The translations under genes were made by a program, and so were the position numbers. This document shows positions 1 through 48,201 of a stretch of 48,201 bases of DNA, piece by piece (the stretch's first letter is position 1; every line of letters begins with the position of its first letter). The notes under the pieces were generated by a model. It made no database searches, had not been told where the DNA came from, and was given only the letters and a program-made list of their open reading frames with translations. Location: assembly GCA_021740085.1 (NCBI GenBank), contig JAIPAL010000010.1, positions 1-48,201 of the forward strand. Reading direction: 5' to 3'. Source of the stretch: Crocinitomicaceae bacterium. Its GTDB lineage: Bacteria > Bacteroidota > Bacteroidia > Flavobacteriales_D > Crocinitomicaceae.

Positions 1-374
1 GGCCCTGTAACTCTTGGGAATATACCGGCAACGTTCATGTCTGCAGTGGTGTAAAAGTTTCCATAGGAATCAATTTGAATCGTATACATCAACTGTCCCG
101 CACCATTAGCTTGCGTAAAAAACTCTACTTTTCCACTATTCACAGGTGAAGTCAGTGCACTATTATAAACGCTTCCCGCCGCAGTAAAGCATCCCTCTCC
201 CTCGCCGCCATTTGTATGGCACTGCATACAATTTTGTCCGTTGTTATGGCTGTCATCACCACCAGACGTACTAATGTTAGTCTCCCCGCACCCTTCTTCT
301 TTTTCACAAGAGAAAAAGGAAATAGATAGAACACTTAGCATAAATGAAATGATAATTAATTTTTGAGTTTTCAT
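1..374 (-). CDS. Lipoprotein with a CxxCH haem-binding motif (3' end off the window)
   Basis: I translated 124 codons from the ATG at 374 to the window edge with no stop. The protein opens with a lipoprotein signal (hydrophobic stretch, then FFSC, so Cys23 would be lipidated) followed by an acidic-basic CEKEEG segment. A single CMQCH motif (Cys49, Cys52, His53) is the canonical covalent haem c attachment site. After it comes a beta-rich region with alternating aromatic residues (VEFFTQ, MYTIQI, GNFYTT). It probably is a periplasmic or outer-membrane monohaem c-type cytochrome or related electron carrier. It starts 12 bases after the stop of the thioredoxin-rhodanese lipoprotein gene, so it probably is the next gene of that operon. 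The missing C-terminus prevents a family assignment. The haem motif is seen; the electron-transfer role is inferred. Confidence 0.75.
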   Translation of the reverse strand, partial: MKTQKLIIISFMLSVLSISFFSCEKEEGCGETNISTSGGDDSHNNGQNCMQCHTNGGEGEGCFTAAGSVYNSALTSPVNSGKVEFFTQANGAGQLMYTIQIDSYGNFYTTADMNVAGIFPRVTG

Positions 375-386
375 GTCGTTTCTTTT

Positions 387-1103
387 TTATTGCTTTAGTT
401 GCTGAAGAACAATTTCCTTCTCAACAAACCCAGAATTGACCCATATTAGTGCCTTGTTTTTATAAAGTTGAAGAACGGGCAAGGCATCAATCTTTAATTC
501 TTTGCAAAGTGCTTGGTTGTCGTCTGCGTTGATGCGGATTACTACAACCTTGTCCGCCATGTCTTTTGAAATTTCTTCTAAGTATGGCTTCATTTTTTTG
601 CATGGGGCGCACCAATCAGCATAAAAATCTATGAGCACTAATTTATCGGAGATGAGTAATGCATCAAATTGTTGCTTACTCATTCCGTTTGATACAACTG
701 CGTTGTCGGTGGTTTCAGGAAGATTTGCACCTCTCCATTTCATTATTCCTCCGTCCATTTCATACACTGTCAAGAAACCATCTGAACGCATTTTGTTGGC
801 TGCTGACGAACTTCTACCTCCACTTAAACAGTAAACAAAAACAGGTTTTGATTTGTCAAGCAGTGCAATCTGATTATCAAATTCGGTTCCGTTCCAATCA
901 AAATTATTGGCATTGGCTAAATGTCCTTTTGAAAATTCATCTGGTGTGCGAACGTCTACAATTGTAGCAGTTTTAAGTTCTTTTATCTTGGTGGAAAACT
1001 CAATTGCCGATAGCATACTCTGATTGCTCTGAGTCTGTCCGTTTGTGCAACTTACTAATAATAGCGTAATTACGGCAAAACGGATAGTTAGTCTACTTTT
1101 CAT
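387..1103 (-). CDS. Rhodanese-thioredoxin fusion lipoprotein
   Basis: 238 residues. Residues 1-19 form a lipoprotein signal ending LLLVSC (Cys19). Residues about 30-130 are a rhodanese domain with the VDVRTPDEFSKGH motif and an active-site loop CLSGGRS (Cys92). Residues about 140-238 are a thioredoxin domain with WCAPC (Cys165, Cys168) and the cis-Pro segment DALPV. Rhodaneses carry sulfane sulfur as a cysteine persulfide, and thioredoxins reduce disulfides and persulfides. Having both on one membrane-anchored chain suggests persulfide or disulfide handling in the periplasm (inference). It lies after two stand-alone rhodanese genes in the same direction, with a 119-base gap upstream, and is followed closely by the CxxCH lipoprotein gene. 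Both catalytic cysteine sets look intact. Confidence 0.9.
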   Translation of the reverse strand: MKSRLTIRFAVITLLLVSCTNGQTQSNQSMLSAIEFSTKIKELKTATIVDVRTPDEFSKGHLANANNFDWNGTEFDNQIALLDKSKPVFVYCLSGGRSSSAANKMRSDGFLTVYEMDGGIMKWRGANLPETTDNAVVSNGMSKQQFDALLISDKLVLIDFYADWCAPCKKMKPYLEEISKDMADKVVVIRINADDNQALCKELKIDALPVLQLYKNKALIWVNSGFVEKEIVLQQLKQ

Positions 1104-1222
1104 TTTATTTATATATTGATTAATTAATATCTATTATATAGTTCAAGCACTCTCTATATTTAAGTGTTACCGCCTGTAATATTTATCCGCTCCAAGGATT
1201 ATTGTAAAATTGCTGCTACGAA

Positions 1223-1537
1223 CTACTTAATCTTGTGTTGTAAGCTGCTCCATCCTCCGCCATTATAAACTATAGCATAACCATTTGATAAGAGAATGTT
1301 TTTTGCGGAAGCACTTCGCATACCACTTGCACAACACGTAATTATTGTTTTGTCTTTTCGCAGTTTGCTTAAATTACTTTTTAAGGTATCGACCGGAATG
1401 TTGATGGATCCTTTTATGTGTCCACCATTGTATTCTCCCTTGCTTCGGACATCTAAGATGATGGCGCCTTGCTTTACTAAATCGGCAAAGTCAACTTTTG
1501 CTCCGAATCCAAGCAGTTTTTTAATTGTATTTATCAT
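1223..1537 (-). CDS. Single-domain rhodanese
   Basis: 104 residues with no signal peptide. It has the rhodanese pattern ILDVRSKGEYNGGHIKGSINIPV followed by the active-site loop CASGMRS, with Cys69 as the expected persulfide carrier. Cys68 immediately precedes it, giving a vicinal Cys-Cys pair. The length matches a GlpE/PspE-type single-domain sulfurtransferase. The N-terminal segment MINTIKKLLGFGAK is amphipathic and could touch the membrane, but no cleavage site is visible. The ATG is 2 bases after the stop of the upstream rhodanese gene, so the two are probably co-transcribed and translationally coupled. It probably is a cytoplasmic sulfurtransferase; the acceptor is unknown. Confidence 0.9.
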   Translation of the reverse strand: MINTIKKLLGFGAKVDFADLVKQGAIILDVRSKGEYNGGHIKGSINIPVDTLKSNLSKLRKDKTIITCCASGMRSASAKNILLSNGYAIVYNGGGWSSLQHKIK

Positions 1538-1539
1538 TT

Positions 1540-1824
1540 TTAGTGTGTTTTAGTTTGAATGTAATTGACATCCAACCAAGAGCCAGCGTTGAAACAATCG
1601 ATTCCATGGTGTGATAGAAATTGAGCAGCATGCCCACTTCTTCCCCCACTTGCACAACAGAGAACCAGGGGTTGTTTCATGGCCTTTAACTCATCCATCC
1701 GACTTTCAATTTCTTGTAACGGAATGTTTATTGATCCATCTACATGGCCCCCATTAAATTCCTCTTTCGTCCTAACATCTACGATCGTCCCTTGTTTTTC
1801 TTTGATGATTTTTTCTTTGTCCAT
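1540..1824 (-). CDS. Single-domain rhodanese
   Basis: 94 residues, almost a minimal rhodanese fold: IVDVRTKEEFNGGHVDGSINIPL near the start and CASGGRS as the active-site loop (Cys57, preceded by Cys56). It is a clear paralogue of the next gene downstream; both share the NGGHxxGSINIP segment and the Cys-Cys active site, so a local duplication is likely. It begins 2 bases after the DUF6132-like membrane protein gene, so it sits inside a compact operon. No signal peptide is visible, so cytoplasmic location is inferred. Confidence 0.9.
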   Translation of the reverse strand: MDKEKIIKEKQGTIVDVRTKEEFNGGHVDGSINIPLQEIESRMDELKAMKQPLVLCCASGGRSGHAAQFLSHHGIDCFNAGSWLDVNYIQTKTH

Positions 1825-1826
1825 GA

Positions 1827-2030
1827 TTATTGTTTTATGGTTTTGTCTTTTTGAAACATACTGACTAATAAGCCACCCATCATTGCTCCATACAATCCAC
1901 TGTTAATCGGATTTGATGTAATGGCACAATTACCACTGGTGCACCCTACAAAATAGTAGTAGAGATATCCTCCAATCGCACCAACAATTATTCCTATTAT
2001 GCTTAGCTTATATTTTGTGATAAATTTCAT
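1827..2030 (-). CDS. Small two-helix membrane protein, DUF6132-like
   Basis: 67 residues with two predicted membrane helices (about residues 9-28 and 43-58). They are joined by a short loop containing GCTSGNCAITSNP, with Cys30 and Cys35. This arrangement (glycine-rich first helix, a CxxGxC loop, a second helix with YGAMMGG) matches my recollection of the Bacteroidota DUF6132 family, whose function I do not know. It is the first gene after the Crp/Fnr-type regulator and is packed against two rhodanese genes. The paired loop cysteines could exchange sulfur or disulfides with the neighbouring rhodaneses; this is inference from context only. Confidence 0.75.
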   Translation of the reverse strand: MKFITKYKLSIIGIIVGAIGGYLYYYFVGCTSGNCAITSNPINSGLYGAMMGGLLVSMFQKDKTIKQ

Positions 2031-2130
2031 TTGCTACTTTTTAGTTCCGCCGTGTATTTTTTTTAGGTACTTAGTTAAAATTACATGATACAAAGATCCA
2101 TAGTTTCTTTTTATTGCACAGCTACTTTTG

Positions 2131-2144
2131 TTACATAAGTGTAA
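2131..2144. promoter_or_regulatory. Inverted repeat TTACA-N4-TGTAA at the end of the Crp/Fnr-type gene
   Basis: A perfect 5+5 inverted repeat with a four-base spacer covers the stop codon of the regulator gene, about 100 bases before the start of the DUF6132-rhodanese block. Its size and two-fold symmetry resemble Crp/Fnr-family sites, and a weak -7-like GATCTTTG (minus strand, 2091-2098) lies downstream at a plausible distance. Short repeats of this kind occur often by chance in AT-rich DNA, so this is only a candidate operator. Confidence 0.25.
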
Positions 2145-2751
2145 TTTTATTTCTACCGAGTTTTACAAAGCCATTATCTTCCATTTGTTTCAGAAGTCGA
2201 GAAACAACTACACGTGCAGTACCCATTTCGTTCGCTAATTGTTCGTGCGTAACAACGAGCGTTTCACTTTGGGTTATTTCGCACTTCTTTTTTATAAAGT
2301 TGATAAGTCGTTCATCCATTTTTTTGAATGCTACGGCATTTACGACTTCTAACAATTCCTCAAATCGTTTGTGGTACAATCTAAAAATATAATCTAACCA
2401 CTCGGGAAACTCTTTAATGAGAAAGCTTATCTTATCAATAGGAATGAATAGAACCTCTGTTTCTTCTTCTGCTACGGCTTTTATTTTGCTTGTTTCGTGA
2501 TGCATGCCTCCTAAAAAAGACATAATACAACTTTCGCCTGCTTTGATATAATAAAGTAAAATTTCTCTCCCGTCTTCATCAGTACGCATTACGCGAATGC
2601 TACCTGTAGTGACTATAGGAATGGCTTTAATATAGGAGTTGTCATTAAGAATGATATCACCTTCGGAAAATGTTTTCGCGAATCCAAACTCGAACAGCTT
2701 TTGTCTTATTAAAGGGGATGATTTGAATTCAACAATTTCGTTTAGCTCCAT
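2131..2751 (-). CDS. Crp/Fnr-family transcriptional regulator
   Basis: 206 residues. Residues about 20-120 form a cyclic-nucleotide-binding-type beta roll (GDIILNDNSYIKAIPIVTTGSI as its first part). A dimer helix follows, then a C-terminal winged helix (residues about 165-206) with the recognition-helix segment GTARVVVSRLLKQMEDNG. There is no N-terminal cluster of cysteines (only Cys75 and Cys157), so it is not an oxygen-sensing [4Fe-4S] FNR of the E. coli type; the ligand is unknown. It lies 12 bases after the CDF transporter gene and about 100 bases before the DUF6132-rhodanese genes, so control of that block is the natural guess. A palindrome lies over its own stop codon. Confidence 0.88.
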   Translation of the reverse strand: MELNEIVEFKSSPLIRQKLFEFGFAKTFSEGDIILNDNSYIKAIPIVTTGSIRVMRTDEDGREILLYYIKAGESCIMSFLGGMHHETSKIKAVAEEETEVLFIPIDKISFLIKEFPEWLDYIFRLYHKRFEELLEVVNAVAFKKMDERLINFIKKKCEITQSETLVVTHEQLANEMGTARVVVSRLLKQMEDNGFVKLGRNKITLM

Positions 2752-2763
2752 GTTAGTTATACT

Positions 2764-3639
2764 TTATTCAGTTGGTTCAATATGGATCAATACATGCCCC
2801 AATTGAGGTATGTCATTTCGAAGTACGTCTTTGAGTTGGTGTGCAATTTCGTGTCCTTGTTTGACGCTAATTTCAGCATTAACGGTTGCATGTAAGTCGA
2901 CGTGATAGATCATCCCGGATTTTCTAACAAAACATTTTTCCGTTCCTTCAACGCCTTCCACAGTAAGCGAGACTTTTCTAATCTCTTCAATAAGGTCATC
3001 ATAAAGATGTTCATCCATAATTTCTCCGAGCGCGGGTCTAAAAATCAAATAGCTATTATAAAGAATGAACCCCGAAGCAAATAATGCGGCCCAGTCATCG
3101 GCAGTCTCGTACCCTTTTCCAAAATACAAGGCAATGGAAATTCCGATTAATGCACTCACGGAAGTTAAGGCATCGCTTCTATGGTGCCAGGCATCCGCCT
3201 TTAGGGAAGAACTGTTAGTTTCTATCGCTTTTTTCATAACCAGCTGAAATGAAATTTCTTTCCAGATGATTAAAGGCACAAGAATAAAAAGTGTCCAGGT
3301 TTTCGGTAAGGCATGAGGCGTTCCAATATTATGAATGCTTTCGTAAGCAATAATGGAGGCGGAGGTTATTAAAAAACCAACCACCAAAAAGGTAATCAAT
3401 GGCTCGGCTCTTCCATGTCCGTAAGGATGGTTTTTATCCGCAGGTTTGTTCGCATATTTTAATCCAAACAATACTAAAAAGGAAGCAAAGATATCTGTCG
3501 TTGATTCGATAGCATCTGCAATTAGCGCGTACGAATTACCAAAAAATCCAGCAAGGCCTTTTATAATAGCGAGAATTGTATTCCCGATTATACTAAAATA
3601 GGTGGCCTTGATTGCTGTTTGCTCGTGACTTGTAGTCAT
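2764..3639 (-). CDS. Cation diffusion facilitator (CDF) metal efflux transporter
   Basis: 291 residues, the usual length for a bacterial CDF protein: about six membrane helices and a C-terminal cytoplasmic ferredoxin-like domain (residues about 205-291, ending HVLIHIEP). The metal-site motifs are visible: ADAIESTTD in helix 2 (Glu45, Asp49) and HHRSD in helix 5 (His152, Asp156). Position 45, an Asp in E. coli FieF, is Glu here, which may change metal preference. HPYGHGRAEP between helices 2 and 3 is a family hallmark. It exports divalent cations such as Zn, Fe or Mn in exchange for protons. It is the first gene of the block that continues into the Crp/Fnr-type regulator. Confidence 0.92.
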   Translation of the reverse strand: MTTSHEQTAIKATYFSIIGNTILAIIKGLAGFFGNSYALIADAIESTTDIFASFLVLFGLKYANKPADKNHPYGHGRAEPLITFLVVGFLITSASIIAYESIHNIGTPHALPKTWTLFILVPLIIWKEISFQLVMKKAIETNSSSLKADAWHHRSDALTSVSALIGISIALYFGKGYETADDWAALFASGFILYNSYLIFRPALGEIMDEHLYDDLIEEIRKVSLTVEGVEGTEKCFVRKSGMIYHVDLHATVNAEISVKQGHEIAHQLKDVLRNDIPQLGHVLIHIEPTE

Positions 3640-3715
3640 AGATTATCGTGTGCTTTTCTACTATATTATTATACATTCTTGCAAGTCGATTCGTAATAAT
3701 AATCAGCTACAATTA

Positions 3716-3741
3716 CAAAGGTACTTAAATGCATAGAACAA
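3716..3741 (-). promoter_or_regulatory. Candidate promoter of the CDF transporter block
   Basis: On the minus strand TACCTTTG (3723-3716) matches the Bacteroidota -7 consensus TAnnTTTG. A TTG lies upstream (3741-3739), but the 15-base spacer is shorter than the usual 17-23. It would give a leader of roughly 70 bases before the ATG at 3639. Confidence 0.35.
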
Positions 3742-3826
3742 TCATTTAGCATCTCTACGATAGTTTAAGGACGATGAGTTTTAGACTTATGAATGATATC
3801 TATCTCGTTAATAAGCAGGTATGAAA

Positions 3827-5584
3827 TCAATGAAATATATGAAAAAAACCATGTAGCGTGTATAAGGATTTTTTAGCATCATCGTATTCGTATTTAATAC
3901 TGGAGGGAATCACAGTATAAAAATATACGCCATCAGTCAGTTTCACTCCATTTTGATCGTTGCCTGCCCAATCGTTTTGATAGTCGTCGTTTTCATATAG
4001 TAGAACGCCCCATCTATTAAAAATTCTTAATTGAACGGATTCATAATCTTGTAAATTTGTTACCAAGAAGTAATCATTTATTCCATCTCCATTTATGGTC
4101 ATAACGTTGGGCGCTTCAAGCGGACATTGATTATATACGAAGATTTCGTTTGAAGAGATTGTTTTGCCACAGGCATCTAACACCTCAAGCGAATAAAGAT
4201 TTAGGTTTGGATTTAATAATGCGCCGTTGAGTTGGATGCTATCATTATTTGGAAGCCCTCCTGGCTCCCAATCATAATTATAAGGAGGCATCCCGTTGCT
4301 GACTTGACACCACAAATTAGCGGTCTCACCCATCATGCCGCACAAATTCAAGGAATCGATATAAACCATTTCGAGAACTTGGTAATCAATTAAATTTAAC
4401 GCGATGGATGTTGTATCGAATGTGCCATCACATGGATTTGGAACGATTACGCTAAAATAAACTGTTTCAGTATCTTCAATTAAGGCGTCAAATAATGCTT
4501 CAATTCCAATAGTATCCGCAAAAACGCCAATTGGAATCACAAGGGAGTCTAGAATAAAAGGATAATCCACACCATTACTTGCTGATCCGCCCAATTGAAT
4601 TTGAACGACGAGTGCTTCTGTTGTATCGGTCCGAGAAATTATAAATCCAGCATATCCGCAATCTTCAATGAGTTGAGGAGGTCCGGTGATATTTACGCTA
4701 ATAGGAATATCCACCTGACAAGAGACGACCCTAAATGCGAAGGTTCGAATTTTTGTGTTGATGAGCACTCCATTTCTATATTCTTTTACGGCCACCCCAG
4801 CTACGTAATTCCCTATTAAATTTGGCGAAAAAGTCACCATTCCTGTTTGACTATTAACTGTTACCGATGATCCCGTTCCAAAAGGCACTAAGGAAGAATA
4901 GGTCGGATTCCACAAGACATCTTGGTAGGGTGGTGGACTTTCAGGATTAGGCGTTACATTCCCAACACTCCCACCAAGTAAGGGTGCTGCTAATTCATAA
5001 ACTAAGGAGTCGCCGTCGGGATCAAAGGCTGAATGGTCAAAGTTCAAGGTGTTTTGCGCGCATAATACCAAAGGAGGGTAGTTAATGAAGCGTGCTCCTT
5101 GATTATTCACCGGGATTAAGTCCGATCCAGGAACAAAGGTTGTTAGGGTAATGCCATTACTTGCAGGATCTACAATATTATCGATATTTCCCGCCCAGCA
5201 ACATCTTTGATAAGAAATATGGTAACCCATGGCATTCATGGGCAGATAAATGGTGTCTATATAAACGCCTTTTTCAACACAAATATTATTCGGTGGGGTT
5301 ACACAAGGGTCATCATAAACAATGGGCAATATATTACTGCTAAAAAGATTTATTACATATTCACCATAATAAGAGCCATCGCCATTAAAAACAGTAAATG
5401 CAAGGGGATTGTCATATCCTGTTGCACTATTACAATCCCGATATATTTCCAAGGTAACTTTATACATGTTATTTCCTAATGAATCATAATAAATTTCACC
5501 CCCAAGAATATGGGTAGCAAAAGATAGATTGCTAAGAAACAATGTCAGAATGACGGAAATAATTAAACTAAATCTTTTAATCAT
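3827..5584 (-). CDS. Secreted multidomain protein with T9SS type B (gliding-motility-associated) C-terminus
   Basis: 585 residues with a signal peptide of about 23 residues ending SFA. The mature N-terminus THILGGEIYYDSLGNNMYKV starts a domain seen at the head of many large Bacteroidota adhesin-like proteins. Immunoglobulin-like beta domains follow, including a region around residues 300-400 resembling a Calx-beta or PKD-like repeat (DTTEALVVQIQLGGSASNGVDY). The last 95 or so residues, from APNVMTINGDGINDYF through IFNRWG to DGVYFYTV, are the type B sorting domain often called gliding-motility-associated C-terminal domain. It is probably exported by the T9SS and placed on the surface. Calling it an adhesin is inference. 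Confidence 0.85.
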   Translation of the reverse strand: MIKRFSLIISVILTLFLSNLSFATHILGGEIYYDSLGNNMYKVTLEIYRDCNSATGYDNPLAFTVFNGDGSYYGEYVINLFSSNILPIVYDDPCVTPPNNICVEKGVYIDTIYLPMNAMGYHISYQRCCWAGNIDNIVDPASNGITLTTFVPGSDLIPVNNQGARFINYPPLVLCAQNTLNFDHSAFDPDGDSLVYELAAPLLGGSVGNVTPNPESPPPYQDVLWNPTYSSLVPFGTGSSVTVNSQTGMVTFSPNLIGNYVAGVAVKEYRNGVLINTKIRTFAFRVVSCQVDIPISVNITGPPQLIEDCGYAGFIISRTDTTEALVVQIQLGGSASNGVDYPFILDSLVIPIGVFADTIGIEALFDALIEDTETVYFSVIVPNPCDGTFDTTSIALNLIDYQVLEMVYIDSLNLCGMMGETANLWCQVSNGMPPYNYDWEPGGLPNNDSIQLNGALLNPNLNLYSLEVLDACGKTISSNEIFVYNQCPLEAPNVMTINGDGINDYFLVTNLQDYESVQLRIFNRWGVLLYENDDYQNDWAGNDQNGVKLTDGVYFYTVIPSSIKYEYDDAKKSLYTLHGFFHIFH

Positions 5585-5637
5585 TTAAGGAGATTATTGT
5601 AGGTAAACACAGCTTAATTCTCGGGAAACAATTCATC

Positions 5638-6837
5638 CTAGTCAACTATAAATATTCTATCAGTACTTCCATCAGAATAGATATAGAAAAGAAGTATATT
5701 TTTCTTTTCTGCAACTTCACGTCCCGTTAAATCAACGATTTTAAGTAAGGACCTCGTTGGTAAGAATTGTTCTCCCAATCCGCTATTTAATACTTGTAAA
5801 GTTAAGACGCTAATACTATCGCAACTATTTGCGTTGGAAACAGTATCTGTATAAATCCCACTTTGCGTATAAGTCTGACCATTGAACGGCCAAGTATATG
5901 TATTGTTTGCTGTAATAGATTGCTGCCCAAATAGATAGTTGTTTACAATTAATGGCTCTGAAACAGTGTCACAGATCAGTCCATTGCAAGCTATTAGATT
6001 AACATTGTATGTTCCAGGAGTTGAAAAACATATATTGGTTGGATTGGCAAGTGTTGAATTGGTTCCATTGCCAAAATCCCAGAAATAGGTTGTTGCACCA
6101 ACACTTACATTATTCATGTTAATGCAGTCATCAGGGCAAATACCATTTTGATTTAAGTTGAATGCAGCACTTACGGTAGGGTTCGAAGGATAGGTGATTT
6201 TTAAATTATTTAAAGCTAAAGAGGGATCAGAGCCCGCCCCATCATTATCATTCTCCCATTGAAAACCGAGTCTTAATGTGGTGATGTTATAACAGTTAGG
6301 AGGCAAAAGAATACTGCTGTTGGTCCATAAACCTTGTCCTCCGGCACAAGTGCCTGCAGGATTAATGAGTTGTAAATTGGTCCATGTAAGTCCCGCATCG
6401 GTACTGTAAATAACTTTTCCAAAATCAAATCCCGCTTGACCAATTCCAATATAATCAAAAGAAAGAGTAAGATTGCTGGTATTTAGCGTATTAATATTAC
6501 TTGTCATAAGTGCGCGCTTATGAGTTGTACAGTCAAAAAAACCAAGTCCTCCATCACCAGCATTATAAATAGCGCCAGTGCCTGCACACCATGATCCTTG
6601 ACAGCTAATATGAAGTGTTTTATTGCCATTAGATGCTATACCACAACCACCAGCAACCACACCGCCTTCGGCATCAGAAATCACCCAAAGATTGGCATCG
6701 AGCGCATTCACTCCATTTACGACATTTAAATTCCAATTGGCTGGATTCTCGAAATCATCTTGCCAAACAATTGTTTGGGCCTGTGATTGAAAAATAGCTA
6801 GTAATAAGGTGGCAATTAGGGTAAAATTCTTATACAT
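5638..6837 (-). CDS. Secreted PKD-domain protein with T9SS type A-like C-terminus
   Basis: 399 residues from the ATG at 6837; an in-frame GTG at 6855 would add six residues before the signal peptide and is less likely. The signal peptide ends QSQA-Q. Residues about 25-220 form a beta-rich domain that begins IVWQDDFENPANWNL and looks like a jelly-roll or MAM-like fold. Residues about 222-305 are a PKD domain (YFWDFGNGTNS, FSTPGTYNVNLIACN). The C-terminus has KIVDLTGREV followed by LLFYIYSDGSTDRIFIVD, a variant type A sorting signal in which the usual YPNP segment is absent. It probably is surface-exposed or released; a ligand cannot be named. It has its own well-matched promoter. Confidence 0.8.
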   Translation of the reverse strand: MYKNFTLIATLLLAIFQSQAQTIVWQDDFENPANWNLNVVNGVNALDANLWVISDAEGGVVAGGCGIASNGNKTLHISCQGSWCAGTGAIYNAGDGGLGFFDCTTHKRALMTSNINTLNTSNLTLSFDYIGIGQAGFDFGKVIYSTDAGLTWTNLQLINPAGTCAGGQGLWTNSSILLPPNCYNITTLRLGFQWENDNDGAGSDPSLALNNLKITYPSNPTVSAAFNLNQNGICPDDCINMNNVSVGATTYFWDFGNGTNSTLANPTNICFSTPGTYNVNLIACNGLICDTVSEPLIVNNYLFGQQSITANNTYTWPFNGQTYTQSGIYTDTVSNANSCDSISVLTLQVLNSGLGEQFLPTRSLLKIVDLTGREVAEKKNILLFYIYSDGSTDRIFIVD

Positions 6838-6879
6838 AAATTTAGATATTAACACTACAATAATATAGTATTGTTAAAT

Positions 6880-6910
6880 CAAATATATGGAATTTTGTTT
6901 AGCATCGCAA
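6880..6910 (-). promoter_or_regulatory. Promoter of the PKD-domain protein gene
   Basis: On the minus strand TTG (6910-6908), a 20-base spacer and TATATTTG (6887-6880) together match the Bacteroidota housekeeping promoter TTG-N19-21-TAnnTTTG. The predicted start is near 6875, leaving a leader of about 38 bases to the ATG at 6837. It is one of the two best promoter matches in the window. Confidence 0.55.
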
Positions 6911-7009
6911 AATTGTAAGCGAAACATTACTGCAGAGAAACTTAATTAATCAATTACCCTAACATTCTGAATAAAGCGTGGAGCAATGCGATAACAAATA
7001 CAAAAAAGC

Positions 7010-8608
7010 TTATTTTATCCCTAAAAAGGCCTTTGCTTGTTTATCTTCTGGTTCAAGTGAATACACAATGTTCCAGCATTCTTTTGCCTTAGCGGGATCT
7101 TTTGAAGGAGAGTTAACATAGTAATCGCCGAGGTATCTAGAAGCTTCAAGTACAAATGCTTTGTATTTGGTACTACTTCTTTCTTCAACAACGATTAGAT
7201 CAATCACTGATTGATATGACTTCACCGCTAACCAATTTGCTTTTGTGCTATCTGTAGCAATTTGAGCTCTAGCTCGCCAAAAATATCCAGGGATGTATTT
7301 AGAGGACAATCTATTTAAACTTGAAAAGGCACTATCCGCAGCCACATAGTTTTTGGGCCCAAAATAGTAGGCTCTTCCAAGGTCATAATATTCCCCACCA
7401 ACAAGTTTATTGTTTGCTAATTTATATTCGTATTTAGCAATAACACCATTATAATTTTTAAACTTCATATACAGTTTTGCCAAATCACTCGCTAATTCCA
7501 ATGCGGATTTTTCATCTAAGCTTGAAGTTTTCTCAAATTCAATGATCGCAAGTGAGTCTTGCCCATTTTTTGATAGGAGCATTCCCTTATACTTGTAATC
7601 CGTAAATACAATTTTATCTGCAGGACATGTGGTGAAAAATAGAGCGCTTGCTTCGAGTCCTTTTTTTATTGCATCTGGCTCAGTCGTACATTCGTAATAC
7701 GAATAGCATAGCATTCGATCAATAAAATAATTAGTAAAAGCATTATTTTTTACAGACAGTATTTCCGGTATAGCTTCACAATAACGTCCTCCTTTAAATA
7801 AAGCCACGGCATAGCGAAATCGTGAATCATATGAATTATTTAAACTCAAGTATTTTTGCCAGTTTTCTATTGCTTTCTCTGATTGATTAAACATCATGTT
7901 CAGCTCTGCATTTTCTCTATAGGATGGGGCATAAGTTGGATCAATCGCTTTTGCAACTTTATATAAAGAATCTGCCAAACGATAATTTTTTGCTCGCTGG
8001 TATAATTTGGCTGTACGTACGATTCCTTTTGGAGATTTAGGATTTATTTTTAATACTTCATTATAACTCTTAATAGCTGCCGAACCGTTCTCCGGAGTTT
8101 TGTAGTTCAACGCATCTCCCATAAGTAAATGACAATCAATATCAGCTGGAGTTTTCTTTATCGCCAAATTAAGTAGGCGAATAGCCTCGTCTAAATTTTT
8201 TGATTCAGCAGTCAGATATGCTTTGGCTACACATCGAAGGATTTCGGAATTTTTGTTTTTGGTCATTGATAAAGCTAAAGCAAATTGACTTTGTGCTCCA
8301 GCAACGTCACCCTTCATTAACAGGGCTTTTCCGACACCGACAAAAGAGAATGGGGACTTCGGATCGGCCTGCATGGTTTTATTCCAGAAAATTACAGCCG
8401 AATCGAGTTCGCCTTTTTCAAAGTAGTTTTCCCCAGCATAAAAGAAATTACAAGCATCAATTGGATTTGCTGCGATTAGCTTATTAAAGTCTATAGTTGC
8501 TTCAGCGAAACGTTCATTCTCTGTTTTCTTAATTGCATCAGTAATAGTTTGAGCGAATAAAGAAGTGTTAAGAAGAATAATGAGTAAAGTAAGTTTTTTC
8601 AATTTCAT
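7010..8608 (-). CDS. Secreted tetratricopeptide-repeat protein
   Basis: 532 residues: a signal peptide (MKLKKLTLLIILLNTSLFA) followed by tandem TPR helices over most of the chain, for example AVIFWNKTMQADPKSPFSFVGVGKAL and AIRLLNLAIKKTPADIDCHLLMGDAL. TPR arrays are protein-binding scaffolds; this one should be periplasmic. It is the last gene of the exbB-exbD-exbD-tonB-PstS-like run, an order I recall as common in Bacteroidota, which suggests it assists TonB-dependent energy transduction or outer-membrane complex assembly (inference). An 82-base gap and a -7 box show it could also be transcribed alone. No enzymatic motif is present. Confidence 0.85.
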   Translation of the reverse strand: MKLKKLTLLIILLNTSLFAQTITDAIKKTENERFAEATIDFNKLIAANPIDACNFFYAGENYFEKGELDSAVIFWNKTMQADPKSPFSFVGVGKALLMKGDVAGAQSQFALALSMTKNKNSEILRCVAKAYLTAESKNLDEAIRLLNLAIKKTPADIDCHLLMGDALNYKTPENGSAAIKSYNEVLKINPKSPKGIVRTAKLYQRAKNYRLADSLYKVAKAIDPTYAPSYRENAELNMMFNQSEKAIENWQKYLSLNNSYDSRFRYAVALFKGGRYCEAIPEILSVKNNAFTNYFIDRMLCYSYYECTTEPDAIKKGLEASALFFTTCPADKIVFTDYKYKGMLLSKNGQDSLAIIEFEKTSSLDEKSALELASDLAKLYMKFKNYNGVIAKYEYKLANNKLVGGEYYDLGRAYYFGPKNYVAADSAFSSLNRLSSKYIPGYFWRARAQIATDSTKANWLAVKSYQSVIDLIVVEERSSTKYKAFVLEASRYLGDYYVNSPSKDPAKAKECWNIVYSLEPEDKQAKAFLGIK

Positions 8609-8654
8609 AATGTAATTATTTCGAGGTATAAATTAGTGAAAACAATTCTCGCGC

Positions 8655-8662
8655 CAAAGTTA
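8655..8662 (-). promoter_or_regulatory. Candidate -7 box before the TPR gene
   Basis: TAACTTTG on the minus strand matches TAnnTTTG exactly. No good TTG lies at the -33 distance. It would give a leader of about 42 bases and allow the TPR gene to be made independently of the tonB operon. Confidence 0.3.
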
Positions 8663-8701
8663 AAACTAACTAACTAAAAAGCATTGGTTTTTTTGTGATT
8701 T

Positions 8702-9619
8702 TCATTCTTCAGTTATTAGCTGAATAAGACGAACAGGAGCTGTCGCTGGAACTAACGCTGATTTTTGAACTATTAACTGTCCTTTGTCTCCTTTCATAAA
8801 CAATACAAATCCGGTATTGATGCCTGATTTTTTAGCCTTGTTAATTAGCCAAATTTCTCTGCTTAATGGGTATTCTTTTGTATATATGTAGCCAGCATGT
8901 GGTTTAAAATAATCTGATTTGTCATCTTTTGCAATGGCAACAACATTAATACCCTGAACAAATCCTAAGGTGTCAAAATCATCACTGTCTGAAATCCAAT
9001 TTAATCCAATGATCCCTAATGCATTTTTGTTTTGTTTTACATAATTTATAACTTCTTCATTCGAATTAACGGCAAAAAGATTGATTGGGAGCTTATTTAG
9101 ATCACAGAAATTTTTTAAGTAATAAAAATTGGCCGAGTTTTGTTTGTCAAAAACGATATTGATTTTTGTCTTTAATCCTGTCCATATTGTTTTTTCACCA
9201 CGAATGATAGCCTTAATTTGAGCAATAGTCATTAAAGAATCAGGATTGGTTGGGTGAAGGATAAGTGCAACGGCATCTTCCGCTATTTTATCACTTCGAA
9301 CTTCAACTTGTCTTTTCTTTAATTGTGCCTTTTCTAACTTTGTAAAATCTCTTGAAATACAAATTGTTTTTACAGAGTCCTTGAAAAAAGCATCAATTAT
9401 TTCTCCTTCCGACGCATATATTGCCTGTATGTCAGTTTTGGGGTATTGACCTTCAAAGGTGTAGATACTAGTTTCAAATAAAGGTTTAAAGGACTCTTCT
9501 ACCAAGATGTTCATTTTTCCACGACTGTGGGTGTCGGCTCCATAGGAGAACGGATTTTCATTGTTATTGCAGGCTGTGCTAATTAACAGGACACAATATA
9601 TAAAATTCCTATAGCACAT
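8702..9619 (-). CDS. PstS-like substrate-binding lipoprotein
   Basis: 305 residues from the ATG at 9619; an upstream in-frame start at 9688 would place 23 unlikely residues before the signal. The lipoprotein signal ends LLISTAC (Cys17). The body resembles the phosphate-binding PstS family: ILVEESFKPLFETSIYTFEGQYP near the start, an ICISRDFT segment, then the typical GEKTIWTG and NSANFYYLKNF region and ALGIIGLNW. No pstC, pstA or pstB genes are nearby. Its place directly after tonB and a small membrane-protein gene suggests a role other than ABC import, perhaps sensing or scaffolding (inference). It could still bind phosphate or another oxyanion. Confidence 0.8.
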   Translation of the reverse strand: MCYRNFIYCVLLISTACNNNENPFSYGADTHSRGKMNILVEESFKPLFETSIYTFEGQYPKTDIQAIYASEGEIIDAFFKDSVKTICISRDFTKLEKAQLKKRQVEVRSDKIAEDAVALILHPTNPDSLMTIAQIKAIIRGEKTIWTGLKTKINIVFDKQNSANFYYLKNFCDLNKLPINLFAVNSNEEVINYVKQNKNALGIIGLNWISDSDDFDTLGFVQGINVVAIAKDDKSDYFKPHAGYIYTKEYPLSREIWLINKAKKSGINTGFVLFMKGDKGQLIVQKSALVPATAPVRLIQLITEE

Positions 9620-9635
9620 AGTAATTGAGAAATAG

Positions 9636-9824
9636 TTAATTGTTAAAATCTTTATAAAGTCGCCAGCTGCGAATGCCGGCATAAACAAACAAAAGTAAAA
9701 TAAGCATTAAACGCCTTGTTTCGCTTAGATTCGGCTGAAGAAAATCAGTTAAAATAAGGCACGCAGCAAAACCCAGACAAATCAGCAAAGTAAAAATTGA
9801 TAGGCCCCTATTAAAAAGTTTCAC
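9636..9824 (-). CDS. Small two-helix membrane protein in the tonB operon
   Basis: 62 residues with two hydrophobic helices (about residues 8-26 and 38-53) joined by a short polar loop (DFLQPNLSETRR) and a basic, tyrosine-containing C-terminus. It lies 63 bases after tonB and 16 bases before the PstS-like gene. I do not recognise a named family. A small integral membrane partner of the ExbB-ExbD-TonB motor or of the PstS-like lipoprotein is possible from context only. The ATG at 9824 gives a positively charged N-terminus, which fits an N-in hairpin topology. Confidence 0.65.
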   Translation of the reverse strand: MKLFNRGLSIFTLLICLGFAACLILTDFLQPNLSETRRLMLILLLFVYAGIRSWRLYKDFNN

Positions 9825-9887
9825 GAGTTTGTTTTAATAAATAAGCCAACAAGGATTTTGTTTTTAAGGTTTCGAGGAATGATGTTA

Positions 9888-10751
9888 TTACTCAATTGCG
9901 AAATTAATCGGAATTGAACAATACGAGGAAACACTTCTTCCATTCAATTTTCCAGGCTTCCAATTAGGCATTGATTTAATTGCCTTAATAGCCGCTTTAT
10001 CACAGTCGGGGCAATCTGGAACTCCTTTGGTTACTTGTACACTGGAAATGGTTCCACTAACACTTACAACAAAACGTAGAAAGCATTTTCCTTGCACACC
10101 ATTTTCGATGGCTGTTTCTGGGAACACCAAGTTTTTTTGAATGAAAGCCATCATTGCTGGGTAACCACCTGGAAATTCAGCTTCTTCATCAACGAAAGTT
10201 TCCGGCTCGGGCTCTTTGGGAGGAAGAATTGGTGGACCTGTTTCATCGTCAACAGGATCAGCAAAATCATCCCCGATCTGCTCTTTTGTTTCCGTATCCG
10301 CTTTTTTCTCCTCCATATCATCTTGAATAGGAGTTTCAGTTTCTACAGGAATATCAACCACGATTGGGGGCATAAACGCTACCGTTTCTTCAACGGGAGG
10401 GGGAATGTCTTCTGGAGGTGGTGGTGGAACTTCTTCTTCAACAGGCGGAGCAGGAACGGTCATCTGTGTCGTATCTACTGGTGGAGCCGGAGGAACCACC
10501 TCTGGAATGCTTTTGTAGATCATCCAAGAAGTATACATTAAAGCAATTGCTAACAATAATGAAAAAATAATTATCATCATTCTTTTATCATAATCTTTCC
10601 GCAAGGCATAAGCACCATAGCTTTTATTTCGATGCTCAAAAACAAGTTCATTACGATTAGAAGATGAGGCTTGTTGCCAAGATTTTGCAGAAGCATAATC
10701 ATAAATGGTTATGATTAATACAAGTACGATAAGACTGATAATTGTTCCCAT
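9888..10751 (-). CDS. tonB: TonB energy transducer
   Basis: 287 residues. Two hydrophobic segments (about 3-16 and 58-77) flank a segment NELVFEHRNKSYGAYALRKDY that is typical of Bacteroidota TonB proteins. A proline- and acid-rich periplasmic spacer follows (about 83-180, with PPPPPED runs). The C-terminal domain (about 190-287) begins EAEFPGGYPAMMAFIQKNL and ends IPINFAIE. It transmits proton-motive force from ExbB/ExbD to TonB-dependent outer-membrane transporters, such as the SusC protein encoded at 30693 in this window. The start lies immediately after the second exbD stop, so the two are co-transcribed. Confidence 0.92.
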   Translation of the reverse strand: MGTIISLIVLVLIITIYDYASAKSWQQASSSNRNELVFEHRNKSYGAYALRKDYDKRMMIIIFSLLLAIALMYTSWMIYKSIPEVVPPAPPVDTTQMTVPAPPVEEEVPPPPPEDIPPPVEETVAFMPPIVVDIPVETETPIQDDMEEKKADTETKEQIGDDFADPVDDETGPPILPPKEPEPETFVDEEAEFPGGYPAMMAFIQKNLVFPETAIENGVQGKCFLRFVVSVSGTISSVQVTKGVPDCPDCDKAAIKAIKSMPNWKPGKLNGRSVSSYCSIPINFAIE

Positions 10752-10752
10752 T

Positions 10753-11391
10753 TTACTTTATTTTAGATTTCATTAATGCAAACTCTGAAGGCATTAATTC
10801 AACAGGTGCAATAACACCAATTTCTGCAATTTTTAATTCATCAATTAAATCGATGAAGTTTTTACAGGTTGCTTTATCATCTGTTTTTATTAACACCTTT
10901 AGCGCTTTTTTATGTCTTTTTGAATCGGAAAGCCGTCTTAAATAAGTACTGTCTGCAATTTCTTTCTTTTCAAGCTTTTTACCGTAAAGATTTTTTTCGC
11001 TCAACACATATTTATTTCTATCCGCTAATAATTTCCTAACACCTTTCGTGCCAAAACCGGTTTCCTCTAATTTTGTTGGTCCATTTGGTCCAGGACTAGC
11101 AGCAGGATAAAACTGCCCACTGTAATAATAAATTTTATCCTCTGAAAGCAAAAAGGTAATTGCGTTGTTGATTTTAGGTTGCTCTTTAGGTGGATCTTTC
11201 GGGTCTATCTTTGCGGGATAAACAAGGCTCATTACTTTCGGCTTGCTAAATGTAGCCGTTAATACGAAAAACGTTAATAATAAAAAAGCTAAATCTACCA
11301 TGGGGGTCATATCAACCCTAGTAGAACTTTTCTTAGCACGTTTTTTACCTTTGTGTTGGCCATCGCCACCACTTTCTGCAATTTCTGACAT
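10753..11391 (-). CDS. exbD: ExbD/TolR-family biopolymer transport protein (second copy)
   Basis: 212 residues. After a basic N-terminus (GQHKGKKRAKKSSTR) comes VDMTPMVDLAFLLLTFFVLT, the single ExbD membrane helix with the conserved Asp that takes part in proton movement. The periplasmic part is longer than in E. coli ExbD (about 140 residues) and ends VLIKTDDKATCKNFIDLIDEL, the usual ExbD fold, followed by IAEIGVIAPVELMP. It lies 10 bases after the first exbD and 1 base before tonB. Two different ExbD proteins per motor operon is normal in this phylum, and they may form a mixed ExbD dimer (inference). Confidence 0.92.
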   Translation of the reverse strand: MSEIAESGGDGQHKGKKRAKKSSTRVDMTPMVDLAFLLLTFFVLTATFSKPKVMSLVYPAKIDPKDPPKEQPKINNAITFLLSEDKIYYYSGQFYPAASPGPNGPTKLEETGFGTKGVRKLLADRNKYVLSEKNLYGKKLEKKEIADSTYLRRLSDSKRHKKALKVLIKTDDKATCKNFIDLIDELKIAEIGVIAPVELMPSEFALMKSKIK

Positions 11392-11401
11392 ATCGATATT
11401 T

Positions 11402-12067
11402 TTATATTGGCGCCAACTCCATAGAGGTGACGAAATTTAAATTATTTAATTTCAAATCTCTGAAAACATCTATCACTTTTTGGGCATGGACATACAAGGA
11501 TTTACTATCTACGCGAAGAATAAACTTAGGCTTAAAGTCGTTTGCGTCTGGATTTTTACCTTTGTTTTTTTCTTCCACAAAAGCTGTTCTTCCAGAATTT
11601 ATCGCCGCCCGATTTCCATAATTAATCCAATCTTTTAATTGATTAGCGGTAGAATCAGTGTATGGAATTCCCGGTGTATTAAACTGCTTTCGAGCATTTG
11701 GTTCCATGTTTATGTATCCAGGCAATTCTTTCATTGTGCAACCAAAACTAGACATGAAGGTAAATCGTTTGATTTGCTCTTCCGTGAAACCAATTTTATA
11801 TTTACCAGCCATATTAGCTAACAATTCTCTTCTTGCTTCTGGGTCAGACATGTTAAAGAAAACCCGCCCACCTTTATCAATCGTGATAAGAACTACATTT
11901 TCAGGAATTATCTTGTCGCTTATACTACTTGGAGTATCTACGTCTACAGGCTCACTTGATCTAAAGGAAGCAGATAACATAAAAAAGGTTACAAGTAGAA
12001 ACGCCAAGTCGACCATAGGTGTCATATCAATACTCGGGCTTCCCTTTGGGATTTTTATTTTAGGCAT
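11402..12067 (-). CDS. exbD: ExbD/TolR-family biopolymer transport protein (first copy)
   Basis: 221 residues. The short N-terminus MPKIKIPKGSPS leads into IDMTPMVDLAFLLVTFFMLSA, the membrane helix with the functional Asp. The periplasmic part has an extended middle section (about residues 60-170) and ends with a compact ExbD-like segment FILRVDSKSLYVHAQKVIDVF. It works with ExbB and TonB in the inner-membrane proton-driven motor. It is clearly related to the next gene but diverged in the periplasmic region, so the two are not interchangeable recent duplicates. Confidence 0.92.
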   Translation of the reverse strand: MPKIKIPKGSPSIDMTPMVDLAFLLVTFFMLSASFRSSEPVDVDTPSSISDKIIPENVVLITIDKGGRVFFNMSDPEARRELLANMAGKYKIGFTEEQIKRFTFMSSFGCTMKELPGYINMEPNARKQFNTPGIPYTDSTANQLKDWINYGNRAAINSGRTAFVEEKNKGKNPDANDFKPKFILRVDSKSLYVHAQKVIDVFRDLKLNNLNFVTSMELAPI

Positions 12068-12102
12068 CTACAAAAAATTTAATTTGATGATCAAAAACGG
12101 TA

Positions 12103-12933
12103 TTAATGTGATGATGCGAAATCTTGAACAATTGTAAAACTCGCCTCATCTATACTATATGTCATAGCATCAATTTTAGTCGAAAAGAAATTGTACATGA
12201 TAATAGCAATTGTGGAACCAGCAATACCAAAAAATGTATTGATAAGTGCTTCTGAGATACCTGTAGCAAGCTGAGCTGTGTCTGGTGCTCCTTGTGACAT
12301 GGCAGCAAATGACTTAATCATTCCCATTACAGTACCAATTAATCCGATAAGTGTTGCAATTGATGCACATGTTGAAAGAACTACCAAGTTTTTAGAGAGC
12401 ATAGGTAATTCTAAAGAGGTTGCCTCTTCTAATTCTTTTTTTAAGCCTTCTACTTTTTGTTCTTTGGTCATATCCGCCTCAATACTCATTGTATTATATT
12501 TCTCCAATCCTGCACGAACTACATTAGCTAATGAACCTTTCTGTTTATCGCATTCGGCTTTTGCGCTATCAATATTCTTTGAAGCTAACAATTCTTTTAT
12601 TTTGCTTACAAAACGATCCGTTCTTCCTTTTCCTTTCGCTTGAGAAAGTGTTACAAAACGTTCAACGGAAAAAATGATAATAATTAAGTTAATAGCTACT
12701 AAGATAGGAACGATAAAACCTCCTTTGTAAACGGTTGCTAATAAACTACCATCTAAAGGTTCACCGTTAGGGTCGTTGTCTACAAAATTTCCAGGATCGC
12801 CAAAAATGTATTTGTAAATTAACACCCCAGCAATCAGAGAAATTACTATTGCTAAGACGGACATTAAGGATGAAAACCCTCCAGAGGTTTTTGTGTTCTT
12901 TTTGGTTGTTGAAATAGATGTTCCTTTGCTCAT
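12103..12933 (-). CDS. exbB: ExbB/TolQ/MotA-family proton channel protein
   Basis: 276 residues from the ATG at 12933 (MSKGTSIS). A TTG at 12960 would add nine residues and is rejected. It has an N-terminal helix (about 23-42), a second (about 70-90, IVPILVAINLIIIIFSVERF), a cytoplasmic helical stretch, and two C-terminal helices with the family signature LVVLSTCASIATLIGLIGTV and GISEALINTFFGIAGS. ExbB pentamers enclose the ExbD helices and form the stator that energises TonB. It is the first gene of the operon exbB-exbD-exbD-tonB-small protein-PstS-like. Confidence 0.92.
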   Translation of the reverse strand: MSKGTSISTTKKNTKTSGGFSSLMSVLAIVISLIAGVLIYKYIFGDPGNFVDNDPNGEPLDGSLLATVYKGGFIVPILVAINLIIIIFSVERFVTLSQAKGKGRTDRFVSKIKELLASKNIDSAKAECDKQKGSLANVVRAGLEKYNTMSIEADMTKEQKVEGLKKELEEATSLELPMLSKNLVVLSTCASIATLIGLIGTVMGMIKSFAAMSQGAPDTAQLATGISEALINTFFGIAGSTIAIIMYNFFSTKIDAMTYSIDEASFTIVQDFASSH

Positions 12934-12974
12934 AATTTTAAAAGTTTTATATAATCTCAATAGTTAATTTGGGA

Positions 12975-12982
12975 CAAACATA
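12975..12982 (-). promoter_or_regulatory. Candidate -7 box of the exbB-tonB operon
   Basis: TATGTTTG on the minus strand matches TAnnTTTG exactly and would start transcription near 12968, about 35 bases before the exbB ATG. No TTG is present at the ideal -33 distance. Confidence 0.4.
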
Positions 12983-13058
12983 ATATTTTTTTAGGAATGT
13001 AAAAATTGTTTAACCACAATATTTTCAATTTTTAATTTTTCGGTAATATTAAAAACAC

Positions 13059-13066
13059 TAAATTTG
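13059..13066 (+). promoter_or_regulatory. Candidate -7 box before the glycine-rich T9SS gene
   Basis: TAAATTTG matches TAnnTTTG and lies 24 bases before the ATG at 13091. The -33 element is not clear. The divergent exbB box lies about 80 bases away, so the two promoters share this AT-rich spacer. Confidence 0.35.
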
Positions 13067-13090
13067 AATTTGAAATTAAAATTAATAAAC

Positions 13091-15079
13091 ATGAAAAAAG
13101 CTACACTAATTTTCCTTTTTGGAATAACTTTAAATTTAACTTTCGGTCAGTGCTTGCAAATAACGTGCCCTTCGAATGTCGTTCAATCAACTAGCCCAGG
13201 TCAATGTAGTGCGATTATTAACTATGTGGCCCCAATAGGAGTAAATCCTTGTGTGTCGGGAAATACGGTGTTTGTTTATACGGGTGCCATTCAATCTTTT
13301 ACTGTTCCCGCTGGTGTAACTTCTATTACAATAGAGGCATTAGGGGCACAGGGTGGTGGAAGCGGTGGTTTAGGTGCTAAAATGACGGGAACATTTACCG
13401 TTACTCCTGGACAAGTTTTACAGGTTTTAGTTGGTGGTTTAGGTGGTAATGGTGGAAGCTACGGTAGTGGTGGCGGTGGCGGAACATTTGTTGTTGCCCC
13501 GGGTAACGTTTTATTAATCGCCGCCGGTGGTGGTGGCGGAACAGGTCACAATAACAACGGTGTTGGAGCAGCATATAGTATTGGAACAACAGCCACTTCT
13601 GGAAATGCTGGAGGTGACACCAATGGCGGAGTAGGCGGAGTTTCGGGTAATGGTGGTGCTTTAGGCAATTGTAATAGCTGTGGTGTAAATGGAAATGCAG
13701 GCGGTGGCGGCGGCTTTTTGACTAATGGCGCCGGTCAGGCTCCAGCATATGGCGGACTTTCATTTTTAAATGGCGGTTCAGGTGGAATATTGAACGGCGG
13801 TTTCGGTGGCGGCGGTGGCTCAACAAATAACTCTCAATATGACTGTGGAGTTGGTGGAATGGGCGGCGGTGGCGGCGGCGGGTATTCTGGTGGCGGCGGC
13901 GGCGGCGGTAATTGCAATATGCCAGGCGGTGGCGGTGGATCATTTAATAGCGGCACCAATCAAGTTAATGTAAGTGGATTTAATTCCGGAAATGGACAAG
14001 TTACATTTACGTATGCTGGTGTTGCGACCACTACAACTCAAACATTGGGATTGCCGAGTGGAGGAACTTTTGCTTTAGGGACTAGCACCTTAACTTTTGT
14101 CACTACAAGTGGTGCAAATACGGAAACATGTTCTTTTACAGTTACAGTTGTTGATGATATCTTGCCTACAATAATAAGCCCCTTGGCTCCAATTACGGTT
14201 AGCGCAGGCCCTGCATGCAATGCTACGAATGTTGTTTTAGGGACTCCAAACACTTCCGATAACTGTACCGTTTCTAGTGTAGTAAATAATGCGCCAGCTT
14301 CCTTCCCTCTTGGTGCTACAACAGTGATTTGGACGGTAACTGATGCTGCAGGAAACGCAAGTACTACTTCTCAAATTGTTACTGTTGTCGATAACTCAGG
14401 ACCAGTTCCAGTTATGGCCAACTTACCCATATTAAATTCGGCCTGTGAATTAGCTAATTTAATTGCTCCTTCTGCAATTGATAATTGCAGTGGCACAATA
14501 CAAGGAACGTCTCCTTTAACTTTACCCATCTTAAACGATACCACCATTGTTTGGACTTATACGGACAATAATGGCAATGTATCAACTCAAACACAAGTGA
14601 TTAACATCACAGGATTGGATACATCTGTAACAATCTTAGGTGGCGTTTATTTAATGGCAAACCAAGGTGGCGCTAGTTACCAGTGGATAAACTGTGCTAC
14701 AAACCTAGATGTTCCATTTCAATCTAATCAATCTTTTACGGCAACTACAAGCGGAAGTTATGCGGTAATTATTTCACAGAACAATTGCATAGATACTTCC
14801 TCTTGTTACTCGGTTTCTATATCCGAGTTGTTGGAAAATAATTGGGGAGAATTGAATCTATTCCCTAATCCAACTACGGGTGAGATAACGATATCTTTTG
14901 GACAAGAATTACCATTGGTATTAATTGAGGTAATGGATATTGATGGCAGACTTATTCATCAAGAAGTCGCTAAGAAAAGTTCCAAAACAAGCCTTGTTTT
15001 AAGTGAGTCGGCTGGAATCTACTTTGTACATGCAACATCTGATTTAGGTAAAAAAACAATTCGGGTAGTTAAGCAATAA
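13091..15079 (+). CDS. Secreted glycine-rich/HYR protein with T9SS type A signal
   Basis: 662 residues from the ATG at 13091 (a TTG at 13064 is rejected). The signal peptide ends TFG-Q. Residues 21-57 look like the first half of a HYR domain (ITCPSNVVQSTSPGQC, INYVAP). Residues about 58-311 are a glycine-rich block that opens SFTVPAGVTSITIEALGAQGG and contains many GGGGG runs, like bacterial glycine-rich domains and the ALK/LTK glycine-rich domain. Residues about 312-356 resume the HYR pattern (TLGLPSGGTFALG, CSFTVTVVDD). A second HYR domain (about 357-433) and an Ig-like part follow. The last 80 or so residues (LFPNPTTGEITI, GIYFVHATS) are a type A sorting signal. Local codon use is GGC/GGT-rich because of the glycine tracts. 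Confidence 0.85.
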   Translation: MKKATLIFLFGITLNLTFGQCLQITCPSNVVQSTSPGQCSAIINYVAPIGVNPCVSGNTVFVYTGAIQSFTVPAGVTSITIEALGAQGGGSGGLGAKMTGTFTVTPGQVLQVLVGGLGGNGGSYGSGGGGGTFVVAPGNVLLIAAGGGGGTGHNNNGVGAAYSIGTTATSGNAGGDTNGGVGGVSGNGGALGNCNSCGVNGNAGGGGGFLTNGAGQAPAYGGLSFLNGGSGGILNGGFGGGGGSTNNSQYDCGVGGMGGGGGGGYSGGGGGGGNCNMPGGGGGSFNSGTNQVNVSGFNSGNGQVTFTYAGVATTTTQTLGLPSGGTFALGTSTLTFVTTSGANTETCSFTVTVVDDILPTIISPLAPITVSAGPACNATNVVLGTPNTSDNCTVSSVVNNAPASFPLGATTVIWTVTDAAGNASTTSQIVTVVDNSGPVPVMANLPILNSACELANLIAPSAIDNCSGTIQGTSPLTLPILNDTTIVWTYTDNNGNVSTQTQVINITGLDTSVTILGGVYLMANQGGASYQWINCATNLDVPFQSNQSFTATTSGSYAVIISQNNCIDTSSCYSVSISELLENNWGELNLFPNPTTGEITISFGQELPLVLIEVMDIDGRLIHQEVAKKSSKTSLVLSESAGIYFVHATSDLGKKTIRVVKQ

Positions 15080-15151
15080 CTTTAAATGATTGTTTGACAA
15101 CTGGTCTTAACCTTAGTAAATAGTTCCCTTAACTTTGTTATTGTAAATCTA

Positions 15152-15188
15152 CGTTCAAAACGATCTTTCTAAAAGATTGTTTTGAACG
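15152..15188. terminator. Strong hairpin, possible bidirectional terminator
   Basis: Two 17-base arms (CGTTCAAAACGATCTTT and AAAGATTGTTTTGAACG) pair around a three-base CTA loop with one G-T position. It lies between the stop of the glycine-rich gene and the stop of a convergent small gene, so it could end both transcripts. It lacks a clear downstream T-run on either strand, so termination is inferred from position and stem strength. Confidence 0.5.
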
Positions 15189-15286
15189 ATTAGGTTATTG
15201 ACAATACGAAAAAAGATTTCTTAACAGCTTGAAAAAACCGACTTTAAGTTAATGGGTATGAAACGAGAAAAGCGACTGATAGTTGA

Positions 15287-15445
15287 TTATTTAGGAGCTT
15301 TGTCCTCAAACACTCTTTTAGACTTGAGCTGCTCAAAAACACCTAGGGTAATCCAAAAAGGAAGAATAAATGCCATGAGATAGATGAGCATCCAAAATGC
15401 CATACCGAAAATTAAAAGAAACAATACTATACCAAAAGTGCTCAT
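15287..15445 (-). CDS. Small membrane protein, 52 residues
   Basis: Reading the minus strand from ATG at 15445 gives 52 residues: MSTFGIVLFLLIFGMAFWML, then IYLMAFILPFWITLGVFEQL, then a charged tail KSKRVFEDKAPK. Most of residues 4-36 are hydrophobic, enough for one long or two short helices, and the tail is polar. The frame is open throughout, has a sensible start and charge pattern, and fills what would otherwise be a long gap between two convergent or divergent genes. I do not recognise a family. It is divergent from fumC; no functional link is implied. Confidence 0.55.
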   Translation of the reverse strand: MSTFGIVLFLLIFGMAFWMLIYLMAFILPFWITLGVFEQLKSKRVFEDKAPK

Positions 15446-15510
15446 CTTCTATTATTTTTGTGTTTGTAACGATGCGAAATTAGAAATTAAAAATCAAATA
15501 ACAATATAAA

Positions 15511-16905
15511 ATGGAGTATAGAATTGAAAAAGATACCATGGGAGAGGTTAAGGTTCCTGCTAATCGTTATTGGGGAGCTCAAACAGAACGGTCCCGAAAT
15601 AATTTTAAGATTGGACGAGAGGCGTCAATGCCAATTGAAATTATTCATGCATTTGCTTATTTGAAAAAAGCAGCCGCTCATGCAAATCATGATTTAGGTG
15701 TTTTGACATCGGAAAAACGGGATTTAATTTCAACGGTTTGTGATGAGGTATTAACAGGAATACACGACACCGAATTTCCTTTAGTTATTTGGCAGACTGG
15801 ATCCGGCACTCAGTCTAATATGAATTGTAATGAGGTAATTGCTAACCGAGCCCATGTAATTAGCGGTGGAAAATTGCTTGATGAAGAAAAAGTGTTAAAT
15901 CCAAATGATGATGTTAACAAATCACAATCTTCCAATGATACTTTTCCAACAGCGATGCATATTGCTGCCTATAAATTAACCAATGAAATTACGCTCCCAG
16001 GACTATTGAATTTACGCAATGGACTTCAAGTAAAGGTGGTAGAATTTAAAGATGTTGTAAAGACTGGCCGAACGCATTTTATGGATGCTACGCCACTTAC
16101 CTTGGGCCAAGAATTTAGTGCTTATGTAGCACAAATTGACAATTCTATTCGTGCAATAAACAATGCATTGGTTGCCGTTTCGGAATTAGCACTTGGCGGC
16201 ACAGCAGTTGGAACAGGATTAAATGCACCAAAAGGATACGATGTGTTAGTAGCAAAGAAAATAGCGGATTTTACCGGCTTACCTTTCATAACGGCAAAAA
16301 ATAAATTTGAAGCGTTGGCTGCTCACGATGCGATGGTTGAATTGTCAAGTGCATTAAAAAGGACAGCCGTTTCCTTAATGAAAATTGGTAATGATATTCG
16401 AATGTTGTCTTCAGGCCCACGTTGTGGAATTGGCGAGTTGATCATTCCGGATAACGAACCGGGATCTTCCATAATGCCAGGAAAAGTAAACCCGACACAA
16501 CCAGAAGCATTAACGATGGTGTGCGCTCAAGTAATGGGTAACGACATGACCGTTTCGGTTGCTGGCTCAAATGGTCATTTCGAATTGAATGTGTTTAAAC
16601 CAGTAATTGCATCCAATGTATTGGAATCTGCACGATTAATCGGTGATGCATGTGTATCATTCACGGATAATTGTGTAGTGGGAATACAAGCAAATTTACC
16701 GGTAATAAAATTACATCTGGACAATTCTTTAATGTTGGTAACGGCACTTAATACTAAAATTGGGTATTATAAAGCAGCGGAAATAGCAAAATATGCACAT
16801 AAAAATGGGACAACGCTAAAAGAAGCGGCAGTAGGATTAGGCCATGTTACCTCTGAAGAATATGATGAATACGTTGATCCTTCAAAAATGATAGGTGAAT
16901 TGTAA
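15511..16905 (+). CDS. fumC: Class II fumarate hydratase
   Basis: 464 residues, the usual length of the iron-independent fumarase of the aspartase/fumarase superfamily. The signature [16 protein letters not shown] (the mobile catalytic serine loop) is intact, as are [28 protein letters not shown] and [12 protein letters not shown]. It converts fumarate to L-malate in the citric acid cycle. The next gene, 107 bases downstream in the same direction, encodes isocitrate dehydrogenase, so two cycle enzymes are adjacent. The ATG at 15511 is followed by the conserved [11 protein letters not shown] start of this family. Confidence 0.96.
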
Positions 16906-16958
16906 ATACACACTTCACATTTTTTTCTAGAAACGAGAATATAAAAACAAGCTTTTTC

Positions 16959-16979
16959 ATTCAATAATCCTTATTGAAT
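16959..16979. promoter_or_regulatory. Perfect 9+9 inverted repeat upstream of icd
   Basis: ATTCAATAA and TTATTGAAT flank a TCC spacer, ending 3 bases before a -7-like box of icd. The position suggests an operator over the icd promoter. A weak stem after fumC is the alternative reading; there is no T-run after it. Confidence 0.35.
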
Positions 16980-16982
16980 ACG

Positions 16983-16990
16983 TAATTTTG
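16983..16990 (+). promoter_or_regulatory. Candidate -7 box of icd
   Basis: TAATTTTG matches TAnnTTTG and lies 22 bases before the icd ATG, directly after the inverted repeat at 16959-16979. No TTG is present at the ideal -33 distance. Confidence 0.35.
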
Positions 16991-17012
16991 TGTAATTAAA
17001 AATTTATAAGAA

Positions 17013-18242
17013 ATGTCAAAAATTAAAGTTGCTAACCCAATAGTAGAATTAGATGGGGATGAAATGACAAGAATCATTTGGAAATTTATAAAAGACAAAT
17101 TGATTTTGCCCTATTTAGACATCGATATCAAATATTATGATTTGGGGATTGAGATGCGTGATCAAACTAATGACCAAATTACAATCGATGCAGCCGAAGC
17201 CATAAAAAAATATAAAGTAGGAGTAAAGTGTGCAACCATCACTCCAGATGAAGACAGGGTGAAAGAGTTTTCTTTAAAATCCATGTGGAAATCTCCAAAC
17301 GGTACCATTCGTAACATATTAGATGGAACTGTCTTTCGGGAGCCAATCGTTATGCAAAATGTTCCTCGTTTAGTGACTAACTGGACTTCTCCAATTATTG
17401 TTGGACGCCATGCTTTTGGTGATCAATATCGAGCTACAGATGCTGTTTTTAAAGGAAAAGGAAAATTGACAATGACTTTTACTCCTGAAAATGGTGGGGA
17501 AATTCAAACCTTCAACGTTTATGATTTTCAAGGTGATGGCGTTGGAATGGCCATGTATAATACGGATGAATCTATTCGTGGATTTGCATACAGCTGTTTT
17601 AACATGGCACTTTCAAAAAAGTGGCCTCTTTATTTATCAACGAAAAACACGATCTTAAAGAAATATGACGGTAGATTTAAAGATATCTTTGAAGAAATTT
17701 ATCAAGCGGAATTTAAGTCAAAATTTAACGATGCAGGAATAGTTTATGAGCATAGGTTAATTGATGATATGGTTGCATCGGCATTAAAATGGAGTGGGAA
17801 TTTTGTTTGGGCTTGTAAAAATTATGATGGTGATGTTCAATCTGATACAGTTGCACAAGGTTTTGGGTCCTTGGGATTAATGACGTCTGTTTTAATCACT
17901 CCAAACGGAGAAATAATGGAGGCGGAAGCAGCGCACGGAACCGTTACAAGACATTATAGAGATCATCAAGCAGGCAAAAAGACATCTACCAATCCAATAG
18001 CATCCATTTTTGCATGGACAAGGGGCTTAGCCTTTAGAGGGAAGTTAGATAACAATGAAGCCTTAATTAATTTCTGCAATGAATTAGAACGTGTTTGCAT
18101 AGAGACAGTAGAAGCTGGAATAATGACTAAGGATTTGGCAGTTTGCATTCATGGAAGCAAAACAGTCCATGGTCAGCATTATGTTTATACCGAGGAGTTT
18201 TTGGATGCTCTTGATAGAGGATTACAAGAAAAGATGAAATAA
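17013..18242 (+). CDS. icd: NADP-dependent isocitrate dehydrogenase, eukaryote-like homodimeric type
   Basis: 409 residues. The opening [26 protein letters not shown] and later [32 protein letters not shown] and [27 protein letters not shown] are characteristic of the subfamily that includes mitochondrial and cytosolic NADP-IDH, not the E. coli Icd type. It oxidatively decarboxylates isocitrate to 2-oxoglutarate with reduction of NADP+. The substrate serine-asparagine loop and the metal-binding aspartates ([18 protein letters not shown]) are present. It follows fumC in the same direction but with its own likely promoter. Confidence 0.95.
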
Positions 18243-18318
18243 AAATATCCTCTCGTTGTTGCGCTTTATTCAAAATTTCAGTGTAATTTGGATACTTGTT
18301 TATCTTTAATTATATAGA

Positions 18319-19701
18319 ATGAGATATTGGATTTTTGTATTACCCTTTCTTTTTGTCGCTTGTAAATCAATTGATGTAGCCACACCGGAATTTCGGACAA
18401 TTCCTTTGCCGGCGGTTAATAATCAAGTTTCTACCCTAACCATTCCTGTACAGATTAATTTAAAGAGTTATTTAAAAGAGGTTGAAGCCAGCTTGCCAAT
18501 GGCTTTCTCTGGTGCCGAAGAACAATGTGAAGGAATTAGTTTTTCCTATCGATTTTTTAGAGAACCTATTGCTTTTACATTTAAAACAGACGGCCTTTAT
18601 TATGCAGTTGATGGAAAATTCGACTTGAAATTAAATTATTGCCCCAAATGCGTTTATTTATTTGATAAAAAAGGCACTTGTACAATACCTAGGATTTATA
18701 CAGATTGCGGCATAGATGATCCAATGCGCAAGGTTAAAGTTGCCTATTCAACCAAAATTAACCTGACTCCAACGTTTAAGTTTGATGCTAGTACCAAACT
18801 AGAAAAGTTCGATATGCTTGATCCCTGCAAAATAACAGTCTTTAACTATGATGCTACCTCGGAGGTTAAAAAGCAAGTAAGTGGTGAGTTAAAAGCCCTT
18901 GAAAAAGAAATTGATAAACAAATTGAATCAGTCGACATTCGTTCATCAATGATAGAGGTTTGGAATGAACTGCAAGAGCCATTGGCAATTGAAAGCTATG
19001 GATTTTTGTACCTTCAGCCTAAGGCGCTTTCACTGGGCAAAATGGCTTTTTCAAAAGACAAAGTGGATGTTGATTTGAATCTTACTATAGCACCAATGGT
19101 GGTAACTGAAAATATTAATTATCAACGCACCACACTACCGGACATGCAGCCATTTAAAAAAACAAATGGTTTAGATATGATGCTTGATCTTAATGCCTCA
19201 TACGATTCATTATCTACGTTAATAAGTACATCTTTAAAGGACAAGGAGATTTTGTTTAAGAAAAAGAAAATTATTATTAAAAGCATCGTAATAAAAGGTG
19301 CGCTAGATAGCACTATTGTTTTTGCTGTAGCGTTTGAAGGGGCAAAGAAAGGCACTGTGTTTTTAGTGGGAAAACCGACGATAGATGAAAAAAACCAATC
19401 TGTTTCAATTCGTGATATTGCCTTTGATATTGAAACAAAAAGCGTTTTGTTAAAAACGGCTAAATGGATGTTTAATGATAAAATAATTAGTGAAATTCAA
19501 AAAGTGGCAACGTATGATTTACAGGTTTTACTCGATGATGCAAAAGAGACGATAAGCAAACAGTTAAATGGAGCAATCACAGAAGGTATTGATATGGCCG
19601 GAAAAATCAATAACATACAGGTTAAAAGCCTTTATTTAACCAATAGCCATTTGGTAATAAGAACGAACATCCTTGGCGAATTGAAACTAAAATTAAATTA
19701 A
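18319..19701 (+). CDS. DUF4403-type lipoprotein
   Basis: 460 residues with a short lipoprotein signal ending LFVAC (Cys15). The sequence then runs STLTIPVQINLKSYLKEVEASLP, a pattern I associate with DUF4403, a family of Bacteroidota and Proteobacteria envelope proteins of about this length. Long beta-rich stretches alternate with helices (for example VKKQVSGELKALEKEIDKQI), reminiscent of lipid-binding tubular folds, but this is inference. Five cysteines cluster at residues about 70-135 (LNYCPKC, TCTIPRIYTDC). Function unknown. It precedes an OmpA-family gene by 16 bases, so the two are probably co-transcribed envelope genes. Confidence 0.75.
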   Translation: MRYWIFVLPFLFVACKSIDVATPEFRTIPLPAVNNQVSTLTIPVQINLKSYLKEVEASLPMAFSGAEEQCEGISFSYRFFREPIAFTFKTDGLYYAVDGKFDLKLNYCPKCVYLFDKKGTCTIPRIYTDCGIDDPMRKVKVAYSTKINLTPTFKFDASTKLEKFDMLDPCKITVFNYDATSEVKKQVSGELKALEKEIDKQIESVDIRSSMIEVWNELQEPLAIESYGFLYLQPKALSLGKMAFSKDKVDVDLNLTIAPMVVTENINYQRTTLPDMQPFKKTNGLDMMLDLNASYDSLSTLISTSLKDKEILFKKKKIIIKSIVIKGALDSTIVFAVAFEGAKKGTVFLVGKPTIDEKNQSVSIRDIAFDIETKSVLLKTAKWMFNDKIISEIQKVATYDLQVLLDDAKETISKQLNGAITEGIDMAGKINNIQVKSLYLTNSHLVIRTNILGELKLKLN

Positions 19702-19717
19702 TGCGTTTCAGCCCCTT

Positions 19718-20863
19718 ATGTGGGCGATTAGAATTACGTTATTTTATTTTATTTTTTGTTTCGGTGTCTTAGGGCAAAAGACAGATGTTTCTGTTTGCCG
19801 AGGAAGTACATCTGTTAATAAAAATGTTTCCTATGCGTTAAATTTTCTAGGAAAAAAGAAGATAGACGCTCTTAATCTTTTTGGTTATTGCAATTTCCCC
19901 AACATTTCTAATAATTATATTTGGCTCAACTTCACTCCTAATTCTTATGGCAATTTAGACATTGTATTTGGCGATAAGCCTGATTCATTAACTGTTTTTA
20001 TTTTTGAATGTAAAACCAATGATCCATGTGCTGAAATAATAGAAAAAAGAGCCAATTTGATCTTATGTCATTTTACCGACAAGAAGATTGATCCATATGA
20101 AGTTAAACCGGTTTTCTTAACGAATAACAGCTCCTATTTCATTGCTTTCAATACCACAAAAGGGGCCACATCTAAATTAGACTTCACAATAAAGTTTGAA
20201 GAAAGTGATCAGTTTGGGGCTTATTTGGAAGACTCTCTTTCATTAAATCTTGTAAGTCGATATGATCAGCCTATCTATGCATTGCATTTGGTTGATGAGA
20301 TTAGTAAAAAGCCGGTGGTAGCAAGAATCTATATTTCATCAACAGGGAATCTTGATGGATCTTATCGCGCCAGTGATTTACGTCTTAACAATACAAAAAA
20401 TCTTAAGGCAAAATTACGAATCGATGCGCAAGGCTATTTTTCTAAAGATTTGTTAGAACATAAAATAATTGGCAATGCAAGTTCTCATGATACAATCAGT
20501 TTGGTGCCAATTACTAGCGGTGCCATAGCAAAACTCGACGACATTAATTTTGTTGGAGGATTGGCAGTTATTTCCGATGAATCCTTGCCAAAACTTAAAC
20601 GATTGAAAGATTTTTTAGTCTTAAATCCGAGCATATCAATTGAAATACAAGGCCATGTTAATGAAGAAGGCGCTAACTCCATGAATTCTCAACGATTATC
20701 CAAAAAGCGTGCACAAAAAATCATGCGTTATTTAGTTCAGAATGGAATAGAACCCAATCGATTGAAGGCTATTGGTTATGGTAATTCTAAACCATTATTT
20801 CAATATCCAGCAGATGATAATCAGCGTGAAGCGAATAGACGGGTAGAAATAAAAGTAGATTAA
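19718..20863 (+). CDS. OmpA-family outer-membrane or periplasmic protein
   Basis: 381 residues with a signal peptide ending GVLGQ. Residues about 20-260 are a beta-rich region of unknown type. The last 110 or so residues are an OmpA-C-like peptidoglycan-binding domain: a segment SIEIQGHVNEEG, then SQRLSKKRAQKIMRYLVQNGI and RLKAIGYGNSKP, ending NREANRRVEIKVD-like. Such domains anchor the outer membrane to peptidoglycan through diaminopimelate. It probably is made together with the DUF4403-type gene. Its stop codon overlaps that of the convergent DUF420 gene. Confidence 0.88.
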   Translation: MWAIRITLFYFIFCFGVLGQKTDVSVCRGSTSVNKNVSYALNFLGKKKIDALNLFGYCNFPNISNNYIWLNFTPNSYGNLDIVFGDKPDSLTVFIFECKTNDPCAEIIEKRANLILCHFTDKKIDPYEVKPVFLTNNSSYFIAFNTTKGATSKLDFTIKFEESDQFGAYLEDSLSLNLVSRYDQPIYALHLVDEISKKPVVARIYISSTGNLDGSYRASDLRLNNTKNLKAKLRIDAQGYFSKDLLEHKIIGNASSHDTISLVPITSGAIAKLDDINFVGGLAVISDESLPKLKRLKDFLVLNPSISIEIQGHVNEEGANSMNSQRLSKKRAQKIMRYLVQNGIEPNRLKAIGYGNSKPLFQYPADDNQREANRRVEIKVD

Positions 20864-21384
20864 GCAGGGTAGAAAGGAGAAATCATCCAAAACACGACCA
20901 CTCCAGTTATAGCGACATATAACCAAATCGGAAAGGCAAAACGAGTCCACTTCTTATGTTTAACAAAATCACCTTCCCAGGCAAATAGATAAGCAAATAG
21001 CACGATTGGAATAACTGCCACGCTCAATAATATATGTGAAATAAGAATAAAATAATAAACAAGATTATATTTCCCTTCATACTCGGTTGGATCTGAAGTC
21101 ATGTGATAGGCAATATAACTTAATAAAAATACCACAGATAATGCCATACACACTTTAATCGTTATTTCATGGCTTCTCCTTTTCCCATTCTTGATAAAGA
21201 CCAATGCTAGAATTAATAAAATGGCTGTTAGTCCATTTATTCCAGCATAAAAAGTGGGTAAAAAAGATAGGTCTATCCCGGGTATTTTTATACCAAAAAG
21301 CGCAGCAACGGCAATTGGGATTATTATAGACAAGGCAATTACCACCTTGCGATACTTCGTTGATTTTAACTCGTTATTTAGCAT
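20860..21384 (-). CDS. DUF420 membrane protein (cytochrome oxidase assembly)
   Basis: 174 residues with five predicted membrane helices. LPTFYAGINGLTAILLILALVFI, SYIAYHMTSDPTEYEGK and LSVAVIPIVLFAY match DUF420, a family found with caa3-type oxidase genes and linked in Gram-positives to oxidase maturation (CtaM). The histidines in AYHM and ISHILL fit a metal or haem-handling membrane protein. It is the last gene of the oxidase assembly operon and overlaps the upstream sco gene by 11 bases. Its role in oxidase assembly is inferred from family and context. Confidence 0.85.
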   Translation of the reverse strand: MLNNELKSTKYRKVVIALSIIIPIAVAALFGIKIPGIDLSFLPTFYAGINGLTAILLILALVFIKNGKRRSHEITIKVCMALSVVFLLSYIAYHMTSDPTEYEGKYNLVYYFILISHILLSVAVIPIVLFAYLFAWEGDFVKHKKWTRFAFPIWLYVAITGVVVFWMISPFYPA

Positions 21385-22045
21385 GATATTCGTATTTTAT
21401 GAGATTGTTTACATCATTTAAAAGCCGCTTGTATTCTTCTTGATTGACTGTCAAATCAAAATTGGTTACTGCATAAACGCCTCGGACATATCCTGCTTTA
21501 TCAACTAAAGTAAATGAACCAGAATGTGCATATCCTCCAGCAGATAGGCTATCTCTCCCTGCGAATGTCAAAAAATGCTTGATACCGAGTGTGTGTGTGG
21601 TTGCTTCATCTCCGGTCAAGAAAGCCCAGTTTTTTGCGTTGATACCATTTCGCTGTTTAAATTCCTTTAATTTGGAAGGAGTGTCTTTTTTTGGGTCGAT
21701 AGAGAAAGACAAAAACTGAATGTGTTTTTTATATTTATCAGTTTGGGTTACTAATTTTTTCAATTGCTGATTCATGATTGGACAAATAGTCGGGCAGGTA
21801 GCAAAGAAGAATTCAACAATCCACACTTTATTTTTAAAGTCAGAATTCGTTACCCTAATAGAATCTTCGTTTAAATATTGGAAAAGTGGTATGGTGGAAT
21901 AGGTAGAATCGATTATTTCTTTCCCGTTTTTTGTATAGTAAACGACATCGTAATTTCCAAGTTTTGGAAGCGGGTTAGGTTTAGATGGCTGGCAAGAAAC
22001 TAAAAAGCATCCAAAAAGAAATAGTGCAGCATAAACACGTTTCAT
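21374..22045 (-). CDS. Sco1/SenC copper chaperone lipoprotein
   Basis: 223 residues. Lipoprotein signal FLVSC (Cys18), then a thioredoxin-like Sco domain with the copper-binding CPTIC motif (Cys84, Cys88) and the distal ligand His174 in GYAHSGSFTLVD. SIDPKKDTPSKLKEF and the segment NWAFLTGD are further Sco hallmarks. Sco proteins deliver copper to, or reduce the thiols of, the CuA site of cytochrome oxidase subunit II. It is complete, in contrast to the Sco-like gene directly upstream, and overlaps it by 4 bases, so the two are co-translated. Confidence 0.92.
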   Translation of the reverse strand: MKRVYAALFLFGCFLVSCQPSKPNPLPKLGNYDVVYYTKNGKEIIDSTYSTIPLFQYLNEDSIRVTNSDFKNKVWIVEFFFATCPTICPIMNQQLKKLVTQTDKYKKHIQFLSFSIDPKKDTPSKLKEFKQRNGINAKNWAFLTGDEATTHTLGIKHFLTFAGRDSLSAGGYAHSGSFTLVDKAGYVRGVYAVTNFDLTVNQEEYKRLLNDVNNLIKYEYHAK

Positions 22046-22716
22046 TTTCGTGCTTTTATCTTATCATATTCCTTTTGAAGAAGCGCAATATTTTCTTTCA
22101 TTCTTCTAATTAAACCCTCTTCATTCCCGGGTAATACCATGCGAAGATTACCCGCTTTGTCAATTAAAAGTAGGAGTTCCTGAAAAGCTTCTCCACCAAA
22201 ATAGTTATCTCCTTTTTGTAAAAGTGTTTGGCCGTTATTAGAAACATCGTAGATCTTTCTAGCATCACCATTAGCAATAATCCAGAGTTTAGGGTCGTAA
22301 CCTTCAGCTAAATCTTTAAGGCTACTCCTTACTTCATTAAGGTTTTTGACGGGATTGCCTTTACCATCTGTCACGAAGGAAATAATCCTTACCTGCTTCA
22401 TTTTTTTGTGACTGTTCTTCCGGATGTGTTGATAAATGAGTTGATTCAAATGCCAAAGAGATATAGCACATACGTTGGGACAATCATTTTGGATCGTCGA
22501 AATTAAAACGATATCATTTTTAAATTCGGAAGAAATTCTAGTTTTATTATCAGCATCAATAAAAACAAAGGGTTTTATTTTGCCAAAATCGGCTAGTTTT
22601 TGAAATTTATGCTCACAACCAATAGAAGAAACGAAGATTAATATTAAGGCTGGAGTAAACACTAGTAATAAAGCTAACAGTGCTTTTTTCTTGTTTTTAA
22701 CGGGTGTTTTATCCAT
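22042..22716 (-). CDS. Sco-like protein lacking the distal copper-ligand histidine
   Basis: 224 residues. An N-terminal membrane helix (about 12-33) anchors a thioredoxin-like domain. The CxxxC motif is present in QNDCPNVCAIS (Cys79, Cys83). Where the intact paralogue has His174 six residues before LVD, this one has Phe178 before LLLID, so the third copper ligand is missing. The rest of the fold (FVTDGKGNPV, WIIANGDA, LLIDKAGNLRM) follows Sco. It may have become a thiol-disulfide reductase or a partner of the canonical Sco encoded just downstream (inference). It lies 2 bases after the subunit IV gene. Confidence 0.85.
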   Translation of the reverse strand: MDKTPVKNKKKALLALLLVFTPALILIFVSSIGCEHKFQKLADFGKIKPFVFIDADNKTRISSEFKNDIVLISTIQNDCPNVCAISLWHLNQLIYQHIRKNSHKKMKQVRIISFVTDGKGNPVKNLNEVRSSLKDLAEGYDPKLWIIANGDARKIYDVSNNGQTLLQKGDNYFGGEAFQELLLLIDKAGNLRMVLPGNEEGLIRRMKENIALLQKEYDKIKARK

Positions 22717-22718
22717 TA

Positions 22719-23087
22719 TTAGTTACCATACAGCGCCAAGGCACCGCCCACGTTTAATGCCTCACAAAGCGCGATGAAAATCAAGTAGAGAACAAAAATG
22801 AAGTAAGGAATTAAAATAACATTTCGCATCCATTTCTTCTCGTCGCCCAAGTGCATGAAAATCATTACAATATATCCGGCTTTAAATAAAGTTAAAACAA
22901 TAAATGTCCACTTTACAAATGGCCATAGGCTTGAGTTCTGATGAATAAAGGCGCCTAAAAGCACCTCCGCTGCCGTAATCACAGTTAACAAGATGGTTAC
23001 AAAGAAAATCTTCTTACGAATTTTTTTTCCTTGATCTTCCGAATGATGCGTATGCAGTGAATATTCAATTAAATCGTCTCTTAACAT
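22719..23087 (-). CDS. Cytochrome c oxidase subunit IV (bacterial, CtaF/CoxD-like)
   Basis: 122 residues with three membrane helices. The N-terminus is histidine-rich and hydrophilic (LHTHHSEDQGKKI), followed by ILLTVITAAEVLLGAF, KAGYIVMIFMHLGDEKKWMR and a last helix. The segment MIFMHLGDEKK is typical of the prokaryotic subunit IV family. It is a small accessory subunit of the haem-copper oxidase. It lies 10 bases after the subunit III gene and 2 bases before the Sco-like gene. Confidence 0.9.
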   Translation of the reverse strand: MLRDDLIEYSLHTHHSEDQGKKIRKKIFFVTILLTVITAAEVLLGAFIHQNSSLWPFVKWTFIVLTLFKAGYIVMIFMHLGDEKKWMRNVILIPYFIFVLYLIFIALCEALNVGGALALYGN

Positions 23088-23097
23088 AAAATAATAT

Positions 23098-24291
23098 TTA
23101 AACTAGATAGAAAAATGTAAAAACGAAAACCCATACTAAATCAACAAAATGCCAATAAAGCCCTGTCTTTTCAACCATTTCATAATGCCCTCTTTTGTGG
23201 TAAGTGCCTAAAACAACACCGATACAAATGATAATATTGATAATTACACCAGAGAATACATGGAAACCATGAAAACCGGTGATAAAAAAGAAGAATTGCC
23301 CGTATTGTTGTGGTCCGTATTCGTTTTGTTTAAGGTTTGCCCCATAAACTACTTTATTGGCAGATCCTTCAGAAATAGAACCATAATAGAGTTCGGTTGC
23401 TTTCTTTCCTTCGATTGGTTCACTTCCAACTTTAAATTTACTCCCTGATTTTTTCGTGATTAACATTAAATGTTCATCTGCCTTTTTATTTATTTTAGCA
23501 ATAGATCCATCGTGTAAAATAATAACCCCTCCAGTGAATGGTTTTGATTGTATTTCGTTTAATTGTTTTTTTAGTAAGACCAGTTTATTATTTAAAACAA
23601 TTAGTTTCTCTGCAGCCCCTTTAACACCTGTAGTGTCCATTTTTAATTGAGCAGTTATTTTCTTTTGATCGCTGAGGTTTACAATTACGCTTTCGTTGCG
23701 GTAAATAGAACCTTTTTCAGCGGCATGTTGAAATTGATGTAGTAAATCAGTTTTAATGATGTCTCCATTTTTGTGATGCACTCCACCTTTAATGACTGCG
23801 AAATTCTCAATTTCACCAAAGTGACCCCTCACAATAGCTTGTGAACCATCGGCTAATTCTATTTTTCCAAACTCTGACCCATGAATAAAGTGACTCCATT
23901 CCCATGCTTGAGACCCTAAGAAAAAGAAACCACCTATTATGGTTGCAATCATCCATTTAATAACACCTTTTCTGTCCATTCTATGTCCTGCTTCCACCGC
24001 TAGAACCATAGTTACCGATGATACAATTAAAATAAAAGTCATTAAAGCAACATATAAAAGAGGATAACCATGACCTAGAAACGGCATAGAATTAAACGTC
24101 TCTTCACCAATTGGCCACGCGGCTTGCGCAGCGTGTCTTGTATATCCGTATGCAATCAGTAAACCTGTAAAAGTAAGCGCATCTGAAACCAAGAAAAACC
24201 ACATCATTAGTTTTCCGTAACTAGTTGAAAATGGGGATTCTTTACCGCCCCAAAGTGTTTTAGAATCTAATATTACTGCATGTTCTCCCAT
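23098..24291 (-). CDS. Cytochrome c oxidase subunit III with large loop insertion
   Basis: 397 residues. Residues 24-138 hold the first helices with YGKLMMWFFLVSDALTFTGL, MTFILIVSSVTMVLAVEAGHR and LGSQAWEWSHFI. Residues about 139-329 are a hydrophilic, beta-rich insertion (GKIELADGSQAIVRGHFGEI, ILHDGSIAKINKK). Residues 330-397 resume the subunit III core (FFFFITGFHGFHVFSG, GLYWHFVDLVWVFVF). Flavobacterial subunit III proteins often carry an insertion here, but this one is long. It is a core subunit of the caa3-type or related oxidase. The related 349-residue protein is encoded directly upstream. Confidence 0.92.
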   Translation of the reverse strand: MGEHAVILDSKTLWGGKESPFSTSYGKLMMWFFLVSDALTFTGLLIAYGYTRHAAQAAWPIGEETFNSMPFLGHGYPLLYVALMTFILIVSSVTMVLAVEAGHRMDRKGVIKWMIATIIGGFFFLGSQAWEWSHFIHGSEFGKIELADGSQAIVRGHFGEIENFAVIKGGVHHKNGDIIKTDLLHQFQHAAEKGSIYRNESVIVNLSDQKKITAQLKMDTTGVKGAAEKLIVLNNKLVLLKKQLNEIQSKPFTGGVIILHDGSIAKINKKADEHLMLITKKSGSKFKVGSEPIEGKKATELYYGSISEGSANKVVYGANLKQNEYGPQQYGQFFFFITGFHGFHVFSGVIINIIICIGVVLGTYHKRGHYEMVEKTGLYWHFVDLVWVFVFTFFYLV

Positions 24292-24312
24292 TACTTTTAA
24301 TTTTGAGCGAAA

Positions 24313-25362
24313 TTAATGAATAAAAACTAAAAAGAGCAACAAATATAACCACAAAATGCCTAAAAAATGCCAAAACACGCCTGTGGTTAAAATTTGTATA
24401 TAACTGCTTGAGTTGTATTTGTTTGAAAATGAATTAATTAACACAACAACAAGAAAAATCAAGGTAACAATCATATGCAATACATGCAGTGCAGTTAGGA
24501 TAAATAAATAGGAACTGGCTGAGTCGGCAGCTTCAGAGGCCTTAATTTGTAATGAGGGGGAAAGAACTCGATTCTTGTAAACAAGTTGACGGTTTTTATA
24601 CTTCAGTGGTTTTCCTTTAAAATAGATGATAAAATCTTCGCCATAGTTTCCACGAACAAAAAAATCTCCGCGTTTGTCTCTAATATTTATGGCCAGATCT
24701 CCCAGTCTTATTTCGTCTACGTGCTCCATTGCAACGCTGTCTGAAATGTATAATAGCTGATTTTTTACTTGTAATGGACTACCATTAAGAACCAATGTGA
24801 AATCTGGATTCTCTTTTACACGGATAGCTGTTTTTTGTTTTGGGTTAATAAATTGTTTAGTGAAGTTTTGGAGTTCTTTATATTCCTTTTCAGTCATGTT
24901 CCGTCCTTTGACTTTATAATCGTTACCATCTACTTCAATAAAATCACCTTTGTATTTAATTTCGAAGTAATCACCGTAACGTCCATCAGCAACCAGAAGG
25001 TAATTTCTAGCAGGATGTATTCCTCTTTCGATGAGTTTGCTGAATCCGCGAAATTGAAAGACTACAAAAAGTACCCCTAAAATAAAAGTTGTCAAAATTG
25101 AAATCTTCTGGAGAGCAGCCTTGTTCTTTTTTACTGCGTGGATGGAAACAATAAAACTTACACTGCTTAAAGCAATAAAAAAAGTGCTCCAATAAAAGGC
25201 TCTTGGCAAGGCAAATTTCAACCAAAACCCAGCCCCCATACTAACAATGTAAGCAGAGGTTAATCCAGCAAATAGCATAGTAACACTAAAGGCTACCACA
25301 TAAATAAGATTAAGATTCATCTTTTTTCTTACTTCAGGACTCAAATCTTTTGAATAACTCAT
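24313..25362 (-). CDS. Second cytochrome c oxidase subunit III-like protein with loop insertion
   Basis: 349 residues with the same layout as its downstream neighbour: N-terminal helices (residues about 17-105), a hydrophilic insertion (about 116-281, with YGDYFEIKYKGDFIEVDGN and GDLAINIRDKRGDFFVRG), then the last two helices (SSYLFILTALHVLHMIV and GVFWHFLGILWLYLLLFLVF). It keeps ALHVLH and the WHFLGILW signature but is well diverged from the next gene. Tandem unequal subunit III genes are usual in Bacteroidota oxidase operons. It lies 8 bases after the haem O synthase gene. Confidence 0.9.
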   Translation of the reverse strand: MSYSKDLSPEVRKKMNLNLIYVVAFSVTMLFAGLTSAYIVSMGAGFWLKFALPRAFYWSTFFIALSSVSFIVSIHAVKKNKAALQKISILTTFILGVLFVVFQFRGFSKLIERGIHPARNYLLVADGRYGDYFEIKYKGDFIEVDGNDYKVKGRNMTEKEYKELQNFTKQFINPKQKTAIRVKENPDFTLVLNGSPLQVKNQLLYISDSVAMEHVDEIRLGDLAINIRDKRGDFFVRGNYGEDFIIYFKGKPLKYKNRQLVYKNRVLSPSLQIKASEAADSASSYLFILTALHVLHMIVTLIFLVVVLINSFSNKYNSSSYIQILTTGVFWHFLGILWLYLLLFLVFIH

Positions 25363-25370
25363 AATTTTTT

Positions 25371-26255
25371 TTATTTAATTAATATCTGTTCAATTTTATC
25401 AAAAACATAAGTAAATTGAATAATTGGTAAGTAAACAAATGAAGCGAACATAAGTTTTTTGGCATCAGAATCTAGGCAGCTATTATAGAGTCGGTAGGCT
25501 AATAAAAAAAATGCTCCTCCAATCAAACTACCAACAATTAGGGTTATGTTTCCTGTTAATCCATAAAACCAAGGTGCAAGACTAAAGGGGATCAAAGCAA
25601 GTGAATAAGTTGCTATATGAAATGCAGATGCTTTCGATTTTCCTGATGAAGAAGGGAGAAGAAAAAAACCTGCTTTTTGATAATCTTCATGTAAAACCCA
25701 TGCAATGGCCCAAAAGTGAGGGAATTGCCAAGTAAACTGAACGAAAAAAAGAATTCCAGGGACAAACCCAAATTCGTTTGTTGCCGCGATCGCCCCTAAA
25801 AGAGGAGGCACAGCCCCGGGAATTGCTCCGACGAATACCGCCCAGGCGGTCTTCTGTTTCATGGGAGTATATATAAAAACATAAATGAAGAAGGCACTAA
25901 ATCCTAATAAAGCACTATTTAGGTTGATAAGACACAAGAGAAACTCACCAAGAACCAATGAAATCATACAAATAAGCAGCGCCTCTTGCTTACTCATCCA
26001 ACCCATGGGTAACGGCCGTTTTGCCGTTCGAGCCATTTTTTTATCAATTTCCCTTTCCCATATTTGATTGGCGCCATTTGAGGCAGCGGTGACGAGTGTG
26101 CCTCCAATCATCAATAAAGTAATTTCTTTAAGGTCATGTCCTCCGGCAAATAAGTAGCCTGAAAGGGCAGAAATAATTACCAAAAACGAGAGACGAAACT
26201 TAGTAAAAACCAAATAGATTTTTAGAGTTGACGGCTTTTTAATTAATTCATCCAT
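25371..26255 (-). CDS. ctaB: Protohaem IX farnesyltransferase (haem O synthase)
   Basis: 294 residues from the ATG at 26255 (a TTG at 26264 adds three residues and is rejected). It has several membrane helices of the UbiA prenyltransferase superfamily, with the catalytic Asp-rich region NGANQIWEREIDKKMARTAKRPLP and the second loop around LHEDYQKAGFFLLP. It transfers a farnesyl group to haem B to give haem O, the precursor of haem A for the oxidase. It is the first gene of the operon running through both subunit III genes, subunit IV, two Sco proteins and DUF420. The gene is called ctaB or cyoE in other organisms. Confidence 0.93.
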   Translation of the reverse strand: MDELIKKPSTLKIYLVFTKFRLSFLVIISALSGYLFAGGHDLKEITLLMIGGTLVTAASNGANQIWEREIDKKMARTAKRPLPMGWMSKQEALLICMISLVLGEFLLCLINLNSALLGFSAFFIYVFIYTPMKQKTAWAVFVGAIPGAVPPLLGAIAATNEFGFVPGILFFVQFTWQFPHFWAIAWVLHEDYQKAGFFLLPSSSGKSKASAFHIATYSLALIPFSLAPWFYGLTGNITLIVGSLIGGAFFLLAYRLYNSCLDSDAKKLMFASFVYLPIIQFTYVFDKIEQILIK

Positions 26256-26261
26256 TGGGCA

Positions 26262-26269
26262 CAAAATTA
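26262..26269 (-). promoter_or_regulatory. Candidate -7 box of the oxidase operon, close to the start codon
   Basis: TAATTTTG on the minus strand matches TAnnTTTG. Only 6 bases separate it from the ctaB ATG at 26255, so the transcript may begin at or next to the start codon. No TTG lies at the -33 distance. Confidence 0.3.
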
Positions 26270-26331
26270 ATAATTTTTAAGTGATAGTATCTAATACTTA
26301 AAAGTGGAATTAAAACATTAGAGTAAATTCA

Positions 26332-26362
26332 TTGTTTAGTTTTCAATAATATATTATTTTTG
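26332..26362 (+). promoter_or_regulatory. Promoter of dxs
   Basis: TTG (26332-26334), a 20-base spacer and TATTTTTG (26355-26362) match the Bacteroidota promoter TTG-N19-21-TAnnTTTG. The box ends 11 bases before the dxs ATG at 26374, so the leader should be only a few bases long. Confidence 0.55.
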
Positions 26363-26373
26363 TTCCAACAATT

Positions 26374-28332
26374 ATGGTTAAAAATTACACTTCCGGCCCT
26401 TTTTTAAGTCAAATAGTAAATCCGGGTGATTTAAGATCGAAATTCTCGACCGATGATTTAATTCAGGTTTCTGACGAATTACGTCAATATATTGTTGATG
26501 TAATTTCGGAGATTGGAAATAGCCATTTTGGTGCAAGCCTTGGTGTAGTTGAATTAACCGTTGCCTTACATTATGTTTTTAATACACCTCAAGACCAATT
26601 GGTATGGGATGTTGGACACCAAGCATATGGGCATAAAATATTAACGGGTCGACGAGAAAATTTTCATACCAACCGACTAAAACATGGAATTTCGGGCTTT
26701 CCAAAGAGGTCAGAAAGTGAGTATGATACCTTTGGTGTTGGACATTCCTCCACTTCAATTTCAGCCGCATTAGGAATGGCAGTTGCCAATCGTTTAAAGG
26801 GACAATTAAATACACAGCACATTGCGGTTATTGGAGACGGAGCAATGACAGCAGGATTAGCATTTGAAGGATTGAATAATGCAGGCTTTGAAAAAGACAC
26901 TAATTTATTGGTGATTTTGAATGATAATTGTATGTCGATTGATCCAAATGTTGGTGCCTTAAAGGAATATCTAACTGATATAACTACATCACATACTTAT
27001 AATAAAGTAAAAGAGGAGGTTTGGAAGTTATTAGGTAAAATATCCACATTTGGGCCTGATGCCCAATCCATTGCATCAAAAGTATCAAGTGCTTTAAAAG
27101 GAAGTTTATTAAAGCAAAGCAATCTATTCGAAGCGTTAAATTTCAGGTACTTTGGTCCGGTTGATGGGCATGATGTAATTGGTTTGGCTAAAGTTTTAGA
27201 AGATCTGAAAGACATTCCAGGGCCTAAAATTTTACATTGTATTACAAGAAAAGGAGCCGGTTATAAGTATTCTGAAGAAGGCAACCCAACGAAATGGCAT
27301 GCGCCTGGAATTTTTAATAAAGAAACGGGTGAGATCGTAAAAATAATTCCGAAGTCACCCCAAGCCCCTAAATACCAAGATGTATTTGGCCATACAATTG
27401 TTGAATTAGCAGAAAAAAACGAAAAAATTGTAGGGGTAACGCCAGCCATGCCTTCCGGATCGTCATTAAATGTTATGATGAAAGCCATGCCAGAAAGAAG
27501 TTTTGATGTTGGTATTGCCGAACAACACGCCGTAACATTTAGTGCAGGAATGGCTACACAAGGTCTTGTTCCCTTCTGTAACATTTATTCGTCCTTTATG
27601 CAAAGGGCCTATGATCAAGTAATTCATGATGTCGCAATTCAAAATCTGAATGTTGTTTTTTGCTTAGACCGTGGCGGATTAGTTGGAGCAGATGGAGCAA
27701 CACATCATGGAGCATATGATTTAGCTTATATGCGTTGTATTCCCAATATGGTGGTATCAGCTCCAATGAATGAAGAAGAATTAAGGAACTTAATGTACTC
27801 TGCCCAACTCGAAGATAGGGGCCCCTATTCTATTCGCTATCCTAGAGGAAATGGTGTGATGTTGGATTGGAAAACACCTTTTAAAGAAATTAAAACGGGG
27901 AAAGGTAGAAAAATTACAAATGGTGAAGACATTGCCATACTTTCTATTGGGCATCCTGGAAATTTTGCGCAAGAAGCAATTGCTAAAATGAGCGATTCCG
28001 GGATTTCTATTGCCCATTACGATATGCGCTTTGCAAAGCCTGTAGATGAATTGTTACTTCATGAAATTTTCAGCAAGTTTAAAAAAGTCATAACCATAGA
28101 AGATGGTTGTATTATGGGTGGTTTTGGTTCAGCAATTATTGAATTTATGGTAGATCAAAAGTATCAATCAGAAGTTGTACGACTTGGCATTCCAGATGAA
28201 TACATTCATCATGGTACACAAGAAGAATTATGGGATGAATGTGGATTTGATGTAGCGGCCATTATAAAAACCATTGAGAAACTAGTTAGTATTGCGCAAT
28301 CGTCTACTTCCTCATTTATCCAAGCTGGTTAA
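26374..28332 (+). CDS. dxs: 1-deoxy-D-xylulose-5-phosphate synthase
   Basis: 652 residues, near the usual family length. Thiamine-diphosphate site: VWDVGHQAYGHKILTGR and GDGAMTAGLAFEGLNNAG. Transketolase-like second domain: FDVGIAEQHAVTFSAGMA with the catalytic Glu, and CLDRGGLVGADGATHHGAYD. C-terminal domain ends with EDGCIMGGFGSAI. It condenses pyruvate and glyceraldehyde 3-phosphate to DXP, the first step of the MEP isoprenoid pathway. The second enzyme, dxr, is encoded at 42461 in this window. It is divergent from the oxidase operon. Confidence 0.96.
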   Translation: MVKNYTSGPFLSQIVNPGDLRSKFSTDDLIQVSDELRQYIVDVISEIGNSHFGASLGVVELTVALHYVFNTPQDQLVWDVGHQAYGHKILTGRRENFHTNRLKHGISGFPKRSESEYDTFGVGHSSTSISAALGMAVANRLKGQLNTQHIAVIGDGAMTAGLAFEGLNNAGFEKDTNLLVILNDNCMSIDPNVGALKEYLTDITTSHTYNKVKEEVWKLLGKISTFGPDAQSIASKVSSALKGSLLKQSNLFEALNFRYFGPVDGHDVIGLAKVLEDLKDIPGPKILHCITRKGAGYKYSEEGNPTKWHAPGIFNKETGEIVKIIPKSPQAPKYQDVFGHTIVELAEKNEKIVGVTPAMPSGSSLNVMMKAMPERSFDVGIAEQHAVTFSAGMATQGLVPFCNIYSSFMQRAYDQVIHDVAIQNLNVVFCLDRGGLVGADGATHHGAYDLAYMRCIPNMVVSAPMNEEELRNLMYSAQLEDRGPYSIRYPRGNGVMLDWKTPFKEIKTGKGRKITNGEDIAILSIGHPGNFAQEAIAKMSDSGISIAHYDMRFAKPVDELLLHEIFSKFKKVITIEDGCIMGGFGSAIIEFMVDQKYQSEVVRLGIPDEYIHHGTQEELWDECGFDVAAIIKTIEKLVSIAQSSTSSFIQAG

Positions 28333-28431
28333 TCTTACCTATGCCTATACTAGTTTTTGACTACCTATAGTTAGTATTGAAAACCAGTTTTTCATCAAAA
28401 TTTATTTTTAAAAAGAGCGGAGCAATTTTAA

Positions 28432-28452
28432 TTATTGTATTTTCGACAATTA
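28432..28452. promoter_or_regulatory. Candidate operator (site A) before the sugar transporter
   Basis: TTATTGT, seven bases, then ACAATTA form a near-perfect 21-bp palindrome 16 bases before the GTG start. Related palindromes lie upstream of susC and of the 39706 gene. The likely binder is the Nudix-type regulator encoded two genes into this operon (inference). Confidence 0.5.
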
Positions 28453-28463
28453 TTTTAATTTAA

Positions 28464-28484
28464 TAATTGTGAAAAAAACAAATT
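28464..28484. promoter_or_regulatory. Candidate operator (site B) overlapping the transporter start codon
   Basis: TAATTGT, seven bases, then ACAAATT: a weaker copy of site A. Its centre is 32 bases from that of site A, about three helical turns, so two dimers could bind on the same face. It overlaps the GTG at 28469. Confidence 0.35.
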
Positions 28485-29890
28485 TCGGCGCTTTTGGTAC
28501 GCTCATTACCATCTTTTTCTTTTGGGGCTTCGTTGCCGCTAGTAACGACATACTAATTCCGGTATTTAAAAAGGCACTAAGTCTAAGTCAATTTGAATCT
28601 CAATTGATTTCCTTAGCTTTTTATATTGCTTATACCGTTGGGTCCTTACTGTATTTTGGAATTTCTTCTTTACTGAAAAGAGATATTTTAAATGTTATCG
28701 GCTACAGAAATGGCTTGGCTTTAGGATTAATTATATCAGCTTTAGGGACGTTACTTTTCATTCCGGCTTCAAATAATGCCTCATTCCCCTTATTGATTTC
28801 AGGACTATTTACCGTTGGATTAGGTTTTTCCTTACAACAAATTGCTGCAAATCCGTTGGCAATAAAAATGGGAGACCCTTCAAAAGGGAATATGCGACTG
28901 AGTTTGGCGGGGGGAATTAACAATGTCGGAACGACTATTGGCCCCGTAATTGTTTCATTCGCGATTTTTGGAGGCTTGTCTTCAGGGGAAACCACCTTAA
29001 ACTTACAGGCTGTTCAAACGCCATATCTTTATCTCGGTCTTGCATTTGTAATTGCTGCCATTTTTTTCAAATTCTCATCTGTGCCTGATAGAATGACAGA
29101 AGATGCAGAGATTAAAGGAGGTAATATAATGGCCACCTTAAAATATCCTCAAGTTATATTAGGGATGATCGCTATTTTTGTTTATGTGGGCGTTGAGGTT
29201 GCTACAGCCAGTAATCTACCAGAATTCATGAAACAGAAATTAGGAACAGAGGAAAGTGCTGTTGCTCCTTTTGTATCTTTGTTTTGGGCAAGTTTAATGA
29301 TTGGACGTTGGACTTCTGCTGCAGGAGCCTTTAATTTTTCAAATCAAATTAAATCATTACTTGGGTTTGTTTTGCCTTTTGCTGCATTTGGAATTTTTCT
29401 TTTCGTAAACTGGATTGCCGGGAATTCCATGGCGCAATTCTATCCTTATCTTAGTCTTGTAGTATTATTAATTATCGCGGATAAATTCAGCAAAGGAAAT
29501 CCAGTTAATCAAATTATGATTTATTCCACCTTGGGTATTTTAGCTTTAATAGTTGGTATTTTTTCTTCGGGAATAATAAGTGTCTTTGCTTTTATTTCTG
29601 TTGGGTTATTTTGTAGTACTCTTTGGCCGTGTATTTTTACACTTGGAATTGCCGGATTAGGCGATAAAACAAATACTGCATCTAGCTTATTAATTATGAT
29701 GATTATGGGAGGTGGATTTATTTCTACTGCACAAGGTGCACTTGCTAGTAACGATTTGTTGGGTATTCAACATTCCTATTGGGTAGGAGTAATCTGTTTT
29801 ATGTATTTATTGTTCTTTGCCTGGAGTGTAAGAAAAACGTTAATAAATCAAGGGATTACAGACTTCTCTACCAAGGAGGGGTCACATTAA
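28469..29890 (+). CDS. Sugar MFS transporter (FucP/glucose-galactose type)
   Basis: 473 residues with about twelve membrane helices. The start is GTG at 28469. The segments FFFWGFVAASNDILIPVFKKAL, AFYIAYTVGSLLYFGI and LQQIAANPLAIKMGDPSKGNMRLSLAGG belong to the FucP/GluP branch of the MFS, proton symporters for monosaccharides. The later GVEVATASNLPEFMKQKLG and MIGRWTSAAGAF agree. At the head of a locus encoding GH16 and GH3 glucanases, glucose is the likely substrate (inference). It is followed after 23 bases by the Nudix-type regulator gene. Confidence 0.9.
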   Translation: MKKTNFGAFGTLITIFFFWGFVAASNDILIPVFKKALSLSQFESQLISLAFYIAYTVGSLLYFGISSLLKRDILNVIGYRNGLALGLIISALGTLLFIPASNNASFPLLISGLFTVGLGFSLQQIAANPLAIKMGDPSKGNMRLSLAGGINNVGTTIGPVIVSFAIFGGLSSGETTLNLQAVQTPYLYLGLAFVIAAIFFKFSSVPDRMTEDAEIKGGNIMATLKYPQVILGMIAIFVYVGVEVATASNLPEFMKQKLGTEESAVAPFVSLFWASLMIGRWTSAAGAFNFSNQIKSLLGFVLPFAAFGIFLFVNWIAGNSMAQFYPYLSLVVLLIIADKFSKGNPVNQIMIYSTLGILALIVGIFSSGIISVFAFISVGLFCSTLWPCIFTLGIAGLGDKTNTASSLLIMMIMGGGFISTAQGALASNDLLGIQHSYWVGVICFMYLLFFAWSVRKTLINQGITDFSTKEGSH

Positions 29891-29913
29891 GCAAATTATT
29901 AAAAAAGCAGTTT

Positions 29914-30609
29914 ATGTATCGAATAAATTTTAGCGATTTTTTCACCTCCGCTTTTTCTGTTGATTGCATGTTATTTGGTTATTCTCAAGGACAGATAAAA
30001 GCGTTGCTAATAAAGCGGGCAATGGAACCATATAATAATTTTTGGGCTATACCCGGGGATTTAGTATATCCCGATGAAGATCTTGATGAAGCGGCAAATA
30101 GGATTTTAAAAGACCTCACCGGTTTATCCGATGTTGGCTTGCATCAGGCGCAATCATTTGGCCACCCTAAGCGCCACCCTCAAGGGCGAGTTGTCACTGT
30201 TTCTTACTTTGCAATGGTTCGTATTGAGGATTTTAATGCAAAAGCATCTTCATGGGCAGATGAAATTTCTTGGGTTCCCATTCATGACATTCCAGTTTTG
30301 GCATTTGATCACAACTTGATTATGGCCACAACAATTGAACTACTTAAGCAAAAATTGCGCGTGGAACCCATCTGTTTTGATATGTTGCCGGATCGGTTTA
30401 CCTTAAGTGAATTCCAGCAGCTTTATGAATACGCCTTTAATCAGTCATTAGATAAAGCGAATTTTAGAAAAAAAATAAAGCATATTCCCCTTCTTGCGCA
30501 TGATGAGAAACAAAAAATGGTGAAGCACCGCCCAGCAAAACTATTTTCCTTTGCTAAAGAAGATTATAAAACGAAGGTCGAAACCATTGATTATCAGTTT
30601 AAAATGTAG
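29914..30609 (+). CDS. Nudix-domain transcriptional regulator (NrtR/AraR type)
   Basis: 231 residues from the ATG at 29914; an earlier in-frame start at 29779 lies inside the transporter gene and is rejected. Residues about 12-145 are a Nudix fold and residues about 150-231 a winged helix (TLSEFQQLYEYAF, ANFRKKIKHIPLL). The Nudix box (48-71) keeps Gly48, Glu55, Arg63 and Gly70, but RExxEE is replaced by RILKDL, so the catalytic glutamates are gone. This is the pattern of Nudix proteins that sense sugar or nucleotide ligands and bind DNA, such as AraR of Bacteroides. It probably controls the surrounding beta-glucan locus through the palindromes at 28432, 30634 and 39627. Confidence 0.88.
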   Translation: MYRINFSDFFTSAFSVDCMLFGYSQGQIKALLIKRAMEPYNNFWAIPGDLVYPDEDLDEAANRILKDLTGLSDVGLHQAQSFGHPKRHPQGRVVTVSYFAMVRIEDFNAKASSWADEISWVPIHDIPVLAFDHNLIMATTIELLKQKLRVEPICFDMLPDRFTLSEFQQLYEYAFNQSLDKANFRKKIKHIPLLAHDEKQKMVKHRPAKLFSFAKEDYKTKVETIDYQFKM

Positions 30610-30633
30610 GCATATTTGTCTTTTAATTAAAAC

Positions 30634-30654
30634 TTATTGTCCCTTTTACTATAA
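30634..30654. promoter_or_regulatory. Candidate operator upstream of susC
   Basis: TTATTGT, seven bases, ACTATAA: a 21-bp palindrome with one mismatched pair. It shares 18 of 22 positions with the site before the 39706 gene. It lies 12 bases before the -7 box, where a repressor would block RNA polymerase. Confidence 0.5.
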
Positions 30655-30666
30655 TTAAATTTTTAG

Positions 30667-30674
30667 TATATTTG
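30667..30674 (+). promoter_or_regulatory. Candidate -7 box of the susC operon
   Basis: TATATTTG matches TAnnTTTG and lies 18 bases before the susC ATG at 30693. No TTG lies at the ideal -33 distance; the upstream palindrome occupies that region. Confidence 0.45.
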
Positions 30675-30692
30675 CTAACTAAACCTTATCAA

Positions 30693-33600
30693 ATGATTAA
30701 ACATATACTACTGACGGTTACCTTGTTTCTCTCTGGAATCTATGCTTTTTCTCAAAACACTACAGTTTCTGGCGTAGTTCTAAATGAGCAAAACGAGCAA
30801 ATTCCTTTTGTTACAGTTGTTGAGAAGGGGCAAAAAAATGGTGTGGTAACCGATCTTAAGGGGAATTACAGCATAACACTAATCGACACAAGCAAAGCAA
30901 TTTTAATTTTTTCGTTTTCGGGCTATGCGAAAACCGAAATACCGGTTAATGGAAGAAAGATTGTCGATGTGCTTATGTCTAATTTCATTACTAAAGATGT
31001 TGAGGAAGTGGTAGTGGTTGGTTATGGTACTTCTAAAAGTAAAGAGTTAACAGGTGCTAGTACAAAAGTAGGTGGAGAAAACATTGAAAAGCTAAATATA
31101 TCGCGAGTTGATCAAGCCTTGCAAGGCCAGGTTGCAGGAGTAAATGTTTCTACAAACTCTGGTTCGCCCGGTGGCTCTGCAAATATTAGAATACGGGGAA
31201 TCTCTACTTTCGGCGACAATGACCCCTTGATATTAGTTGATGGGATTGTTTATGACTCTGAGGGCTTAAATGCATTAAATCCATCGGATATAAAGTCGGT
31301 GAATGTATTGAAAGATGCTACGGCAGGAATCTATGGTGTGCGTGCTGCAAATGGTGTTATTATTGTCGAAACGAAAAATGGAAGCATGAATTCCAAGCCA
31401 AAATTTGAATACAATGCGTATTATGGGATTCAACAAACAGCTCGAAAACTTGATCTACTGACTGCCCAAGAATATGCGGTAATAAAAAATGAAATGTTCG
31501 CAATGGGAGGCCAAGCAATGCCTTTTGCCAACACAAATATTGGAATTGGCACGCCATGGCAAGATTCTGTATTTACTACCTCACCTGTTCAAAGTCACAA
31601 TTTAAGTTTAAGTGGGGGGACATTAAATACCAAGTATTCTATTGGTTTAGGTTATTTTACCCAAGATGGAATCGTTGGTGGTTCCAAATCACATTTTTCT
31701 AGATACAATGCTCGACTTAATTTTAGTACCGATATGTCGGCAAAGCTAAAATTAAATTCGGTGCTTCTTTTCTCCAATGATTCAAGAAATACCTTACCTG
31801 AAAATGGTATTGGTTCGGTTTTGTACAATACTATAAATGCTTTTCCAAACGAACCGGTTTATACGCCTAATGGTCAATTTTCTTATCTTGAAGAAGTGAG
31901 CGACATCATTAACCCAATTGCACAAATTAAAAATCAATACAACTGGGGAACCGCGGCAAAATTCGTCGGGAAAGAAGAGTTCGTTTATGCCTTTAATGAA
32001 AACCTTTCTTTCACTAATCGATTCAATTATAATTATTCCATAATTAATTCAAAAGTATTTTCGCCCTTGGTTTGGTATGGTGACGGAAAATATGCTAATA
32101 CAGCGATTAATGAAGCATTAGAGTCGCCAACGGTTGAGATCGCAGACAGTGTGTTTATTGAGCGTGGCGCAGCGGTTTACGAAGAACGATCAAGCTATTT
32201 GGACTTATCTTATGAGGGCTTCTTAAATTATGACAGAACGTTCCAAGAGGTCCATACTTTTAAGGGAACCGCAGGGATTTCTATTTTTCAACGTAAGGGA
32301 GAGTCACTCAATGGAACTGGCTACGGGATACCGAATAACTCTTTAGATTATGCCGATATTTCAGCTAATACGGCACAAGGTGGTTTTTTAAATAATGTTG
32401 GTTCGTGGGAATTTAAAGAGCGTTTGATTTCTTCCTTTATGCGCTTGGAATATGCTTATGATTCCAAATACCTTTTCTCAACTATTTTAAGACGAGATGG
32501 ATCTAGTAAATTTGGCCCGAATAGCCGTTATGGCTTTTTTCCGACTTTTTCTGGTGGATGGCTACTTTCGGAGGAAAAGTTTTATAACCTTAAGTTTATT
32601 AACTTTTTGAAGTTTAGGGCTAGCTTCGGTGTTTCGGGGAATGATCAGATTCCGAACTTTGCTTACCGTGGATTGTTAAACGGAGAAGGGGTGTATGTTT
32701 TTAATGACGTAATTACGCCCGGCGTTGCAATTGGAAGGCCATCAAATCCAGATTTGAAATGGGAAACAACCAGACAGTTTAACATTGGTGCAGATATGAC
32801 ATTTTGGAATAAATTAGACTTTACGACAAATTATTTTATTAAGAATACCTTCGATTTACTCTTTCAGCCCGAAGTAACGGCGGTTTTAGGCTCTTATGGC
32901 CCGGGTGGATATCCGCCAATAATAAATGCTGGAAATGTATCTAATAAAGGAGTTGAGTTGGAATTGGCCTACAAAACGCAGCGCAAAAAACCGTTCACGG
33001 CTGATTTAAATATAAACTTCACGACAATTTCAAATAAAGTTACTGCAGTTCCAGAAGGAGTTGATTATATTCCAGGTGCGCAATTTAGCGTAGGAGGAGA
33101 TGTAGCCACACGGTTCCAAACAGGATATGAAATCGGCTATTTTTTCGGTTATGAAACGGCGGGAATTTTTCAAACGCAAGAAGAAATTGATAATGCAGCA
33201 GTGGTTCAGGATGGCGCTCAGCCAGGGGATTTAATCTTTGTTGATCAAAATGGGGATGGCGTAGTGAATTTTAATGGCGATTTGGACAAAACGTATTTGG
33301 GATCACCAATCCCTGACTTCACCATGGGCTTTGCATTTAATTTGAAATACAAAGGGTTTGATCTCTCAGGAAGCCTTTATGCAGCTATCGGTCAGGAAAT
33401 TATTAGAAACTATGAACGTCAACAACCTTATGCCAATCAGTTAGGTTATGTGGTAGATCGTTGGACAGGACCAGGATCGACCAATGAGCACCCAAGAGTA
33501 ACTACTGGTCAGACTAGAAATAATGTTTTTTCTTCCTATTTTGTTGAAGATGGATCCTTTGCTCGTTTAAAAAACATTCAATTGGGCTACACTGTTCCTT

Positions 33601-33791
33601 CTCAAAAATTAAAGCGCTTGAAAATAGATTCTTTCAGAATTTATACAGCAGTAAACAATTTATTTACCCTAACCAAGTATCAAGGATTTGACCCTGACAT
33701 TGGTTCTCCTGGAGTTTTAGCAGCTGGAGTAGATTACGGATTTTATCCGCAAGCAAAAACGTATATGGTAGGTATTCAACTTAAATTTTAA
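30693..33791 (+). CDS. SusC/RagA-family TonB-linked outer-membrane transporter
   Basis: 1032 residues from the ATG at 30693 (TTG at 30672 rejected). Signal peptide ending AFS-Q; carboxypeptidase-like regulatory domain (about 20-95, TVSGVVLNEQNEQIPFVTV); TonB box region EEVVVVGYGT; plug domain (about 110-235) with VDQALQGQVAGVNV, IRIRGISTFGDNDPLILVDG and IYGVRAANGVIIVETK; then the 22-strand barrel ending YMVGIQLKF. It imports oligosaccharides across the outer membrane with TonB energy and pairs with the SusD protein encoded 3 bases downstream. The locus context points to laminarin-like oligosaccharides. Confidence 0.95.
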   Translation: MIKHILLTVTLFLSGIYAFSQNTTVSGVVLNEQNEQIPFVTVVEKGQKNGVVTDLKGNYSITLIDTSKAILIFSFSGYAKTEIPVNGRKIVDVLMSNFITKDVEEVVVVGYGTSKSKELTGASTKVGGENIEKLNISRVDQALQGQVAGVNVSTNSGSPGGSANIRIRGISTFGDNDPLILVDGIVYDSEGLNALNPSDIKSVNVLKDATAGIYGVRAANGVIIVETKNGSMNSKPKFEYNAYYGIQQTARKLDLLTAQEYAVIKNEMFAMGGQAMPFANTNIGIGTPWQDSVFTTSPVQSHNLSLSGGTLNTKYSIGLGYFTQDGIVGGSKSHFSRYNARLNFSTDMSAKLKLNSVLLFSNDSRNTLPENGIGSVLYNTINAFPNEPVYTPNGQFSYLEEVSDIINPIAQIKNQYNWGTAAKFVGKEEFVYAFNENLSFTNRFNYNYSIINSKVFSPLVWYGDGKYANTAINEALESPTVEIADSVFIERGAAVYEERSSYLDLSYEGFLNYDRTFQEVHTFKGTAGISIFQRKGESLNGTGYGIPNNSLDYADISANTAQGGFLNNVGSWEFKERLISSFMRLEYAYDSKYLFSTILRRDGSSKFGPNSRYGFFPTFSGGWLLSEEKFYNLKFINFLKFRASFGVSGNDQIPNFAYRGLLNGEGVYVFNDVITPGVAIGRPSNPDLKWETTRQFNIGADMTFWNKLDFTTNYFIKNTFDLLFQPEVTAVLGSYGPGGYPPIINAGNVSNKGVELELAYKTQRKKPFTADLNINFTTISNKVTAVPEGVDYIPGAQFSVGGDVATRFQTGYEIGYFFGYETAGIFQTQEEIDNAAVVQDGAQPGDLIFVDQNGDGVVNFNGDLDKTYLGSPIPDFTMGFAFNLKYKGFDLSGSLYAAIGQEIIRNYERQQPYANQLGYVVDRWTGPGSTNEHPRVTTGQTRNNVFSSYFVEDGSFARLKNIQLGYTVPSQKLKRLKIDSFRIYTAVNNLFTLTKYQGFDPDIGSPGVLAAGVDYGFYPQAKTYMVGIQLKF

Positions 33792-33794
33792 GAC

Positions 33795-35255
33795 ATGAAG
33801 CGATTTAAACAGGTTATTTTTAGTGTACTTATTGTTTTCTTATCGGCAGGTTGCGATAAATTTCTTAACATAGATCCTCCCTATACGCAGGATGTAGAAA
33901 ACTTTTTTGAAACGAAAGAAGATTATGAGCGTGCTTTAACTGGCGCATATGATTTACTTCAGGGTTCGTTCATGTCATTTTGGATTGGTGAAATAGCTTC
34001 TGATAATTCAATTGCTGGTGGAGAAAGTGTAAATGACTCTCAAGGATTACATCAAATTGATGACATGACTCACGGTGGCGTAAACAATGAGCTACGAAAT
34101 GTACTTAGATGGAATTATGCTGGAATCACCCGCGCTAATTATCTCTTAGAAAACAAGGATAAAATTGATTTTCAAGGGAAAGAACATATCATTGCTGAAG
34201 CTAGATTCCTACGAGCATATTATTATTTCGAACTGGTAAAGTTTTTTGGGGACATTCCGCTTATTATTGATAAAAGAATTGGTATTGAAGAGGCAATGCA
34301 ATTGCCAAGAACACCGAAAGCAGAAGTTTATGCTCAAATAGAAGAGGATTTTACCTATGCTGCGTCCATATTAAATCCGGTTGCAAGTCAAAAAGGCCGT
34401 GCGACAAAAGGAGCTGCATTGGCATTTTTAGGGAAGGCTTATTTATACCAAAACAAATTTGCGCAAGCAGCGTCAACTTTTGATGAAGTGATTGCTATGG
34501 GCATGTATAGTTTAATTCCTGATTATAATTTGTTATTTGCAGCAAACAATGAAAATAATAGCGAAACAGTTTTTGATGTTCAATATTCTGGCTTAGAAGG
34601 TGGCTCTTATGGTTGCTATATTTGTTTAGAGGGAAATGCTGCAGTTGGTTTCCAGGGTATACGTCAATATAATGGACCTGTTTACGGTGATGGAAACAGC
34701 TACAACTTGCCTACGCAAGCGCTTTATGATGCTTTTTCTTCACTTGATCTTCGCAGAGGAGCAACAATTTTAGATATTGATGCTTTTATAGCAACCCAGC
34801 CAAACCCATCCTCGATTTCTTATGCTCTTGGCGCAGGAGGTCATACGGGTTTTTACAATAATAAGTATATAAAAAGGCAAGGTGAAATCGGATTGCCGGA
34901 CAATGATTTAACTAGTCCTGTAAATTATCGAGTAATTCGTTATGCAGATGTACTTTTAATGGCAGCTGAAGCGCATTATCAGAGTGGAAACACAGCTACA
35001 GCGCAGTCCTTAGTTACTCAAGTACGTCTTCGAGTAGGTGTTCAACCTATTCCTGTTAATTCCCTTGATGTCATTTACAGAGAAAGACGTTATGAATTAT
35101 CTGGTGAGGGACATCGCTTTTTTGACTTAGTTAGAACAGGAAAAGCCGCTGATTTTATTAATGGTTTTGTGGCTGGAAAGCATGAGGTTTTTCCGATACC
35201 TCAAGTGGAAATAGATTTAGCAGGAGGAAATTGGCCTCAAAATAATGGATATTAA
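33795..35255 (+). CDS. SusD/RagB-family glycan-binding lipoprotein
   Basis: 486 residues. Lipoprotein signal ending FLSAGC (Cys20), followed by DKFLNIDPP, the usual start of mature SusD proteins. The TPR-like helical core includes AEARFLRAYYYFELVKFFGDIPL and GAALAFLGKAYLYQNKF. The C-terminal region has the conserved YRVIRYADVLLMAAEAHYQSG and YRERRYELSGEGHRFFDLVRTG. It caps the SusC barrel and binds the glycan substrate at the surface. Just 3 bases separate it from susC, so the pair is co-transcribed. Confidence 0.95.
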   Translation: MKRFKQVIFSVLIVFLSAGCDKFLNIDPPYTQDVENFFETKEDYERALTGAYDLLQGSFMSFWIGEIASDNSIAGGESVNDSQGLHQIDDMTHGGVNNELRNVLRWNYAGITRANYLLENKDKIDFQGKEHIIAEARFLRAYYYFELVKFFGDIPLIIDKRIGIEEAMQLPRTPKAEVYAQIEEDFTYAASILNPVASQKGRATKGAALAFLGKAYLYQNKFAQAASTFDEVIAMGMYSLIPDYNLLFAANNENNSETVFDVQYSGLEGGSYGCYICLEGNAAVGFQGIRQYNGPVYGDGNSYNLPTQALYDAFSSLDLRRGATILDIDAFIATQPNPSSISYALGAGGHTGFYNNKYIKRQGEIGLPDNDLTSPVNYRVIRYADVLLMAAEAHYQSGNTATAQSLVTQVRLRVGVQPIPVNSLDVIYRERRYELSGEGHRFFDLVRTGKAADFINGFVAGKHEVFPIPQVEIDLAGGNWPQNNGY

Positions 35256-35265
35256 ATTAATATAG

Positions 35266-36117
35266 ATGAAAAAGACTCTTTTTTTAATAGCAAGTATTTC
35301 TATGCTCTTTATTGGGTGTAAAAAAGATAATCCACAATTAGGAAATCCACCTACTTTAGCAGAGGCATCGTTTACGTATAGCGTTTCTTCAACAAGTGCG
35401 AATGTTCTTAATCTAACGGCCGCCAGCCAGAATTACCAATGTTTGTGGGATTTTGGCAACGGGGTAAAAGCTCAAGGGGCAACAGCAGTAGCCTCTTATC
35501 CATACGCTGGAACGTATACTATAAAGCTAACGGTTTTTAATAATGGTGGAAGCAGAAGCACTACCCAAGATGTTGTAATAGCCCAAACAGACTTATCACT
35601 CCTTAACAACCCAATATTTACAAAGTTAACAGGTGGTGCAAATGGTCCTGGATTTAAAACGTGGGTGATTGATTCTACCCAAACAGGGCATATGGGCGTA
35701 GGGCCAGACCCAGAAAGTGCTTTAGGAACTGTTCCTGAGTGGTGGGCTGCAGGTCCTTTGGATAAAGCAGGGGTAGGACTTTACAACGACAAATATATTT
35801 TTACATTAAACGGATTTAAGTTTGATATGATTACCAATGGTGACGTTTATGTGCATAACTCCTTGTCCGGCAGTTTTCCAGGGTCCTTTCAAAACCTAGG
35901 CGATTTTACAGCCCCGTATGGAGATCAATTAGATAAAACTTGGCTTTTAGAGGAAGGTGCCTCACCAACCATTACCGTTTCAAATGGATCCTTTTTAGGA
36001 TTCTACACAGGGGTATTAACTTACCGTATATTAGATTTAACTGATTCAACCATGCAACTACAGTATGGACACCATGCTGGTGGTTTGAAGTGGTACTTGA
36101 AATTAAAAACAGAATAA
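35266..36117 (+). CDS. PKD-domain surface glycan-binding lipoprotein
   Basis: 283 residues. Lipoprotein signal LFIGC (Cys18) followed by KKDN, a sequence that fits surface export of Bacteroidota lipoproteins. Residues about 30-108 are a PKD domain (CLWDFGNGVKAQGATAVAS, YAGTYTIKLTVFNNGG). Residues about 120-283 are a beta-rich domain with many Trp and Gly (GFKTWVIDS, VPEWWAAGP) that ends ITVSNGSFLGFYTG, MQLQYGHHAGGLKWYLKLK. The last part resembles the N-terminal domain of the protein encoded at 39706. It takes the place of SusE/SusF in this locus; a glycan-binding role is inferred. Confidence 0.82.
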   Translation: MKKTLFLIASISMLFIGCKKDNPQLGNPPTLAEASFTYSVSSTSANVLNLTAASQNYQCLWDFGNGVKAQGATAVASYPYAGTYTIKLTVFNNGGSRSTTQDVVIAQTDLSLLNNPIFTKLTGGANGPGFKTWVIDSTQTGHMGVGPDPESALGTVPEWWAAGPLDKAGVGLYNDKYIFTLNGFKFDMITNGDVYVHNSLSGSFPGSFQNLGDFTAPYGDQLDKTWLLEEGASPTITVSNGSFLGFYTGVLTYRILDLTDSTMQLQYGHHAGGLKWYLKLKTE

Positions 36118-36131
36118 CTAACTTTTAGAAT

Positions 36132-37220
36132 ATGAATATTAATTGCTTATTGATTATTTCCCTTGCAGGAATAACAGCGTGTAAAAAACCCGTTCCACCT
36201 GCAGTTACCTTGCCAAGTAATCTCCAAACAACGTTTGTTGTTACTAATGGAGCTGTAGCTGTTTCAGCCCAGGCCGAAAACGCAAACTTTTACACGATGA
36301 CCTTCTATCATGGAAACGATTCAACAGTGGTAGAATCTCAAGCCGGCACCGCTACTCACGTATTTACAGTGTCGGGGACATATACCATTAAAACGAAGGC
36401 TCACGCTACTTATGCTGATTACATATCAAAAACGGATTTAGTACAAGTGACTGTCTCTAATGGTCAAGGCGGTCAGCCTTCTTCGGGATATACAAGTCCA
36501 CTGACGTATCCTAATTATACATTAGTTTGGCAAGATGAATTTAATGGGACAGCCTTGTCAACTGATTGGACCTATGATATTGGTAACGGCTCATGGGGGT
36601 GGGGTAATAACGAATTGCAGTACTATACCAACCAGAATGCTACAGTAGCTAATGGCGTATTGCAAATTCAGGCCAAACAAGAACAGTTCAATGGACAGGC
36701 ATATACTTCATCAAGGATAAAAACTCAAGGCTTAAAATCTTGGAAATATGGTAGAGTTGATATTCGCGCAGCCCTTCCATATGGTCAAGGGATATGGCCG
36801 GCTTTGTGGATGTTGGGGGATAATATCACCTCTGCGGGTTGGCCAGCTTGCGGTGAAATTGATATTATGGAAATGAAAGGTGGTGCAGGTGCCAATGATA
36901 GAACTACTTTTGGAACGATACACTGGCAAGATAATGGTGCACATGCCCAATACGGCGGAACTACAACCTTAGCTAGTGGAAAATTTGCTGATGAATTTCA
37001 CGTTTTTTCAATTGTTTGGGACCAAGCCGGGATTCATTGGCTTTTGGACAATGTGGAATTTAAGTCTGTTAGCACAACACCTGCAGAACTTAGCGAATTT
37101 CAGGAAAAATTCTTTTTAATTTTTAACGTAGCTGTTGGTGGAAATTTCCCAGGAAATCCAGATGCTACCACGGTCTTACCTCAATCTATGTACGTGGATT
37201 ATGTAAGAGTTTTCCAATAA
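36132..37220 (+). CDS. GH16 endo-beta-1,3-glucanase (laminarinase-type) lipoprotein
   Basis: 362 residues. Lipoprotein signal GITAC (Cys17), then a PKD-like or Ig-like domain (about 25-112) and a GH16 catalytic domain (about 120-362). Catalytic motif: GEIDIMEMKG, with Glu242 as nucleophile, Asp244 as helper and Glu247 as acid/base; the extra Met before the second Glu (the beta-bulge form) is typical of laminarinases rather than kappa-carrageenases. WQDEFNG, GIWPALWMLG and FFLIFNVAVGGNFPG agree. It should cut internal beta-1,3 bonds of laminarin-like glucans at the cell surface. It starts 14 bases after the PKD lipoprotein gene. Confidence 0.93.
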   Translation: MNINCLLIISLAGITACKKPVPPAVTLPSNLQTTFVVTNGAVAVSAQAENANFYTMTFYHGNDSTVVESQAGTATHVFTVSGTYTIKTKAHATYADYISKTDLVQVTVSNGQGGQPSSGYTSPLTYPNYTLVWQDEFNGTALSTDWTYDIGNGSWGWGNNELQYYTNQNATVANGVLQIQAKQEQFNGQAYTSSRIKTQGLKSWKYGRVDIRAALPYGQGIWPALWMLGDNITSAGWPACGEIDIMEMKGGAGANDRTTFGTIHWQDNGAHAQYGGTTTLASGKFADEFHVFSIVWDQAGIHWLLDNVEFKSVSTTPAELSEFQEKFFLIFNVAVGGNFPGNPDATTVLPQSMYVDYVRVFQ

Positions 37221-37256
37221 GAATTGAAAATAAGTTCAAAGAATAATTTGATTAGT

Positions 37257-39590
37257 ATGAAAGTTATTACGTTCGTTTTAGGGGCTTGTCTTTGCGTTTT
37301 TGTATCGTGTAAAAGTGCTAATGAAGTGGTTCAGCAGGCTAATGTTCAGGCCTCTTTCTCGCTTCCTACAGAAGATGAACAGGAAATTAATAACTTGATT
37401 GCTAAGATGAGCTTAGCGGAAAAGGTTGGTCAGACCTGTCAAATTACACTTGATGTCTTGCTGAAAACAAATTCCGATGGATCAGCAAGAACGATAGCGG
37501 AAATTAATGAAGAAAAGTTAAAAGAGGCCATTGAGGTGTATAAAGTGGGTTCCGTCTTAAATGTGGGAAGCCACACCTTAGGTCTTACAGAATGGGAAGG
37601 TATTCTGAAGGCTGTACATCGAAATTATCAGCAAGGCCTTTCGAGAGTTCCGGTTATTTATGGTGTAGATGCTATTCACGGGGTAAACTATACGGTAGGT
37701 GGCACATTATTTCCCCAGGAAATAGGATTAGCTGCAACATGGAATCCATCATTAGCAGGAACTTTTGGTGAAATTACCGCCTATGAATTACGCGCTTCCG
37801 GAATTCCTTGGAATTTTTCACCTGTGTTGGATTTAGCACGTCAACCATTATGGTCCAGAACATTTGAAACACTTGGCGAAGATCCTTATTTAGCGTCGCA
37901 AATGGGTGCAGCAATAGTGACCGGTTACCAAGGAAAAGGGGGAGTTGACGCCTTTCATGTCGCGGCGTGTATGAAACATTTTGTCGGTTATTCTGCAACT
38001 ACTAGTGGAAGAGATCGAACACCAGCTTGGATTCCCCAAAAATACATGACGGAATTGTATTTACCATCGTTTAAAAAAGCAGTAGAGGCTGGTGCCCTAA
38101 CCGTGATGATTAATAGTGGCGTCGTGAATGGTATTCCAGGCCACACGAATTATGATTTAATCACCAAAACATTAAAACAAGATTGGGGATTTCAAGGTTT
38201 TGCAGTATCCGATTGGGAGGATTTTATTATGCTTCATACGGTTCATAGGACAGCTCCTACGCTTGCTGATGCCTACATACAATCGTTTAATGCCGGTGTT
38301 GATATGAGTATGGTGCCACTCAGCCCACAGTATAAGGAATATTGTAAACTCATGATGGAAGCTGTTCAAGCTGGAAAAATTACGGTGGAGCGCTTAGATG
38401 ATGCCGTGCGAAGAATTTTACGCGTTAAAATGAAACTGGATCTTTTTAAGCATCCAATTCCAACTTTCTCGATGTATCCCGATTTCGGATCAACCAAATT
38501 TAAAATTATAGCTAAACAAGCGGCAACAGAATCAATAACCTTATTGAAAAACAATCAAGGCACACTTCCTTTAAACACAAAACAAAAAGTAATGATTGCT
38601 GGTCCTACAGCGGATAATTTAATTTTTCTAAATGGGGCTTGGACCCACACCTGGCAAGGAGTCGAAAAACAATACAATACCAAGGGCTGCTTAACCATCA
38701 GAGAAGTGTTTGAACAAAAGTTAGGGAAAGAAAATTGTCTGTATGCTCCTGGCGCATCCCTCACCCTTGACGAAAAAGGTTATGAAAAAACAGTTTATAC
38801 CGACTTAAAAGAATATAATTCAATGCTCGATAAAGCAGATGTTCTTGTTCTTTGTTTAGGAGAACTTCCCGCTACGGAAAAACCGGGTGATATTCTTAGT
38901 TTAAATTTAGATCCGCAACAGCGTGAACTTGCGAAGCTGGCCTATGCAAAAAATAAAAAGGTTGTACTTGTTCTTTTAGAAGGAAGACCGAGAATTATTC
39001 ATGATATTGTTGATAGCGCTTCGGCCATTATTCAATGTTACTTGCCAGGAGATTATGGTGCAGAAGCCTTAATTAATTTGATGTATGGAGAGGCAAATTT
39101 TAGCGGCAAACTTCCTTATACGTATCCAAAACATGATGGCGTAATCGAATTTTATGACCACCCAAGAAGTGTAGATCGATCTAAAGATGGTTCTTTTAAT
39201 GCGTATGATCCAGAATGGGATTTTGGATTTGGCTTATCGTATTCAAAAGTTACTTACTCTAAGCTAACGTTGAACAATTCCATGATGCATAAAAATGATA
39301 GCCTTAGGGTGTCTGTTTTTATCCAAAACGAAAGTAATCTGAAAACAGATGAGGTGGTCCAATTGTATCTCAGTGACCAATATGCTAGCTTTGTGCCTAC
39401 CGGAAAAAGTCTAAAACGTTTTGAGAAAGTTTCCCTTCAAGCAAATGAGCGCAAAGAGCTTGTTTTTTACCTTTACCCCGAAGATCTAAAATTTGCTGAT
39501 CACGCTGGAAATGATATGCTTGAACAAGGAGATTATACCCTTTCAATTGGCAACCAGCTACTTGATTTTAAATTCTTATTAACTAATTAA
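37257..39590 (+). CDS. GH3 beta-glucosidase lipoprotein
   Basis: 777 residues from the ATG at 37257; a TTG at 37224 would add eleven residues before the signal and is rejected. Lipoprotein signal VFVSC (Cys18). N-terminal GH3 TIM barrel with IYGVDAIHGVNYTVGGTLFP, KHFVGYS and the nucleophile region FAVSDWEDF (Asp319). The second domain (SITLLKNNQGTLPL, GDYGAEALINLMYGEANFSGKLPYT) and a C-terminal FnIII-like domain (about 660-777) complete the usual three-domain form. It releases glucose from beta-glucan oligosaccharides made by the GH16 enzyme. It is the last gene of the susC operon. Confidence 0.93.
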   Translation: MKVITFVLGACLCVFVSCKSANEVVQQANVQASFSLPTEDEQEINNLIAKMSLAEKVGQTCQITLDVLLKTNSDGSARTIAEINEEKLKEAIEVYKVGSVLNVGSHTLGLTEWEGILKAVHRNYQQGLSRVPVIYGVDAIHGVNYTVGGTLFPQEIGLAATWNPSLAGTFGEITAYELRASGIPWNFSPVLDLARQPLWSRTFETLGEDPYLASQMGAAIVTGYQGKGGVDAFHVAACMKHFVGYSATTSGRDRTPAWIPQKYMTELYLPSFKKAVEAGALTVMINSGVVNGIPGHTNYDLITKTLKQDWGFQGFAVSDWEDFIMLHTVHRTAPTLADAYIQSFNAGVDMSMVPLSPQYKEYCKLMMEAVQAGKITVERLDDAVRRILRVKMKLDLFKHPIPTFSMYPDFGSTKFKIIAKQAATESITLLKNNQGTLPLNTKQKVMIAGPTADNLIFLNGAWTHTWQGVEKQYNTKGCLTIREVFEQKLGKENCLYAPGASLTLDEKGYEKTVYTDLKEYNSMLDKADVLVLCLGELPATEKPGDILSLNLDPQQRELAKLAYAKNKKVVLVLLEGRPRIIHDIVDSASAIIQCYLPGDYGAEALINLMYGEANFSGKLPYTYPKHDGVIEFYDHPRSVDRSKDGSFNAYDPEWDFGFGLSYSKVTYSKLTLNNSMMHKNDSLRVSVFIQNESNLKTDEVVQLYLSDQYASFVPTGKSLKRFEKVSLQANERKELVFYLYPEDLKFADHAGNDMLEQGDYTLSIGNQLLDFKFLLTN

Positions 39591-39626
39591 TAGTTTTTTA
39601 GCCAATTAAGTTAAAAAAATAATCAC

Positions 39627-39647
39627 TTATTGTATTTCTTACTATAT
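39627..39647. promoter_or_regulatory. Candidate operator before the tandem-repeat glycan-binding gene
   Basis: TTATTGT, seven bases, ACTATAT. It matches the susC site at 18 of 22 positions when one extra flank is included, and it overlaps the -7 box at 39643-39650, as expected for a repressor site. Confidence 0.5.
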
Positions 39648-39650
39648 TTG
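39643..39650 (+). promoter_or_regulatory. Candidate -7 box of the tandem-repeat glycan-binding gene
   Basis: TATATTTG matches TAnnTTTG. Transcription would start near 39656, giving a leader of about 50 bases to the ATG at 39706. No ideal -33 TTG is present. Confidence 0.4.
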
Positions 39651-39705
39651 TCTTTGAACTTTATTAAATTTATATTGTTATTCAATTAACTTAAATTATT
39701 TTACT

Positions 39706-41148
39706 ATGAAAAAACTATTACTATTTTTAGCATTCCCAATTTTAGGTGTATCTGCCCAAATTGAGGGAACCTGGAAACTGGCAGGTCAGGCAGGTGCCTT
39801 AGCTGTTGGTCCAGCATTGAATAATCTAACTTGGTTTTCAAGTTCTTTAGGCGACGTTACCACGAGAGCTTGTTTGTTCGACGATTCAATTAAATTTGCC
39901 CCTGGAGGTGCCATGACGCATTACATGGATGGAAGCACTTGGTTGGAAGCATGGCAAGGTGCTCCTGAAGGTTGCGGTACGCCTATCGCTCCTCACACAG
40001 GTGGTGCAGCAACTTATACGTTTGATGCCGCGTTAGGTACCTTAACGGTTAATGGTTTAGGCGCTCATTTGGGCTTGGCGAAAGTACACAACGCCGGTGA
40101 GCTCACAAGTCCTGCTGGAGCAGTTTCCTCTATTACTTACAACGTGCTTTTCTCTAACGGAGGAAATACCATGACTGTTCAAATTAATTTTGGTCCAGGA
40201 TGGTGGCAGTTTGTTTATCAAAAAACGGTAGTTATTAACCCTCCAACACCAAATATCACATTTAAAGTAGATATGAGTCAGTATGCTGGCCCTGCATATA
40301 CTGGGGTATTTGTTAACGGAACATTCAACGGTTGGAATGGTACTTCAAACCCAATGTCAGATGCAAATATGGATGGCGTTTGGGAGGCCACAGTTCCAAT
40401 TGGTGCTGGAGCTATTGAGTACAAGTTTACCCTTGATGGTTGGAATGGTCAGGAACAATTTGTTGGTGGTGAGACTTGTACCGTTACTAATGGAGGATTT
40501 ACAAATCGTTCATACACTGTTACTGGCGATGCTACTTTAGGCACTGTTTGTTATAACAGTTGTACCGCTTGTGCTAGCAATGTTACTTTCAAAGTAGACA
40601 TGGCTAATTATGTTGGTCTGCCTTACACAGGTGTTTTCATAAATGGAACATTCAACAATTGGTGTGGAGCGTGTAATCCAATGACGGATGCCAACATGGA
40701 TGGAATTTGGGAGGTTACTCTTCCATTACCAAATGGTTCAATCGAATATAAGTTCACCCTAGATGGTTGGAATGGTCAAGAGCAATTTGTTGGTGGTGAG
40801 CCTTGCACAGTAACAAATGGAGGATTTACGAATCGTTCATATACTGTTGCTGGAATAGCTGATTTAGGCGTTGTATGTTATAATACTTGCGCTGCTTGTG
40901 TTTCTGGTATCGAAGATATATCAAGCCAGGTGGTATCGGTTTATCCAAACCCATCTAATGGAAACTTGACAGTTGTGGCTAATTCATCAGCAATCTTGAG
41001 CAACATTACAAACATTATGGGTGAGACAGTCATGTCATTAAAAGGCAATGAAAGTAGCATCAATATTGAGAGCTTAAACGCTGGTATTTATTTCTTGAAC
41101 TTCACTGTGAAAGGAGAGAACCAAACAATCAGAATAGTTAGAAATTAA
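39706..41148 (+). CDS. Secreted protein with tandem carbohydrate-binding-like repeats, T9SS type A
   Basis: 480 residues with a signal peptide ending VSAQ. Residues about 19-175 are a beta-rich domain (EGTWKLAGQAGALAVGP to GPGWWQFVYQK) resembling the C-terminus of the PKD lipoprotein encoded at 35266. Two 109-residue repeats follow (from NITFKVDM and from NVTFKVDM), each with GVFxNGTFNxW, DANMDGxWE and EYKFTLDGWNGQEQFVGGE, like CBM48/AMPK-type early-set carbohydrate-binding domains. The last 80 or so residues (SVYPNPSNGNLTVV, AGIYFLNF) are a type A sorting signal. It probably binds beta-glucan at the surface or outside the cell. It is transcribed alone, between its own promoter and a strong terminator. 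Confidence 0.85.
   Translation: MKKLLLFLAFPILGVSAQIEGTWKLAGQAGALAVGPALNNLTWFSSSLGDVTTRACLFDDSIKFAPGGAMTHYMDGSTWLEAWQGAPEGCGTPIAPHTGGAATYTFDAALGTLTVNGLGAHLGLAKVHNAGELTSPAGAVSSITYNVLFSNGGNTMTVQINFGPGWWQFVYQKTVVINPPTPNITFKVDMSQYAGPAYTGVFVNGTFNGWNGTSNPMSDANMDGVWEATVPIGAGAIEYKFTLDGWNGQEQFVGGETCTVTNGGFTNRSYTVTGDATLGTVCYNSCTACASNVTFKVDMANYVGLPYTGVFINGTFNNWCGACNPMTDANMDGIWEVTLPLPNGSIEYKFTLDGWNGQEQFVGGEPCTVTNGGFTNRSYTVAGIADLGVVCYNTCAACVSGIEDISSQVVSVYPNPSNGNLTVVANSSAILSNITNIMGETVMSLKGNESSINIESLNAGIYFLNFTVKGENQTIRIVRN
40252..40905 (+). repeat. Two tandem 327-bp coding repeats
   Basis: Units 40252-40578 and 40579-40905 encode the two carbohydrate-binding-like domains. They are most alike over the segment encoding DGWNGQEQFVGG and NGGFTNRSYTV, where DNA differences are mostly silent. 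The second unit has WCGAC where the first has WNGTS. Confidence 0.8.
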
Positions 41149-41166
41149 GGATATCAACACCTAGTT

Positions 41167-41196
41167 AAAGGGGCGATTTTTTCGCCCCTTTTTTTT
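41167..41196 (+). terminator. Rho-independent terminator of the beta-glucan locus
   Basis: GGGGCGA and TCGCCCC pair around a five-T loop, extended by AAA/TTT, and the stem is followed by a run of eight or more T residues on the plus strand. It lies 18 bases after the stop at 41148. Confidence 0.9.
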
Positions 41197-41259
41197 GTCA
41201 ATAAAATTCGTAATTCAGTTAAATGAATAATTATTTTTATCTTGTCGGTATATATTAGG

Positions 41260-41508
41260 ATGCCAACACCACAAGACCAATCGAATAATCCCTTGCATGG
41301 GATAACGCTAGAGAAAATGCTCACTGAACTCCATGAAAAATTTGGCTGGGAGAAGCTCGCTTATTTTATTCCTATAAATTGTTTTAGTCACGAGCCTAGT
41401 GTAAAATCAAGTTTAAAATTTTTGAGACGCATGCCATGGGCTAGAGCCAAGGTCGAAAAACTGTACCTCGACCGAATTGTAAGTGAAAAGCTTAACGGCT
41501 TTGATTAA
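41260..41508 (+). CDS. VF530/DUF2132-family DNA-binding protein
   Basis: 82 residues from the ATG at 41260 (a TTG at 41242 is rejected). [58 protein letters not shown] matches the small VF530 family (DUF2132), for which DNA binding has been reported in a structural study as I recall. The protein is short, helical and mostly basic in its second half. It stands alone after the terminator of the glucan locus and is not obviously linked to it. Confidence 0.85.
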
Positions 41509-41571
41509 TTTTTATGGAATTTAGATTTCGTGTTCTCCTAGACCTTTCCTTAATGATCACTTTATCTTTTG

Positions 41572-41579
41572 TACTTTTG
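41572..41579 (+). promoter_or_regulatory. -7 box four bases before a start codon
   Basis: TACTTTTG matches TAnnTTTG, and only four bases separate it from the ATG at 41584, so a transcript from this box would begin at about the A of the start codon. No -33 TTG is evident. Confidence 0.3.
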
Positions 41580-41583
41580 TACT

Positions 41584-41946
41584 ATGGATTACGATATTGA
41601 ATTACGCTTTAATGCCTTAAAAACTCATCTTGAGCTGACTTTTGGAGGTGGAATGGATGTCCAAGCAATCTTATTTTTGATAGGGGTGAATGAATTGGGT
41701 CAAGGGCATAAAAATTATACGAAAGCGGAAAAAACAGATTTACTTCATATAGCCATTTGCACTTTATTAGAACCATATGGCTATTACCAATTTGAAGGGC
41801 GTGACAAAGAAAATTGGCCACATTTTAAGGTGTTAAAAGCGATTCCTGCTATTACCGACAGGGAACAACAGCACCTTATTAAAGAAGCGATGATAGATTA
41901 TTTTGTTGCCAATGAGTATTATTTGGAGGAGAAACCGCTTAATTAG
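41584..41946 (+). CDS. Conserved hypothetical protein of Bacteroidota type
   Basis: 120 residues from the ATG at 41584; a TTG at 41569 would add five residues. It begins MDYDIELRFNALKTHLELTFGGGMDVQAI and contains GVNELGQGHKNYTKAEKTDLLHIAICTLLEPYGYY, all predicted helical with a short polar loop. No signal peptide or membrane segment, so it should be cytoplasmic. I think I have seen similar small proteins across the phylum but cannot name a family or function. Its stop lies 5 bases from the stop of the convergent lipoprotein gene. Confidence 0.7.
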   Translation: MDYDIELRFNALKTHLELTFGGGMDVQAILFLIGVNELGQGHKNYTKAEKTDLLHIAICTLLEPYGYYQFEGRDKENWPHFKVLKAIPAITDREQQHLIKEAMIDYFVANEYYLEEKPLN

Positions 41947-41951
41947 TCTTG

Positions 41952-42464
41952 CTATCTAGGTGTTGGCCCAATATATTCAAAACATGGATTTAAGCCAACA
42001 AAACACTTTTCGTTGAGAACAAAGTTAAAGGCATTTTTTGGTGTTTCTTTCTTAACTTCAAAAACATAATCTAATTGTTCTTTCCAAAGGGTAATTTTTT
42101 TATCACCAGCATAGCGATAGTTAATGGTGTCATTTACTGAATAATACTTTTTTAAGGTTTCTGTTGACCACGATTTTTCTACTTGTTTTAATGCGTAATA
42201 CCCTACTTTAAACTCACCAAAACAATTCCCATTACTATCCAGCTCAATTTTTTTAAGCACTTTATCTGGATTATGTAAATAGTCAAAAACATCATAAATG
42301 CGATTCGAAGCAGCTATCACGACACCCTTTTCTTGCTCTTCTGTAGGTCTTGCTCCACCGCAATAGGGTTTATAAATGTCACCATGCAGCTGTATGTGAT
42401 AGGACTGGCAACTTGCGATAAAATAAACACTCATAAAAAAAACGAATAGGTTTTGAATGCTCAT
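41952..42464 (-). CDS. Hypothetical lipoprotein with PYCGGARPTEEQ motif
   Basis: 170 residues with a lipoprotein signal ending YFIASC (Cys19). Soon after comes GDIYKPYCGGARPTEEQEKG, a motif I have seen at the start of small Bacteroidota envelope proteins related to carboxypeptidase-regulatory-like domains. A beta-rich remainder (IYDVFDYLHNPDKVLKKIELDSNG, CFGEFKVGYYAL) fits such a fold. Function unknown. It overlaps dxr by 4 bases in the ATGA arrangement, so it is translationally coupled to dxr, though a role in isoprenoid synthesis is unlikely. Confidence 0.75.
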   Translation of the reverse strand: MSIQNLFVFFMSVYFIASCQSYHIQLHGDIYKPYCGGARPTEEQEKGVVIAASNRIYDVFDYLHNPDKVLKKIELDSNGNCFGEFKVGYYALKQVEKSWSTETLKKYYSVNDTINYRYAGDKKITLWKEQLDYVFEVKKETPKNAFNFVLNEKCFVGLNPCFEYIGPTPR

Positions 42465-43624
42465 AAACGCTCTATTTTTTGATGTGTGATTTCTCGAGCG
42501 CTTAGGTCTACGCGAACGAAATCATCGTATTTTGGGGAAAGGATATTTGTCATTTCCTCTACAACGTGTTCATTTAACTCGGAAATAGATAAAAATGAAA
42601 TTTTATTGTCTAAAAATGCCGCTACAGCCACTTCATTTGCTGCATTTAAAGCACAGGCGGCGGTGCCTTTCATTTCCATCACTCGGTAGGCTAAATCTAA
42701 ATTTTTAAAGACATTTCTATCAGCTTGTTCAAAGGTTAAATTAGGATAATCCATGAAATTAAAACGAGGAAAATCAGTTTTTAAACGTTGGGGATAGGTA
42801 AGGGCAAATTGGATGGGTAATTTCATGTCAGGCAAACCCATTTGAGCCTTCATGCTACCGTCTTCAAATTGAACAAGGGAATGAACGATTGATTGTGGGT
42901 GTACAATTACATCTATTTGATGGCTTTGTAGATTAAATAACCATTTGGCCTCAATCACTTCTAATCCTTTATTCATCAAAGAAGCAGAATCGATGGTTAT
43001 TTTTGCTCCCATCGACCAATTCGGATGTTTTAATGCTTGTTCTAAGGTTACTTTTGATAGTTGATCGATAGAATATCCTCGAAATGGTCCTCCGGATGCT
43101 GTTAGGTAAATTTTCTCAATTGGGTTATGAAACTCACCAACTAAACACTGGAAAATAGCTGAATGTTCCGAATCTACAGGAAAGATGGGCACGCCATTTT
43201 CTTTTGCCAGTTGAGTGATTAATTCACCTGCAACCACCAATGTTTCTTTATTGGCTAAGGCAATAGATTTCTTTGCATTAATTGCTGATATGGTTGGTCG
43301 TAAGCCCGCATAGCCAACCAAGGCGGTCAGTACAATATCAACGTCTGTAGACTCAACCACTTGGCACAGCGCGTCCTCTCCAGCATAAACATGTATGTCT
43401 TCATTCCACAAGGCCTCTTTTAACTTTTTATAATGAGTTTCATTTGAAATAACCACCGTGTTGGGATGAAACTTTAGTGCCTGTTCTATCAGTAAATCAA
43501 CATTATTATTAGCCGTGATTACTTGTAAATCAAAATAGTCTGGATAAGCTTCAATAACCTCTAATGTCTGTGTTCCAATGGACCCTGTGGAGCCTAAAAT
43601 GGCAATTCCCTTCTTCTTATTCAT
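42461..43624 (-). CDS. dxr: 1-deoxy-D-xylulose 5-phosphate reductoisomerase
   Basis: 387 residues, the usual length. NADPH-binding N-terminus AILGSTGSIGTQTLEVI; catalytic and metal-binding segments PVDSEHSAIFQ and TASGGPFRG; substrate loop region PNWSMGAKITIDSASLMNKGLEVIEA. It converts DXP to MEP, the second step of the non-mevalonate isoprenoid pathway, following Dxs (encoded at 26374). A -7 box ends 4 bases before its ATG. The lipoprotein gene downstream overlaps it by 4 bases. Confidence 0.96.
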   Translation of the reverse strand: MNKKKGIAILGSTGSIGTQTLEVIEAYPDYFDLQVITANNNVDLLIEQALKFHPNTVVISNETHYKKLKEALWNEDIHVYAGEDALCQVVESTDVDIVLTALVGYAGLRPTISAINAKKSIALANKETLVVAGELITQLAKENGVPIFPVDSEHSAIFQCLVGEFHNPIEKIYLTASGGPFRGYSIDQLSKVTLEQALKHPNWSMGAKITIDSASLMNKGLEVIEAKWLFNLQSHQIDVIVHPQSIVHSLVQFEDGSMKAQMGLPDMKLPIQFALTYPQRLKTDFPRFNFMDYPNLTFEQADRNVFKNLDLAYRVMEMKGTAACALNAANEVAVAAFLDNKISFLSISELNEHVVEEMTNILSPKYDDFVRVDLSAREITHQKIERL

Positions 43625-43628
43625 TTGT

Positions 43629-43636
43629 CAAAATTA
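43629..43636 (-). promoter_or_regulatory. -7 box four bases before the dxr start codon
   Basis: TAATTTTG on the minus strand matches TAnnTTTG, and just ACAA separates it from the dxr ATG. The transcript may be leaderless. No -33 TTG is obvious. The spacer 43625-43907 holds no convincing gene and no other strong signal. Confidence 0.35.
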
Positions 43637-43907
43637 ACTAATTCAATGTGTTTTTCTATCATTTTATTTAATTTCCAGTGCTTGTAAATGAAGCTATTCC
43701 CTTAAGCCAAAACACCCGCCACTTAGCGTAAATTTTGTTTTTGTAACAACTCCTCATTCAACATGAAGACCCATCCAACTTTTAGTATATTGAATTACTT
43801 GGTTGGCCTCAACATATTTACTTCGATAATCATAAATGGGTTTATTCCAAGCAAAAAGCAAGAACGAAAATAAAGTTAATAAAACTCTGTTTTTTCTTAG
43901 CAGTAAT

Positions 43908-46724
43908 TTAATGAGCTTCCAACCAATTTTGTGCAAGTTTTAATTCTACTTCCATCGGAACGATCAGGTCAATCGCATTTTCCATCGCTGATTTTACCAG
44001 TAATTGCATCATTATTTCTTCAGACACATGCACATCAAAAACCAATTCATCGTGCACTTGAAGAATCATTTTAGACTTCACATTTTCGGATTTCATAGCT
44101 TTGTGAACAGCAATCATAGCTAGTTTAATAATGTCAGCGGCAGACCCTTGAATCGGCGCATTGACCGCATTTCTTTCTGCAAATCCTCGGACAATTGCAT
44201 TGGTAGAATTAATGTCTGGTAAATACCTTCTGCGCTTCATAATAGTTTCAACATAGCCGAGCTCCCGAGCATCTGAAACCACTTTTTCCATATAGGTTTT
44301 AATCGTTTTAAATTGCTCAAAATAACTATCAATGATTGTTTTCGCTTCTGTTCTAGAAATAGAAAGATTTTGTGCAAGACCAAAAGCGGATTGTCCATAA
44401 ATAATCCCAAAATTTACTGCTTTGGCGGCGCTACGCTGATCTCTTGTCACCTCTGTTAATGGGGTTTTAAATACATTGGAAGCAGTAGCGGTGTGAATGT
44501 CAAGGCCCGATTTAAAAGCTGAAATCATTGTTTCGTCCTCACTAAGAGCCGCTATTATTCTTAATTCTATTTGAGAATAATCAACGGCCATTAATTTATA
44601 TTCAGCATCCCTTGCAACAAATGTTCGCCTAATTTCCCGGCCTTTTGCTGAACGAACAGGTATGTTCTGAAGATTTGGATTGTTTGAACTTAATCTACCT
44701 GTTGCGGTTACGGTTTGCATAAAGTTGGTGTGAATCCTCCCATCAACAGGATCACAAAGCATTGGTAATGGGTCAACATAGGTTGATTTTAATTTACGAA
44801 GTTGACGGTATTCCAATATTTTGGGTATGATTGGGTGGTCTTTTTCGTGCTTTTGTAAAACATCTTCGCCCGTAGCATACTGCCCAGTTTTCGTCTTTTT
44901 TGCTTTTGAAGAAATTTTTAGGTGTTCAAAAAGCACCTCGCCTAATTGTTTGGGAGAATCAAGATTAAAATCCATCCCAGCATCATTTTTAATTTCTTTT
45001 TCAAGCTCAATTAAAATCAGGTCTAATTCTTTAGAATAACTATTTAGCGCTGGCACATCGATTGTAATCCCTTCAAATTCCATGTCTTTTAGTACTTCAA
45101 CTAAGGGCATTTCCATTTTATAGAACAAATCAGCTAAATGTGGCTTTTGAATTTGAGGTTCCAACACCTGTTTTAATTGCAAGGTAATATCGGCATCTTC
45201 GCAGGCATAATCAGAAATTTCTTCCTGTTTCATGTCGCCCATATTCCCCTGTCCTTTTCCTTTCTTTCCTATCAGCGTCTCTATGGAAATGGGTTGGTAA
45301 TTCAGGTAGAAATTAGCAAGGAAATCCATGCTTTGTTTGGCTTCCGGATTAATTAAATAATGGGCAATCATGGTGTCGAAGGTCGGTCCTAGTACCTTTA
45401 TACCATATCGTTGTAATACTTTTAAATCATATTTAATATTATGTCCAATTTTTTCGATTTCCAGGTTTTCAAAACAAGGCGTAAAAAAGGCGACAATCTT
45501 TTTCGCTTCCTCAAACTCTTTAGGAACGGGTACATAGAAAGCTTCCCTTGCCTTATAGGAAAAAGAAATGCCAACTAAATCTGCATGCAAGGCATCAATT
45601 CCTGTTGTTTCGGTATCAAAACACACCTGTGATTGTGTTAGTAAGATGGCCAACAATTCGTTTCTTTCTTCCTGTGTATTAATAAAGTGATAGCTCGGTT
45701 TCTCAGAAACAATCGTTTTGTAATTAGCCGTTTCAACGGGCTCCTGTTTTTCGATCATACTTTGCATACCAAACAAATCTAATTGTTCCGTAGTCCCATT
45801 TTTAGGATGTGCGAAATCCGTTTGCGTAACCTCCTCTTCACCAAGAATTCGCTTGGTTAAATTTCTAAATTCTAATTCTGTAAAGACATCTCTAACTTTG
45901 TCGGCATCGACATCGCACATTATTAACTTATCTTCATCGAATTCAACATCGATATCGGTGATAATTGTCGCCAGCATTTTTGAAACCAATCCTTGTTCAG
46001 CAAATTCAATAACATTTTCCTGTTGTTTTCCTTTTAATTCATGAGCGTTGGCAATCAAATTTTCAATAGAACCGTATTTGGCTATGAGAATTTTACTGGT
46101 TTTTTCACCAATACCAGGAATACCAGGAATGTTGTCGGCCGCATCTCCCCACAAGCCTAAAATATCAATTACTTGTTCGGGCCGCTCCACTTCAAATTTT
46201 TCACAAACTTCTTTTATACCCAATATCTCAGCCGGATTTCCACTCCTTCCTGGTTTATAAATAAACGTTTTTTCAGTGACTAACTGGGCATAATCTTTAT
46301 CAGGAGTCATCATGTAGGTAACAAAACCTTTGGTCTCAGCTATTTTAGCTAATGCGCCAATAAGATCATCCGCTTCGTACCCAGCAATTTCCAAAAGCGG
46401 AATATTAAATGCGTCAACGATTCGTTTGATTGGCTTAATCATGGACCGAATGTCTTCAGGCATTTCTTCTCGGTGTGCTTTATAAGCTTCAAATTGTTCT
46501 TGGCGATGGGTTGAGCCTCCTGGAGGATCAAAAACAACGGCAATATGGGTCGGTTTTTCAGTTTTAATGATATCAATCAAGACATTGGTAAAACCGAATG
46601 CCGCCGAAGTATTTTCTCCTTTTGAGTTGACCCGTGGATTTTTCACAAAGGCAAAATAGGCCCGATAGATTAATGCGTAGGCGTCTAATAAAAACAGTTT
46701 TTTTGGTGAATCAACAGACAACAT
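43908..46724 (-). CDS. polA: DNA polymerase I
   Basis: 938 residues with all three Pol I domains. The 5'-3' exonuclease (about 1-290) has FLLDAYALIYRAYFAF, GYEADDLIGALAK and WGDAADNIPGIPGIGEKT. The 3'-5' exonuclease (about 340-540) keeps the DTETTG motif, so proofreading is probably active, unlike in some other phyla. The polymerase domain has motif A VDYSQIELRIIAALS, motif B RSAAKAVNFGIIYG and motif C QVHDELVFDV (about 889-898). It fills gaps in repair and removes RNA primers. Its ATG lies 2 bases from the stop of the LEA-like lipoprotein gene. Confidence 0.97.
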   Translation of the reverse strand: MLSVDSPKKLFLLDAYALIYRAYFAFVKNPRVNSKGENTSAAFGFTNVLIDIIKTEKPTHIAVVFDPPGGSTHRQEQFEAYKAHREEMPEDIRSMIKPIKRIVDAFNIPLLEIAGYEADDLIGALAKIAETKGFVTYMMTPDKDYAQLVTEKTFIYKPGRSGNPAEILGIKEVCEKFEVERPEQVIDILGLWGDAADNIPGIPGIGEKTSKILIAKYGSIENLIANAHELKGKQQENVIEFAEQGLVSKMLATIITDIDVEFDEDKLIMCDVDADKVRDVFTELEFRNLTKRILGEEEVTQTDFAHPKNGTTEQLDLFGMQSMIEKQEPVETANYKTIVSEKPSYHFINTQEERNELLAILLTQSQVCFDTETTGIDALHADLVGISFSYKAREAFYVPVPKEFEEAKKIVAFFTPCFENLEIEKIGHNIKYDLKVLQRYGIKVLGPTFDTMIAHYLINPEAKQSMDFLANFYLNYQPISIETLIGKKGKGQGNMGDMKQEEISDYACEDADITLQLKQVLEPQIQKPHLADLFYKMEMPLVEVLKDMEFEGITIDVPALNSYSKELDLILIELEKEIKNDAGMDFNLDSPKQLGEVLFEHLKISSKAKKTKTGQYATGEDVLQKHEKDHPIIPKILEYRQLRKLKSTYVDPLPMLCDPVDGRIHTNFMQTVTATGRLSSNNPNLQNIPVRSAKGREIRRTFVARDAEYKLMAVDYSQIELRIIAALSEDETMISAFKSGLDIHTATASNVFKTPLTEVTRDQRSAAKAVNFGIIYGQSAFGLAQNLSISRTEAKTIIDSYFEQFKTIKTYMEKVVSDARELGYVETIMKRRRYLPDINSTNAIVRGFAERNAVNAPIQGSAADIIKLAMIAVHKAMKSENVKSKMILQVHDELVFDVHVSEEIMMQLLVKSAMENAIDLIVPMEVELKLAQNWLEAH

Positions 46725-46726
46725 AG

Positions 46727-47200
46727 TTATGGACTTGTAAATAGGTTTTTAATAATGGCTTTACTTGAAAAGTTTTTCGTGAATTGAACCGGGAATTTAT
46801 GATTAATAAAAAAAACTCCGGCTTTTAACGGTCCTTTTATTTCCATTGAAATCGAATCGCGAAATGCCATGCCCATCATCTTTACCATTGACCCGGGCTC
46901 CAAAACTAATGAGATAGGAACGGATAAATTATTATCTCGTTTTGATTTAATTTTTATTTTGTTGTCGAGCGATATCACCCCGAATTTTTTATTTTCAATG
47001 TAAATATCCAAGCTTGATTTTTTTATTTTTATCGCGTACCAATTGGGATTTGAAATAATTCCATCAACATTAAATCGGATATTATTTCCATCCATTTCGG
47101 TTAATTTATATCCATTCAATTCTTTGAATTCGGGTTCTTTATAAATAGAACAGGCACTTAGAATGAGCAGCCAAGCAACGAAAAACAATCCCTTTTTCAT
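46727..47200 (-). CDS. LEA type 2-like lipoprotein
   Basis: 157 residues with a lipoprotein signal ending LILSAC (Cys17). The mature part, with FKELNGYKLTEMDGNNIRFNVDGIISNPNWYAIKIKKSSLDIYI, has the beta-sandwich pattern of the LEA14/WHy (water stress and hypersensitive response) family, where an N-P-N-xx-I/Y segment is typical. The molecular role of bacterial members is unknown. It overlaps the M20 dipeptidase gene by 4 bases and precedes polA by 2 bases, so all three are in one operon. Confidence 0.8.
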   Translation of the reverse strand: MKKGLFFVAWLLILSACSIYKEPEFKELNGYKLTEMDGNNIRFNVDGIISNPNWYAIKIKKSSLDIYIENKKFGVISLDNKIKIKSKRDNNLSVPISLVLEPGSMVKMMGMAFRDSISMEIKGPLKAGVFFINHKFPVQFTKNFSSKAIIKNLFTSP

Positions 47201-48201
47201 TTATTGATCAATTGATTAAAGTAGTAATAAAAATAAGGAATGGTCTCAATACCTTTATAAAAATTAAACAGACCAAAATGTTCGTTCGGGGAATGAATGG
47301 CATCGCTATCTAAACCGAAGCCCATAAGCACCGTTTTTAATCCAAGTTCCTTTTCAAACATAGCAACAATTGGAATGCTCCCACCACTTCTAACTGGGAT
47401 AGGTTTTTTATTGAAGGTCTTTTCATACGCTAAACTAGCTGCTTTATATCCAATTGAATCAATTGGTGTCACAGCTGATTCTCCCCCATGATGAGGTTTA
47501 ACAGTCACCTTAACACCTTTCGGTGCAATGGATTGAAAATGCTTAGTAAATAAATCCGTTATTTCTTCTGGTGCTTGATTAGGAACTAAACGCATGGAAA
47601 TTTTAGCATTTGCCTTCGACGCAATAACCGTTTTCGCTCCTTCACCGATATATCCACCCCATATACCATTTACATCTAAGGTTGGGCGGATAGAACCCCG
47701 TTCCATCGTTGAGTATCCATTTTCCCCAAATGTATCTTCAATATCAAGTGCTGAACAATAATCCTTATGTGAGAAGGGAGCCTTGGCCATTTCTGCTCTT
47801 TCTTCATCCGAAAGATTTATCACGGAATCATAAAATCCAGGGATCGTTATTTTTCCTTCTTCATCGTGTAATGACGCAATCATCTCTGAAAGTATATTGA
47901 TTGGATTAGCCACGCATCCACCATATAAACCGGAGTGCAAATCGCGGTTGGGTCCTACCACTTCAACTTCCACATAACTTAGTCCTCTCAACCCGGTTGT
48001 AATTGATGGAACATCGTTGGCCAGCATTCCTGTATCCGAAACAATTATTATATCCGCCTTCAATTTATCCTTGTTATTTTTAATAAAAACCCCTAGGTTT
48101 TCGCTGCCAATTTCTTCTTCTCCTTCGATCATGAATTTTACATTACAGGGTAATTCACCTTCATGCAACATGGCTTCAACCGCTTTTAGGTGCATAAACA
48201 T
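47197..48201 (-). CDS. M20-family dipeptidase (5' end off the window)
   Basis: The visible 334 residues are the C-terminal part of a metallopeptidase; about 120-130 N-terminal residues, with the first metal ligands, lie beyond the right edge. Visible family marks are FMIEGEEEIGS (catalytic Glu and a metal-ligand Glu), IIVSDTGML, the dimerisation-domain segment GPNRDLHSGLYGG, and the C-terminal DAIHSPNEHFGL with the last metal-ligand His. Related enzymes cut dipeptides with two bound zinc ions in the cytoplasm. It is the first visible gene of the dipeptidase-LEA-polA run. The Met encoded at the edge is internal, not the start. Confidence 0.9.
   Translation of the reverse strand: MFMHLKAVEAMLHEGELPCNVKFMIEGEEEIGSENLGVFIKNNKDKLKADIIIVSDTGMLANDVPSITTGLRGLSYVEVEVVGPNRDLHSGLYGGCVANPINILSEMIASLHDEEGKITIPGFYDSVINLSDEERAEMAKAPFSHKDYCSALDIEDTFGENGYSTMERGSIRPTLDVNGIWGGYIGEGAKTVIASKANAKISMRLVPNQAPEEITDLFTKHFQSIAPKGVKVTVKPHHGGESAVTPIDSIGYKAASLAYEKTFNKKPIPVRSGGSIPIVAMFEKELGLKTVLMGFGLDSDAIHSPNEHFGLFNFYKGIETIPYFYYYFNQLINK

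Follow-up and report, generated by a model that had tools for sequence, protein, structure and literature searches.

The NrtR family of Bacteroidetes includes several sugar regulators. BtAraR (BT0354), the NrtR-family arabinose regulator of Bacteroides, is described as a repressor with a 21-bp motif that releases DNA upon sugar binding, and its reported regulon comprises susCD, glycosidases, an inner-membrane transporter and its own operon (PMC4666351). It can be deduced from the contacts published for this protein that its operator carries GTGT at positions 7-10 and ACAC at positions 18-21 of a 27-bp duplex. BtXylR (BT0791) is likewise a sugar regulator of this family and phylum, tied to xylose genes (PMC3878776, PMC4666351). 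A third relative, SoNrtR (3gz5), is an ADP-ribose-responsive repressor of NAD genes. For aquatic Bacteroidetes, β-glucans of the laminarin type are a major source of carbon (PMC11345257); in the open-licence literature, no paper was found that joins laminarin, polysaccharide utilization and Nudix, nor one that joins laminarin, polysaccharide utilization loci, repressor and palindromes.

This section describes a comparable system in the genome of a Crocinitomicaceae bacterium. The window, i.e. the whole stretch of DNA analyzed (48,201 nucleotides), contains three conserved palindromes that are very probably the operators of a Nudix-winged-helix regulator (29914-30609), which would repress three transcription units and be released by a sugar. 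The binding, its sign and the effector are what we infer from these data. The regulator is AraR-like, and the site that it most likely binds differs from those of its better-known cousins by one letter per half-site. This prediction supplies a regulator, an operator, a small list of targets and a concrete residue-to-base hypothesis.

Genes of the locus and family of the regulator

All genes of the locus lie on the forward strand. An MFS sugar transporter with a GTG start (28469-29890), for which the nearest NCBIfam models NagP, gluP and fucP all score below cut-off, is followed after 23 bases by the regulator gene (29914-30609, ATG at 29914). Downstream are encoded a SusC-type TonB-dependent transporter (30693-33791), a SusD-like glycan-binding lipoprotein (33795-35255), a PKD-domain protein (35266-36117), a GH16 glucanase-type enzyme (36132-37220), a GH3 β-glucosidase-type enzyme (37224-39590) and a secreted CBM48-like repeat protein with a T9SS sorting tail (39706-41148). 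This cluster is probably a β-glucan utilization locus. Arabinose catabolic genes are absent among the neighbors (DXS, MFS transporter, susCD, PKD, GH16, GH3, CBM), and a profile scan of the ten ORFs of 26374-41946 revealed no NAD genes.

By its sequence, the regulator is an AraR-like member of the NrtR family. PF00293, PF21906 and PF19368 all match above cut-off, in an arrangement where a Nudix-like sensor domain precedes the NrtR/AraR winged helix, and the best solved relative is BtAraR (5bs6, E 7.6e-47). The model for the NrtR of NAD metabolism (NCBIfam NF050029) reaches 149.3 bits against a cut-off of 400. The domain layout is shared with SoNrtR, and so is an impaired Nudix motif: when aligned with the solved relatives, the three glutamates of REUXEE, the Nudix motif as quoted in PMC4666351, are replaced by I, D and L. 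In all 56 regulators compared, that of the window included, the sugar-contacting residues R34, R86 and H131 (AraR numbering) are retained together with the DNA-contacting residues K179, N181, R183 and K184, and the intercalating R180 of AraR is replaced by A (56/56). The pocket residues F36, F49 and G48 of AraR are changed to M/V/I, L and D, respectively. The likeness to BtAraR covers the two-domain fold, the 21-bp motif and a comparable regulon (PMC4666351), whereas the genes concerned are of the β-glucan type instead of arabinose genes (or the xylose genes of BtXylR), and the half-site in this genus is TTGT instead of GTGT.

The palindromic sites and the proposed mechanism

A 21-bp palindrome is confirmed as real and conserved at three promoters, and a re-reading of the sequence places the sites exactly where the preliminary description had located them. 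Candidate operator 1, TTATTGTATTTTCGACAATTA (28432-28452, forward strand), lies upstream of the transporter/regulator pair; candidate operator 2, TTATTGTCCCTTTTACTATAA (30634-30654, forward strand), precedes susC; candidate operator 3, TTATTGTATTTCTTACTATAT (39627-39647, forward strand), precedes the CBM-repeat gene. They match TTATTGT-N7-ACAATAA at 13/14, 13/14 and 12/14 letters, and sites 2 and 3 are identical at 18 of 22 positions, as had been stated. The -7 consensus of Bacteroidetes is TAnnTTTG. A putative -7 box of the susC promoter, TATATTTG, is found at 30667-30674, and the same letters, TATATTTG, form another at 39643-39650, which overlaps operator 3 and is fused with its right arm; ACTATATT occupies this place in 36/36 CBM promoters.

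A weaker second copy had also been reported at the transporter (28464-28484, forward strand). Such a copy does exist, with an 11/14 match, but it runs across the GTG start codon (28469), and close relatives, for example L115, L116 and L119, do not preserve it. This tandem site is therefore rejected for lack of conservation, and the proposed 32-base centre-to-centre spacing, with its helical phasing, is left unsupported.

In the 2.41-Mb genome, the pattern originally proposed occurs six times, against three for a control read backwards; three of the occurrences are the locus sites and the three others (C23, C54, C63) fall within ORFs. The symmetric pattern with at most one mismatch is found in three places only, 28432, 30634 and the unlinked C94:4653, and near-perfect copies of the motif are therefore not scattered over many unrelated sites. 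At two mismatches or fewer, the count rises to 66 places (76 for the control). As this is the level of the 39.6-kb site, the latter is not significant alone, and its support is its conservation in 36/36 homologous promoters. With a matrix built without the window's clade (R2), the three sites score 26.8, 26.7 and 22.6 within the window, the next place on the forward strand scoring 9.7. With the same matrix, operators 1, 3 and 2 ranked 1, 2 and 4 in their own genome (G000) among the 150 of 4060 candidates that were scored, with modest E-values (0.009 to 0.3). A matrix including the window's own sites (R1, 150 of 4831 candidates scored) gives a circular ranking. Near-perfect palindromes within ORFs on other contigs (L177-L183, L187) were rejected as operators.

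According to the proposed mechanism, an AraR-like dimer would bind TTATTGT-N7-ACAATAA with one winged helix on each arm and repress the three transcription units by covering their promoters: the -7 box itself at the CBM gene, and the region just upstream of it at susC. β-glucan would be degraded outside the cytoplasm by the GH16 and GH3 enzymes, with uptake via the MFS transporter. Release from the DNA would then follow when the degenerate Nudix pocket is occupied by a sugar, glucose or a short β-glucoside being the most likely candidates. The computed, conserved palindromes stand at the target promoters, including that of the regulator's own transcription unit. This arrangement implies the autoregulation that had been predicted: 23 bases separate the regulator gene from the preceding transporter gene, which has an operator, and the regulator would thus repress itself.

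Conservation in the genus

A site was counted when 11 or more of the 14 letters matched, and the survey covered the window together with 58 stretches taken from 57 genomes of the same genus. Conservation upstream of orthologous susC genes, on which the preliminary description had made its reading depend, is complete: a site is present in 47/47 testable regions, as well as in 36/36 before the CBM gene and in 40/50 before the transporter, the latter matching at 12-14 of 14 letters. Once rows with alike flanks are removed, the site letters carry 1.81-1.98 bits and the flanks 0.32-0.97. No site precedes the transporter in nine cases (L162-L169, L171), in one of which, G083, the transporter has also diverged. 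In four other genomes (G079, G104, G099, G003), an apparently different MFS transporter gene (41-51% identity) is still preceded by an operator of 13-14/14. Finally, G018, G093 and G097 have no susC after the regulator, and their palindromes are found upstream of CBM genes relocated to other contigs, with GH16 or GH3 neighbors.

Which protein reads the sites

The presence of the sites follows that of the regulator. A near-perfect palindrome is found anywhere in the genome in 52/59 genomes with a regulator ortholog, against 4/27 without; the backwards control is found in 8/59 and 6/27, respectively. The corresponding Fisher p value (5e-11) is inflated, since the 86 genomes are related. Seven of the 59 ortholog-bearing genomes have no near-perfect palindrome. 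Conservation and co-occurrence together support the small repressor regulon predicted for the local Nudix protein, in which binding and repression are deduced from sequence. The original outline of this regulon was too narrow, as at least one unlinked member exists: the gene of a secreted protein, P0003, carries a site in 30/30 orthologs examined. In G010 (74% complete), the P0003 site is present and the regulator ortholog was not found.

The palindromes could instead be read by another carbohydrate regulator, a second NrtR-type protein or a Crp-like factor, the local Nudix protein being a mere neighbor. A paralog does exist in most genomes of the genus, a similar palindrome lies between its gene and that of a kinase, and G075 (100% complete) has no ortholog, yet a perfect palindrome before its transporter. 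This explanation is nevertheless unlikely: 23 of the 27 ortholog-less genomes have no near-perfect TTGT palindrome, though most have the paralog, and the sites found at the paralog's region and at zwf are instead of the GTGT type.

It is equally improbable that the regulator is an activator whose sugar-bound form binds the palindromes. Some activators bind in the -33 region, where the susC site, just upstream of the -7 box, is located. However, the CBM-gene site overlaps the -7 box, and the characterized relative AraR is described as losing DNA on sugar binding (PMC4666351).

Still less credit can be given to the idea that the sites are shared promoter elements of the -33/-7 region, kept for RNA polymerase. 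TATATTT does follow the last palindrome in 45/47 susC regions (TAnnTTT in 47/47) and is overlapped by the CBM site. The sites, however, have a two-fold symmetry, with perfect arms in 33/47 susC regions; the distance from the best susC site to the start codon ranges from 59 to 213 bases; 27 of the 47 susC regions contain two palindromes; and presence of the site goes with the regulator. A chance likeness of AT-rich promoter DNA might be suspected from the two-mismatch counts, which do not exceed those of the control in the genome, but it is refuted by conservation: 12/14 is reached by about 0.5-1.2% of dinucleotide shuffles of these regions, against 40/50 (transporter), 47/47 (susC) and 35/36 (CBM) of the real ones.

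A paralog and a possible recognition code

Repression by the local Nudix regulator being the preferred reading, its paralog (G000:C46:6963 in the window's genome) offers a comparison within the genus. This protein of the same family is 43% identical to the regulator, from which it differs by an R at the AraR-180 position in 20/20 cases and by GTGT-type sites nearby. GTGT-N7-ACAC-like sites are found in its regulator-kinase intergenic region and at zwf. The left arm at zwf is of the GTGT type in 24/27 genomes, TTATTGT being limited to G000, G087 and G098, and G026, which lacks the regulator ortholog, has a GTGT-type zwf site as well. For these reasons zwf was rejected as a clear member of the β-glucan regulon; it more likely belongs to that of the paralog.

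When the residues at AraR K179/R180 are set against the operators, KA, KG and TR go with TTGT and KR with GTGT. Among 53 regulators, this agreement shows three hybrids and no outright exception, and is confounded by clade; matches that stop short of residue 195, namely L360 and one of the two pieces of L361, are left out of this count. L385 and L393, the KR regulators closest to that of the window, have no clear site, so that the confounding is unbroken. L360 has a GTGT site.

We tentatively propose, as a possibility falling somewhat short of an even chance, that a duplicated sugar repressor gave rise to two orthogonal regulators through a change at K179/R180. KR would read GTGT-N7-ACAC, whereas loss of R180 (to A or G) or K179 to T would go with TTGT-N7-ACAA; the zwf operator would be caught mid-switch in part of the window's clade, and two sister clades would have, upstream of susC, a short terminated RNA that is likewise driven by the β-glucan regulator. 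If true, one base per half-site separates the β-glucan regulon from a starch/central-carbon regulon. Rfam gave no match in L125, L143, L165 and the window, and the joint alignment of the short-RNA region across the two clades is misaligned. The genes neighboring the paralog, as read from the starts of their ORFs, resemble maltodextrin genes.

The locus and its putative operators

The sequence studied is contig 68 of a 2.41-Mb genome that is 88% complete. Behind DXS (26374-28332) lie, in this order, the genes of an MFS transporter, the Nudix/winged-helix regulator (29914-30609), SusC, SusD, a PKD protein, GH16, GH3 and a CBM48-like repeat protein, the last of the set, which carries a T9SS tail; the order is mostly preserved across the stretches compared. 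The GH16/GH3/SusCD set is compatible with the use of β-glucan, the substrate suggested by these genes. CBM48, by name, is a module of α-glucan enzymes.

The three palindromes of the preliminary description were confirmed before the transporter (operator 1, 28432-28452), susC (30634-30654) and the CBM gene (39627-39647). Its exact pattern recurs six times genome-wide; the three copies beyond the locus all fall within ORFs. The weaker fourth copy that it proposed (28464-28484) was rejected, as it spans the GTG start codon (28469) and lacks conservation among close relatives. A perfect inverted repeat at 28446-28470, ACAATTATT-N7-AATAATTGT, joins the right arm of operator 1 to bases adjacent to the start codon; its second arm is not preserved in relatives such as stretches L115 and L116.

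Conservation of the palindrome

Of the 86 genomes of the genus, 81 gave a match to the regulator query. Judged on score and identity, 59 hold the ortholog, including fragments in G021, G034 and G083; the remaining 27 have the paralog (the second NrtR-type protein of the genus) only, a small fragment or none. The ortholog surroundings comprised 58 stretches from 57 genomes, with G083 in two, the window's own genome (G000) taken from the window, and G021 left out. Sites were measured, window included, as the best match to TTATTGT-N7-ACAATAA in letters out of 14, and at least 12 letters were reached by about 0.5-1.2% of dinucleotide shuffles.

The palindrome is conserved upstream of orthologous susC genes, as anticipated, in 47 of 47 regions (12-14 letters). 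The CBM gene has it in 36 of 36 (11-12 letters), with the right arm ACTATAT every time, and the transporter in 40 of 50 (12-14 letters); the site is absent from nine transporter regions (L162-L169, L171), and one (L148) is cut off by a contig end. After removal of rows with alike flanks, leaving 12, 26 and 25, the information content of the 14 arm positions is 1.81, 1.89 and 1.98 bits, versus 0.32-0.97 in the flanks; the spacer is also conserved at the transporter (1.63 bits) and the CBM gene (1.47 bits). Positions 8 and 14 favour A and T respectively (57 sequences, one a chance match later excluded), which lengthens the symmetry to TTATTGTA-N5-TACAATAA. Where operator 1 is missing in L163, L165, L167 and L169, another symmetric sequence, TTTTGGTC...GACCATG, directly precedes the transporter start codon.

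Association with the regulator

A near-perfect palindrome (TTATTGT-N7-ACAATWA, any genome position) was found in 52 of the 59 genomes with the ortholog versus 4 of the 27 without (Fisher p 5e-11, a value inflated by genome relatedness). Read backwards as a control, the pattern is present in 8 of 59 and 6 of 27 genomes respectively, so that the four ortholog-less cases (G026, G035, G075, G102) correspond to background; those of G026 and G035 lie inside ORFs, and that of G075 is a true transporter site. In G018, G097 and G093, no susC follows the regulator, and palindromes stand upstream of CBM genes elsewhere, with GH16 or GH3 adjoining. The operator is retained before a seemingly different MFS transporter gene (41-51% identity) in G079, G104, G099 and G003; G083 has a similarly diverged transporter and lacks the site. 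The complete genome G075 has a perfect palindrome before the transporter (L189:4330, G075:C105) and no regulator ortholog, which is either an orphan site or the mark of an unseen regulator.

By analogy with the Bacteroides arabinose repressor AraR, a dimer would bind the palindrome, repress, and let go upon sugar. The sugar-contact triad is retained and the pocket lining differs from that of AraR, residues which make an effector other than arabinose likely; going by the neighbouring genes, glucose or a short β-glucoside would be a guess. Since a gap of 23 bases separates the transporter from the regulator that follows it, the autoregulation proposed earlier is predicted to operate through operator 1. 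Among the open-licence papers listed, none concerned a Nudix protein regulating genes for laminarin or β-glucan.

Promoter context

The CBM site looks imperfect because its right arm doubles as a putative -7 box, ACTATATT being invariant at this promoter. In 45 of 47 susC regions, TATATTT stands downstream of the final palindrome. Two palindromes separate regulator and susC in 27 regions (L123-L134, L153 and L159; L135, L140, L142-L149, L151, L152 and L154), laid out as palindrome, -7-like box, about 75 bases, second palindrome and susC, an arrangement absent from the window. The 75-base element contains two predicted hairpins, a T-run after the last and a nearly invariant unpaired linker (CAGGTTAATAATCA or CAATGGTTAAATACTTAG); it may represent a short, terminated RNA controlled by the same operator. 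Rfam gave no match in two example stretches. A similar hairpin element lacking the T-run occurs in the susC leader of L162-L169 and L172, and in L168 and L169 its paired bases covary (GTGGGGAG/CTCCCCAC to GCAGGGAG/CTCCCTGC).

Recognition helix and operator type

Lys179 of BtAraR touches G7 of the operator and Arg180 intercalates (PMC4666351), contacts from which a GTGT motif can be deduced. At this pair, the regulator differs from AraR in reading K-A (56 of 56), and the paralog reads K-R (20 of 20). Sites of at least 12 letters were sought within 4 kb, or less at stretch ends, of 53 further matches in the same order outside the genus. KA regulators gave 10 TTGT, 0 GTGT and 6 without site (one L342 site counting for two rows); KG, 13, 0 and 2; TR, 3, 0 and one tie; KR, 0 TTGT, 5 GTGT, 2 ties and 6 without site; these pairs are confounded with clade, KA, KG and TR being at least 44% identical to the window regulator and 11 of 13 KR below. 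The two KR regulators at 47.5% identity have no clear site. KP, RR and SP gave one GTGT each, IR no site, and HK, one degenerate gene, TTGT; the three ties are hybrids of one TTGT-type and one GTGT-type arm. The threshold of 12 is weak (about 0.24 chance TTGT matches per 8.7 kb, scaled from the genome pattern count), so rows with 13-14 letters carry most weight.

Upstream of zwf, present in 27 of 30 genomes searched, a GTGT-type sequence (TTAGTGTA-N5-GACAC) was found in 24; in G000 (C75:18857, L236), G087 and G098 the left arm is TTATTGT, a possible regulon switch. The genomes without zwf (G012, G066, G096) are the only ones of the 30 without any Nudix-regulator match. The paralog (G000:C46, L322), a second Nudix regulator, lies opposite a kinase-like gene, with TTTGTGT-N7-ACACTAT between them; its neighbours, from their ORF starts, are presumably akin to maltodextrin genes. 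Across the 20 such gaps, the best GTGT-type match, scored without shuffle control, is 9-12 of 14 (12 in four, 11 in six, 10 in nine, 9 in one), and GTGT-N7-ACACT occurs in 19. We infer that the GTGT sites belong to the paralog.

Predicted regulon members

The genome was scanned with R2, a matrix of 26 sites from other clades only. Among the 150 of 4060 candidates scored, the transporter (18.6 bits), CBM gene (16.6), zwf (C75, 15.6), susC (14.3) and P0003 (C94, 13.8), an unlinked secreted-protein gene, rank first, with E-values of 0.009-0.3; the next place has 13.1 bits. The P0003 product has 439 aa, of which Pfam recognises the T9SS tail only. An ortholog of it is found in 48 genomes, of which 44 also have the regulator; the remainder (G010, G035, G085, G102) are 74-84% complete. 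All 30 orthologs examined have a site scoring at least 12 (shuffled control 0.4%), starting 31-48 bases before the gene. This conservation and the R2 ranking argue for a regulon that is small, as first proposed, with at least one member outside the locus. G093 and G003 (L250, L251) carry a similar site, AGTTTTTGTAATTTGTACAATATTA, where a GH2-like gene starts, and in G003 a divergent GH3 gene accompanies it.
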